Assembly: GCA_902554705.1 (NCBI GenBank)
Contig: CACDPP010000015.1
Span: 1 to 43,671 of the forward strand
Length of the DNA stretch: 43,671 nt
Origin: Paracoccaceae bacterium
GTDB lineage: Bacteria > Pseudomonadota > Alphaproteobacteria > Rhodobacterales > Rhodobacteraceae
Direction of reading: 5' to 3'
The translations under genes and the position numbers were made by a program. This document shows, piece by piece, positions 1-43,671 of this stretch; position 1 is the first letter of the stretch; the number at the start of each line of letters is the position of its first letter. Below the pieces are notes generated by a model, which had not been told where the DNA came from, did no database searches, and saw only the letters and a program-made list of their open reading frames with translations.

Positions 1-343
1 ATTAAAATTGATTAATTTTGCTCCAATTCAACTCAAATACTCAAACTTTGGCATACTAAAACGTTTGCTTGGGGTTTAATTGACAGCCAATAAAGTCAAT
101 AAATCGTTAGAGCGCGAGTTATGCAAGCTACGCATAGCGAATATGTAAAAGTTATAGTGGTTTAGCAGTCACGCGCGCTTTAAAAAGAGAATAAGAGCTA
201 CGATCCTCCCTTCGTGGCTTTAAAAGACAGAAAGGTTCCTCCCCCCGATCTGTGCAAAAAACCTTCCACTAGGAAGGTTTTTTTGTATCTTCATTATTTC
301 ATCAAAAACTATGATAAAGTGCTTCAAAACAGGTGAATGCACT
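1..343. other. Intergenic leader region with hairpins, possible ncRNA
   Basis: No convincing protein-coding gene lies here. The stretch contains a short hairpin at about 208-233 (an AGCTACGA-like arm pairing with TCGTGGCT) and then a strong intrinsic terminator at 256-284. A terminator with no open reading frame in front of it suggests either the tail of a gene to the left or a small stable RNA ending here. I looked for the T-loop signature of tRNA and tmRNA and the SRP tetraloop region and found none, so no RNA family is claimed. Confidence 0.3.
256..284. terminator. Rho-independent terminator, potentially bidirectional
   Basis: Eight-base perfect stem, AACCTTCC (260-267) with GGAAGGTT (272-279), four-base loop, followed by a run of seven T (278-284) and preceded by a run of six A (256-261). 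It could therefore work on either strand. Confidence 0.8.
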
Positions 344-901
344 ATGACAAATGAATTTGATAATCTCAAAGTTATGCATGATTATGCTTGGGGCTTAATC
401 ATAAGAGGAACCGTCGATAAAAAATCACCAGCGCTTCATCCAACTTTTGGAACCGTTGGATTGAAAGGAATGCCAGAACTGCGAACAGTTGTCTTGAGGC
501 AAGCTAACCAGATCGCTGCAACACTTGAAGTGCACACGGATTTAAAAAGTAAAAAAGTTGAAGAACTTAGACTGAGTCCAAAAGTTGGTTTACACATTTG
601 GTTTCCAAAAAATAAATTACAAATTCGTTTAAAAGCGATTTCAGAAATAAAAACAGGCGAAACTTTGAGAAAAAAGTGGGACAAAGTACCTTACAATTCC
701 CGTATATCCTACGGCACACGCCCAGCCCCTGGTACGTCGATATCAACTTCATTTTCCTATGAAAAACCAGCTAACTTTGAAAGGTTTTGTGTTATAGAAG
801 TAAAAATCGAGGAAATGGATTTAACGCACCTAGGCACCCGCCACACCCGAGCTCTATTTACAAGAGAAAGTAAGTGGTCTGGAACTTGGCTTGCACCGTA
901 A
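344..901 (+). CDS. Pyridoxamine 5'-phosphate oxidase-like (Alr4036-type) FMN-binding protein
   Basis: The product is 185 residues from the ATG at 344. That start is preferred to the upstream ATG at 311 because AGGTGA sits 7 bases before it. The sequence has the split-barrel flavin-binding look of the PNPOx-like superfamily, Alr4036 branch: an N-terminal PTFGTVG segment, TVVLRQ, LEVHTDLKSKKVEEL, HIWFP, RKKWDKVP and a Pro/Ala/Gly loop before the C-terminal strand ending in W. Members bind FMN and are generally uncharacterised; the true PNPOx substrate residues cannot be judged here. The protein is cytoplasmic with no signal peptide. It lies alone on the plus strand, convergent with the VOC gene. 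Confidence 0.75.
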   Translation: MTNEFDNLKVMHDYAWGLIIRGTVDKKSPALHPTFGTVGLKGMPELRTVVLRQANQIAATLEVHTDLKSKKVEELRLSPKVGLHIWFPKNKLQIRLKAISEIKTGETLRKKWDKVPYNSRISYGTRPAPGTSISTSFSYEKPANFERFCVIEVKIEEMDLTHLGTRHTRALFTRESKWSGTWLAP

Positions 902-906
902 ATAGC

Positions 907-1323
907 TCAATCAACTTTTTGGTGAACTTCGATTACATTCCCCTCAGGGTCATGGAAAAAGACTTGATGCCATTCTTTGGCAAAAGTCGTTCCATAGTCA
1001 GCATATGGAATTTGGTTTTCTTTAAGTACCTTTAAAAATGTCTTTAGATCATCAGTTCTAAAAGCAATATGACCTTTTTCCACTGGATTAATGTGCATGT
1101 TATGCTTTGCTGAAACATTCAAATCTTTTTCCGCTAAATGCATTTGCATAGACCCATCTGTTGCAAACTTTATTTCGCCACTATAGCCAGTGTTTTTTGT
1201 TTCTTGAGGTCGTGGAAAGTTTTCCACTGGTATATTTTCTAACTGCAAGATTTTGGTATAAAAATCGTGCAATTTACCGACATTTTTAGATACAAAATTA
1301 ATATGGTGAAATTCAAGTTTCAT
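907..1323 (-). CDS. VOC-superfamily protein (glyoxalase/bleomycin-resistance/dioxygenase fold)
   Basis: The product is 138 residues starting at the ATG at 1323; a GTG four codons upstream is possible, but neither has a clear ribosome site. Two babab modules are visible. The N-terminal strand LEFHHINFVS carries the usual first His metal ligand. The C-terminal half has HIAFRTDD and ends with FHDPEGNVIEVHQ, the typical DP-G-N-IE signature with the last Glu ligand. The family includes glyoxalase I, extradiol dioxygenases and fosfomycin/bleomycin-binding proteins, and the sequence alone does not say which reaction. It is the last gene of a minus-strand run that begins with two LysE exporters. Confidence 0.75.
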   Translation of the reverse strand: MKLEFHHINFVSKNVGKLHDFYTKILQLENIPVENFPRPQETKNTGYSGEIKFATDGSMQMHLAEKDLNVSAKHNMHINPVEKGHIAFRTDDLKTFLKVLKENQIPYADYGTTFAKEWHQVFFHDPEGNVIEVHQKVD

Positions 1324-1361
1324 TTGAAAAAACACAATAATAAACTCTAGTGATTAAGTTT

Positions 1362-1556
1362 CTAGGCCCTTTCATAGCCAACTACCAGATTGTAATCTGT
1401 GTTACAGTTGTCTCCCGTACAGCACTCTACAATATTTGATTTACAGGTACTGCAGGCTTCATGGCCATGAACAACAATCGTTTTTAAAGGTGCTGAGCAC
1501 CTCGGACACCTCTGAATAAATTCATTATTAGGGTTTAAAAGGTTATCCATCTGCAT
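1362..1556 (-). CDS. Small zinc-ribbon protein, unknown function
   Basis: The product is 64 residues. It contains a classic zinc ribbon with a CPRC knuckle near residue 17 and CSTC near residue 36, followed by a second cysteine group (ECC-TGDNC) that may bind another metal. AAGG lies 5-6 bases ahead of the first ATG at 1556 and overlaps the end of the preceding cupin gene, so the two are probably translated from one message. Small ribbons like this can be regulatory or accessory subunits. No function is assigned. Confidence 0.65.
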   Translation of the reverse strand: MQMDNLLNPNNEFIQRCPRCSAPLKTIVVHGHEACSTCKSNIVECCTGDNCNTDYNLVVGYERA

Positions 1557-1558
1557 CT

Positions 1559-2083
1559 TTACCTTATAAATTGATCGACAAAATCCTCACCAAGGCCAAC
1601 TTCTAGAAAGTGCTGTTTACATAGGTCAATTTTCGTAAACACGTCGTCATATCCTTGCACTTCACCAACCGGATCAACATAGCACATCATTCCATTGACC
1701 TGAAAGAAGGTAATCATTTCATCAACACCTTCGGGTACAATTAATGTATGCGTTTCACCTGGAGGCTCGTAAATATAAGATCCTTCTTCTGCGATCCAAT
1801 CGTGCTCTAAGTATTCCCATCGGCCTTTAATAACAAAACCGTGGACACCCTGAGGATGCCTATGACGTGACAGCACACCTGATTTTTTTACTTTGAGTAG
1901 AGTAACCCAATATCCTTGTGAGCGATTGAGACACAAAGGTCGAAACCATACATTTTCGGCTTGGGGTACCCACATGCGCTCATCCGAGGTCACAGCATCT
2001 TTGACAAAGATTTCTGGTAAAGCTTCTTTAGGAAACTCTAGTTGATAAGGTGTTAATTCATCAACTTTTTCTAATTTGTTCAT
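1559..2083 (-). CDS. Cupin protein resembling 2,4'-dihydroxyacetophenone dioxygenase
   Basis: The product is 174 residues from the ATG at 2083, chosen because AGGAGAG sits 7 bases upstream; the longer GTG reading lacks that support. One cupin barrel is visible: HRHPQGVHGFVIKG gives the metal-binding histidines of motif 1 and GETHTLIVP gives the histidine of motif 2. Overall it resembles the DAD-like cupin dioxygenases, which cleave a C-C bond using iron. Most database members of that group are annotated by homology only, so the substrate is unknown. It sits between an exporter gene and a zinc-ribbon gene in the same direction. Confidence 0.65.
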   Translation of the reverse strand: MNKLEKVDELTPYQLEFPKEALPEIFVKDAVTSDERMWVPQAENVWFRPLCLNRSQGYWVTLLKVKKSGVLSRHRHPQGVHGFVIKGRWEYLEHDWIAEEGSYIYEPPGETHTLIVPEGVDEMITFFQVNGMMCYVDPVGEVQGYDDVFTKIDLCKQHFLEVGLGEDFVDQFIR

Positions 2084-2107
2084 TTGAAAGCTCTCCTGCT
2101 GCACTTT

Positions 2108-2746
2108 TTATAAAAATGTTATTGTAATATTAATTCCTAAAACGAAACTAACAAGAAGTAGTACTACACCCAAGAAAAATTCAATTCTCTTCGCGCTTAA
2201 CTTAAAAAATTTTATAAATTTTGGTACGGCTATAATAAAAGTTAATAGTATATACCAAAGTCCATCTATCACGGTTGCAGTAACCACCATTAAAATTTTA
2301 TACTCGAAATTAGATGCAGCGTCTAAAAACTGGCTGAATATAGCCAAGTAAAAGACCGCTATTTTGGGATTTAGAAAAACAATTAAAAAACCGTTACGGA
2401 CATATTCAAACAACGGCGCCGATAAAGGGTCAGAGCCTGTCTCATCGATCGGTACCTTTTGAAAACTATTCTTGATCATTGATATGGAAAGCCAGAGCAA
2501 AAATATTAAACCAGCAAACTCTAGAGCAATAGAAAACCAAGCAGCAACTGAAAGAAAAATTATTAATCCAGATGTAACCAATGCAGCATAGACAAATATT
2601 CCAAGCCCATGGGCGATGCCGAACGCCACACCGGCCTTCCGACCATCTTTAATAACAGAATTTATTAATAAAATTATACTTGGTCCCGGAGATGCTGCGC
2701 CAGCCAAACAAACCATAGCCAGTAAAAACCAATCAGATAACGCCAT
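2108..2746 (-). CDS. LysE/RhtB-family exporter (second of two)
   Basis: The product is 212 residues with about six hydrophobic segments. It has the diagnostic N-terminal LysE/RhtB motif (GAASPGPSIILLINS, residues 16-30) followed by GRKAGVAFGIAHGLG. Family members export amino acids or related small metabolites across the inner membrane by proton antiport. The start is 3 bases downstream of the stop of the other LysE gene, so the two are almost certainly co-transcribed and possibly translationally coupled. A paired arrangement can mean a heteromeric exporter or two related substrates. Confidence 0.85.
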   Translation of the reverse strand: MALSDWFLLAMVCLAGAASPGPSIILLINSVIKDGRKAGVAFGIAHGLGIFVYAALVTSGLIIFLSVAAWFSIALEFAGLIFLLWLSISMIKNSFQKVPIDETGSDPLSAPLFEYVRNGFLIVFLNPKIAVFYLAIFSQFLDAASNFEYKILMVVTATVIDGLWYILLTFIIAVPKFIKFFKLSAKRIEFFLGVVLLLVSFVLGINITITFL

Positions 2747-2749
2747 ATC

Positions 2750-3340
2750 TTAAAACGAATATAAAATTGAGATTACAACGGCGACAATCATCGAAAACGA
2801 GAGCATTAAATTTATTATCCTTTGATTTTTATTTGATAAGTTTAACTCATGCAACACAGTGCCGGCATATAACCAGAGAAAGTGTAAAGGGATCCAGATA
2901 GAATTAATAATAAAAAATTTAATGATTAATTCGATAGCAAAACTTGATTGATAGAAAGCAAAACCAGATACAAACGTAGTGTTTACCACATATGCCTTTG
3001 GGTTGATCGCTTGAAGTAAAACACCAGAAGCAATTCCAGGGGGTGCTTTAGCCTTTATAAACGCAATATTTGAGCCCGCTAAAGCAATCTTAGAAGCTAA
3101 GAAAAAGAGATAGCAAGTTGATAAAACCAATAAAAATATCCTAAGAGAAGGAACTGATAGTAATACTGCGATCAGACCTGAAGCAACTGCTAAAAAAACC
3201 AAATTTGTACCAAGAAACAGCCCGAATACATAACGCAATGACTGTTTGAAACCATATGCGGCACCAAAGCCGGCAGTACTCAAGACACCAGGTCCTGGGG
3301 TAATAATTAACAAAAATACCGAAATAGCGAACGTTAACAT
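2750..3340 (-). CDS. LysE-family exporter (first of two)
   Basis: The product is 196 residues, polytopic. It has the N-terminal motif TPGPGVLSTAGFGAAYG (residues 14-30) typical of LysE-type translocators and a conserved NPKAYV segment in the middle. It is only distantly similar to its downstream neighbour, so this is an ancient pair and not a recent duplication. It heads the minus-strand run (LysE, LysE, cupin, zinc ribbon, VOC), and its promoter should lie in the 170-base gap to the left end of the next cupin gene. The export substrate is unknown; the linked cupin and VOC genes suggest a small metabolite that is also enzymatically processed. Confidence 0.8.
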   Translation of the reverse strand: MLTFAISVFLLIITPGPGVLSTAGFGAAYGFKQSLRYVFGLFLGTNLVFLAVASGLIAVLLSVPSLRIFLLVLSTCYLFFLASKIALAGSNIAFIKAKAPPGIASGVLLQAINPKAYVVNTTFVSGFAFYQSSFAIELIIKFFIINSIWIPLHFLWLYAGTVLHELNLSNKNQRIINLMLSFSMIVAVVISILYSF

Positions 3341-3511
3341 ACGATGAAAGTCCTAAATTCTATTCACTAATGAAACTATTTGGGGGACCTATACTAAATT
3401 TATGCTATCATAAAGAAATTATACAGCTCGTAACCTTATCTTTTTTGAAGCAAAAGCAACAATTACACGATTAACTGAGTTGGGTTTTAAAAAACTTCCA
3501 GAAGCGTAACG

Positions 3512-4333
3512 TTAAACGTCTTTACCTTGACCTGCAACATGCTTGGCAATGTTCCGAGCAGCAGGCCGGCCAGAAATGTCTTTACCAGTCGGCAACCAAG
3601 TACATACTTTTTCAGGGTTCTCCCAAATTGTTTTATAATTGCCAGGCACAAAGAACTCCGCGAACACAAAACTATCAGAGATATAATTCTCAAACCAATG
3701 CGTTTCATCCTCGAAGCTGTAAATAATATCGCCTTCGCTAACAACTTCGGAAGAACCATTAACATAGGCGGTTCCAGAGCCTTCAATAACAAATTGGAAA
3801 TGTTCTGCTCCAGTGTGATAATGCGGCGGAGCAGTACCACCTTTAGGATAATAAATCATTTCTCCTTTAACACAATCTAAACCATCCCAAAGGACAGGGC
3901 TTGCAAGATAAATCCTCTTTCGAGAGTCAAATTCTGATAAAAGAACAGGCTCTACTGACCAATCGACACATTTTATGTTTAAGGGGATTTGATCATTATT
4001 TTTTATAAATCTCTGTATCTGCAATACCGAGCAAATAATAAGTTTTTCACCTATTAGACCCTCAATTTTTAAAGGAAAATTGGGAGGTAAAATCAATAGT
4101 GAATTCTTACCTAAATCCAAACCATTATATTTTAAATTACTAGTCAACGGCATTAACCAGCTCAAGGAACCTTCTTCTGTTTTGAAATCAAATTGAATTT
4201 CTTCCATAAACTCAAACTGCTTTATCTGTAATCTTTCCTGACCCGTTTTTTCCTTTTCGAGCAGTATCTTTTGCAGAACCCCTGGAACGAAGTCTGAGCC
4301 AGTAACTTGATCTGATTTAATAATTAACGCCAT
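3512..4333 (-). CDS. Two-domain (bicupin) protein, probable metalloenzyme
   Basis: The product is 273 residues. The C-terminal cupin (about residues 150-235) is well formed: PPHYHTGAEHFQFVIEGSG gives the HxH and Glu ligands and DETHWFEN the last His. The N-terminal half (about 40-120) has cupin-like strands but no histidine cluster, so it looks like a degenerate, structural barrel. Neither half carries a DNA-binding domain. Function is not recognisable beyond a cupin metalloprotein. It is upstream of the LysE run in the same direction, separated by 170 bases, so separate transcription is likely. Confidence 0.65.
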   Translation of the reverse strand: MALIIKSDQVTGSDFVPGVLQKILLEKEKTGQERLQIKQFEFMEEIQFDFKTEEGSLSWLMPLTSNLKYNGLDLGKNSLLILPPNFPLKIEGLIGEKLIICSVLQIQRFIKNNDQIPLNIKCVDWSVEPVLLSEFDSRKRIYLASPVLWDGLDCVKGEMIYYPKGGTAPPHYHTGAEHFQFVIEGSGTAYVNGSSEVVSEGDIIYSFEDETHWFENYISDSFVFAEFFVPGNYKTIWENPEKVCTWLPTGKDISGRPAARNIAKHVAGQGKDV

Positions 4334-4451
4334 AAGTCTTACCCAAATGAAAAACTAATTATTTGTTAATGTCGTATATTTAATTAAGCTTTTTAAATTG
4401 CCCTGGTAAAGTGAAATATATTTTTATTCAAAATCACTTATTTCTTTTATA

Positions 4452-4476
4452 CAAAAAAACTGGGTTATTCCCCAGT
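4452..4476 (-). terminator. Intrinsic terminator overlapping a stop codon
   Basis: Read on the minus strand, ACTGGG, a six-base loop and CCCAGT are followed by seven T. The left arm includes the last codons and stop of the small membrane-protein gene, an economical arrangement for a compact genome. Confidence 0.75.
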
Positions 4477-4647
4477 CCAAGGAGTATGTTGTCTTTTAAC
4501 TCTATCCTCATGTTTTTTCTGCTGCCATTCCAGCATTCTATCAGTGACGTTGCTATCTTCTGAGCTCCTTCTAAAGAAAAGGCGCACAAAAATAGGTATG
4601 CCAACAATTAAAATAAAAATCACAACATACGGAATAAAATTCTCCAC
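4465..4647 (-). CDS. Small single-pass membrane protein
   Basis: The product is 60 residues. Residues 6-25 are a hydrophobic helix (PYVVIFILIVGIPIFVRLFF) followed by basic residues. The polar, charged tail (about residues 27-60) would face the cytoplasm by the positive-inside rule. The stop codon lies inside a terminator hairpin, which supports it as a real, monocistronic gene. Function unknown. Confidence 0.55.
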   Translation of the reverse strand: MENFIPYVVIFILIVGIPIFVRLFFRRSSEDSNVTDRMLEWQQKKHEDRVKRQHTPWTGE

Positions 4648-4788
4648 TCTGGCTCCCTGATAACTATCCGATTTACACCGCTATTATGTAGCAATTTAAA
4701 TCTTAGCAACAAATTCAAACAGAGCAATAAATTACTTTGTCAAATTTAGTTGGTCATCACTTCTGAATACAATTAAATAATTTAGCTG

Positions 4789-4816
4789 CTTGAATTTCTC
4801 AAATAAGACATTAAAT
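4789..4816 (+). promoter_or_regulatory. Candidate heat-shock (RpoH) promoter of htpG
   Basis: CTTGAA at 4789-4794, a 14-base spacer and CATTAAAT at 4809 resemble a heat-shock sigma promoter: the -35 is a good match, the -10 is weak against the CCCCAT-type consensus. The position, 15-25 bases ahead of the htpG ribosome site, is right, and htpG is a known heat-shock gene. A transcription-start map would decide. Confidence 0.35.
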
Positions 4817-4840
4817 CAATGTCGAATTTCGGAGGAAATA

Positions 4841-6682
4841 ATGAGTAAATATTCGCAGGGTTTTGAAGCCGATACAGGAAAAATCTTAAATATTGTTATA
4901 AATTCGCTTTATTCGGATCGTGATATATTTTTAAGAGAACTTTTATCAAATGCGTCCGACGCTATTCATAAAAGAAAATTTTTAGGCCAGACAGACCCTG
5001 CTGTTTTAAATACATCAGAAGACAACATTCGACTTGATATAGATAAAAAGAAAAAGACGATCGACATCATAGATACTGGGATCGGATTAGATCAGGCTGA
5101 GCTAGCTGAAAATCTTGGCACAATTGCTAAATCCGGAACATCCTCTTTTTTAGAAGAATTATCAGTCGGTGACAACACAAAAGATGCAGCAAAAACACTT
5201 ATTGGACAATTTGGAGTTGGGTTTTATTCGGCGTTTATGGTAGCTGAAAAAGTTACTGTTACTTCAAAAAAAGCTGGCAGTAAAAATACATTCGTCTGGG
5301 AAAGTGACGGACAAAATGGATTTGACATTTCTGAAAGCGCGCAACTAGAGGAGGCCGGAACCACTATAAAGCTGTTTTTACGGAAAGACGCCAAAGATTA
5401 TCTGGATTTATTTAAAATAAAAAGTCTCGTCAAAAAGTATTCTGACCATATTACTGTCCCAATCAACGTGAAAGATAATGAAAACGATGCAGAACAGGCA
5501 AATAGTGCACAAGCGCTTTGGACACGTTCTAGCAGTTCTATTAAAAGTGAAGAATATTCAGAATTCTATAAAAGCACTTTTGGCGCGTTTGATGATCCAT
5601 ATTTACACATCCATAATAAAACTGAAGGTGCGATCGATTTTACTAACTTGCTCTTCATTCCTAAAACAGCACCATTTGACCTTTATGAGCCCGAGCGGAA
5701 GACCCGCCTCAGCTTATACATAAATAGAGTATTCATTAGTAAAGATATTGATGGATTAATCCCAACTTGGCTGCGATTTGTTCAAGGTATTTTAGATACC
5801 TCCAGTCTCGATTTGAATGTAAGCCGCGAGCTTGTTCAAAATAGCCCTATTTTAAAGAAAATTGCAAAGTCTATTACAAAACGGGTTATATCAGAACTTA
5901 AGAAAAAACTAAAAAAAGACGAGATTGAGTACGACGCTTTCTGGTCACAATTTGGAAAAGTAATTAAAGAGGGCCTCTACGAGGATTACGAAAATAGAGA
6001 CAAAGTCATCGAAATTATAAGAGTATTTTCAAATAAAGAAAATAAGCTGATCACAATGCAAGATTATTTAGACAATATTGCTGAAGGACAAGATTCAATC
6101 TATTATCTTACTGCCGACACCTTAAAACAAGCACAATCGAGCCCACATTTAGAGGGCTTCAAATCTAAGGAAGTCGATGTATTGCTCATGACGGATCCAA
6201 TAGATGCTTTTTGGATGTCCCAGATGGTACAATTCAATGAGAAGAAATTTGTATCAATTTCCAGAGACACTTACGATTTAACCGAGGTAGGGTCAAAAGA
6301 AAGTAAGACACCCAAAAAATCAAAAGCCGCGAAAGGCACAATTGAGCTAATTAAATCTCACATAGAGGAATTAGTTGCAGATGTGGTCGAGTCAACAAGT
6401 CTAGTTGATAGTCCCGTAAGACTCGTAGCTAGCGAGGGTGGTTTAGATTTCAATTTAGAAAGAATTCTAAAAGCCCAAAATCCGGAGTATGAAGGAACCA
6501 AAAAGGTACTCGAAATCAACACAAGCCATGCACTAATTAAAAAATTACCAAAGAAATCGACAAAAGTACAAAAGGCCCTCAGTAGGGTGCTTTTTGAACA
6601 AGCTAGAATTCTTGACGGAGAAATGCCCTCAGATGCTCAGAAATTTTCAGAAGATTTAATTATTGTAAGTTTAAACGACTGA
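4841..6682 (+). CDS. htpG: Molecular chaperone HtpG (bacterial Hsp90)
   Basis: The product is 613 residues from the ATG at 4841, which has GGAGGA 4 bases upstream; an in-frame ATG at 4790 has no such support and would add 17 atypical residues. The N-terminal GHKL ATPase domain is complete: ELLSNASDAIHK (Asn for Mg-ATP), DTGIGL, GTIAKSGTSSF and GQFGVGFYSAFMV. The middle domain has the catalytic Arg loop region (SRELVQNSPIL). The C-terminal dimerisation domain is present. Length is normal for HtpG. It helps fold client proteins in the cytoplasm during stress. It is flanked by non-coding sequence on both sides and is probably monocistronic. Confidence 0.97.
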   Translation: MSKYSQGFEADTGKILNIVINSLYSDRDIFLRELLSNASDAIHKRKFLGQTDPAVLNTSEDNIRLDIDKKKKTIDIIDTGIGLDQAELAENLGTIAKSGTSSFLEELSVGDNTKDAAKTLIGQFGVGFYSAFMVAEKVTVTSKKAGSKNTFVWESDGQNGFDISESAQLEEAGTTIKLFLRKDAKDYLDLFKIKSLVKKYSDHITVPINVKDNENDAEQANSAQALWTRSSSSIKSEEYSEFYKSTFGAFDDPYLHIHNKTEGAIDFTNLLFIPKTAPFDLYEPERKTRLSLYINRVFISKDIDGLIPTWLRFVQGILDTSSLDLNVSRELVQNSPILKKIAKSITKRVISELKKKLKKDEIEYDAFWSQFGKVIKEGLYEDYENRDKVIEIIRVFSNKENKLITMQDYLDNIAEGQDSIYYLTADTLKQAQSSPHLEGFKSKEVDVLLMTDPIDAFWMSQMVQFNEKKFVSISRDTYDLTEVGSKESKTPKKSKAAKGTIELIKSHIEELVADVVESTSLVDSPVRLVASEGGLDFNLERILKAQNPEYEGTKKVLEINTSHALIKKLPKKSTKVQKALSRVLFEQARILDGEMPSDAQKFSEDLIIVSLND

Positions 6683-6960
6683 ATTTGTCCAAGATAATTT
6701 TCTTTTATCTCAAAAGCTTTCAAAATTAAAGCCTGCAAAAATGAGACCAGCCTACCTAGATGAACATCTGCGCCTGTTGGCGCACGCAGATGCTCTGGGG
6801 AGTCAAAGAATGAGCCCACGACAGCTCATACCTTGAGGCATGTGGCGCGAGCCTTTAGCCGAAGCATGCACCACAATTAAACTGGTAAACTATAATTTAC
6901 TGTTTTGTCAATTACACTGTAAGCTTGTAATTAGATAACTTAACAAAAAGAATTTTAACA
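6683..6960. other. Gap with GC-rich nested hairpins downstream of htpG
   Basis: This 278-base gap has no believable gene. At 6765-6792, CATCTGCG pairs with CGCAGATG, and an alternative inner stem GCGCC/GGCGC (6770-6783) competes with it. A second weaker hairpin with GCATG/CATGC arms spans about 6839-6871. Neither has a T-run, so a simple terminator is unlikely. It could be the remains of an interspersed palindromic element or an mRNA 3' end structure. Confidence 0.35.
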
Positions 6961-7449
6961 ATGGAGATTGAGTTGACTATAAACGATAACTTTAATCCTT
7001 CACGACACAGCATAGTTCCAGAGCGCAGGTTTCATGACTTTGAAATAGGAGAGCAATTCTTCGCTCCATCGAGAACAATGACAGAAGGTGTTTTTACAAC
7101 CTTTCAGGCAGCTAGTGGTGACAATCACCCCATCCACTATGACATAAACTATTTAGCTGAATTAGGTCACCCAAATCTTATGGCACATGGATTTATGACA
7201 CTTATTCAAGCTGCTATCGGGGCATCACCTTTGGCCCATAGTTTGGGAAAAAACCTTATTGGATTTATAGATCAGTCATCTAAATTCTTGAAACCCGTTT
7301 ACTGTGGAGACACCATTTATCCAATCTTTGAAATCAATGAATTGTCACCAAATAAATCAACAGGGGTCATGGGATTAGATATCAAAATATATAAGCAAAA
7401 TAAAGAGTTGGTATTGCAGGGAATTCAGCGCTACCTAATAAGATTATGA
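6961..7449 (+). CDS. MaoC-like (R)-specific enoyl-CoA hydratase/dehydratase
   Basis: The product is 162 residues with a single hot-dog fold. The hydratase-2 signature is visible: a FDDFEIGEQ-like strand (FHDFEIGEQF), then AASGDNHPIHYD with the catalytic Asp-x4-His pair, then HPNLMAHGFMTL. Such enzymes add water to, or remove it from, enoyl-CoA thioesters. The iron alcohol dehydrogenase gene follows after 30 bases in the same direction, so a two-gene operon for a short oxidation pathway of a hydroxyacyl or alcohol substrate is likely. The exact substrate cannot be told. Confidence 0.8.
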   Translation: MEIELTINDNFNPSRHSIVPERRFHDFEIGEQFFAPSRTMTEGVFTTFQAASGDNHPIHYDINYLAELGHPNLMAHGFMTLIQAAIGASPLAHSLGKNLIGFIDQSSKFLKPVYCGDTIYPIFEINELSPNKSTGVMGLDIKIYKQNKELVLQGIQRYLIRL

Positions 7450-7479
7450 CTAAATTATTTTGATTTTAAGGAAAATAGA

Positions 7480-8676
7480 ATGCTATCGGCTGTTAAAATT
7501 GATGAAAAATTTTTGAATGAGAGTATTGACTGGGAGTTTCCTATTCCAATTGCTTATGGTCCCGGTAGGTTAAACGAAATAAGTGAATTTTCTAGAAAAT
7601 TCAAAATTTCTAATCCACTCATTGTTACAGATAAAGGAAGTAAAGAACTTCCATTTGTTGATCGATTAGCTGGGCTGCTTGAAAACGCCTCAATAAAAAG
7701 CCAATTATTTTATGGCATATCGCCTAACCCTCGCGATGACGAAATAAACGCGGGCTGTATTGCGTATCGTAAAGGCAATCACGATGGAATAATCGCAATA
7801 GGAGGTGGAAGTGCTTTGGATGGGGCAAAGGCGATAGGCATGACTGTTAATAGTGGTATTAGCCTTTGGGATTTTGAATATAGGAAGCCTGAACCTATTT
7901 TAAGTTCGCTGGACTGCTTTCCGACTTTCATAACAATCCCAACCACTGCGGGCACTGGAGCGGAAACTGAAAGCACCGCCATGGTTACAGACACCGTTCA
8001 GGGCATGAAGTTTTGCCTTGCACATTTAGGTATGCGTCCATCACTTGCCATTCTGGACCCAGAATTGACACTTGATTTACCCAAAAATTTAACTGCTTGG
8101 ACTGGCGTGGACGCATTAACACACGCCTTAGAAGCTTATCTTGTGCCAGGCCTGAACCCCTTATGCGACGGCGCAGCACTTGAAGCTTTAAAACTTATTT
8201 CCAAATGGTTGAAAGTCGCCTTTGACGATCCAAAAAACATTAATGCTAGAGGCGGAATGTTAATTGGATCATGCTTGGCAGGAGTAGCCTTTACCAAGGG
8301 CCTTGGTCTCGTTCATTCGATATCTCATATGATTGGAGCTGAGTACAACACACAACATGGTTTGACAAACGCAATCATCCTTCCCGTCGTGATGAAATTT
8401 AATTTACCCCATGTAGAGGAAAAAATAAGGTTTATATCTAACGCGATGAACCTAAAAGATGCCTCTTCAGATGCTATAGTCAAAGAAATTGAACAAATAC
8501 TAGATTATGTTGATATACCACGTTCGTTATCGGAAATAAGTGTTCCTTTAGAGTGTAAAAAAAGAATAGCAAAAAAGGCTATGCTAGATAGTGCGACAGG
8601 AACAAATCCACGAGTTGCACAAATTAAAGATGTTGAAAAATTAACAGAAATTTCAATTCTATCTGCACGAGCGTGA
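7480..8676 (+). CDS. Iron-containing alcohol dehydrogenase
   Basis: The product is 398 residues, normal for the family. The Rossmann part carries GGGSALDGAKA (residues 108-118) for NAD(P) binding and PTTAGTGAE (154-162). The metal ligands are all visible: Asp211 and His215 in GVDALTHALEAY, His279, and His293 in the QHG motif, the same 14-residue spacing as in FucO-type enzymes. It oxidises or reduces an alcohol/aldehyde pair in the cytoplasm. AAGGAAAA before the ATG supports the start. It is downstream of the MaoC gene and convergent with the large fusion gene, with only 16 bases between stops. Confidence 0.9.
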   Translation: MLSAVKIDEKFLNESIDWEFPIPIAYGPGRLNEISEFSRKFKISNPLIVTDKGSKELPFVDRLAGLLENASIKSQLFYGISPNPRDDEINAGCIAYRKGNHDGIIAIGGGSALDGAKAIGMTVNSGISLWDFEYRKPEPILSSLDCFPTFITIPTTAGTGAETESTAMVTDTVQGMKFCLAHLGMRPSLAILDPELTLDLPKNLTAWTGVDALTHALEAYLVPGLNPLCDGAALEALKLISKWLKVAFDDPKNINARGGMLIGSCLAGVAFTKGLGLVHSISHMIGAEYNTQHGLTNAIILPVVMKFNLPHVEEKIRFISNAMNLKDASSDAIVKEIEQILDYVDIPRSLSEISVPLECKKRIAKKAMLDSATGTNPRVAQIKDVEKLTEISILSARA

Positions 8677-8692
8677 TTAAAACGATTTTCTT

Positions 8693-11600
8693 CTAAGTCC
8701 AGTCTAAAGTCTGCTCGAGGACTTCAGACAGAGTTGTTAGCAACATCTTCGCATCTTCAATTTCAATTGTTAGTGGAGGCCTAATTTTAATAATATTATC
8801 CTTTGGCCCTTCACTTCCAATTAAAATACGGTTTTCTCGCATTTTATTTTTTATATATGCACATAATTCTGTAGCTTCTGACCCATCACCTTTTATTATT
8901 TCTATACCAATAAAAAGTCCCATTCCCCGAACATCACCAATAAACTCAAAATTATTTTTTAACTCATTAAAACCACAGATTAAAAAATCGCCAACCGTCT
9001 TAGCATTTTTTTGAAGTTTCTCTTCATCAACAATATCCAAAACTTCTGCACCAATTCTGCATGATAAATTTGAGCCACCAAAGGTTGAAAAAAATTCGAT
9101 ACCATTATCAAAGCTTTCACCAATCTCTCTTGTGGTTGCAACCGCGCCTAATGGATGACCATTTCCTAAAGGTTTGCCAAGAACGACGATGTCAGGGTTT
9201 ACTCCTTGAAACTCAAATCCAAAGTAGTAGTCACCCAAACGCCCCAAGCCTGTTTGCACTTCATCAGCAATACATACTCCACCATGTTTTCTTATCTTAC
9301 TGTAAACTTGCTCTAGATATCCTTTTGGAGGGATTATTTGTCCCCCTACAGATGGAAATGTTTCCATTATGAACCCAGATAACCCAATACCTTTCAAATT
9401 GAATCTTTCGATTGCACCATCAACCAAATTTGCAAATTTAACAGCACGATCTGGATCATCTTTTTTAAATGAACCCCTATAGTCGTCCGGCACCTCTATA
9501 ATTTCAACCCAGTCAGCCTGCCCTACTCCATTAGGCTTTTTAAACTTGTAGGCTGAAATACTTAAGGCACCCGTCGTGTTGCCAAAGTAACCTTCATCGG
9601 GTGTAATAATTCCTTTTTTTCCAGTATGAGCTTGAGCTAAACGTAAAGCTAACTCATTAGCTTCAGACCCCGAATTTACAAAATAACATACTTCAAACCC
9701 ACTTGGGAGCTTGGACAATATTTTTTTTGCAAATTTGGTTTGCGATGGATGTAGGTAACGAGTGTTTGAATTCACCATATTGAGTTGATCTAACGAAACT
9801 TGATTGATCCTAGGATGCGAATGCCCCACATGGGGAACATTATTATAGGCATCAAGATAGGGCCTTCCCCATTCATCAAAAATGTGATGCTTCCATGCCC
9901 TCGATATTAATATAGGATCATCATAAGAAATACTTAAATTTCTACCAAAGTAGTTTAGTCGATCATTTAGAACTTCCTTTTTGTTGCTTGGCTTATAAAG
10001 GCAATCAATTTCTTTTAAATTTAATAGCGAGGCTGGGTTTGGACAAATAGAATTCCAGAAGCTCAAATCGTCAGGGTCAGCTACACCTGGCCAGTCAGCC
10101 TCCATTCCATCTGTGGTTAGTGCTAGTTGAAAATGGACATGGGGTGCCCAACCGCCGTTCACATTGGAGGCGCCTAATTGACAAAAGTTTTGTCCCTTCT
10201 TAATTTTATCGCCGACTTTGAGTTTACTCAAAAATATTGGATCAAGATGTCCATATAACGTAAAGAATTCGTCTTTATTTGGCGTAGTATGCTTTAAAAT
10301 AATTACACCACCGTAATCCAGTTGGTTATCGCGATATTCAGCCGTAAAGACTTCACCTTCTAGAGGGGCAAACAATTCTGTACCCTCATTAGCAAAAACA
10401 TCAATTGCAATATGAACAGTTCGCCTGTTACTGGCTTTCCATGGACCCAGTCTGAAAGCTGGAGCCGTATAAATTAGACGTGGCTCGTTGTAGTAACCCA
10501 GCCAAAAATTAGCTCGATCACTAATTTCACACCCAATATTTTTTGCTTCATCACTTTTTAATTCGAATGGATTCTGGGGAACTGACGAGTTTTCAACCGA
10601 TAAAGATTTGATTTCTAAATTAGCCAAATTATTTCCCAAAAGTGGCGAAAAATTATTGGACTCTTTTTTTATCCAGTCCATAATCCGATCAGCGCCTTCA
10701 ACCACCGGCATTCCACAAGCATTTCTAAGCCTTGCTTTTATCAAACCTTCATTGATGTTCAAATTTTCTAAAAACTTCCAAGCAGGAGCCTGAGAAATTG
10801 TTATATAGGCATCATCTGATTTTTTTGATGCTAAAAGAGTTGAATTGACAACGCTTACCGCCAAACGCATCCGTAATAGACGCCAAACCAAGTCAACTTC
10901 TTCAGCGTTAAGTGGGTAAACACTATGGTAACCCGAAACAAATGCTGCAAGCATTTTTTCTGGCTCCGAATTATCCAAAATAATGTAGGCAGCAGCAATC
11001 GATAAATCACAAACTCTTGGAGCTACACAGATATCTCCGAGGTCTATAATTCCCGATACGCTTAAGGATTGGTATTTTTTTCCAGATACAAGAATATTAT
11101 AATCATTTGGGTCGTTATGAATCGTCTGTTTTCCCAAACTTGAGAGTTTTGGTAAAATTTCCTCAAAATCATCAACAATTTTTGAAATAATTTTGAGCCG
11201 TCCGAAGTCCTCTATTACAGAAAAATATTTTTTTATCCATAGGGATCCTGGCAAATTCCATTTAAAATCTCGGACTAAGCTCTCATTTTCGTAGTCGGCT
11301 AAAGCCTTAGCTATGTCGCCTAAAGCAACTCCCACATCAAATGAAATATCTGGAGATTTTTGTTTAATCTCAGCGTAGCATTTACCTGCAATATAAGTCT
11401 GCACCCAAATTAATCGCTCATTTCCATAATTGTCCGCCTCACGAATAAAAGAGTTGCCCATAGATGACTTCAACACCTTTGGTACTTTAAGCATGGGGTC
11501 TTTATTGTGAAGGTGCTCAATAGCTTCAACCTGAGCTTTAATCAGCCAATCGGGACAATCGTTACGCATTATTTTCAAAATGCATTTGGTGCCATTTTTC

Positions 11601-11725
11601 TGCTGAGCTAAAAAATTTTGATCAAATTCACCGGGAAGTGCAGACAATTTTGCTTCGATATCCCAATGGTTTTTTAAAGCTGCTGCCCAAAACTCTTCTA
11701 AGCCAACATCAGGATCTCTAACCAT
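8693..11725 (-). CDS. Three-domain fusion: APH-type kinase, M23 peptidase fold, class III PLP phospho-lyase/aminotransferase
   Basis: The product is 1010 residues. Residues 1-345 form an aminoglycoside/choline-kinase-like phosphotransferase with Brenner motif HNDPNDYN (203-210) and IIDLGD (226-231). Residues 400-570 form an M23 (LytM) fold with H438-x3-D442, YGH (491-493) and HVH (529-531). Residues 590-1010 form a class III PLP enzyme with SGSEAN (685-690), DEVQTG (821-826) and the PLP lysine K851. No signal peptide is present, so the M23 part is cytoplasmic. In animals, homologues of the outer domains phosphorylate hydroxylysine and then eliminate phosphate (hydroxylysine kinase with AGXT2L-type lyases), so a kinase plus phospho-lyase acting in sequence on an amino alcohol is a reasonable inference. 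The SLC13-type gene lies 28 bases upstream in the same direction. Confidence 0.85.
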   Translation of the reverse strand: MVRDPDVGLEEFWAAALKNHWDIEAKLSALPGEFDQNFLAQQKNGTKCILKIMRNDCPDWLIKAQVEAIEHLHNKDPMLKVPKVLKSSMGNSFIREADNYGNERLIWVQTYIAGKCYAEIKQKSPDISFDVGVALGDIAKALADYENESLVRDFKWNLPGSLWIKKYFSVIEDFGRLKIISKIVDDFEEILPKLSSLGKQTIHNDPNDYNILVSGKKYQSLSVSGIIDLGDICVAPRVCDLSIAAAYIILDNSEPEKMLAAFVSGYHSVYPLNAEEVDLVWRLLRMRLAVSVVNSTLLASKKSDDAYITISQAPAWKFLENLNINEGLIKARLRNACGMPVVEGADRIMDWIKKESNNFSPLLGNNLANLEIKSLSVENSSVPQNPFELKSDEAKNIGCEISDRANFWLGYYNEPRLIYTAPAFRLGPWKASNRRTVHIAIDVFANEGTELFAPLEGEVFTAEYRDNQLDYGGVIILKHTTPNKDEFFTLYGHLDPIFLSKLKVGDKIKKGQNFCQLGASNVNGGWAPHVHFQLALTTDGMEADWPGVADPDDLSFWNSICPNPASLLNLKEIDCLYKPSNKKEVLNDRLNYFGRNLSISYDDPILISRAWKHHIFDEWGRPYLDAYNNVPHVGHSHPRINQVSLDQLNMVNSNTRYLHPSQTKFAKKILSKLPSGFEVCYFVNSGSEANELALRLAQAHTGKKGIITPDEGYFGNTTGALSISAYKFKKPNGVGQADWVEIIEVPDDYRGSFKKDDPDRAVKFANLVDGAIERFNLKGIGLSGFIMETFPSVGGQIIPPKGYLEQVYSKIRKHGGVCIADEVQTGLGRLGDYYFGFEFQGVNPDIVVLGKPLGNGHPLGAVATTREIGESFDNGIEFFSTFGGSNLSCRIGAEVLDIVDEEKLQKNAKTVGDFLICGFNELKNNFEFIGDVRGMGLFIGIEIIKGDGSEATELCAYIKNKMRENRILIGSEGPKDNIIKIRPPLTIEIEDAKMLLTTLSEVLEQTLDWT

Positions 11726-11753
11726 ATAAACTCCAATAAACTGATTTAGATGA

Positions 11754-13670
11754 TCAGAATAAAATATTCATTACGCTTAGGGAGACTATTAAAAACAAAA
11801 CAGTCATAATTCCCCCACTTTTCATGAAATCTGTAACTTTGTAGCCCCCTGGGCCCATTATCAAAGCATTCACCTGATGAGTGGGAATTAAAAATGAATT
11901 AGATGTTGAAATAGCTACAGTGAGAGCAAAAAGAGCAGGATTTGCGCCTGAAGCCAATGCTATCGAGACAGCCAATGGAACCAGTAGCACGGTGGCGCCA
12001 ACATTTGACATAACGAGTGTAAATGCAGTTGCAAGTACTGCCAGTGCTGCTTGTAATCCCCAGATTGGCCATCCATCCAGTAAAAGTAATATATTTTGAG
12101 CTATCCACTCAGCCGTTCCAGTATTTTGCACAGCTTGACCTAATGGAATTAAACTGGCCAATAGAAAAACGGTTTGCCAACTAACGGCTTCATATGCTTC
12201 GTCAATCCTCAAAACATTTGAAGCAATCATCCCACATGCTCCTGTTAAAAGCGCTAATGATAACTTTAAATCAGTAAAGAGGATCAAAAAAAGAGATACG
12301 CAAAAAAACAATACTGCCCAGGCAACTTTATTAGGCCGCAACTCCTCTTTTGGATAATCCGAGGTAACTACAACAAAATCTCGGGATTGCTCCAGCCGTG
12401 CTAAATTTTCCCATGAAGTAAATGAAACTAATGTATCACCAGCTTTAAATGGTACCTCCGCAATATCAGTCGCTTCATGTTCCTTTGTTTCAACTAAACT
12501 CAATGTTTCCCCACCTCGATGAATAGCCAAAAGGCCTAAGCCATGAGTTTTTCTCATTCTTATTTCGCGAGCTCGTTTTTCAATCAGGTTAGAATCTGGA
12601 GGAATTACAACTTCAGCAACACCAGCGACCGTTGAGGCATAGGCTTCGGAAAAAATATCAAGCTCTGGCAACATTTCTAAACCAAAGTCGTCAGCCATTC
12701 TTTGAATGACCTTGCGCCGGCCTAACACTGCTAATCTGCATGGATCTTCAATTAAAGTATCTATTACCGGCGTGAACCAACGCTGGCCCCGATGATAGGA
12801 ACCGATTATATAGAGATTATGAGATACCATTATATCTGCAAAGGTATGCCCTCTTAGAATTGACCCCTCCGGAACAATCACCTCTACCAAGTCCGACTTA
12901 AGTCCATATATTTTTTTCAAATAATCTCTTACGGAATAACCTGCGCTACCCGCTCCTCTTGAGGACAGAGTTGGTAAAACCCATCTGCCAAGAATTACAA
13001 AATATAAAATACCTGTTACAACTAAACAGGCGCCAATCGGTGTTACCGAAAACAAAGAAAATGTTTCCATTTTCAAATCAGAAGGTAAAATTTGGTTAGA
13101 ACTTATAATTAGGTCATTTAACAAAATTAAAGGTGACGATCCTACCATAGTCATTGTTCCGCCTAAAATGGCACAAAAGCCCATGGGCATTAAAAGGCGC
13201 GACAATGGAATTTCAGTTCTGACAGAAATTTTACTTACAACAGGCAAAAATAAAGCTGCAGCGCCAACATTTTGCATGAAACTAGAAATTAGACCAACAC
13301 TACTTGAAACAATTGGAATAATACGAGCCTCGCTTTTTCCACCATGCTTCAATATTACCGCAGCAATTTTACTCATTAGGCCTGTCTTATCCAGACCAGC
13401 TCCAATAATCATAACCGCAATAATTGAAATCACTGCATTAGAAGAAAACCCCGAAAAAAGATCTGACGGATCAGAAAAAAGTTTAACACTTGGGAATTGG
13501 TTAAAAATACCTAGAGCCACCATTACCACAATTGCTGTAAAATCAATTCGGAATAACTCGGTGACAAACAAAAAAACAGTCACACCTAAAACGGATAATA
13601 TTAAAATAATTTCAAAATTTAGTTCTATTGGCATAAAGTCCACCGCTCCATTAAAGTGATGCATCTTCAT
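11754..13670 (-). CDS. SLC13/DASS-family anion symporter with two TrkA-C (RCK_C) domains
   Basis: The product is 638 residues from the first ATG; an in-frame ATG at 13634 with a GGAG/GGTGG upstream is an equally good start and would give 626. Hydrophobic helices at both ends flank a soluble insert (about residues 230-420) that contains two TrkA-C-like modules, the layout of bacterial SLC13 sulfate/dicarboxylate transporters. The conserved SNS-like motif (ISTSNSFLIPTHQVN) near the C-terminus marks the substrate/sodium site. It imports an anion, possibly sulfate, a dicarboxylate or another organic anion. It is the first gene of a pair with the kinase/M23/PLP fusion, so it may supply that pathway. 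Confidence 0.85.
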   Translation of the reverse strand: MKMHHFNGAVDFMPIELNFEIILILSVLGVTVFLFVTELFRIDFTAIVVMVALGIFNQFPSVKLFSDPSDLFSGFSSNAVISIIAVMIIGAGLDKTGLMSKIAAVILKHGGKSEARIIPIVSSSVGLISSFMQNVGAAALFLPVVSKISVRTEIPLSRLLMPMGFCAILGGTMTMVGSSPLILLNDLIISSNQILPSDLKMETFSLFSVTPIGACLVVTGILYFVILGRWVLPTLSSRGAGSAGYSVRDYLKKIYGLKSDLVEVIVPEGSILRGHTFADIMVSHNLYIIGSYHRGQRWFTPVIDTLIEDPCRLAVLGRRKVIQRMADDFGLEMLPELDIFSEAYASTVAGVAEVVIPPDSNLIEKRAREIRMRKTHGLGLLAIHRGGETLSLVETKEHEATDIAEVPFKAGDTLVSFTSWENLARLEQSRDFVVVTSDYPKEELRPNKVAWAVLFFCVSLFLILFTDLKLSLALLTGACGMIASNVLRIDEAYEAVSWQTVFLLASLIPLGQAVQNTGTAEWIAQNILLLLDGWPIWGLQAALAVLATAFTLVMSNVGATVLLVPLAVSIALASGANPALFALTVAISTSNSFLIPTHQVNALIMGPGGYKVTDFMKSGGIMTVLFLIVSLSVMNILF

Positions 13671-13863
13671 TCTTCAAATTTCAAGTAATGTTTTTAGTGC
13701 AGTTCAAAAATATATTTCACTCATAACCGTTATGTAAAAATTCGTTAACTCAATATTAACAGGTCTTCTTGGTTTAAGTCGTTTAACTAAACTATCAAGT
13801 TAGTCGCTCAGAATAAAATCATTTGTCTTGATTAAATCATACTTCCTGAGGCAGGAGTAAGTT

Positions 13864-14202
13864 TTAATAAGTTAATTTACTAAATATACAATCAAAATAT
13901 GGTTCAAATTTTTGCCAGTTTTGGGAACTACCTTGATAAACCTTTTGCTTTACTTGAAACTGGGAAGCTGTTTTTGTACTACATTTATTTTTCTCTGGGA
14001 AAAGACACAATCCATCCCAAAAAGACATAAGGCATTTGTAAAGTTTAAAGTAGAGTACAGTATCTGACAAATTATAACTGTATCCAAAACCTTTTGCGGG
14101 AAAATAATGCTTAAAGTTTGACCAACAGGTAGCCGCAGGATTAAGCTTTATATAAATTATTTTGACTTCTGGAATTGATGCCAAAATTAATACAATATAC
14201 AT
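13864..14202 (-). pseudogene. Decayed C-terminal fragment of a TPR-type sulfotransferase
   Basis: The 112-residue reading frame aligns with the C-terminal half of the intact sulfotransferase at the right edge of this window. NPAATCWSNFKHYF matches NAAATCWSNYKQYF there, and VYQGSSQNWQKFEPYF matches VFQGSSEAWRKYEPFL. The N-terminal TPR region and the PAPS-binding P-loop are missing, and about 35 residues are deleted internally between LMSFWDG and LCLFPEKNK. It cannot be an active enzyme. Its truncated end abuts the start of the outer-membrane protein gene on the other strand, which suggests the break point of an insertion or deletion. Confidence 0.75.
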
Positions 14203-14208
14203 AAAATT

Positions 14209-14934
14209 ATGAAAAAAATCATATTAATAGTGATATTCCTGTTAGCAGGTTCCTCTTCATTACTTGCTAATAAAGAAAACCGGCCTTTGACTTCCACTTT
14301 TCTTGAATTTTATTCTTACCAATATGATGAGCCATCTATAATGTCCAAGGCTTCAAAGCTACCATTTTTAGGGTTTGGATTAGAGTATAAAATCCCAGTT
14401 AATCAAAAAGATTTTATAGGGAATATACGATTTAATGTTGGCAGAACAGACTATTCCTCTGCTAACACCGGAAACTCTTATAAAGACAACACAATTCGAC
14501 TCAATTTTGAACACTCATATCAAGCACAATTTAATGCATTTAATCTGTATTCTGGCTTAGGGATACGTTGGCTTTACGATAACTCTGGAGGAAAACAAAC
14601 TACAACTGGACATGACACATATGATCGCCGGTCAATCTACTTTTACTTGCCAATAGGGCTCTCTTTTTCTGATACCATTGGAACTCCGATATCAGCACAA
14701 ATAAATATTCTCATCAAAGGCCATCAAAAAAGTTTTTTAGGTGACAAAGCTGGGTTTACAGATATTAAAAATGATCAAAATAACGGTTATGGGGTATCGA
14801 TCGATTATGACATTGCTTCTAGAGGCCAAATATTTTTGGACTATTGGAACATTGATCAGTCAAAATTGACCCAAGGGTACTATGAACCTGCGAACCAAAC
14901 TTGGGAAGCTGGTTTTAGGTTTTTTCTAAATTAA
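14209..14934 (+). CDS. Predicted outer-membrane beta-barrel protein
   Basis: The product is 241 residues. Residues 1-20 are a Sec signal peptide (KK followed by a hydrophobic core, cleavage near LLA-N). The mature part is a series of short amphipathic strands rich in aromatic residues and alternating polar positions, with Gly and Asn in turns, as in small 8-10 strand barrels. The last strand is WEAGFRFFLN, with aromatic residues close to the C-terminus as the Bam machinery prefers. No specific family is recognised. It begins 6 bases beyond the broken sulfotransferase remnant on the opposite strand. Confidence 0.6.
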   Translation: MKKIILIVIFLLAGSSSLLANKENRPLTSTFLEFYSYQYDEPSIMSKASKLPFLGFGLEYKIPVNQKDFIGNIRFNVGRTDYSSANTGNSYKDNTIRLNFEHSYQAQFNAFNLYSGLGIRWLYDNSGGKQTTTGHDTYDRRSIYFYLPIGLSFSDTIGTPISAQINILIKGHQKSFLGDKAGFTDIKNDQNNGYGVSIDYDIASRGQIFLDYWNIDQSKLTQGYYEPANQTWEAGFRFFLN

Positions 14935-15278
14935 AAGAACAAATAAACATTCATCAATTAAGGTGAACTCACTCCAATTTCTGGAACACCGGTAGTGTGG
15001 CTTATCGGTGACTAAAGACGCACTCTGGAAGTAAGGAAGCTAAAGAAAATACTTCAAGTCTTGGAGATCACCGATACTTAGATTCGATGAAGAAATGAGT
15101 TAGTTAGGAAAAATATTAAACCCCAAAAGAAACTTTATATTATTTACTGGGCTTATAGCTCTTTTACTAAAAAATTTTGCGCTTTGTAGTATCTTTGACA
15201 GCCCCAGCACAACCAAAGATAAGAATGATTTAGTATGGCATGTTTTTTGCGCTACTAATGAAAAACAGAGAGCTCAGT
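14935..15278. other. Gap with a short coding remnant and the promoter region of the coiled-coil gene
   Basis: No complete gene. At 15016-15081 there is a 21-codon remnant starting RRTLEV that matches a 20-codon stretch at 21901-21963. The flanks also contain ATCGGTGA (15004-15011) and its complement TCACCGAT (15068-15075), an eight-base inverted pair around the remnant. The rest is AT-rich and probably holds the promoter of the coiled-coil gene. Confidence 0.4.
15016..15081 (+). pseudogene. Short C-terminal coding remnant (RRTLE type), copy 1
   Basis: A 21-codon stretch ending at a TAG reads as a basic, leucine-spaced helix beginning RRTLEV and containing LQVLE. It matches the second copy at 21901 in both DNA (14 identical bases at the start) and heptad layout. 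It has no start codon of its own, so it is read as the tail of a lost gene. Confidence 0.35.
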
Positions 15279-17138
15279 ATGGCAACTCCAGAGGAAACAA
15301 GAGACCGAATTAAAGAGATGCGGGACCGCATCTTTAAAGAACCTGTTGAAAACAGTTTCAGAGAAACTCCTCAACAGAATGATTTGGCTGAAAAAGAATC
15401 TAAAGTCGTGCAGGAGAATGATTCTTCAGCTAACAGCGTAAAACCAAAAATGCCTTCAAAAGAGAGTTTTTCTAAAAAGTTGCAACAAGACGATGATAGA
15501 ATATCGCTTTTGACTGCTACCACACAGAAACAGATTTCTGATATGGCTCTCGAATTTGCTAATAGAAATAGTAGTTTAGAAACAGAAATCCTTGGCAAAA
15601 TTGAACATAATTTTGCAGAAAGTAATTCTAAGATTAATGCGATAGAGCAACTTGTAAATAATAGTGTTATAAGTTCATCGCAGGCAAATGAAGCTCTTAA
15701 AGAACAACTAAAAGAAATCAACCGGGCCCTTCAACTGGATATTAGCTCTGTTACACAACGATTTTCTACTACAAATCAAAAGATTGAAACAGAACTTCAA
15801 AACAGTGCTAATAAGTTATCAAAGTTCGAAAATTCTGTTCATGAGCAACAGCACGCTCTACAAGAAAGTTTTTTCGAAAAGTTGCAGCAAAATCACGAAA
15901 GAGTATCCTTACTGAGTGCTGATACCCAGGAAAAGCTTTCCGAATTAACTCTCAATACGGAAACACAGCTTCAAGACACTGCTGATAAATTGTCAAAGTT
16001 CGAAAACTTTGTTGAAGAACGACAACATTCTCTCGAAGAGAGCTTTTATGAAAAGTTGCAACAAAATGGTGATAGAATATCACTATTAAGTGGTGAAACA
16101 CAGAGACAGATCTCTGAAATAGCGAGTGAATTCGCTAATAAAAATAGCAGTTTAGAGACCGAAATTCTCGACAAAATTGAAAGTATTTTTGCAGAAAGTA
16201 ATGCTAAGATTAATGGGATAGAACAACTTGCAAATAATAGTTTTATAAGTTTATCGCAGGCTAATAAAGCTCTAAAAGAACGGCTGGAAGAACTCAATCG
16301 CTCCCTCAAGTTGGACATAAGCTCTTCTACGAAAAGATTGTCTTCTACAAATGAGAAGATTGAAACAGAACTTCAAAACACTGCTGATAAATTGTCAAAG
16401 TTCGAAAACTTTGTTGAAGAACGACAGCATTCTCTCGAAGAGAGCTTTTATGAAAAGTTGCAACAAAATGGTGATAGAATATCACTATTAAGTGGTGAAA
16501 CACAGAGACAAATCTCTGAAATAGCGCGCGAATTCGCTAATAAAAATAGCAGTTTAGAGACCGAAATTCTGGACAAAACTGAACAAATATCATTCCATTT
16601 GAAAAAAGTAGAGGAACAAATTGAAAATCAGATAAGTGACTTAAGTTCGTCTCTTCAAAAGTATGTTTTATCTATAACGTCTAGTCAGGAGGACAAAATT
16701 GATGCCCAAGCACGCAAGATCGAAAATAATGTTAGTTCATTAAAACAAGAAATATTTGAATATCAAAGAGACCTGAAAATAGACTTTGATAAAAAAATAA
16801 AAGAAAGTGAACTTAAAATTAATGATTACCTGTCTAATAAGATTTTTGAAGTTCGTGAATTACTATCAGGAGAGGTCAAGTCGCTGTCTGGCGAAGTAAA
16901 TAATAACAACGAAGTTTTAAAAGAGAAGTATTCTGAATTAGCCACAAAAGTTAAAAATAGTGTATCCGCTATTACGAAAGTGGCAGATAAAGATCGCAAA
17001 TATTTAAATAAACGATTTGAAAAAGTCTCTGAAAATATTCAGTCAGTAGAATCCTTGATCCTTAGGGAAGACGATCTGACTGAATTATTTCAAAATTATA
17101 CTTTAAATGTTAATATTTCAGATGATGTTAAGCCTTAA
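15279..17138 (+). CDS. Long coiled-coil protein with duplicated modules
   Basis: The product is 619 residues from the ATG at 15279, preferred because the upstream 13 codons (from 15240) look non-coding. There is no signal peptide or membrane helix. Nearly the whole chain is heptad-patterned coiled coil, rich in Ser, Glu, Lys and Gln. A module containing KLQQN-D-RISLL, an NSSLETEIL segment and LSKFEN-V-E-Q-HSL recurs. Two copies, starting near 15960 and 16362 (402 bases apart, an exact multiple of three), are almost identical in DNA over about 220 bases; another module near 15474 is more diverged. It is probably a cytoplasmic structural or scaffold protein of filament type. Function not recognised. 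Confidence 0.7.
   Translation: MATPEETRDRIKEMRDRIFKEPVENSFRETPQQNDLAEKESKVVQENDSSANSVKPKMPSKESFSKKLQQDDDRISLLTATTQKQISDMALEFANRNSSLETEILGKIEHNFAESNSKINAIEQLVNNSVISSSQANEALKEQLKEINRALQLDISSVTQRFSTTNQKIETELQNSANKLSKFENSVHEQQHALQESFFEKLQQNHERVSLLSADTQEKLSELTLNTETQLQDTADKLSKFENFVEERQHSLEESFYEKLQQNGDRISLLSGETQRQISEIASEFANKNSSLETEILDKIESIFAESNAKINGIEQLANNSFISLSQANKALKERLEELNRSLKLDISSSTKRLSSTNEKIETELQNTADKLSKFENFVEERQHSLEESFYEKLQQNGDRISLLSGETQRQISEIAREFANKNSSLETEILDKTEQISFHLKKVEEQIENQISDLSSSLQKYVLSITSSQEDKIDAQARKIENNVSSLKQEIFEYQRDLKIDFDKKIKESELKINDYLSNKIFEVRELLSGEVKSLSGEVNNNNEVLKEKYSELATKVKNSVSAITKVADKDRKYLNKRFEKVSENIQSVESLILREDDLTELFQNYTLNVNISDDVKP
15960..16582 (+). repeat. In-frame tandem duplication (402-base period) inside the coiled-coil gene
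   Basis: Bases 15960-16181 and 16362-16583 are nearly identical (a few substitutions only). The 402-base spacing keeps the frame and adds 134 residues per unit. The region 15474-15790 is an older, diverged copy of the same module. The high identity shows recent duplication or ongoing gene conversion. Confidence 0.8.
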
Positions 17139-17221
17139 ACAAGGTAAACTAACAGACATCATATTTTAACCTCTCATAAGCCTTAACGTCCATCAAATAA
17201 ATATATTAGGTTTTAACTAAG

Positions 17222-17476
17222 CTAAGAATTAGTCAGTTTAACACACTCAATATTACCTTCAGTTTTGTTTATTATGCACTCATAAAGGTAGTCCTGATAA
17301 TCGACATGAACTTTGTGGATGAGTATTAACTTGCCATTGCGTTTTGATGGTTGGTCAAACTGATTAATAACTTTTCCTTTTCCAATTATATCACCTGCAG
17401 TAAATAAATCATTATCAGCGCTAACTGACGTACCAAGGCCGAGGATTAGAGACATCGTTAGGATGAGGTGGCGCAT
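17222..17476 (-). CDS. Small secreted/periplasmic protein, MRHL signal-peptide family
   Basis: The product is 84 residues. Residues 1-20 are a Sec signal peptide (SLILGLGTSVSA, cleavage after SVSA). The mature 64-residue part is strand-rich with two Cys (ECI near 68 and IECV near 77) that could pair in the periplasm. The signal-peptide coding DNA is closely matched at 21045-21161. It is the last gene of a seven-gene run of very small minus-strand genes. Function unknown. Confidence 0.6.
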   Translation of the reverse strand: MRHLILTMSLILGLGTSVSADNDLFTAGDIIGKGKVINQFDQPSKRNGKLILIHKVHVDYQDYLYECIINKTEGNIECVKLTNS

Positions 17477-17495
17477 AAAGTAAGCCTTGGGTTAG

Positions 17496-17702
17496 TTAAA
17501 TAAATGCCATTACTATGACATACACCACCGCAAAGGTTATGCCTATCAAGAACATTTTGTTGGTTATATCTCTAATAAACGGGAACTTTTTATTCAATAA
17601 GTCCTTACCAGTGATCAAACGAACAATACGTGCCACAAGCACAAAAAATAAAGCTATGGCAAGTGCGCCCCCAGCTAAATAAACTATTATTGTCTCAATC
17701 AT
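17496..17702 (-). CDS. Small membrane protein with two helices
   Basis: The product is 68 residues with hydrophobic helices at about 4-28 and 48-67 joined by a basic loop (GKDLLNKKFPF). A strong ribosome site (AAGGAG, 7 bases) precedes the ATG. The gene starts 12 bases after the stop of the 47-residue gene upstream. Function unknown. Confidence 0.6.
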   Translation of the reverse strand: MIETIIVYLAGGALAIALFFVLVARIVRLITGKDLLNKKFPFIRDITNKMFLIGITFAVVYVIVMAFI

Positions 17703-17714
17703 TGTTTGTCTCCT

Positions 17715-17858
17715 TCATTGGTCTATACATTCGTCTGAGGCACAACTTGTTTGCCCACCCAACCGATGCTCTGCGTTCATCTCAACGTACATGATGTAAA
17801 AGAAACCTACAAAGAAAAGTACGATTATAGAACTTAGCGATACTATAAGTTTGTTCAT
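17715..17858 (-). CDS. 47-residue single-pass membrane peptide
   Basis: The ATG at 17858 overlaps the stop of the GFA-type gene in an ATGA arrangement, so translational coupling is likely. Residues 3-24 form a hydrophobic helix (LIVSLSSIIVLFFVGFFYIM). The tail ends with two Cys (SCASDEC), a possible metal or disulfide site. It is below the length at which automatic callers usually report genes, but the overlap and the tight spacing to the next gene support it. Confidence 0.5.
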   Translation of the reverse strand: MNKLIVSLSSIIVLFFVGFFYIMYVEMNAEHRLGGQTSCASDECIDQ

Positions 17859-18301
17859 TTCTTCTTTATTTCTTGTTTAGCCAAACGGCTAACTATAATA
17901 AAGTCAGTATCATCTTCAGTTCGATACTGTGATAAATTGTCATGTATAATGTCCCAAGGGATTTTACTCTCGATACCTAGGTGACATCCATTTGGCTTCC
18001 AAATCTCAGGCTCATCAAGTGCACCAACAAAAACAGCATCTAAAGATTGGTAGTTAAAAATGATAGGACTGCCACAGTGAGGGCAAAAGCCTCGTTTTGC
18101 GATAACTGAGGATTGATAATATTTTGGTGACCCTTTTGTAAATTCTAAATTGCCTGTATCAAAAGCTACAAAAGTAGCAGATGTATTGCCATAAGCTCTT
18201 TGACACATACGGCAATAAAATATGGAAATCCATTTGGGTTTAACCAATGTTTTGTATCGTATTTTTTTGCATAGGCATCCACCTAATATTGGCGTTCCCA
18301 T
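17855..18301 (-). CDS. GFA-family (CENP-V-type) zinc protein
   Basis: The product is 148 residues. The three zinc-binding cysteine pairs of the glutathione-dependent formaldehyde-activating enzyme fold are visible: GGCLCKKIRY near the start, FYCRMCQRA near residue 31 and GFCPHCGSP near 72. A WDI-type C-terminal segment follows. The family includes GSH-dependent formaldehyde-activating enzymes, but many members have no proven activity and the name should not be read as the function. It is the only family-level recognisable member of this small-gene run and shares a start/stop overlap with the next gene. Confidence 0.85.
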   Translation of the reverse strand: MGTPILGGCLCKKIRYKTLVKPKWISIFYCRMCQRAYGNTSATFVAFDTGNLEFTKGSPKYYQSSVIAKRGFCPHCGSPIIFNYQSLDAVFVGALDEPEIWKPNGCHLGIESKIPWDIIHDNLSQYRTEDDTDFIIVSRLAKQEIKKK

Positions 18302-18322
18302 TACTAAACTTTCTCTACGTCT

Positions 18323-18400
18323 CTATGGGCTATCTTTATTTACCGTACTCACAGCCTTAGCACCTAAGATAAGCGATATAGAAAGCAGGATGTGTTTCAT
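18323..18400 (-). CDS. 25-residue signal-peptide-like ORF
   Basis: The ATG at 18400 follows the stop of the preceding small gene by 3 bases with the junction CTAACCCATG, the same junction seen at 21161-21167. The peptide is essentially only a signal-peptide-like helix (LLSISLILGA) and then stops after about eight more residues. It is either a very small membrane/secreted peptide or a truncated member of the signal-peptide family found at 17476 and 21161. Confidence 0.35.
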   Translation of the reverse strand: MKHILLSISLILGAKAVSTVNKDSP

Positions 18401-18403
18401 GGG

Positions 18404-18583
18404 TTAGTCTAATCTTTCTTCTATATTTTCAAGTCTTTCAATAATATGTTCCATATACTCATGGTATTCGCCATCATGCCCATCATCATGGTCATGGACG
18501 ATGACTGACCCAACTATGATCAGTGTAATTACAACTACGCAAAGTGTTATTATTGATAACATTGTTTTTGTATATTGATCCAT
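18404..18583 (-). CDS. 59-residue membrane peptide with a His/Asp-rich segment
   Basis: The ATG at 18583 has AAAGGATC upstream at good distance. A hydrophobic helix at about residues 8-28 (MLSIITLCVVVITLIIVGSV) is followed by HDHDDGHDGEYHEY, a concentrated His/Asp/Glu cluster that could bind divalent metal, and then a short amphipathic helix ending ERLD. Its place in a string of seven small genes with normal ribosome sites supports translation. Function unknown; metal sensing or buffering at the membrane is speculation. Confidence 0.5.
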   Translation of the reverse strand: MDQYTKTMLSIITLCVVVITLIIVGSVIVHDHDDGHDGEYHEYMEHIIERLENIEERLD

Positions 18584-18599
18584 AAAAGTGATCCTTTTT

Positions 18600-18716
18600 C
18601 TAATTACTAAGCTTTTGAAGCAACTCTCTCAATAAATTGTTATTTGCTTCTTGTAGCTCATTTTGCCGCTTTAAATGTTCAGTTATCTGTCTCAGATATA
18701 CTTCTTCCATATCCAT
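18600..18716 (-). CDS. 38-residue charged helical peptide
   Basis: The ATG at 18716 is preceded by AAGGAAGGA. The peptide is a single amphipathic, coiled-coil-like helix (LKRQNELQEANNNLLRELL). It is the first gene of the small-gene run and begins just downstream (minus strand) of a copy of the att-adjacent repeat. Function unknown. Confidence 0.4.
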   Translation of the reverse strand: MDMEEVYLRQITEHLKRQNELQEANNNLLRELLQKLSN

Positions 18717-18788
18717 TGTCTTGTCCTTCCTTATTTTCTCTTAGCAAAACCTATTATATTAATTAACTGACTTGCAATTCCCACATCT

Positions 18789-18869
18789 TGGATTCCATTC
18801 TGGTTTTCACCAGAATACAGCTCGTTTAAATATAGGTTTTTCCAAGCATATATAGCTGTAAGGGATATA
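18789..18869. repeat. Att-adjacent repeat, copy A (short, diverged)
   Basis: Aligns in the same orientation with the last ~95 bases of copies B and C. Shared landmarks are a degenerate pair of TGGTATCCA-like motifs, an ATA/ATAC-GGTTTTTC block and ATATAGCT before the core. It is the most diverged of the three. Confidence 0.55.
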
Positions 18870-18886
18870 TGGCGGAGGAGGTAGGG
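18870..18886 (-). repeat. tRNA-Ser 3'-end-like attachment core, left copy
   Basis: Read on the minus strand the block is CCCTACCTCCTCCGCCA: a T-stem half, the seven-base acceptor strand CTCCTCC, discriminator G and CCA. This is what the 3' end of a tRNA-Ser gene would look like. Directly beyond it the T-stem partner GTAGGG is present, but the T-loop is not, so no working tRNA is encoded. It differs from the right copy (42456) by one base in the core. Confidence 0.55.
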
Positions 18887-19012
18887 TTATCACCCCCCTA
18901 CCATTTACCATATATTTCTCTGCTCTCCATCTGAGTTATTTATTTAGGTCACATGGTTCGCTGCAGTTTTAGCACGTTTGATAACTAAAAAACTTTCTGA
19001 CATAAAAATTGT

Positions 19013-21055
19013 ATGAATTCAAAACTGCAAAAAGAAAAAAATCACGGTGTAGAGCCTAAGTTGAGTGAAATTCACGTAATCCAACATTTATGGATTACAA
19101 TGTCAGATGGGGTTAGGCTTTCAGCAAAAATCTGGTTACCAAAAAATGCGGATAAAAACGCAGTTCCAGCAATTTTGGAAATTATCCCCTATCGTAAAAG
19201 AGACGCCTATTCCATTCGTGATCATTCTAATCATGCCTGGCTGGCCGAACGAGGTTATGCTTGTATTCGCCCAGATATGCGAGGGCATGGAGATTCCGAA
19301 GGCATAATGCTTGACGAATATTCGACATTGGAGCGGGAAGATACCATTGAAGTAATCGAATGGGTATCAAAACAAACCTGGTGTGACGGCAACGTTGGAA
19401 TGATAGGTTTATCGTGGGGTGGAATTGCCAGCCTACAAGCAGCAACAAAAAAACCCTCGGCTCTCAAAGCTATAATTCCAGTTGGGGCATCTTTAGACCG
19501 TTATTATGATGACGGAGGTTATTTATTTGGCGGTTACCCTGGCCAAGGCCTTGGATGGGGTGGCGTAATGTTTGGATATTGCATCCGTCCTCCAGATCCT
19601 GCTGTAGTGGGCGATGGCTGGCGTGATATGTGGTTTGAGAGGCTGGAAAATACACCCATGTTTGCAGAAAAGTGGCTATCCCATCAACTGCGCGATAAGA
19701 GCTGGAAACAAGGATCAGTTTGTGAAGATTTCGAAAATATTGAAACTCCAGTGCTTGGTGTAAGTGGTTGGAATGACTGTTGGCCTAATACTGTAATCCG
19801 TCTTTTAGAAAATTTAAATGCTCCTTGCAAAGTAGTATCAGGAGCTTGGGGACATGTTTTCCCAAATTTGGGTGGGCCTGGGCCACAAATTGATTTCTTA
19901 GACCTTGCATTGAAATGGTTTGATTTCTGGTTAAAGGGGGCAGAAAATGGAGTGTTGGATCAGCCCGCTTTTTTAGCATATCTTCAAGAAAGCCATAAGC
20001 CTGACCCTAACCCTACTAAAAGGCCTGGTAGATGGGTAAGTGAAGATGTTTGGCCAAGCCCTAATATTGAATATAAAAGCTATGGGTTATTCGAAACTAA
20101 GTTACTGGAAAATAAAAGAGGCAAAGGTAAAGTTAATATCTGCTCCCCAGTTTCACTTGGACTGAGTACTGGAGAATATATGCCGATTTCAGGCGTTGAA
20201 GAACTCCCGCGTGATCAAACAAGTGATGATGAATTTTCATTATGTTTTGATAGTGAGATACTTACAGATCATCTTGATTTGCTTGGAACAGCTTTAATTC
20301 ATTTACGTCTTTCAAGTAATTACAATTGCGGCTTAATCGCAGCCCGCTTATGTGACATAGCATCTGATGGATCATCAACCCTAATTAGCTTTGGCGTATT
20401 AAATCTTAAGCAGCGCAAGGGTAGAGAAATTCTAACAGAAGTAGTTCCAGATAAAGAAATGGACTTAACGCTCAGGTTTAATGATACTGGTTGGTCGTTA
20501 AAGCCAGGTCATAAATTACGTTTGGCTTTATCTACCAATCTTTGGCCAATGGCTTGGCCTGTTGAAAAGATGGTAACTCTTAAACTTAATCTAAAGGATT
20601 GCACACTCGAAATACCTACAAGAAAGAGTATGAAAGGAAGAGGGGAAAAAGTTCTTTTGGGAGAACCAACTTCAGCAGAACCTCTTGATCATACAGTTTT
20701 GAAAGATCCTACGGGATCACGAGAATTTTACCATAATAAAAAAGATAATATGGTTAGTCTAAAAGTGGCATCTGATACAGGTCAAATTAAATTTAACGAA
20801 ATAGATCTCACCTACAGTTCGTCTAATTCTCAGATTTATTCCATTAAAACAAATGATATACTGTCTCCAAAGATTACCTACGAAGCAGAATTCGGTTTTT
20901 CTAGAGACAATTGGAATGTTCAAACAAAAAGTAAATTGGTTGTGACATGCAATGAAGAAAATTTTTTTCTCAAAGGTAGTATATTTGGATATGAAAACGA
21001 TATTCAAATATTTACTAGAAGCTGGGATATTGCAATTCCAAGAGTTATTTTTTGA
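19013..21055 (+). CDS. CocE/NonD-family alpha/beta hydrolase (Xaa-Pro dipeptidyl-peptidase S15-like)
   Basis: The product is 680 residues with no signal peptide. The N-terminal alpha/beta-hydrolase domain carries the nucleophile motif GLSWGG (Ser134), the DMRGHGDSEG loop (88-97), an acid in GVSGWNDCW and the His in GAWGHVFPN. The C-terminal third is the jelly-roll domain of the X-Pro peptidase/CocE family. Members cleave esters, amides or prolyl peptides; the substrate here is unknown. The gene is convergent with a truncated small secreted-protein gene whose reading frame runs 8 bases into its 3' end, which suggests it was inserted there. Confidence 0.85.
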   Translation: MNSKLQKEKNHGVEPKLSEIHVIQHLWITMSDGVRLSAKIWLPKNADKNAVPAILEIIPYRKRDAYSIRDHSNHAWLAERGYACIRPDMRGHGDSEGIMLDEYSTLEREDTIEVIEWVSKQTWCDGNVGMIGLSWGGIASLQAATKKPSALKAIIPVGASLDRYYDDGGYLFGGYPGQGLGWGGVMFGYCIRPPDPAVVGDGWRDMWFERLENTPMFAEKWLSHQLRDKSWKQGSVCEDFENIETPVLGVSGWNDCWPNTVIRLLENLNAPCKVVSGAWGHVFPNLGGPGPQIDFLDLALKWFDFWLKGAENGVLDQPAFLAYLQESHKPDPNPTKRPGRWVSEDVWPSPNIEYKSYGLFETKLLENKRGKGKVNICSPVSLGLSTGEYMPISGVEELPRDQTSDDEFSLCFDSEILTDHLDLLGTALIHLRLSSNYNCGLIAARLCDIASDGSSTLISFGVLNLKQRKGREILTEVVPDKEMDLTLRFNDTGWSLKPGHKLRLALSTNLWPMAWPVEKMVTLKLNLKDCTLEIPTRKSMKGRGEKVLLGEPTSAEPLDHTVLKDPTGSREFYHNKKDNMVSLKVASDTGQIKFNEIDLTYSSSNSQIYSIKTNDILSPKITYEAEFGFSRDNWNVQTKSKLVVTCNEENFFLKGSIFGYENDIQIFTRSWDIAIPRVIF

Positions 21056-21161
21056 CTAGTGAATATTTATTTTGATCGCTGCACTGAAGCAGCATTTCTT
21101 TAGCACTAACTGACGTACCCTGACCTAGGATTAGAGACAGTTTAAAGATGAGGTGGCGCAT
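21045..21161 (-). pseudogene. Truncated member of the MRHL signal-peptide family
   Basis: Starts 3 bases after the stop of the 92-residue gene with the CTAACCCATG junction. The first 20 codons nearly repeat those of the gene at 17222-17476 (SLILG, GTSVSA). After the predicted cleavage site only 18 residues follow before a stop that lies inside the 3' end of the hydrolase gene. I read it as a gene that lost its 3' part when the hydrolase gene arrived; a real 38-residue peptide is also possible. Confidence 0.5.
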
Positions 21162-21164
21162 GGG

Positions 21165-21443
21165 TTAGTCTTTATCACAAAAGGCTTCATATATAGTAGT
21201 ATAGTTTGCAGCCAGACCTACATACCATTGTATCTTAGCTGCATGTTCAAAGGCATCAGGTGAACCTTCAGTGTTCTCTTCAAGATAAGACCATTCTTTA
21301 TCTGCTTCTTCAAGTAATCCCCCAATTCCAGCAAACATTTCTCGGCAGTCTTTTTTAGGGAACTCATAATTTTTACTGTGACTACCTGCACTTACAGACA
21401 GAGCTCCAAAGATAATTGATATGGTGAGTAGTAGTTTTTTCAT
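21165..21443 (-). CDS. Small secreted/periplasmic protein
   Basis: The product is 92 residues with a clear signal peptide (KKLLLTISIIFGALSVSA, cleavage after residue 19). The mature part is helical with two Cys (DCREMF and EAFCDKD) that could form a disulfide linking its ends, and one predicted helical hairpin between. AAGGAGACAAAAGG precedes the ATG. Its signal peptide resembles those of 17476 and 21161. Function unknown. Confidence 0.65.
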   Translation of the reverse strand: MKKLLLTISIIFGALSVSAGSHSKNYEFPKKDCREMFAGIGGLLEEADKEWSYLEENTEGSPDAFEHAAKIQWYVGLAANYTTIYEAFCDKD

Positions 21444-21500
21444 CCTTTTGTCTCCTTCTCGCAGTGAGTATGCTGAAGCTTTTAAGAAGGCTCTTTCTTC

Positions 21501-21638
21501 TTAGGCAACTATGAAAAAGTGATACACTAGCAAACCCAAAAGTACACCCTCTATAAAAGAAATCCAAAGCATACCATAGTCACTGACACCTAGTTTAGAC
21601 TTCCAAAACTCTACGTGACGTTTATGCCAATCAATCAT
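21501..21638 (-). CDS. 45-residue single-pass membrane peptide
   Basis: The ATG at 21638 has AGGAG 8 bases upstream. An N-terminal charged, amphipathic part (WHKRHVEFWKSKLG) is followed by a hydrophobic helix (residues 23-45). It begins precisely at the edge of repeat copy B, whose edge contains its ribosome site. It is the probable first gene of a unit with the two small secreted-protein genes to its left. Function unknown. Confidence 0.5.
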   Translation of the reverse strand: MIDWHKRHVEFWKSKLGVSDYGMLWISFIEGVLLGLLVYHFFIVA

Positions 21639-21642
21639 TCTA

Positions 21643-21899
21643 CGGCTCCTTTCTTACATCATACAAAAAACTCTAAGAAAATATCTAGCCCCATTGCACA
21701 CATGCAAAGGCATAGGCATCCCCTGCCCTAGACCTCGAACAAGTAAAATATTTTAGCCTTACCCCACCTTAGAAAATGCTAAATTTTTTAAGTCTGAACC
21801 CTAAAAATCTGCGACTTATTTTAAGTTTCTGGTATCCATTTTGGTATCCACCACAAAACACACCAATAAAATATGGTTTTTTCTAAGTATACATAGCTA
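21643..21899. repeat. Att-adjacent repeat, copy B
   Basis: 257 bases closely matching copy C (42187-42444) in the same orientation, e.g. GGCTCCTTTCTTACATCATA at its left end and AGTATACATAGCTA at its right end. Near the right it carries two direct TGGTATCC motifs 13 bases apart, like integrase arm sites. The tRNA-like core that follows copies A and C is missing; the RRTLE remnant follows instead. Confidence 0.85.
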
Positions 21900-21900
21900 C

Positions 21901-21963
21901 AGACGCACTCTGGAGCTGACTGAAATAGAAGAGAGGCTGAAGACTTTGGAAAAGTCTTATTAA
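21901..21963 (+). pseudogene. Short C-terminal coding remnant (RRTLE type), copy 2
   Basis: Twenty codons and a stop beginning RRTLELTEIEERL, a leucine-spaced charged helix, matching the remnant at 15016-15081. It starts exactly where repeat copy B ends. No start codon; probably the tail of a lost gene. Confidence 0.35.
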
Positions 21964-21975
21964 TAAATAACCTTT

Positions 21976-22524
21976 TTATTTTTTTGGCTTTGATGGCTTA
22001 TTGGGTTTTGATGCTTTGCTGGGTTTGGAGCTGGCTTTAGCTTTATCAGCAGATACCGCTTTAGCAGGTTTTTTATCAACTTTAGCTTTGTCTGATGACT
22101 TAGAAATTGACTTGGGCTTTTCTTCATCTTTTAGTCGTTCTGCATCTCTTATTTTTTTCTGTTCTCTAGCATGTTTAACGGCAACCCTAGCTCTTTCAGA
22201 GGCGTTTTCTGGCAACTTATCGAAACTAATTCCTTTTCTTCGTTCATTTCGTGAAATTTTTCCATCACCATCATCATCAAAACTAACACGTGTTTTAACA
22301 ACCTCTTGAGTATTCGGGTCTAAGATCAGCTCTAATGCCTGACCGTCGACTTCAGCAATAAGGCGAAGTTGGGTAAAAGGTCCATCTTCTAACCTAAACT
22401 CCTTAAAACCATCTGCAGCTAGTTTGTTAACAAGTGCCTTAACCTCTGGTGTTACTTCTTGAGAGAAACTTGTATTAGCAACAAACAGCAGTGCAATAGT
22501 AAGTTTGTATTTTAAACCTTTCAT
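21976..22524 (-). CDS. Periplasmic EF-hand-like protein with a basic low-complexity tail
   Basis: The product is 182 residues with AAGGAGAG before the ATG. Residues 1-22 are a signal peptide. Residues 25-75 look like a small PepSY-like strand/helix unit. DDDGDGKISRNE (about 79-90) is a good calcium-binding EF-hand loop. The last 60 residues are Lys/Ser/Ala/Pro-rich with repeated SKPSK units and strongly basic. It is divergent from the YHYH gene, 120 bases apart, so the pair may share a control region. Possible role: calcium-responsive surface or periplasmic protein. Confidence 0.6.
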   Translation of the reverse strand: MKGLKYKLTIALLFVANTSFSQEVTPEVKALVNKLAADGFKEFRLEDGPFTQLRLIAEVDGQALELILDPNTQEVVKTRVSFDDDGDGKISRNERRKGISFDKLPENASERARVAVKHAREQKKIRDAERLKDEEKPKSISKSSDKAKVDKKPAKAVSADKAKASSKPSKASKPNKPSKPKK

Positions 22525-22643
22525 ATTAACTCTCCTTTAGTGACTAAATTAAGCATAACACAAAATCGAAATTTTCGTAGTTTTTTCAACGATCATTGAT
22601 TAGATTAAGATAGCAAAAATGGAATTAAAATGGTCCAGAAGAC

Positions 22644-23405
22644 ATGATAAAACTCCGATGTTATTTATTTTTCTTAAACTGCTTATTGGGATTTTCAATT
22701 CAAGCGGCAGATGAAAGCGTGGACATTAGGATTGAGGGAGACAAACGATGTATTTTGTCAAATGGCCAACCCAGTCACAAAATTGGGCAATTCCCAAACA
22801 AAGGGAATCCAAACCGTTTCAGACAGCAAGAAATAAAAATCTGTGTAGATGCCAACCCCAACCTTACTGGTAGAATTGATCGAAAAGCAAATGGGTCAGG
22901 AATTACAATAACAGGAATTATCATCCGCCCTGGAACAGCGGATTGGTATGATGCTTCAAGTCCAAGAGGATTTAGTAGAGATAGGTCAAGTGGATGGAAT
23001 TTAGAAGGTATGGGACCAGCTAATACGTTAGGATTGGATAGTGAAAACGCTCATGTGGATAATAGAGGTCTCTACCACTACCACGGCATTTCTCCTTCTT
23101 TAGCATCTAGTTTGAATGGGACATTAATTGGTTATGCAGCAGACGGCCATGAAATACATTTTATTGGTGATAAGGCTATTTCTTCTTGGCGGTTGAAGAC
23201 TGGAAAACGATCAACAAAACCTTTTGGTGAACATAACGGAACGTATAATGAAGATTATGAATACATTGCTGGAAGCGGTAATTTAGATGAATGCAATGGT
23301 GCAAGAAGTGATGGCAAATACTTATACTTTGCCACGAACAAATATCCGTTTTTTCCAAGATGTTTTTTGGGCCGTGTTAGTAAAGACTTCAAGGGGCGAC
23401 CATAA
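22644..23405 (+). CDS. YHYH-domain secreted protein
   Basis: The product is 253 residues with a signal peptide (residues 1-21, ending IQAA). The central LYHYHG motif (about 146-151), preceded by DSENAHVDNRG, is the hallmark of the YHYH family, followed by GYAADGHEIHF. Six or more His and several Cys suggest a metal-binding, disulfide-stabilised exported protein. Members are common in marine and environmental bacteria and have no established function. The start lacks a strong ribosome site but fits the signal peptide. Confidence 0.8.
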   Translation: MIKLRCYLFFLNCLLGFSIQAADESVDIRIEGDKRCILSNGQPSHKIGQFPNKGNPNRFRQQEIKICVDANPNLTGRIDRKANGSGITITGIIIRPGTADWYDASSPRGFSRDRSSGWNLEGMGPANTLGLDSENAHVDNRGLYHYHGISPSLASSLNGTLIGYAADGHEIHFIGDKAISSWRLKTGKRSTKPFGEHNGTYNEDYEYIAGSGNLDECNGARSDGKYLYFATNKYPFFPRCFLGRVSKDFKGRP

Positions 23406-23436
23406 ATCAAGTTAATCAAGAGCCAAGAGAAAACCC

Positions 23437-23598
23437 ATGCGTAACTTCAAAGCAATAATAAAAGGCGTTCAGGACTCCTACGCAATGTCTGGCGAACCAA
23501 AGAAAGATATAGACTTTTCTAAAAAGGTATCATCTAACGAAGAAAAAACAGAACAGTTTAAAGATAAAATAATGGAAAGCCTCAAGCTGAATGACTAA
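23437..23598 (+). CDS. 53-residue charged small protein
   Basis: Begins 31 bases after the YHYH gene with GAGA 6 bases before the ATG. The peptide is hydrophilic and helical, with an acidic and lysine-rich C-terminus (EEKTEQFKDKIMESLKLND). The next small frame (ATG at 23591) overlaps its stop by 8 bases. Function unknown. Confidence 0.4.
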   Translation: MRNFKAIIKGVQDSYAMSGEPKKDIDFSKKVSSNEEKTEQFKDKIMESLKLND

Positions 23599-23695
23599 CC
23601 CTTCAGTAAAAGCTACTAAGGCATTAGAGAACTACCTGCCACAAAACCGTTACACTGTAGCTGCATTCATGATGATGACGATACGCCAAGGTTAA
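23591..23695 (+). CDS. 34-residue ORF overlapping the preceding small gene
   Basis: ATGACTAA contains both the stop of the 53-residue gene and this start. The peptide (ALENYLPQNRYTVAAFMMM) ends abruptly at a TAA. Sequence that follows (to 23760) could continue a longer lost gene, so it may be a truncated piece. Confidence 0.25.
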   Translation: MTNPSVKATKALENYLPQNRYTVAAFMMMTIRQG

Positions 23696-23789
23696 ATACA
23701 AGTTATAAGAAAAGTGCCAAGGCAGTTTATACCAAGGCGTACAAGGAAGTACCTATGCTAAAATCTCATGTTTAAATGAAAATAGGTTA

Positions 23790-25634
23790 TTAATTAGGGA
23801 TCATGTCAAAGGCTAATACAATACGGTCTTCATTAGACTCAAATGGGATAGTATAATGAAGTAGAGAAGATGGGAAAAGACACAGACTACCCGTAACTAC
23901 ATCAATACTTTTGATATCCTTAGTATTTCCCTTTCCATATTTTGGATCATGAGTAGCTACAACAAGATTTCCACTATCCTTTTTAGATTTAGGAGGCACA
24001 TTTATGTAAATACTTCCTGTAATCCAGCCTTCATCGTGTATGTGGGCAGACAATTCCCCACCATTTTTCATACTCACAAGCCAACCATAGAGACTGTAAT
24101 CCAAGGGCCAATCTTGTATCAGTCCCTCTTCACTATCACAAAAAATATTTTTGTAGTTTGTAAGTTCAGCTCGGATAACATCCTTCCAGAGATTGGTCAC
24201 AGAACCTACCTGCGTAAATATATTTCCTGATGTTTGAATGCCGTTTGTTAGGTGACCCTGAGCTTTGTGGCTAACCTCACTGTTACTTAAAACACTAGCT
24301 GCATTCTCCACAAAGATTTTTTTGAAGTCACATTTTTTAGTTAAGTCAATCTTTTTTACATACTTAAAAGGTTCGTTACAAAAAGGATTTTCCGGGTCTA
24401 TGCCATACCTAATTGCTGCTCTACAAGCATATGAACCAATCACACAATTATTCTCGCCCCGTTTGATCAGATAATCTAATTGGTTGGAAAATTTTGATTT
24501 GGTATCTAGCTCGTAAAAACATTTTAGAAGGTAGCTTTGGTTTTTGATGGAATCATCCATAGAAAATAATTTTGCAGCTTCTTCAAACCTTTTACTTTCA
24601 AAAAATAAAATAGCTGAGTTAGTTGTGGCTTCAGCATAATCAGGCTTGATGGAGATTGCTTTGTTGTAAGCCTCTATCGCCTCTTCCAACTTACCTTGAT
24701 CTTTGAGGGCATTGCCCATGTTGTTATGGGCCTCAGCATAATCAGGCTTAATGGATAGAGCTTTTTTGTAAGCCTCTATCGCCTCCTTTAACTTTCCTTG
24801 CTCTTTGAGAGCATTACCCATATTATAGAATGCCCCAGCATAATCAGGCTTGATAGAAATAGCCCTTTGGTAAGCTTCCACCGCCTCATCAAGCTTGGCT
24901 TGGTCTTTGAGAGCAATGCCCATGTTGTTAAAGGCATCAGCATAATCAGGCTTGATGGCGAAAGCTTTTTTGTAAGCTTCTATTGCCTCTTCAAGCTTTC
25001 CTTGCTCTTTGAGAGCAACTCCCATGTTGTAATAGGCTTCAGCATAATCAGGCTTGATGATAATAGCCTGTTTGTAGCTTTTCACTGCAGCATCATTTAA
25101 GCCTAACGCTGCTTGGGCAGTTCCTTGAATATCGTATAAATCAGTCGAGTTAGGAAACTGTTGCAGTAGTTGCGAAGCTTGAGTTAAAGCCTGTTGAAAC
25201 TGACCATGTGTATATAGACTAATCAGACCTTGTAGTTGTTCTTGAGATGGTTCGTGAGCATTTGATTTTTTGCTAGCAGTGGCTTTTATTTGCTTCTCTA
25301 ATTGATCAAAGATATCCCCTTTTTCACCTTTGCTTTTGGCTTGTTCAAAGACAGCTTTCGCATCAGCTATTCGATCTAGTTTAATCAACGCATCAATATA
25401 ACTCAGCCAATTCTGTGCTATCTCTGGACTTACCTCTACAGCCGTTTTAAAAAACGGAAGTGCCTCTTGAACCTTACCAAGACCAACAGCCAACACACCC
25501 ATGTTATGATTAGCATCCGGATGTTTAGGTTGAGCTTTTAAAATAGCCGTATAATACCGGTCAGCCTCCTGAACCTGACCAGCCTTGTGAGCTTCAATGC
25601 CCTTCTGTAATGCCTGATCTAGTGTAAGTTCCAT
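23790..25634 (-). CDS. TPR protein with C-terminal 2OG-Fe(II) oxygenase-like domain
   Basis: The product is 614 residues. Residues 1-110 and 130-330 are TPR repeats; the last five 34-residue units (EAIEAYKKA-SIKPDYAEA type) are nearly identical. Residues about 420-614 match the putative 2OG-Fe(II) oxygenase domain of the PF13759/TIGR02466 type. HIH (531-533) and His593 are the expected iron ligands and Arg604 the 2-oxoglutarate contact, with SGSIYINVPP-like strands between (GSIYINVPP) and FPSSLLHYTIPF. It would hydroxylate an unknown substrate presented by the TPR scaffold. No signal peptide. The TPR-coding DNA is also shared with the sulfotransferase gene at the right edge. Confidence 0.75.
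   Translation of the reverse strand: MELTLDQALQKGIEAHKAGQVQEADRYYTAILKAQPKHPDANHNMGVLAVGLGKVQEALPFFKTAVEVSPEIAQNWLSYIDALIKLDRIADAKAVFEQAKSKGEKGDIFDQLEKQIKATASKKSNAHEPSQEQLQGLISLYTHGQFQQALTQASQLLQQFPNSTDLYDIQGTAQAALGLNDAAVKSYKQAIIIKPDYAEAYYNMGVALKEQGKLEEAIEAYKKAFAIKPDYADAFNNMGIALKDQAKLDEAVEAYQRAISIKPDYAGAFYNMGNALKEQGKLKEAIEAYKKALSIKPDYAEAHNNMGNALKDQGKLEEAIEAYNKAISIKPDYAEATTNSAILFFESKRFEEAAKLFSMDDSIKNQSYLLKCFYELDTKSKFSNQLDYLIKRGENNCVIGSYACRAAIRYGIDPENPFCNEPFKYVKKIDLTKKCDFKKIFVENAASVLSNSEVSHKAQGHLTNGIQTSGNIFTQVGSVTNLWKDVIRAELTNYKNIFCDSEEGLIQDWPLDYSLYGWLVSMKNGGELSAHIHDEGWITGSIYINVPPKSKKDSGNLVVATHDPKYGKGNTKDIKSIDVVTGSLCLFPSSLLHYTIPFESNEDRIVLAFDMIPN
24624..25070 (-). repeat. Tandem 102-base TPR-coding repeats
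   Basis: Consecutive 102-base units, each encoding a 34-residue TPR, with very similar DNA. The block AGCATAATCAGGCTT recurs at each unit. The same DNA is found in direct orientation at 43607-43671 in the sulfotransferase gene, 18.5 kb away. Confidence 0.8.
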
Positions 25635-26294
25635 TTAAACAAGACTTTTCGAGTATATTTGTTCCTATCTTATTACACTCAAAATGATTAGCAAGTATAG
25701 CAGTGGTTAGGTTGCTACGATACTGCCCTCACATTTTTTTCACTTAGAGTTTTTTAATCTTTTGGAGAATATCGTAGTGGATAAGAAAAACAGGCTAAGA
25801 TTTTATATTCAATAACCCATTCAACTTATTGTCACGAAAAGATCTACTTTCTGTTTGCGAACATCTGATAAATCGATGCTGGCCATTTATGGTGTTCTTC
25901 CATTGTTGTTTTTAACAGAACACAGTCTTCTACTGGCTGGGAGCCGGAGTTTATAACATGAATCGTTTCTGGCAAAATGTGATCATTTTCCATTGTTAGA
26001 AGGAATAGGGTTTGTAAGGTTGGTTACAAACAGAGGAGTTCCCTAAATGCTGCATGCGCGAATTATAAATACCGAGTTTAAGTCTGAAGAAATTTTGGAA
26101 ATAGCAATAATCGCATTGGAGTAGTTCAAATACAATTACTTATTGTTTCTATTGATATTTGTAGTTAGTAAGTTGTTATAAAGTTAGGAAGCCAACGGTT
26201 GATCCTGTTGGCTTTTTTATTTAGTGTCAGAACGAAAGTCAGAAACTACATCAACTATTACAAAGCGTAGATTTTGATAACAGAAAGGATAGAC
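25635..26294. other. Gap with decayed sequence and a terminator
   Basis: A 660-base stretch without a convincing gene. A 49-codon minus-strand frame (25844-25993, containing EEHHKWPASIYQMF) and a 25-codon plus-strand frame (26047-26124, after GAGGAG) are possible remnants or tiny genes. A good intrinsic terminator lies at 26189-26218. The stretch ends at the integrase remnant. Confidence 0.35.
26189..26218 (+). terminator. Rho-independent terminator
   Basis: AAGCCAAC (26189-26196) pairs perfectly with GTTGGCTT (26207-26214) around a ten-base loop and is followed by a T-run. It insulates the integrase remnant from whatever lies upstream. Confidence 0.75.
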
Positions 26295-26414
26295 ATGTAC
26301 GGCGGCAAAGCGACTATCAAACAGAACAAGTTTGGTGTGTGGCAGTTTCGTATTTGGGTAAGCGACGAAAAGCGTTATTACAAAAAGTCTTTGCGTACCA
26401 AACGTAAGAAGTAA
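26295..26414 (+). pseudogene. Truncated tyrosine integrase (N-terminal 39 codons)
   Basis: ATG with AAAGGAT upstream, then 39 codons reading FGVWQFRIWVSDEKRYYKKS and LRTKRKK before a TAA. This is the strand-turn-strand arm-DNA-binding start of many phage-type integrases (a W-FRI-V line followed by YYKKSLRT). The catalytic domain with its R-H-R-Y residues is absent. The frame ends just before the AT-rich glycosyltransferase gene, as if the rest had been replaced by that cassette. Confidence 0.55.
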
Positions 26415-26443
26415 TATTAAAAATAATTAATCAAAAGATAAAA

Positions 26444-27379
26444 ATGACTAATAGACAAAAAATTTCAGATGATATTACAATTGTCGTAAGTGCTTTTGGA
26501 ACTGAAAATGAAATTTTTGTTAGTTCTCTTAAAAATAGTATTAATAATATTTATCCAAACTCGAAAATACTATTAATCGGTTATGATATTAAAACTGATG
26601 ATATTAAAATTAATAATTTAAAGAAAAAAATACCTTTTGTTAAAAAATCTCCCGGAAGTTTAAAAATAATTTGTTGGAATCAAGGTATGAAATTAGCTAA
26701 TTCGAAATATGTTTTATTTATGGACCTAGATACCATTTTATTAAAAGATATCGATAAATACTTATATAAACTTAATTCTGACAACATTGACGTTATATTC
26801 TCATGGCGGAAGAATAATCTACAATGGGTAAATACAGGAGTTTTGATTGTTAAAAAAAACAACAGAACTCTAGATTTATTTAATAAATATGAGTTGAATA
26901 TGCTGAAAGATATCGAAAACAATAACAATGATCAGTATACATTTTCAAATTTCTTAAATAAAAATGTTGATCTTAGTGATAAATCTAGAGATTACGAGAT
27001 TGAAATACAAGCTAATGGTATAAATTTCTTAGGAGTATCTGGAGATTATATAAATAATCATACGTCTCTAGACACTTGGTTCGATGATACCTGCATTCTT
27101 CATTTAAAAGGTGTTATGGGAACGATCATTCTTAAGACTGATAAAGAAAATAGGTATAATAATTTTATTAAAAATAATATTCACTGCTTGTCAAAGACAC
27201 AAGTACTGAACTTATCACATAGGATAGATCTATTTAAAAAATATACAAAAGATGTTTATAGCAAAGATATAATTGATGTGATGAAGGTTCACAAAGGGGG
27301 GAAGTTTTTTTATTGTTTTTTAAGAAGGGTTAAAAATTATTTGAATATAAAATACAAACATTTAACTAATAATTATTGA
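26444..27379 (+). CDS. Glycosyltransferase of nucleotide-diphospho-sugar type
   Basis: The product is 311 residues. A GT-A core is visible: the first strand TIVVSAFG, then YVLFMDLDTILLKD with the metal-binding DLD (94-96), then WVNTGVLIVKK and an NNDQYTF segment, similar to GT8/PF03407-type transferases. No membrane segments. It is extremely AT-rich, rich in Asn, Ile and Lys, unlike the genes before it. The Wzx-like gene follows after 19 bases. It probably adds one sugar to a lipid-linked surface glycan; donor unknown. Confidence 0.65.
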   Translation: MTNRQKISDDITIVVSAFGTENEIFVSSLKNSINNIYPNSKILLIGYDIKTDDIKINNLKKKIPFVKKSPGSLKIICWNQGMKLANSKYVLFMDLDTILLKDIDKYLYKLNSDNIDVIFSWRKNNLQWVNTGVLIVKKNNRTLDLFNKYELNMLKDIENNNNDQYTFSNFLNKNVDLSDKSRDYEIEIQANGINFLGVSGDYINNHTSLDTWFDDTCILHLKGVMGTIILKTDKENRYNNFIKNNIHCLSKTQVLNLSHRIDLFKKYTKDVYSKDIIDVMKVHKGGKFFYCFLRRVKNYLNIKYKHLTNNY

Positions 27380-27398
27380 GTAGTAAATCTATATTTAA

Positions 27399-28637
27399 AT
27401 GAATATATTCTTTAAAGTTTTTAATTTTCTATATAAACATGGTCACTGGACTGTTACAGGAAGGGTTTTTGTTGGTTCACTAAATTTATTACTTTCAGTG
27501 GTTTTAACAAAGTTAATGACTGCCAGTGATTATGGTAATTACCAATATTATATATCAATCTTTTTATTATTAGAATTTTGCTCTAACCCAGGGGCATCTA
27601 GTGCAGTTGTGAAATATGTTGCATTAGGTAAGGATTGGTCTTGTAACTTTTTATTAAAGCAACGAATTAAATTTTCATTTATTGCGAGTATTATTTTTGC
27701 AATTTTAAGTATGTATAATATTTACGTCGGTGATTATTCTGAATCAATCATTTATTTTTCTTTTTCAATTCTTTTTCCTTTTTATTTTTCATATGACTTA
27801 TTTTTATACTATTTACATGCTAAAATTGAGCTTAAGAGACTTAATATAATTTTAATAATTCGTTCATTAACACAATTATTTTTTACAATTCTAGTTTTTA
27901 AATTATCAAATAATGTTTTAATTACTTTAATTTCATTTATTGCATCTGCATCAATGTTAAATTGGTTTTTTTATAGAAAAAATGTAAAAAATTTTTCTAT
28001 TAGTAATCATGAACCAAATGTAAAAAAAGATGCACAAAAAATGGCAATTGGTTTGTCATTAGTAGGTATTCTGGGCACAATTGTAATGCAAATTGATAAA
28101 ATTTTAATTTTTAACTTAATTGACTCTAAAAGTTTAGCAATTTTTAGCATAGGTATGATGATTGGTATTTCGATTAATTCACTTTTCAAATCCATATTAT
28201 CAAGCCTAGATGCTAAGCTTGTTGTTCATAATATTAAAAAATGGCATTATTGGTTTATTTTATTCTTTGGAAGTATAATTGGCGCAATTATTTCTTTAAT
28301 AACTCCATTTATAATCGAAATACTATATGGGGAGGAGTATAAAGAGAGTGCCTATTACGCTTCTATAGTAATTCTTTCTTTAGGCCTTTATTTAGTAAAT
28401 CATTTGCTTGATAATGCTTATATGCTGCATCACGAAAAAAATATTGTCCCTATTTATGTAAGTAAAGTAGGGGTTGCAATTATTCAATTAGCTCTAATTT
28501 TGTTACTATTTTTATTCGGATCATCAAGTAAAGAAATTTTAACATATTTACCATATGTGTATGTCTCTAAAATTTTAATACAAATTCTGATTATTAATTT
28601 AAGTGACCTTAAAATACAAAGAGATAATTTAATTTAA
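27399..28637 (+). CDS. wzx: Wzx-like polysaccharide flippase (MOP superfamily)
   Basis: The product is 412 residues, with about 12 hydrophobic segments over its whole length. The N-terminus has GRVFVGSLNLLLSVVLTKLM and a D-G-Y/F-type motif (SDYGNYQYY), as in O-antigen/teichoic acid flippases. It moves lipid-linked glycans across the inner membrane. It is exceptionally AT-rich; for example 27841-27900 has only 8 G or C in 60. Sits between a glycosyltransferase and a radical SAM gene. Confidence 0.8.
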   Translation: MNIFFKVFNFLYKHGHWTVTGRVFVGSLNLLLSVVLTKLMTASDYGNYQYYISIFLLLEFCSNPGASSAVVKYVALGKDWSCNFLLKQRIKFSFIASIIFAILSMYNIYVGDYSESIIYFSFSILFPFYFSYDLFLYYLHAKIELKRLNIILIIRSLTQLFFTILVFKLSNNVLITLISFIASASMLNWFFYRKNVKNFSISNHEPNVKKDAQKMAIGLSLVGILGTIVMQIDKILIFNLIDSKSLAIFSIGMMIGISINSLFKSILSSLDAKLVVHNIKKWHYWFILFFGSIIGAIISLITPFIIEILYGEEYKESAYYASIVILSLGLYLVNHLLDNAYMLHHEKNIVPIYVSKVGVAIIQLALILLLFLFGSSSKEILTYLPYVYVSKILIQILIINLSDLKIQRDNLI

Positions 28638-28728
28638 AATGTGTTATCAGAATGAAAATATTATTATTTATAAACAATCTATTTCTTTTAAATAGTTAAA
28701 TTATAAATACTTTTAAGGGAACTTGAAA

Positions 28729-30234
28729 ATGAAAAAAGCTAGGGTTTTGCTTTTAACGCCAAATCTAGTGGGTGTTAAAGATGGTTTGAATAGAATTCAA
28801 CCGTCCTTAGGCGTAATGTCTATTGCTCAAGTTCTTATAGATCAAGGCCATGTTGTTAAAATTTATGATACAGCTCTTGAAGGATGGTCCCAAAAAAGGG
28901 ATTTAGGGGATAATAAGGTATTAATTGGTCAATCTGATGAAGAAATAGAAACAGCTATAAGAGAATTTAACCCTGATGTTGTTGGAATTTCAATTCTCTT
29001 TTCAAACCTTAATTACTCTGGGCACAATTTAGCAAAAATTATAAAAAAAATAGATAAATCTATAACAGTGATTTTAGGCGGAAATCATGTTTCTAATTCT
29101 GTTGTTGACTATAAAAACTTTATTATTCAACCGGGTGACAAATCCCCTATTATTAAAGATTTAGAGGATCCAAATTTTGATTTTGCAATAATAGGTGAAA
29201 GTGATTTTACATTTGCTACTTTTGTAAACAAAATAATATCAGGCGAAGATTATTCTGCACTTCCTGGTTTAGCAAAAAAAATCCCAGATGGATCATATAA
29301 AATAAACCCAACTGCTAGAATTGAAGATGTTACTAAGCTTCCAATTCCTGCTAGAAATCTAGTGAATATGGAAGGTTATTTTAACATTGGGGCTTTTCAT
29401 TCAGCTAAATCAAGATCTGATAGAGTGTTGAATGTTATGTGTTCAAGAGGATGTCCAGAAAAATGTACTTTTTGTACTACTCCTCAGATGTGGGGAACAA
29501 AAGTAAGATGGAGAAATTTAAGTGATATTGTACAAGAAATTAAACAAGGTATATCGGATTTTAATATTAAAGAAATTCAGTTTGAAGACGATACACTCAC
29601 AGCACATAAGAAAAATTTATTTGGGTTGTGTGACGAATTAGAAAAGATTGGTTTGCCATGGTGTACACCTAATGGAATTAAAGCAAACTATCATTTAGCT
29701 AAACAAACAGACATGTTTCAAGCAATGAAAGACTCCGGTTGCTACCAGGTAACTTTGGCTTGCGAAAGTGGTGTGCAAAGAGTGCTAGATAATATCATTA
29801 ATAAAAGATTAGACGTTAGTCAGATTCTACCTGCAATTGAGAATGCAAAAAAAGTAGGGTTGTTAGTTCATACTTTTTGGATACTTGGTTACCCTGGTGA
29901 AACTTATGAAGAGATGAGTGAAACTGTTCATTTTGCTATGAATAGTGGTGCAGACAGTTTTTCCTTTGCTATACTCAGCCCTTTGCCTGGAACCCCTATT
30001 TATAGAAAAGTAATTCGAGAAAATTTATGGTGGGATGGAAGAAACCTTGATGATTTAATGTTTCGATCATCTCTTTTAAAGGTCGATGGTTTTAATGGGC
30101 CTGATGAATTTGAACAATTTGTATCTAATGTTAATTTAACAGCCAATAAGATGCTCAAAGAAAATAACCCAGAAAGATTTAAGCTTAAATATGGCGAGAA
30201 CTATAACGAAAATGATTTAGTTAAGCAGACTTAA
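28729..30234 (+). CDS. B12-binding-type radical SAM protein
   Basis: The product is 501 residues from the ATG at 28729, chosen over a TTG two codons earlier because AAGGGA sits at normal distance. Residues 1-170 have the cobalamin-binding Rossmann layout (LLLTPN, then DVVGIS, then VILGGNH) but lack the DxHxxG histidine (the sequence is DTALEG, 47-52), so cobalamin, if bound, would not use that ligand. The radical SAM motif is C242-x3-C246-x2-C249, with an extra Cys at 238. FEDDTL and WILGYPGE are typical later elements. It probably modifies a sugar or lipid of the surface polymer. Low GC like its neighbours. Confidence 0.85.
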   Translation: MKKARVLLLTPNLVGVKDGLNRIQPSLGVMSIAQVLIDQGHVVKIYDTALEGWSQKRDLGDNKVLIGQSDEEIETAIREFNPDVVGISILFSNLNYSGHNLAKIIKKIDKSITVILGGNHVSNSVVDYKNFIIQPGDKSPIIKDLEDPNFDFAIIGESDFTFATFVNKIISGEDYSALPGLAKKIPDGSYKINPTARIEDVTKLPIPARNLVNMEGYFNIGAFHSAKSRSDRVLNVMCSRGCPEKCTFCTTPQMWGTKVRWRNLSDIVQEIKQGISDFNIKEIQFEDDTLTAHKKNLFGLCDELEKIGLPWCTPNGIKANYHLAKQTDMFQAMKDSGCYQVTLACESGVQRVLDNIINKRLDVSQILPAIENAKKVGLLVHTFWILGYPGETYEEMSETVHFAMNSGADSFSFAILSPLPGTPIYRKVIRENLWWDGRNLDDLMFRSSLLKVDGFNGPDEFEQFVSNVNLTANKMLKENNPERFKLKYGENYNENDLVKQT

Positions 30235-30558
30235 AAATTTAATAAAAAATAATAAGTACTATTAAAGTTTAACAACCAAAGCAAATCAAAGAATTGCGCA
30301 TTTGCATTTGTAACGTATCTACTTTTGATAAACTCTAGACGACATATGATTGCATATGGAGCCTATAGAAAACTTATGCGCATCAGGCGCACAGACGCGA
30401 TCTGTTAATTGAAGCCATTAAATTATTAATCTGTTTCGTTAGATTAAAGATTATTTTACATATAAAAATGCTATTTTGAATGTTTTAAGTTTTCTTTTAA
30501 ACAGATATAGACTTCAAGATAGGAACTCAGAATTTCAAACAATTTTAAGGTTTTACGG
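30235..30558. other. Gap at the boundary between the two surface-locus halves
   Basis: No gene is visible in these 324 bases. Composition shifts from very AT-rich on the left to ordinary on the right. A GC-rich patch at 30379-30412 (GCGCATC/AGGCGCA) stands out and may be remnant DNA. A promoter for the following genes is expected near the right end. Confidence 0.4.
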
Positions 30559-30690
30559 ATGAATTCATGGAAAGAGATTTGGAACAACAAACGGTCCGAG
30601 AATGTTTATGATTTGGCAGATCTAATCAAGCTCAATGGATTTGACAGCTGTGGCACTTCAATCAATACTGGAGTAGTAAGCCAATGGTGA
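30559..30690 (+). pseudogene. N-terminal fragment of a SAM methyltransferase, overlapping the next gene
   Basis: Forty-three codons from an ATG, opening with WKEIWNNKRSENV and ending NGFDSCGTSIN, the usual beginning of a family of SAM-dependent methyltransferases found in glycan loci (W-x-WE-K line and the NGFDS turn). The frame stops at a TGA that overlaps the ATG of the cytidylyltransferase gene. The SAM-binding domain is absent. It is either a remnant left by recombination or a retained leader that couples translation to the next gene. Confidence 0.5.
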
Positions 30691-31427
30691 GAACAGCCAT
30701 TATACTAGCCGCCGGTTTCGGAGCGCGGTTGGGGGACTTTACGGTTGAGATGCCTAAAGGCTTAATAAAGGTTGGTAAAAAGAGCCTTATCAGCCGCAGT
30801 ATTGAATGTTTGCTCAGAAATGGAGTAACCAAGATTTATATTGGTACCGGTCATCTTTCAGAACACTATGATGAATTGGCTACTAAGTATGATAACTTGA
30901 TTAGCTGTGTAAAATGTGATCGATATGCAATTAGCAGTAGTATGGATACACTCTTCAACTTGCGGAATGTTATCAATGAAGACTTCTTTTTGCTTGAATC
31001 AGATTTGCTTTATGAGGATAGGGCCCTAACGACTCTAAGAGAATCTGATCAAAAAAATATGGTTCTTGCTAGTGGCAAAACGTATGGTGGTGATGAGGTA
31101 TATATCGATGCTGATGACAAAGGTTCGCTTTTGTCTCTGACAAAAGATCTGGCTGCTGCTGATGGCGCATTTGGTGAATTCGTAGGTATTTCCAAAGTGA
31201 GCATTGAGGCTTATCAGCAAATGTGCGATATTTTCAGCCGCGAAGGTCCTCTGACAATTGATTATGAGTATGTCATGCCAAATGTTGCACACCCTGATAA
31301 TTTTATAGTGCATAGGATTGACGATTTGGTCTGGTGTGAAATTGACGATAGCAAACAACTTATGCGTGCTTCGAGTGAGGTCATATTTGCTTTAGATGCT
31401 GCAAACGTGCTTCATAGTCGTCACTGA
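30684..31427 (+). CDS. LicC/PntC-like nucleotidyltransferase (phosphocholine or phosphonate cytidylyltransferase)
   Basis: The product is 247 residues. The N-terminal signature ILAAGFGARLGD (7-18) and MPKGLI-VG-K-LI mark the sugar-phosphate/choline-phosphate nucleotidyltransferase fold. SSSMDTL and FLLESDLLYED (metal-binding Asp) resemble LicC and the aminoethylphosphonate enzyme PntC rather than hexose-1-phosphate enzymes. It would make CDP-choline or a CMP-activated phosphonate or related head group. The two LicD-type transferase genes directly downstream support that. No phosphonate-forming PEP mutase or choline kinase gene is in the window. Confidence 0.75.
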   Translation: MVRTAIILAAGFGARLGDFTVEMPKGLIKVGKKSLISRSIECLLRNGVTKIYIGTGHLSEHYDELATKYDNLISCVKCDRYAISSSMDTLFNLRNVINEDFFLLESDLLYEDRALTTLRESDQKNMVLASGKTYGGDEVYIDADDKGSLLSLTKDLAAADGAFGEFVGISKVSIEAYQQMCDIFSREGPLTIDYEYVMPNVAHPDNFIVHRIDDLVWCEIDDSKQLMRASSEVIFALDAANVLHSRH

Positions 31428-31450
31428 TCTAAATATTTACGGAGAACAAA

Positions 31451-32110
31451 TTGGGAAAAATTGACCATGAGTTTCTGAGCGATTGCTCACATGAGGAATG
31501 GTTGTCAAATCGACATAGCGTTGTTGCCTCGGATTTTGTCCCATTGAAAAAGCGCGAAGAGCTTTTTGTTGAATGCTATACTATGCTATCAGCGATGAAA
31601 GCGCGCGTTTGGATCGCAAATGGCACTTTGTTAGGAGCAGTCCGCGAGGGTGATTTTATCATTGATGATGACGATATTGATATGGATATGATTGAGGATG
31701 AGTTTCGTATTATTATGTATGATATGAAGTTAGCATTTATAGAAGCTGGATACGTGGTGCGACTACAAGATGAAAAAAATCCAAAAATGTCGATATATAA
31801 ATCAGGTTTCAAACTATCGATTGGAGGTTTGAAACCCTCCGGAAAATGGCTAACTAGGCCGATACAAAAATATCCAAGGCATCTTTTTTCTGAGGAAGAA
31901 TTTCTGGAGTTCAAGGGAATAAAATGCCTAGTTCCACATCCACCAGAAGACTATCTGGAACATGTGTATGGCAAAAACTGGAAGGTACCAATTAATAGTG
32001 ATGACTGGACAGAATATCATTCGATTAAATTTTGGAACTTTAGATCAAAAGCAGCATATTTAATTGCGTTAAAAATCTTGATAAAACGACTTAAAAAGCT
32101 TTTTTTATGA
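31451..32110 (+). CDS. LicD-family phosphotransferase
   Basis: The product is 219 residues starting at a TTG (31451) with GGAG 6 bases upstream; no in-frame ATG fits. The LicD signature is clear: ANGTLLGAVREGDFI (57-70) followed by IDDDDIDMDM (71-80), the acidic metal-binding cluster. LicD proteins transfer phosphocholine or similar phospho-groups from CDP-activated donors to surface glycans. It acts at the cytoplasmic face. The stop overlaps the start of the next gene (ATGA), so the two LicD-type products are made together. Confidence 0.85.
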   Translation: MGKIDHEFLSDCSHEEWLSNRHSVVASDFVPLKKREELFVECYTMLSAMKARVWIANGTLLGAVREGDFIIDDDDIDMDMIEDEFRIIMYDMKLAFIEAGYVVRLQDEKNPKMSIYKSGFKLSIGGLKPSGKWLTRPIQKYPRHLFSEEEFLEFKGIKCLVPHPPEDYLEHVYGKNWKVPINSDDWTEYHSIKFWNFRSKAAYLIALKILIKRLKKLFL

Positions 32111-33528
32111 CTCAAAAACTTATCGATTACAGCAAAGATGAGTTAGCTAGCCGCAAGTTAGACCTTGAAGAAATTTGCGATGTATTTGAGTCTCTTAGTA
32201 TAAATTGTCTACTAATTGACGGAGTTTTATTAGGTGCTGTAAGAGATGGAGATTTTATTGCTTGGGATTGGGATGTTGAATTGGCTCTATTCGAGGAAGA
32301 GGTTATTAATAACACCACGGTAATCTTGAACGCTTTGCATTTAAGAGGTTTTGAAATACTCTTGGTTAATCCCTTCTCATTAAACTACAAAATTAATGTA
32401 CGTAAAAGGGGAACAAAATTTTCTTTAGTCGGCTTGAGGTTATCAATGGGCTACCGATATAGAGTGAATTACAAATATCCAGCACGTTCATTTAAAACAT
32501 TAGACGAAATCACGTTTCTAGGAAAGCAGTATAAAACCCCATCCCATGTCGAGAGCCTACTTCAGTTCATTTATGGAGATTGGCAAACACCAAAAAGAGA
32601 GCGTCTTGATTCGAAGTATCTAAGCAAGCAAGTTTATATACCTAAAAGTTTAAATTTGCTTATTAAACTGATAATATTTTTACGCAATTTATCTATCGAT
32701 GTAGTTCATAAGTTTTTTAATATTTTTTGTAAAGTAATCCCAAGCTATAGAGAGTATTTTTTTTCTGTGGTAATGTTGAAAAGTGCTCTTAAAAAGAATG
32801 CTACATTTATAGAAATTGGTTCTAGTAATGGGAGCGAAATGGCAAGAGCATTATCTTACACTAAAGGTAAGATAAATGCACATTTAATTGAGCCTAGCCC
32901 AGAGAATTTGGAAATTGCCAGGAGGCGTCTCGCTAAAACAAAGTATGCAAAATCTGTAAATTTTTCAAACTCAGCAATATCATCAAAAAATGGTCTAATT
33001 GAATTCTTCTACAAACCACAAGATAAAAACCTCAGCAGTATCAGAAAACCAAAAGGCAAATTTGTAAAGCGAAATGTCCAATCACAAACTCTCGAAGATT
33101 TTATCTTATCAAACGACATAGATCAGCGTTCACATCTAGTCATAAAAATGGATGTCGAGGGTGCAGAGGCCCAAATTTTGAAGTCATCAGTAGGGATTTT
33201 TAAAAAGTATAAATCTGTCTCGATCTTGATTGAGGTTCATCCTCACGAATATGATGGTGATGAGATGTATTTTGCATTGCAAGACTTGTTTGATATTGGC
33301 TTTAAAGCCTCTTTTGTGGAGACCGCTTGGATACGGGCTCCCAAAATAATAAAGGAGTCTTTTGGAAGCCCAGCTAAATACTTTTTTAACAGAGGGTTGT
33401 ATTGCAATTTGCCGACTGATCTTGTCGCAAGAATTGCTAGCAAACCGTCAATGGATGTTGCTTTATTCAGACCGTTTTTCACAAGAAAAATTGTTAGATC
33501 TATTATGATTGAAAAGTTAAACGATTAG
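32107..33528 (+). CDS. LicD-like domain fused to an FkbM methyltransferase
   Basis: The product is 473 residues. Residues 20-160 are a second LicD-like domain: DGVLLGAVRDGDF (38-50) and WDWDVELALF (53-62), with WDWD in place of the poly-Asp run of its neighbour, so the metal site is altered but still acidic. Residues 220-400 are an FkbM-type SAM methyltransferase: FIEIGSSNGSE (234-244), LIEPSPEN (260-267) and KMDVEGAEAQIL (about 348-359). Fusing a phospho-group transferase to an O-methyltransferase suggests that one acceptor is both phospho-decorated and capped with methyl. Confidence 0.8.
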   Translation: MTQKLIDYSKDELASRKLDLEEICDVFESLSINCLLIDGVLLGAVRDGDFIAWDWDVELALFEEEVINNTTVILNALHLRGFEILLVNPFSLNYKINVRKRGTKFSLVGLRLSMGYRYRVNYKYPARSFKTLDEITFLGKQYKTPSHVESLLQFIYGDWQTPKRERLDSKYLSKQVYIPKSLNLLIKLIIFLRNLSIDVVHKFFNIFCKVIPSYREYFFSVVMLKSALKKNATFIEIGSSNGSEMARALSYTKGKINAHLIEPSPENLEIARRRLAKTKYAKSVNFSNSAISSKNGLIEFFYKPQDKNLSSIRKPKGKFVKRNVQSQTLEDFILSNDIDQRSHLVIKMDVEGAEAQILKSSVGIFKKYKSVSILIEVHPHEYDGDEMYFALQDLFDIGFKASFVETAWIRAPKIIKESFGSPAKYFFNRGLYCNLPTDLVARIASKPSMDVALFRPFFTRKIVRSIMIEKLND

Positions 33529-33593
33529 TTGATACAAAGTCATAATAATGCTAACCTAAACTCGGCGTTTCACTTCTAGGTTCAGAATTAAAT

Positions 33594-34274
33594 ATGGAAA
33601 ACTTATTGTCCAATTTTAATGACTTGACACCGCTTTCATTTGTTCAAGTTATTACAGCCATAATTTTAAGTATTTTATACAGTTTTATTATCGCCAAAGT
33701 TTATTTGTTGGTACATCGTGGCTACTCCTACTCAAAGTCTTACCTTCACACAATGATCATGGTGAGTGTCACCGTCGCTTTGATAATGGTGATCATAGGA
33801 TCTGAGATAGCGCGAGCTTTTGCTTTGGTGGGGGCAATGTCCATTATTAGATTTAGAAACCCTGTCAAAGATCCAAGGGATGTGGCATTTTTATTTGTTA
33901 CAATTGCGATTGGGATGGCTTGTGGAGTTGGGTTCTACATGTATGCTACGGTGTTTACTTTTACAATCGTCATTCTTATGCTTTGTATGCATTACTACAA
34001 CTTTGGTGACCTACCGAATAAGTCCTACGTTATAAAGCTTGTATCACCTTCTAACCAAAAGGACGAGATTTTAAGGGTATGTCAAAAATTTTGTTCATCG
34101 GTTAACTTACTTTCGATAGATTTTTCAGGTGAAGAGCCTACGAAAGAAACAATCGTTTTAGAAATAGAGCTTTTTAAGGGAGATAGTTACAACAAGCTTG
34201 TTACAACACTTCAAGGGCAATTAGCATTGGATCATATTAGTCTTTTGGCAGGTGAAAGTGATATTAACGCTTAA
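33594..34274 (+). CDS. DUF4956 membrane protein
   Basis: The product is 226 residues. Four hydrophobic helices cover about residues 15-145. The DUF4956 signature FALVGAMSIIRFRNPVKDPR (82-101) with AFLFVTIAIGMACG is clear. The C-terminal 80 residues form a soluble alpha/beta domain. Proteins of this family are often next to VTC polyphosphate polymerase and CotH genes, as here, and their function is not known. It could be a channel or a regulatory subunit for the polymerase. Confidence 0.85.
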   Translation: MENLLSNFNDLTPLSFVQVITAIILSILYSFIIAKVYLLVHRGYSYSKSYLHTMIMVSVTVALIMVIIGSEIARAFALVGAMSIIRFRNPVKDPRDVAFLFVTIAIGMACGVGFYMYATVFTFTIVILMLCMHYYNFGDLPNKSYVIKLVSPSNQKDEILRVCQKFCSSVNLLSIDFSGEEPTKETIVLEIELFKGDSYNKLVTTLQGQLALDHISLLAGESDINA

Positions 34275-34299
34275 TTACTTTTGGTTGAATGGATGATTT

Positions 34300-36978
34300 A
34301 TGGTCAAAGAAATCACAAGTAAAAAAAGATTTGTTTTTTTAATAACTGTATCATTTTTAGCTATTATTTTCTCCTTCATTATTTCAGCTCTTACCCCTCT
34401 TGCAAAATATAAATTTCTGTCAGACGATCCTCTTTATTTCAAAATTCTGGCTACGACTGCAGCAACATACGATGCCACAATTATAGGTTTCAATTCAATT
34501 GCAACTACACTTGACGGTGATAATCTAAATAAACCGGCAAACCTACCAAAGATTGAATTGATTGTAGAGCCAGGTTCAATTCAGAAAATGGCTAGCAATC
34601 TACCGGCATCGGCGAAAGAAAAATATTATAATGCCCAGCTTCTATACCCTGACGGTCAAATTCATGACGTGAAATACAGATTTAGAGGGCGCAGTATCTA
34701 TCACTGGGATCCTAAAAAGCCATCACTCAGAATCAAAACATCCAAAAAAAATCCATTTGAACAACTTCGGCATTTTAATCTTATAAATCCAGAAGATCGT
34801 GCAATGATCGCCAATTTTTATGGTGATTACTTAGCCGACAAGATGAAAATATTGACTCATAATACGAAATTTGTGGAACTTTTTATAAATCAAAAATATG
34901 TGGGTGTTTACCATTTTACTACCAATGATGATGAGGAAATGCTCCGCGCGAATGATCGTATGCCCGGTCCAATATATGTAGGAGACGAACTTTCTGACCT
35001 TTGGGAGATAGATCAGTTTAAAACAAAAGGTGATCTAAAAGCTCATAAAAACTTGCTGCCTTTGCAAATCCTGTTGGAAGCAATATACGCGAAAGATAGA
35101 AATGATCAGATTGATGGCCTCTGGAATATCCTTGCCAAAGAAAAATATGCAAAATTTAATGCTTTGCTATCTCTAGTTGGCGGTGTACATACGGACGTTA
35201 CGCATAACCATTTATATTATTTTGACCCCAGTCAAGGTCGCATTGAGCCAATAATATCTGATTTAAATGGACATGGTCTCCTGCTTTACCCCTCCCCAAG
35301 AGAGAGGTTTGTCATGGAATACAAACCATTTGTAGAAGTCCCCTTGAATGGCCGGAATAATCCTCTTTTAAATAAGGCTCTGCGTGACCCTGACTTTAGA
35401 CATTTAAGGAACAAATTTTTATATGAATATCTTTTAGCATCTGGGTCTTCTGAGACACAAAGAGCAGAACTGCAGAAACTATTTAACATTATTGATCCGA
35501 GTGTTCGAAGAGATCGTAACAAGGCATCCATCGTGGAAACTTTCGTTGGTTTTTGGCGGGTACCTTATTCAAACTTCCAATATGAAAAGTCTAAAAATGT
35601 GATTTTTGATTGGATTCAAAGACGAAACGAGTTTCTTATACAGGAGCTAGCATATTCTAAGGTCACTTTTGATGTAAAAAACCCGTCGACAGATACTAAA
35701 CTACTCGAAGTTTTGGTGGAGGGTAATTCTGCAGCCTTGTTCGATGCCGATGGTTTCGGTGAAAGTGTTTTTAGAAGGGCTGAAAATGGAGCAAAGGAAG
35801 TAATTTTCGGCAAAAATATACTGCATCCTGGATTAGCAGAAAAACCGGTAACTTGGGAGATTGGAAGACAAGTCTACGATTATCAGCTTGAAGCGGGTTC
35901 CAAGAAATATTTATTTGAGATTGAACCAGGCTATGATGTTGATCTCCTTATAGCTACCTTGGGTAATGCTTTTACTAATGCAATAACAGGTGAAGCTATC
36001 GTTCCAAAACTTGTCGGTAAAAATGATGAGTTTAGTGAAAACAATGTTGATACAGGTTCCAAACGCGTTAAAGACACCTCGAATAAGGTCCATGTTTTGG
36101 GGCCCGGTGAAGTTATATTGTCATCTAACTTAATTATTAATGCTGATGAAGAATTAATTGTTAAACCGGGTTCGACTATCTTGATGGCTGATGGCGTTTC
36201 AGTGCTTTCGAAGGGCAAAACAATATTTGACGGAAATCCTAAAAGTCCAATTGCTGTAAAGAGGTTGGATCAAGACAAACCATGGGGTGTTGTAGCAATT
36301 CATGGGCCCAGGTCAGAGGGGAGTATTATTAAAAATGCGACATTTTCAGGAGGTTCAACCGCTTTTCTAGAAAATCGAATGTTCTCGGGAATGCTGTCTA
36401 TTAGCTGGACCGAAAATTTTTTCATGAATAACTCAACTTTGGAAGAAAATGTTGTTTCCGATGACACGCTTCATGTCGCCCATAGCTCTTTCGAAATCTT
36501 AAATAGCAATTTCAAAAATTGCTTCGGTGATTGTATAGATTTTGATTATTCAAGAGGTAAAATTGGGCACATAAAGATAACTAACGCCAAAAATGATGGG
36601 GTAGATTTCATGCGGAGTGACGTAGAGGCTTCTCATATTGAAGTTTTGGGTGCTGGGGACAAAGGTTTCTCTATTGGCGAAATGTCACATGTAAAAATTG
36701 GCGGATCGAGGGTCTATGCTAGCGAGATTGGTGTTGCAGTAAAAGATATGAGTTTAGCGGAAATAGAGGGCTCTAACTTCTCTGAGAACAAAGTTGCCAT
36801 GAGCGTCTATTCGAAAAATTGGCGATTTGGTGGTCCTGGAAAAATGTTAATCAAAAATGTGGTATTTGATTTAAATAATGTAGATCTAGATGTTGAAGAA
36901 ACCGCGCAAGTTCAAATCTTTGATGGCGTAACTTTAGACGTCACAACAGGCGACGGTACGTTCAATTATGTTCGCTAA
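34300..36978 (+). CDS. CotH-like kinase domain fused to a right-handed beta-helix
   Basis: The product is 892 residues. An N-terminal helix (about 10-32) anchors or exports it. Residues 75-430 resemble the CotH atypical kinase fold: FRGRSIYHWDPKKPSLRIK (nucleotide-binding Lys), FVELFINQKYVGVYHF, and THNHLYYFDPSQGRIEPIIS-DLNG where CotH has its catalytic/metal Asp region. The order is right, but the terminal WDLD-type motif reads SDLNG. Residues about 640-890 repeat short strands with I/V ladders and N-D turns typical of a pectate-lyase-like beta-helix. It may phosphorylate or bind a surface polymer outside the inner membrane. Its end overlaps the VTC gene by 11 bases. Confidence 0.7.
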   Translation: MVKEITSKKRFVFLITVSFLAIIFSFIISALTPLAKYKFLSDDPLYFKILATTAATYDATIIGFNSIATTLDGDNLNKPANLPKIELIVEPGSIQKMASNLPASAKEKYYNAQLLYPDGQIHDVKYRFRGRSIYHWDPKKPSLRIKTSKKNPFEQLRHFNLINPEDRAMIANFYGDYLADKMKILTHNTKFVELFINQKYVGVYHFTTNDDEEMLRANDRMPGPIYVGDELSDLWEIDQFKTKGDLKAHKNLLPLQILLEAIYAKDRNDQIDGLWNILAKEKYAKFNALLSLVGGVHTDVTHNHLYYFDPSQGRIEPIISDLNGHGLLLYPSPRERFVMEYKPFVEVPLNGRNNPLLNKALRDPDFRHLRNKFLYEYLLASGSSETQRAELQKLFNIIDPSVRRDRNKASIVETFVGFWRVPYSNFQYEKSKNVIFDWIQRRNEFLIQELAYSKVTFDVKNPSTDTKLLEVLVEGNSAALFDADGFGESVFRRAENGAKEVIFGKNILHPGLAEKPVTWEIGRQVYDYQLEAGSKKYLFEIEPGYDVDLLIATLGNAFTNAITGEAIVPKLVGKNDEFSENNVDTGSKRVKDTSNKVHVLGPGEVILSSNLIINADEELIVKPGSTILMADGVSVLSKGKTIFDGNPKSPIAVKRLDQDKPWGVVAIHGPRSEGSIIKNATFSGGSTAFLENRMFSGMLSISWTENFFMNNSTLEENVVSDDTLHVAHSSFEILNSNFKNCFGDCIDFDYSRGKIGHIKITNAKNDGVDFMRSDVEASHIEVLGAGDKGFSIGEMSHVKIGGSRVYASEIGVAVKDMSLAEIEGSNFSENKVAMSVYSKNWRFGGPGKMLIKNVVFDLNNVDLDVEETAQVQIFDGVTLDVTTGDGTFNYVR

Positions 36979-37732
36979 TAGGTACGAGCTTAAGTATATT
37001 ATTCAAACTAAGAATATGAGCAAACTACTTGATAGTTTTGGGCAGATTTTGACTCCAGATAAAAATAATAAAAACAATCTTGGATATTACAACCACTCGA
37101 TCTACTTCGACACGCACAAGTTACGTTTTTACCGAGACAAACAGGAGGGTTTGCTGCAGCGATTGAAGCCTAGAATACGACTTTATCGTGGTGTCAACGA
37201 TTTCGAAATAAAATCTTTGTTTTTAGAGTTTAAACAAAAAAATGACCGGACAGTCTTTAAGAATAGAGTAGAAATTGATGCTCAAACCGCGACGGAATTG
37301 TTACTTGGCTGTGAGCAATCATATATTGACACGGTTGAAAGTAAAAACGAAACAACGGAACTCTTTTATCAACTTTCTAAAAAATATCTTCTCCGACCCA
37401 AAGTAGCGGTTAATTACAAGAGGTTTGCATATTTTAGCGAGTTGTATCCCAAACTTCGTGTAACTGTTGATCAATCTATAGAGGCGTCGCTTGATGTGTC
37501 ACTCCGAGCTAGAAAGTCGTCGTTTGCAAATATTCTCTCACCAAGATACACTCTCATTGAGTTTAAATACGACAGTAAATTACCAAAATTGCTCTCATCT
37601 ATCATTAGGGCGCATGAACTAAAAAATGTTACTTTCTCCAAGTATAGTAATGCGATGGAAGTTGCCTATGAGACGGCGCGCTCAACGCAGAACTACAGAC
37701 ATAACCTCTACATATCAGCCATAAAGGGTTGA
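36968..37732 (+). CDS. VTC-domain polyphosphate polymerase
   Basis: The product is 254 residues, nearly all one VTC tunnel domain. Diagnostic elements appear in order: RYELKY (5-10), YFDT (47-50), a basic LKPRIRLYR strand, LEFKQKNDRTVFKNR with the Lys/Arg phosphate ligands, VNYKRFAY, LRVTVDQ, YTLIEFKYD and FSKYSNAM. In yeast Vtc4 this domain makes polyphosphate from ATP inside a basic tunnel. Bacterial single-domain versions are largely uncharacterised. No membrane segment is present, so attachment to the membrane is likely through DUF4956. The start overlaps the CotH-like gene. Confidence 0.85.
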   Translation: MFANRYELKYIIQTKNMSKLLDSFGQILTPDKNNKNNLGYYNHSIYFDTHKLRFYRDKQEGLLQRLKPRIRLYRGVNDFEIKSLFLEFKQKNDRTVFKNRVEIDAQTATELLLGCEQSYIDTVESKNETTELFYQLSKKYLLRPKVAVNYKRFAYFSELYPKLRVTVDQSIEASLDVSLRARKSSFANILSPRYTLIEFKYDSKLPKLLSSIIRAHELKNVTFSKYSNAMEVAYETARSTQNYRHNLYISAIKG

Positions 37733-37745
37733 TAGAAAGCTTATA

Positions 37746-38546
37746 ATGTTGCGGTTTTACGATCAAAATAAAAATAGACTGGTCTATTTAGGTGAGGCTG
37801 CTTCTAGTGAATTCTGGGACGAGCAATGGTCTACATTACAAACTACAAAACAAAAGATTGAAAGCAAAAGAAATCCCATTGTCACCGGCAAAACGAAGAA
37901 ATACCTGTCTAAAGGCAGTCGCGTCTTGGAAGGAGGTTGTGGTCAAGGAGAGTACGTTTATTTATTGGAAAAGTCGGGTTTTTCAACTATTGGAGTTGAT
38001 TTTGCCAAAAAAACTGTAAAAAAAATCAATGCGCTTTTTCCAAGTCTGGACATCCGCTTTGGCGATATAAGGAATATGGATTTTGATGATGGCTTCTTTG
38101 ACGGCTATTGGTCGTTTGGGGTAATCGAACATTTCTATGATGGATACGAGGATATCGTTATTGAAATGAGTAGAGTTTTGAGGCCGCAAGGCTATTTGTT
38201 TATGACTGTACCAACAATGTCGCCATTACGAAAATATCTATCGCAAAAAGGAAAATACCCTCTTTGGGAGCATCAAAGCCAAGATGTTGAAAAATTTTAT
38301 CAATTTGCCCTTGATGCAAATAAAATCGTGACTGATTTTGAAAATACGGGCTTCAAGTTGCGTGAAATGCGCCCATATGGGGGATTAAAGGGCTTCAAAG
38401 ATGAGGTGACCTTTCTAAAACCTGTGCTGCAACCAGTTTTTGACAGTCAAAATATTTTTGTAAAGGTTATCAAAATATTTCTTGACTTCGTCTTGCAACC
38501 GTTTGCAGCACATACAACCCTTTTTGTATTTCAAAAAAATGATTAG
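37746..38546 (+). CDS. Class I SAM-dependent methyltransferase
   Basis: The product is 266 residues. Motif I is VLEGGCGQGEYVYLL (about 58-72), the acidic end of strand 2 is GVDFA, and motif III-like FDGYWSFGVIEHF (about 120-132) is followed by the EMSRVLRPQGYLFMTVP line of the Methyltransf_11 group. Lies in the same direction between the VTC and GT2 genes. The likely substrate is the growing surface glycan or an amine head group. The start is 13 bases after the VTC stop. Confidence 0.75.
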   Translation: MLRFYDQNKNRLVYLGEAASSEFWDEQWSTLQTTKQKIESKRNPIVTGKTKKYLSKGSRVLEGGCGQGEYVYLLEKSGFSTIGVDFAKKTVKKINALFPSLDIRFGDIRNMDFDDGFFDGYWSFGVIEHFYDGYEDIVIEMSRVLRPQGYLFMTVPTMSPLRKYLSQKGKYPLWEHQSQDVEKFYQFALDANKIVTDFENTGFKLREMRPYGGLKGFKDEVTFLKPVLQPVFDSQNIFVKVIKIFLDFVLQPFAAHTTLFVFQKND

Positions 38547-38567
38547 TTTCTTAATGGATTTTAAATC

Positions 38568-39485
38568 GTGGTTAAACCTATTTTATCTATCTGTATTCCG
38601 ACATATAACCGACAAAAGAAGCTGACGTCGCTACTTAAGTCTATTAAGTCTGAATACGAACAGAAAATTGAAGTAGTTATTGTCGACGATGGGTCTGAAG
38701 ATGGTACGGCTGAATACTGTAGACAATTAAAATGTAATTTTAAGCTGGTTCTGACCGTTCAGAAAAATCAAGGAAGGTCTTCAGCACTTTATAATTCAAT
38801 AAAAAAAGCCCAGGGGGAGTTCATAATAATAATGGATTCTGATGATAGATTTTTAGTTGGGGCTATAAATACGATTATACAGAACCTGATTAAATATGAG
38901 AGAATTCTGTCCGAAGACAGAGTATGCGGCCTTGTTTTTAACTGTGTTGATCAAAAGCAGAGAATTATAGGTAAAAACTTTAAGTTTGAAGGTGTAAGCA
39001 ACTTTTTTAAATATAGGGCTGACGAGAGTGTGTTTGGTGATAAAAAAGAAGTGGTTAAGTCTCACCTTCTAAAGTCTGTTTTATATCAGCCATTTTATGG
39101 TGAACCACGTATGCCCACAGGTATTATGTGGAATCGTTTAGCAAGAAAATATGATGTCGTTACTTTAAAGTCATCTTTAGCAATAAAAGAATACCTTGAG
39201 GGTGGAATGTCGTCAAAAACCCGAGAATTAAGGATGAACAGTATTCGCTCAACTCTTCTGTATTACGAGGAGGGCCTAGTTGATTATGGCATCCAATACA
39301 AATCCGTTAGCTTTGCAGTTCGTTTTGCAGCAAATTTCATACGATACAGATTACACAGTAAATCCTTTAATCTTAGTGTTCTTTTGCTACTTACAATCCC
39401 TCAACTATTAATTCTGTTTTTGGCATTGCCTATTGGTTTTTTGCTTTTTTTGGGTGATGTCCTTCATGTCTATAGGAATACTTAG
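38568..39485 (+). CDS. GT2-family glycosyltransferase with C-terminal membrane helix
   Basis: The product is 305 residues, starting with GTG at 38568. The GT2 motifs are SICIPTYNR (7-15), VVIVDDGSEDGTAEYC (36-51) and IMDSDDRF (89-96). The C-terminal 40 residues form a hydrophobic helix (LLLTIPQLLILFLALPIGFL) that would place it at the inner membrane. It adds a sugar to a lipid-linked acceptor. It closes the plus-strand run of the surface locus and is convergent with the cyclase gene. Confidence 0.85.
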   Translation: MVKPILSICIPTYNRQKKLTSLLKSIKSEYEQKIEVVIVDDGSEDGTAEYCRQLKCNFKLVLTVQKNQGRSSALYNSIKKAQGEFIIIMDSDDRFLVGAINTIIQNLIKYERILSEDRVCGLVFNCVDQKQRIIGKNFKFEGVSNFFKYRADESVFGDKKEVVKSHLLKSVLYQPFYGEPRMPTGIMWNRLARKYDVVTLKSSLAIKEYLEGGMSSKTRELRMNSIRSTLLYYEEGLVDYGIQYKSVSFAVRFAANFIRYRLHSKSFNLSVLLLLTIPQLLILFLALPIGFLLFLGDVLHVYRNT

Positions 39486-39554
39486 AATAATCTTAATGCT
39501 ATCATCACAATTAGTAATAATTTAGTTTTATAAAGAATAGAAAGTTTAAGGTTC

Positions 39555-41324
39555 TCAATCTTTCCAAATTGGACTAAGTCCGTCAATCAGGTAGTCCTTA
39601 CAAATAGACGGGGCAACCTTTTTATAATCTTCTATTGTCTTCACTTCTGGACGTTCTTCACGAAATTTTGTCAAAAATATTCTAGCGCGCTCAAAATCTC
39701 CCAGATGAACATAGATTGCTGCCCTCCAACCATTATAACGACTGTGCGAACCCCTATCATACAGGATATTGCACCACTCTAAGCTCTTATTTGAATCAGC
39801 CATTGCCATGTAAAGAAAAGGCATTAATCCCTCATAGCTTCTCCTGCCAATTGGATTCATGTCCATTGCTTTTAATAGATAATATTCTGCTTCTTCAAAA
39901 CGCTTTTCATTACATAGAGCCCAGCCGTAGTCATTATTTGACCCATCGTGGCTTGGATTCAGGTCCAATGCCTGTCTGGCATATTTCAATCGCTGTGGGT
40001 AATCTTTTTTAAGATTAAAAGATCTACTATACATAGCGACTGCTTCAGGATTATTAGGGTCTATAGAATAAGCCTTGAAAGACAGATCATGAAATAATAA
40101 CTCGTTTTCTATACGCTGATGTTGATGCACAGACATAAATAAGTTGCCATAAATGCGGCGGGCTTTTAGTACATAAGCGTCACACAAATCTGGATCCATA
40201 GCTATTGCACTATCGCAAAGTTCGAAAAATGCATTGTTTGCAGTTTCATCTGGATCGTCACCAGCCCATGTCTGGTTATATATAGCCAGCGCTTTCAAGT
40301 AATTGTCCCAAGCAGACAGAGAAGAAGGCGATTTAGTTCGTATGCGTTCGTGCTCTTTTCCTTTAAGAGCTGGAAAAATTAATGCTGCAACCTCCTGTGA
40401 CACCTCGTCTTGCACCTCAAAAATATCATCCAATGAGCGATCCCAGCGTTTAGACCAAACTTGTTGATCATCTTTTGAATCTACTAAGCTTGCTGAAATT
40501 CGTATCTTATTGCCACCTTTGCGTATGCTGCCCTCAACGATATAATCTGCTCCCAATCGCTGACCCAGTTCTGAGGATTTTATCTCTTTTCCTTTGAAGC
40601 TAAAGGTAGAGTTTCTAGCAATAACCGGAAAAGATTTCCAAGAAGAGAGATTAGCAATTATATCTTCTGTAACCCCATCAACAAAGTATTCTTGTTCTTC
40701 ATCATTAGTCATATTTTTGAAAGGCATTACAGCAATTGTTGGTGGCTTGCTTTCAGTTATTTCGCTTGAGCCAATTGAAGAACCTAAGCCCCGCTGTTCT
40801 AAACCCTCTAAGATCACGTCATAAGCATGTAATATAGTATTTTTTATTTTCTGACTGCCGAGGTCAGTAAATTTAAATTCCACTTTTTTATTTACAAAAT
40901 CATATATTGCTTTTGATAAAGACACCCCCCCTGGTTGGCTTAATACTTCTAGCCTTGCAGCATTATTTACCCCCTCGCCATAAAGGTTTGTCCCCTCTAC
41001 AATAACATCACCTACATTAAGACCAATACGAAACTGCATCTGTAAATCTTCTGATACAGATAGATTACGTTTATTAATCATTTTCTGAAATTCAGTAGCA
41101 CAAACTACTGCAGTTACTGCACTCTTGAATTCAGCAAGAACTGAATCTCCTGCTGTATTAAAAATACGAGCATCATATTTCTTGAAAAGTTGGTCCATGA
41201 TATCACGACAGGCCCGAAGACTTTTAAGTGTAGAATTCTCATTTCTTTCCATAAGAGCACTAAAATTAACAACGTCTGTCACAAATATAACTGCGATTTT
41301 GCGAATAATCTGATCTTCAGTCAT
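39555..41324 (-). CDS. Class III adenylate/guanylate cyclase with TolB-like and TPR domains
   Basis: The product is 589 residues with AAGGAGAG before the ATG. Residues 8-170 are a class III nucleotide cyclase domain with both metal Asp residues (Asp17 in VTDVVNFS and Asp60 in NTAGDSVLAEF) and the NxxxR transition-state pair (Asn120 and Arg124 in GVNNAARLE). Residues 190-315 match the FlgO/TolB-like unit often fused to these cyclases (TIAVMPFKNMT, DGVTEDII, ADYIVEGSIRK). Residues 340-580 are TPR-like. It probably makes cAMP in response to an unknown signal; no membrane helix is present. Confidence 0.85.
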   Translation of the reverse strand: MTEDQIIRKIAVIFVTDVVNFSALMERNENSTLKSLRACRDIMDQLFKKYDARIFNTAGDSVLAEFKSAVTAVVCATEFQKMINKRNLSVSEDLQMQFRIGLNVGDVIVEGTNLYGEGVNNAARLEVLSQPGGVSLSKAIYDFVNKKVEFKFTDLGSQKIKNTILHAYDVILEGLEQRGLGSSIGSSEITESKPPTIAVMPFKNMTNDEEQEYFVDGVTEDIIANLSSWKSFPVIARNSTFSFKGKEIKSSELGQRLGADYIVEGSIRKGGNKIRISASLVDSKDDQQVWSKRWDRSLDDIFEVQDEVSQEVAALIFPALKGKEHERIRTKSPSSLSAWDNYLKALAIYNQTWAGDDPDETANNAFFELCDSAIAMDPDLCDAYVLKARRIYGNLFMSVHQHQRIENELLFHDLSFKAYSIDPNNPEAVAMYSRSFNLKKDYPQRLKYARQALDLNPSHDGSNNDYGWALCNEKRFEEAEYYLLKAMDMNPIGRRSYEGLMPFLYMAMADSNKSLEWCNILYDRGSHSRYNGWRAAIYVHLGDFERARIFLTKFREERPEVKTIEDYKKVAPSICKDYLIDGLSPIWKD

Positions 41325-41511
41325 CTAAGCTCTCCTTAGATACAAATAATGTTTGGACAAAGCGATATAAACTCTGAAAGGACAAAAAGTATATAACATA
41401 GAAGTATCCCCAGAATACAAGGAAATTACTATGCAGCTATAAAGCACATGGCCTGTCTAAAAGCTACACTCAAACAAGCTGGTTCTGACGGATATATCGT
41501 TGGGCCTAATG
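41325..41511. other. Gap with a possible short plus-strand remnant
   Basis: No gene. A plus-strand frame beginning at an ATG near 41450 (containing LKATLKQAGSDGYIVGP) runs to a TGA at 41546, overlapping the 3' end of the GST gene on the other strand. It is 32 codons and reads like protein, but no family is recognised. It may be the tail of a lost gene. Confidence 0.25.
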
Positions 41512-42129
41512 CTAAGAAGTTTGATTTTCTAGCACTTTTTTGACTGATGCGGTTTCCTTAACCTGATTAAATATTTTCTCAAGATTTGGTCTTTTGGCGA
41601 GTTCATCTGTTTTATTGTCATCCCAGTTCATTAAAACATAAAAGTAGAAGTCTGCAATCCCACAAGTTTTTCCTGATAAGAAACCGTCAACGTGTTTCTC
41701 CAAGATATCGTAACAAGCCTTCCTATCTAACTCAGCTTTTTCCTTTATAACAATTTCTGTAGAACCATATCGATCAGGAAAGAAAAAACGGTTGTTGGCA
41801 TTTCCTAGTGCTGTTGAAAGGAAAGAAAGCCATTGAAAGCATATGGCTCTGTCTGGGTTGCCAATAGGGGCGATTAAATTGGTATGGTGTGTTTCTAACA
41901 GAAAATTAATAATTGCAGGCCCCTCAAAAATAGATTGCCCACTTGGGGTAATCAAAACAGGCACTAATCCTCTAGGCGAAATCATTTTAAACTCTACCGA
42001 GTTTCTTTCCTCTGGAGTTGGAAAAATAATGTCATATTTTATTCCAGCCTCTTCCATTAATAATTCGATAGCCATAGAACCTAAATAAGGTATGCCATAA
42101 AGTTTGTAAGAAGCTGTAGTATTTACCAT
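41512..42129 (-). CDS. Glutathione S-transferase-like protein
   Basis: The product is 205 residues. Residues 6-85 are a thioredoxin-fold N-domain (YKLYGIPYLGSMAIELLMEE, then PRGLVPVLITPSGQSIFEGPAIINFLLE with the cis-Pro and the ES-like EGPAI segment). Residues 90-200 are the helical C-domain with the SGKTCGIADFYFYV line (N-capping box Asp). It probably binds glutathione, but the enzymatic role is unknown. No clear ribosome site precedes the ATG. Repeat copy C lies 58 bases upstream of the start and could supply its promoter. Confidence 0.8.
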   Translation of the reverse strand: MVNTTASYKLYGIPYLGSMAIELLMEEAGIKYDIIFPTPEERNSVEFKMISPRGLVPVLITPSGQSIFEGPAIINFLLETHHTNLIAPIGNPDRAICFQWLSFLSTALGNANNRFFFPDRYGSTEIVIKEKAELDRKACYDILEKHVDGFLSGKTCGIADFYFYVLMNWDDNKTDELAKRPNLEKIFNQVKETASVKKVLENQTS

Positions 42130-42186
42130 AATGTGAGTTTACATTACAAGCCGAACAAAGCAAGAAAGAACGACACGTATCATTTG

Positions 42187-42444
42187 CGGCTCCTTTCTTA
42201 CATCATACAAAAAACTCTGAGAAAATATCTAGCCGGATTGTGCATATACAAAGGCTAATCGTGCCCCTTCATAGGCCTCTAGCAAGTACAATATTTTGGC
42301 AACACCCCAAGCTAGAAAATACTAATTTTTTTAAGTCTGAACCCTAAAAATCTGCGACTTATTTTAAGTTTTTGGTATGCTTTTTTTGGTATTCACCTCA
42401 AAACACACTAATAAAATACGGGTTTTTCTTAGTATACATAGCTA
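42187..42444. repeat. Att-adjacent repeat, copy C
   Basis: 258 bases closely matching copy B, in the same orientation, including AAGTCTGAACCCTAAAAATC and the paired TGGTAT motifs. Twelve bases later it is followed by the tRNA-like core, as in copy A. Confidence 0.85.
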
Positions 42445-42455
42445 TTTAAGCTAAA

Positions 42456-42473
42456 TGGCGGAGGAGGTGGGAT
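42456..42473 (-). repeat. tRNA-Ser 3'-end-like attachment core, right copy
   Basis: Minus-strand sequence ATCCCACCTCCTCCGCCA equals a T-stem 3' half, acceptor strand CTCCTCC, discriminator G and CCA. No tRNA body extends beyond it. It and the left core at 18870 lie 23.6 kb apart in direct orientation. Confidence 0.6.
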
Positions 42474-42605
42474 GCGTAACCTTATTGTTCCACCAAGTTT
42501 AATTATATGGCTAAAATGCCTATATTTATATACTATTTATCTCATATCTCTACATCTGTGTCTTAGTACAAATACACCCATACATACACCCAGTTTTTTG
42601 GCGGT

Positions 42606-43671
42606 TTATGAAGAGTTTAGGCTTTCAAATGCATTATTAAGGAATGGTTCATATTTGCGCCATGCTTCAGAGCTTCCTTGAAAAACTTTTTTTCTAACCT
42701 GTTGTTGTGATGCTGTTCTTACAATGCGTTTGTTTTTATGCGGTGATAAACATGCCTCTTCCCAGTCTAACCCTAGGTGGTCAATTAGCTTTTTGGTTTC
42801 GCTTTCTTGGTCAGTTGTTAGTTTCTCATAGTTCAAATTATAAATTCTATCAGTATATTCTGATTGCCAAAGCTCCATTAGATCAGTGTACAACTCATAA
42901 TATGAAACAACATCCTTTAAATCATAGCAATATCCTAAACCTTTTGTAGTGAAATATTGCTTATAATTCGACCAGCAGGTAGCAGCAGCATTTCGTTGTG
43001 CATGAACAATTTTAGCCTCTGGTAAAGCAGAACAGATCAACGGAATAAACCGAAAATTATGAGGCATTTTGTCTATTACAAAATGCTTTCCATTTGATAA
43101 GTGCGATAACTCTAATAGGTACCTCCGTCGAAACTCAGAAATAGCACCAATGTTTACCGATGTAGGATCTTCAGGTAATTTTTTTCCAAAATGTTGAACA
43201 TAATTTAATTCCCCTGCACCAACAACTTTAGAATGTGATGATATTATCTGTTCAATGAGGGTCGTTCCTGATCTTGGCATGCCAAGTATGAAAATTGGTG
43301 TGGATTCAATCGAGCATTCTTTTATTTGCTTTGATTGTTTTAAAAAATGAGGTTGTGTTTCTTTCAATCTAGTGAACAGTTCTTTGTCTTGATTTATTGA
43401 GTACTTTAGTAGCTTTTTACGCAATGCGTTACCTTCAGATAAGTGATTAAAGGCCAGATCTAGTTTGCCAACGTCCTCATACATTTTAGCTAATGCAAAA
43501 CTTAAACTGCATCTTGCATCTTCTCTCAAATCTTCTCGTTTATAAAGCTGTTGAACCTGAAGAAACTGTTTATCCTCTAAAGTATATTTTTTGATAGAGC
43601 TTAGCATATGATGCGCCTCAGCATAATCAGGCTTAATAGAAAGTGCCTTTTTGTAAGTCTCCATCGCCTCT
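42606..43671 (-). CDS. TPR-sulfotransferase (partial, runs off the right edge)
   Basis: At least 354 residues; the N-terminus lies outside the window and the visible part starts within a TPR unit (YKKALSIKPDYAEAH). The sulfotransferase domain begins at IFILGMPRSGTTLIEQI, the PAPS 5'-phosphate-binding loop, followed by KVVGAGELNYVQHF, the 3'-phosphate site region with RNAAATCWSNYKQYF, and the C-terminal QGSSEAWRKYEPFL. Fold and motif order match marine TPR-sulfotransferases of the tyrosylprotein-sulfotransferase type. It would sulfate a glycan or protein. A decayed relative lies at 13864-14202, and its TPR-coding DNA matches that of the TPR-oxygenase gene. Confidence 0.85.
   Translation of the reverse strand, partial: EAMETYKKALSIKPDYAEAHHMLSSIKKYTLEDKQFLQVQQLYKREDLREDARCSLSFALAKMYEDVGKLDLAFNHLSEGNALRKKLLKYSINQDKELFTRLKETQPHFLKQSKQIKECSIESTPIFILGMPRSGTTLIEQIISSHSKVVGAGELNYVQHFGKKLPEDPTSVNIGAISEFRRRYLLELSHLSNGKHFVIDKMPHNFRFIPLICSALPEAKIVHAQRNAAATCWSNYKQYFTTKGLGYCYDLKDVVSYYELYTDLMELWQSEYTDRIYNLNYEKLTTDQESETKKLIDHLGLDWEEACLSPHKNKRIVRTASQQQVRKKVFQGSSEAWRKYEPFLNNAFESLNSS

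Follow-up and report, generated by a model that had tools for sequence, protein, structure and literature searches.

Genes at the locus

We analysed a stretch of 43,671 nucleotides from a Paracoccaceae bacterium (the window), which is part of a 1.85 Mb genome that is 69% complete, with about 31% of the genome missing. Between positions 30684 and 39485, eight consecutive open reading frames (ORFs) lie on the plus strand, and they are either separated by gaps of 13–65 nt or overlap by 4 and 11 nt. These coordinates, from longest-ORF calls by our own script, bear out an original prediction that was made from the letters of the window alone. Each of the eight genes also matches a Pfam family above the family's own cutoff (the scan covered 20 of the 34 listed ORFs of the window), and the families are the predicted ones: a cytidylyltransferase, two LicD proteins, DUF4956, CotH, VTC, a methyltransferase, and GT2. 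The two predicted methyltransferase activities are both present, with the correction that one belongs to the FkbM part of the gene for the second LicD protein and the other to a separate Methyltransf_11 gene.

The run begins with the cytidylyltransferase (30684..31427; Pfam NTP_transferase, 36.5 bits), a LicD-type transferase of phospho or phosphono groups (31451..32110; PF04991, 43 bits), and a LicD domain fused to an FkbM methyltransferase (32107..33528; PF04991, 26.7 bits at 31-61, and PF05050, 47.7 bits at 237-389). Both LicD matches pass the PF04991 cutoff of 22.6, but the aligned parts are short, at 36 and 31 residues against a profile of 227 positions. The first LicD protein has D-x-D motifs at 72-77, which we take to be the acidic core of LicD. 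Three genes that we call the trio (DUF4956, CotH, and VTC) come next, and the run closes with a class I methyltransferase (Methyltransf_11, 37746..38546; PF08241, 61.5 bits) and a GT2 glycosyltransferase with one hydrophobic segment near its C-terminus (38568..39485; PF00535, 88 bits).

The cluster extends upstream on the same strand (26444-30234), with genes for a nucleotide-diphospho-sugar transferase-like protein (26444..27379; PF03407, 35.3 bits), a polysaccharide flippase-like protein (27399..28637; PF01943, 35.8 bits), and a B12-binding radical SAM enzyme (28723..30234), for which the nearest NCBIfam model is the Sden_1168 P-methyltransferase, at 237 bits and so below its cutoff of 575. 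A gap of 449 nt separates the radical SAM gene from the eight-gene run, and promoter and terminator patterns did not score above shuffles. It is probable that a phosphonyl-tailoring module and the trio share one transcription unit within a surface-glycan cluster. We rejected a plasmid origin: the CotH and LicD-FkbM proteins have no plasmid match, and the cytidylyltransferase matches 32 records, of which the best covered is 29% identical.

The cytidylyltransferase and its probable phosphonate context

The first enzyme of the run had been called LicC-like. It is a cytidylyltransferase, but among PDB structures it matches PntC (6pd1, E = 1.3e-50) far better than LicC (1jyk, E = 1.1e-11). In Tde-PntC, R15, K25, and K153 are needed for activity, and E104 and E196 lie at the amine of 2-aminoethylphosphonate, or AEP (PMC6697681). 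The window's enzyme keeps all five residues, as R15, K25, K154, E105, and E195. Judging from the sequence, then, the predicted cytidylyltransferase is nearer to PntC than to LicC. Given this relationship and these residues, the LicD half of the run more likely adds aminoethylphosphonate than choline, and we demoted phosphocholine decoration from first choice. A pathway of decoration with phosphorus groups, with a phosphonate-like option, had been predicted for the LicD enzymes, and the PntC-type residues support it; what this cluster of surface-sugar genes attaches is probably a phosphonate group. The Glu at 105 is not universal, as PntC-like proteins beside PEP mutase at two loci (L218 and L219) have Asp, which is also found at the equivalent position of LicC. 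Those two proteins are linked to PEP mutase, so Glu at 105 is not required for a phosphonate context.

The Pnt loci for phosphonyl tailoring (PMC6697681) resemble the window in combining a PntC-type cytidylyltransferase with LicD-like transferases and glycosyltransferases. They differ from it in three ways: the window has no PEP mutase motif (EDKxxxxxNS), neither a decarboxylase nor an AEP transaminase was found among the scanned proteins, and the window adds the LicD-FkbM fusion and the trio. As the motif is absent from the window, we rejected the idea that the locus itself makes phosphonate de novo. In the genome as a whole, the two PF13714 matches carry another motif, and all matches to AEP transaminase are below the cutoff. 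Among PntC-like loci of other Alphaproteobacteria, 7 of 24 have the PEP mutase motif in a nearby open frame. (We discarded the motif in L128 as a chance match, 75 amino acids long and off-frame.) The lic phosphocholine pathway (LicA-D) also has cytidylyl activation followed by LicD transfer, but the window's cytidylyltransferase is of the PntC type, and there is no match to LicA (choline kinase) in the window.

The DUF4956-CotH-VTC trio

The first protein of the trio (33594..34274, plus strand; PF16316, 62 bits) has membrane helices and an ACT-like C-terminus. The best match of its structure model is the C-terminal domain of MgtC (2lqj, E = 0.0065). The second protein (34300..36978, plus strand; PF08757, 69 bits) had been predicted to be a CotH-like kinase with a beta-helix, and its structure model agrees: it matches Bacillus cereus CotH (5jda) with E = 6e-13 and a TM-score of 0.76 by target, and its C-terminal part also matches right-handed beta-helix structures, including carbohydrate-active enzymes among others. 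Across 52 sequences, most of the invariant residues are in the beta-helix, which carries an invariant Asp/Lys ladder, rather than at the kinase Asp. The window's protein has both D299, the putative catalytic Asp, and D321, which presumably have roles in a kinase; D321 is kept in 48 of the 52 proteins and D299 in only 7. So the trio's CotH has the kinase fold of the Bacillus spore-coat kinase, but it usually lacks D299, and it adds the beta-helix and a membrane anchor (an N-terminal hydrophobic segment is present in 45 of 52).

The third protein (36968..37732, plus strand; PF09359, 126 bits) has a VTC-type polyphosphate polymerase domain, and the profile matches yeast Vtc4 (E = 3.5e-11). Loss of the tunnel residues would have counted against the original prediction, but R5, E7, K9, K67, R69, R71, E87, K89, K98, R152, D168, E198, K200, and K225 are invariant in all 52 proteins, and R164 is kept in 51. 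Several residues that we take to act in the Vtc4 tunnel align with conserved profile positions: K200, R264, R266, R361, E426, and K458 of the tunnel domain, along with R373 and K428. In the printed alignment, no conserved residue lies opposite K281 or K455. The tunnel seems to be intact, as in a working enzyme, and the protein is likely to make polyphosphate. Yeast VTC has an SPX domain, whereas the trio's VTC has none, and the window's protein has no hydrophobic segment either. Its membrane partner would be DUF4956, though a sequence search with DUF4956 gave no yeast VTC chain.

All three genes occur together at 52 loci, including the window, and at 49 of these the order is DUF4956-CotH-VTC, so the trio is a recurring set, as predicted, and an autonomous cassette. 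The bacteria of the SAR11 group are very abundant in the ocean, and 56 of the 297 genomes sampled from the SAR11 family contain the trio's CotH member (17 of 128 when only good genomes are counted). From these 56 genomes we took 40 stretches from 37 genomes; one step of the locus analysis set aside L072, L141, and ORFs of <130 or >800 residues. Glycan-type profiles match 18 of the 40 SAR11 trio stretches and 2 of 20 control stretches, which came from trio-carrying genomes at positions picked by coordinate (p = 0.006, which is not a clean probability given the relatedness among SAR11 loci). No excess is seen for GT2 by itself (5 of 40 versus 2 of 20), and within 20 kb, judging from the 25 commonest Pfam families listed, glycan families are not more frequent among trio-adjacent genes than among genes farther away. 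In the window's own taxonomic order, a VTC search matched 22 of 390 genomes. We read 23 stretches, and just one (L050) has a relative of the window's CotH; the others have a different VTC, mostly preceded by a short gene of DUF4956 size, which Pfam confirmed as DUF4956 for one stretch (L030). Viral contigs contain no VTC relative.

The predicted system had been called a candidate undescribed one, but the trio was not wholly new to the literature: in the available text of two papers, CotH, PPP, and DUF4956 are an accessory set of Gram-positive pel operons, and one of them ties the set to the pel locus and says that it does not occur elsewhere (PMC7112168, PMC12345266). As described there, the same three families lie side by side, CotH is secreted or anchored, and the MgtC-like membrane protein has an ACT domain. 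The trio's CotH bears a beta-helix rather than FN3, and the trio is found in Pseudomonadota. In Streptococcus intermedius, according to the same text, deletions of SIR_1592 (MgtC-like with an ACT domain, and so probably the DUF4956 homologue) and SIR_1594 (CotH) change the amount of Pel and aggregation, while with deletion of SIR_1593 (polyphosphate polymerase) both are retained and no change is reported (PMC12345266). What does stand is that the trio occurs here without a link to pel, as judged by PelG (PF16933) alone. PelG is present in 1 of 52 trio-carrying genomes (G866), on a different contig from the trio (C291 versus C325), and it was not found in the window's 69%-complete genome. Going by PelG, we therefore rejected a pel link.

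Possible functions of the cluster

We favor a reading with two modules, a phosphonyl-tailoring pathway and an autonomous polyphosphate trio that acts on surface glycan, and we give it a probability of roughly 0.43. The PntC-type enzyme would activate AEP, or a group of similar size, as a CMP conjugate, and the two LicD enzymes would move the activated group onto sugars. GT2 would build the chain, the FkbM and Methyltransf_11 enzymes would methylate the glycan or the attached group, and the upstream flippase would export the glycan. In the trio, VTC would work on the cytosolic side and convert ATP into polyphosphate, and the MgtC-like DUF4956 protein would hold or gate it at the membrane. CotH, held by its hydrophobic anchor and probably extracytoplasmic, would act on surface glycan with the help of polyphosphate; here, that glycan is perhaps the product of the phosphonyl-tailoring module. 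The predicted pathway for a phosphate-rich surface polymer thus survives in part, in the decoration with phospho groups, the recurrence of the trio, and the VTC tunnel, while a joint LicD-trio system is weakly supported.

The cytidylyltransferase might instead use phosphoethanolamine, phosphocholine, or a polyol phosphate, so that the decoration would be a phosphodiester and no phosphonate would be involved. The 69%-complete genome yielded no PEP mutase, and its sole choline-kinase-family match, just above the cutoff, is on another contig, as this alternative would allow; given that the enzyme is closer to PntC than to LicC and has both PntC-type Glu residues, we think it somewhat unlikely. 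It is also rather doubtful that there is one dedicated LicD-trio system in the window's lineage, with the trio phosphorylating or anchoring a polymer that the LicD enzymes decorate. The genes do share a strand and have short gaps, and LicD adjoins the trio in 2 of the 3 trio genomes that have it (the window and L063, from SAR11); the third (G1260) carries it on a different contig. Between the LicD of L063 and the second LicD of the window, identity is 33% over 175 residues; L063 also has, near the trio, a methyltransferase that shares 28% identity over 105 residues with the window's Methyltransf_11. But the trio of L073 is closer to the window's than that of L063 is, and its source genome (G574), which is 96% complete, has no LicD. 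Furthermore, 49 of the 52 trio-carrying genomes have no Pfam match to LicD at all, although these genomes are often incomplete (quality figures exist for 46, of which 20 pass 90%/5%) and the whole-genome scans for LicD and PelG left out those of L058 and L065. With a three-sequence profile, LicD was found in the stretch examined at 1 of 57 other loci with the trio-type CotH (L063), where some trio loci (L058, L088, and L157) have short flanks. So the trio usually occurs without LicD and does not need it.

For the trio itself, it is unlikely, in our view, that it regulates surface polysaccharide independently of polyphosphate, in a scheme in which VTC would sense or hydrolyse ATP or polyphosphate, DUF4956 would signal as MgtC does, and CotH would bind or trim the polysaccharide. 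The C-terminus of the DUF4956 model does resemble ACT domains and the C-terminal domain of MgtC, conservation in CotH is highest in the beta-helix with its likeness to carbohydrate-active enzymes among others, and the text on S. intermedius reports phenotypes for the SIR_1592 and SIR_1594 deletions only; nevertheless, the near-perfect conservation of the VTC tunnel is what we would expect of a working enzyme. A further reading, improbable as it stands, is a machine for extracytoplasmic modification that is powered by polyphosphate: VTC would consume ATP and spin the polymer into the membrane, DUF4956 would pass it, and CotH, on the ATP-free outer side, would use it as a phosphoryl donor to phosphorylate protein or surface glycan, while the Asp/Lys ladder in the beta-helix would bind polyphosphate or the acceptor. 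Polyphosphate would then be used independently of PPK, and widely so in SAR11.

The PntC-type assignment adds a candidate route to phosphonate on bacterial surfaces, which is relevant to marine phosphonates. A supply of polyphosphate from VTC to an enzyme beyond the membrane, if there is one, would account for the activity of a kinase-fold protein in a place that lacks ATP. As for the trio, residues are fixed across very diverged proteins, including those of the SAR11 family.

The trio as a module of its own

The eight-gene cluster of the original prediction (30684-39485) is real: its genes are all on one strand, either overlapping slightly or separated by short gaps, and all eight family assignments for the window's proteins are above the respective Pfam cutoffs. 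The second LicD gene ends in an FkbM methyltransferase, which makes up its C-terminal half. Because sugar-transferase-like, flippase-like, and B12 radical-SAM genes lie upstream, the eight genes are part of a larger surface-glycan cluster, as seen in a single contig from a 69%-complete genome. Within it, the adjacent DUF4956, CotH, and VTC genes (the trio; 33594-37732, plus strand) are a module separate from the LicD decoration module (the cytidylyltransferase, 30684-31427, and two LicD genes, 31451-32110 and 32107-33528). We consider the trio itself to be the more interesting result, as it is widespread in SAR11 and its VTC and beta-helix residues are fixed.

When the order was searched for VTC, 22 of 390 genomes matched, including the window's, and CotH was present in 1 of the 23 VTC stretches examined. 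Further searches with alignments of DUF4956 and CotH found trios in a Rhodospirillales bacterium, an uncultured Roseobacter, Nitratireductor, Marinomonas, and SAR11. A CotH member is present in 56 of 297 genomes of one family (17 of 128 good genomes), which we take to be Pelagibacteraceae because several of its stretches are 72-85% identical at the DNA level, over 2-7 kb, to loci from named Pelagibacteraceae. Counting the window, all three genes were recognised at 52 loci. If inserted genes are ignored, the order is DUF4956-CotH-VTC at 49 of these and DUF4956-VTC-CotH at two, and at one CotH is on the opposite strand. The window's trio clusters with those of L073 and L058 (support 0.999) and then with L063 (1.0), which are loci from other genomes. 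The window's family also includes a Roseobacter genome, and L071 and G235:C10 have a gene order in common.

The clade that is sister to the window's group has a fourth gene of ~340 aa between DUF4956 and CotH (L144:11213-12241, L147:7522-8544, L148:11346-12395, and L153:7345-8367). The copies are 26-34% identical among loci, and by eye their N-terminus is hydrophobic; the L147 copy had no Pfam match, and L142 has a relative too. In L149 (8512-9135), L157, and L158, a ~207-aa protein is encoded beside or inside the trio. It matches a segment of the longer, ~1000-aa CotH proteins of L123 and L130, which suggests a natural fusion. Within the window's family, L028-L049 have a second type of VTC, mostly with a short, DUF4956-sized gene directly before it; CotH was not found beside it at these loci. 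In L030, ABC-type, histidine kinase, and response regulator genes are nearby.

LicD and surface glycan

The original prediction joined LicD and the trio in one system. They are adjacent in the window and in L063, where the trio is preceded by genes for a methyltransferase, LicD, and an APS-kinase-like protein, but the trio usually occurs without LicD (49 of 52 genomes). When the 57 other loci that have a CotH of the trio type were searched with a profile built from the LicD domains of the window and L063, L063 was the only one with LicD within the available stretch, and Pfam results for selected neighbouring genes were consistent with this. Across the 52 whole trio-carrying genomes, Pfam found LicD in three: the window's, with both genes inside the window; L063's, with a single LicD near the trio; and G1260. 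So LicD is not required by the trio. On the other hand, LicD is rare in these genomes and yet adjoins the trio in two of the three that have it, which makes a dedicated LicD-trio system in the window's lineage more probable; given how seldom the two occur together, we still think such a system unlikely. The third genome's LicD (G1260:C10:3231-3803) is on a contig without the trio, and the APS-kinase-like gene of L063 (9393-9878) immediately precedes a SAR11 trio.

The trio has a looser tie to surface glycan. Profiles for epimerase, GT2, FkbM, or LicD matched 18 of 40 SAR11 trio stretches and 2 of the 20 that served as controls (Fisher p = 0.006, with non-independent loci). GT2 alone did not differ (5 of 40 versus 2 of 20), and when Pfam families were tallied for 120 genes near the trio and 120 farther off (one extra each), glycan families were present in both sets. 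The neighbours of eight other trios are chiefly housekeeping or unassigned genes; in L089, a polysaccharide-deacetylase-type gene is close to the trio.

What the trio might do

In streptococci, clostridia, and bifidobacteria, genes for CotH, a polyphosphate polymerase, and DUF4956 are described as adjoining pel genes (PMC7112168). In PMC12345266, deleting SIR_1592 (MgtC-like, with an ACT domain) or SIR_1594 (CotH) alters Pel and aggregation, and its authors say that they found no such arrangement beyond the pel locus. Whereas the Gram-positive accessory set is linked to pel, nearly all of the Pseudomonadota trios are in genomes without a match to PelG, the pel gene that we searched for: it was found in 1 of 52, on a different contig from the trio. 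Thus, in Pseudomonadota the arrangement exists apart from pel. Searches of the open-access literature by family name found no further paper on the trio's function.

The VTC profile matches yeast Vtc4 (E = 3.5e-11). A loss of tunnel residues, which would have counted against the original prediction, is not seen: fourteen charged residues of the tunnel region, related to Vtc4 numbering by alignment, are invariant in all 52 sequences. The DUF4956 protein was modelled at moderate confidence (pLDDT 73); the model has some five long helices, and its C-terminal domain resembles MgtC's (best Foldseek E = 0.0065; no match was below 0.001). In the CotH model (pLDDT 72 overall, above 90 across much of the beta-helix), a kinase domain that matches B. 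cereus CotH (E = 6e-13) is followed by a right-handed beta-helix. Because 18 of the 26 CotH columns that are at least 90% identical across 52 sequences are in the beta-helix, with 8 in the kinase, the beta-helix is the part under strongest constraint. Fourteen of its positions are fixed in all 52 sequences (D722, D744, D747, D749, D766, D769, D787, K788, S791, G793, E794, K815, D816, and K839), several of them 21-22 residues apart, as would be expected for a ladder on successive turns. In the kinase, D321 is kept in 48 of 52 and D299 in 7, and "kinase" alone may be a misleading name for this protein. In our favoured candidate mechanism, the trio would include an extracytoplasmic enzyme that is fed by polyphosphate.

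The cytidylyltransferase and its surroundings

The first gene of the cluster had been called LicC-like, but among solved structures its top match is Treponema denticola PntC (6pd1, E = 1.3e-50), well before LicC (1jyk, E = 1.1e-11). According to PMC6697681, changing R15, K25, or K153 of PntC to alanine leaves less than 10% of activity, and E104 and E196 are near the aminoethylphosphonate amine, where LicC has Asp at both. The window's protein aligns to PntC with 87 of 204 columns identical and carries R15, K25, K154, E105, and E195. The relationship and these residues favor phosphonate, one of the two options originally named, over choline. Counting against the residue argument, in L218 and L219 a PntC-like protein beside PEP mutase has Asp at the first Glu position. 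PntC-like proteins are found in 22 of 289 genomes of the class, including the window's, and an open frame with the PEP mutase motif is within the available stretch at 7 of 24 other such places, five of which have just ~1.5 kb of flank. Both PEP-mutase-family proteins in the window's 69%-complete genome carry a different motif, so the phosphonate source could be missing sequence, uptake, or another substrate. In SAR11 and Prochlorococcus, phosphonate genes are described as adjoining glycan enzymes (PMC8931226).

Just upstream of the PntC-type enzyme, which weakly matches the Sden_1164 model, is a B12-binding radical SAM gene (28723-30234) whose nearest model is the Sden_1168 P-methyltransferase (237 bits versus a cutoff of 575); a relative flanks the trio in L086. 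After the cluster, a convergent gene (39555-41324) encodes an adenylate-cyclase-like protein with TolB-N and TPR parts. The trio of L067 is flanked by TPR-sulfotransferase, sulfotransferase, and 2OG-Fe(II) oxygenase genes, and the window has a TPR-2OG-Fe(II) gene (23790-25634), ~8 kb from one end of its trio, and a sulfotransferase (42606-43670), ~5 kb from the other.
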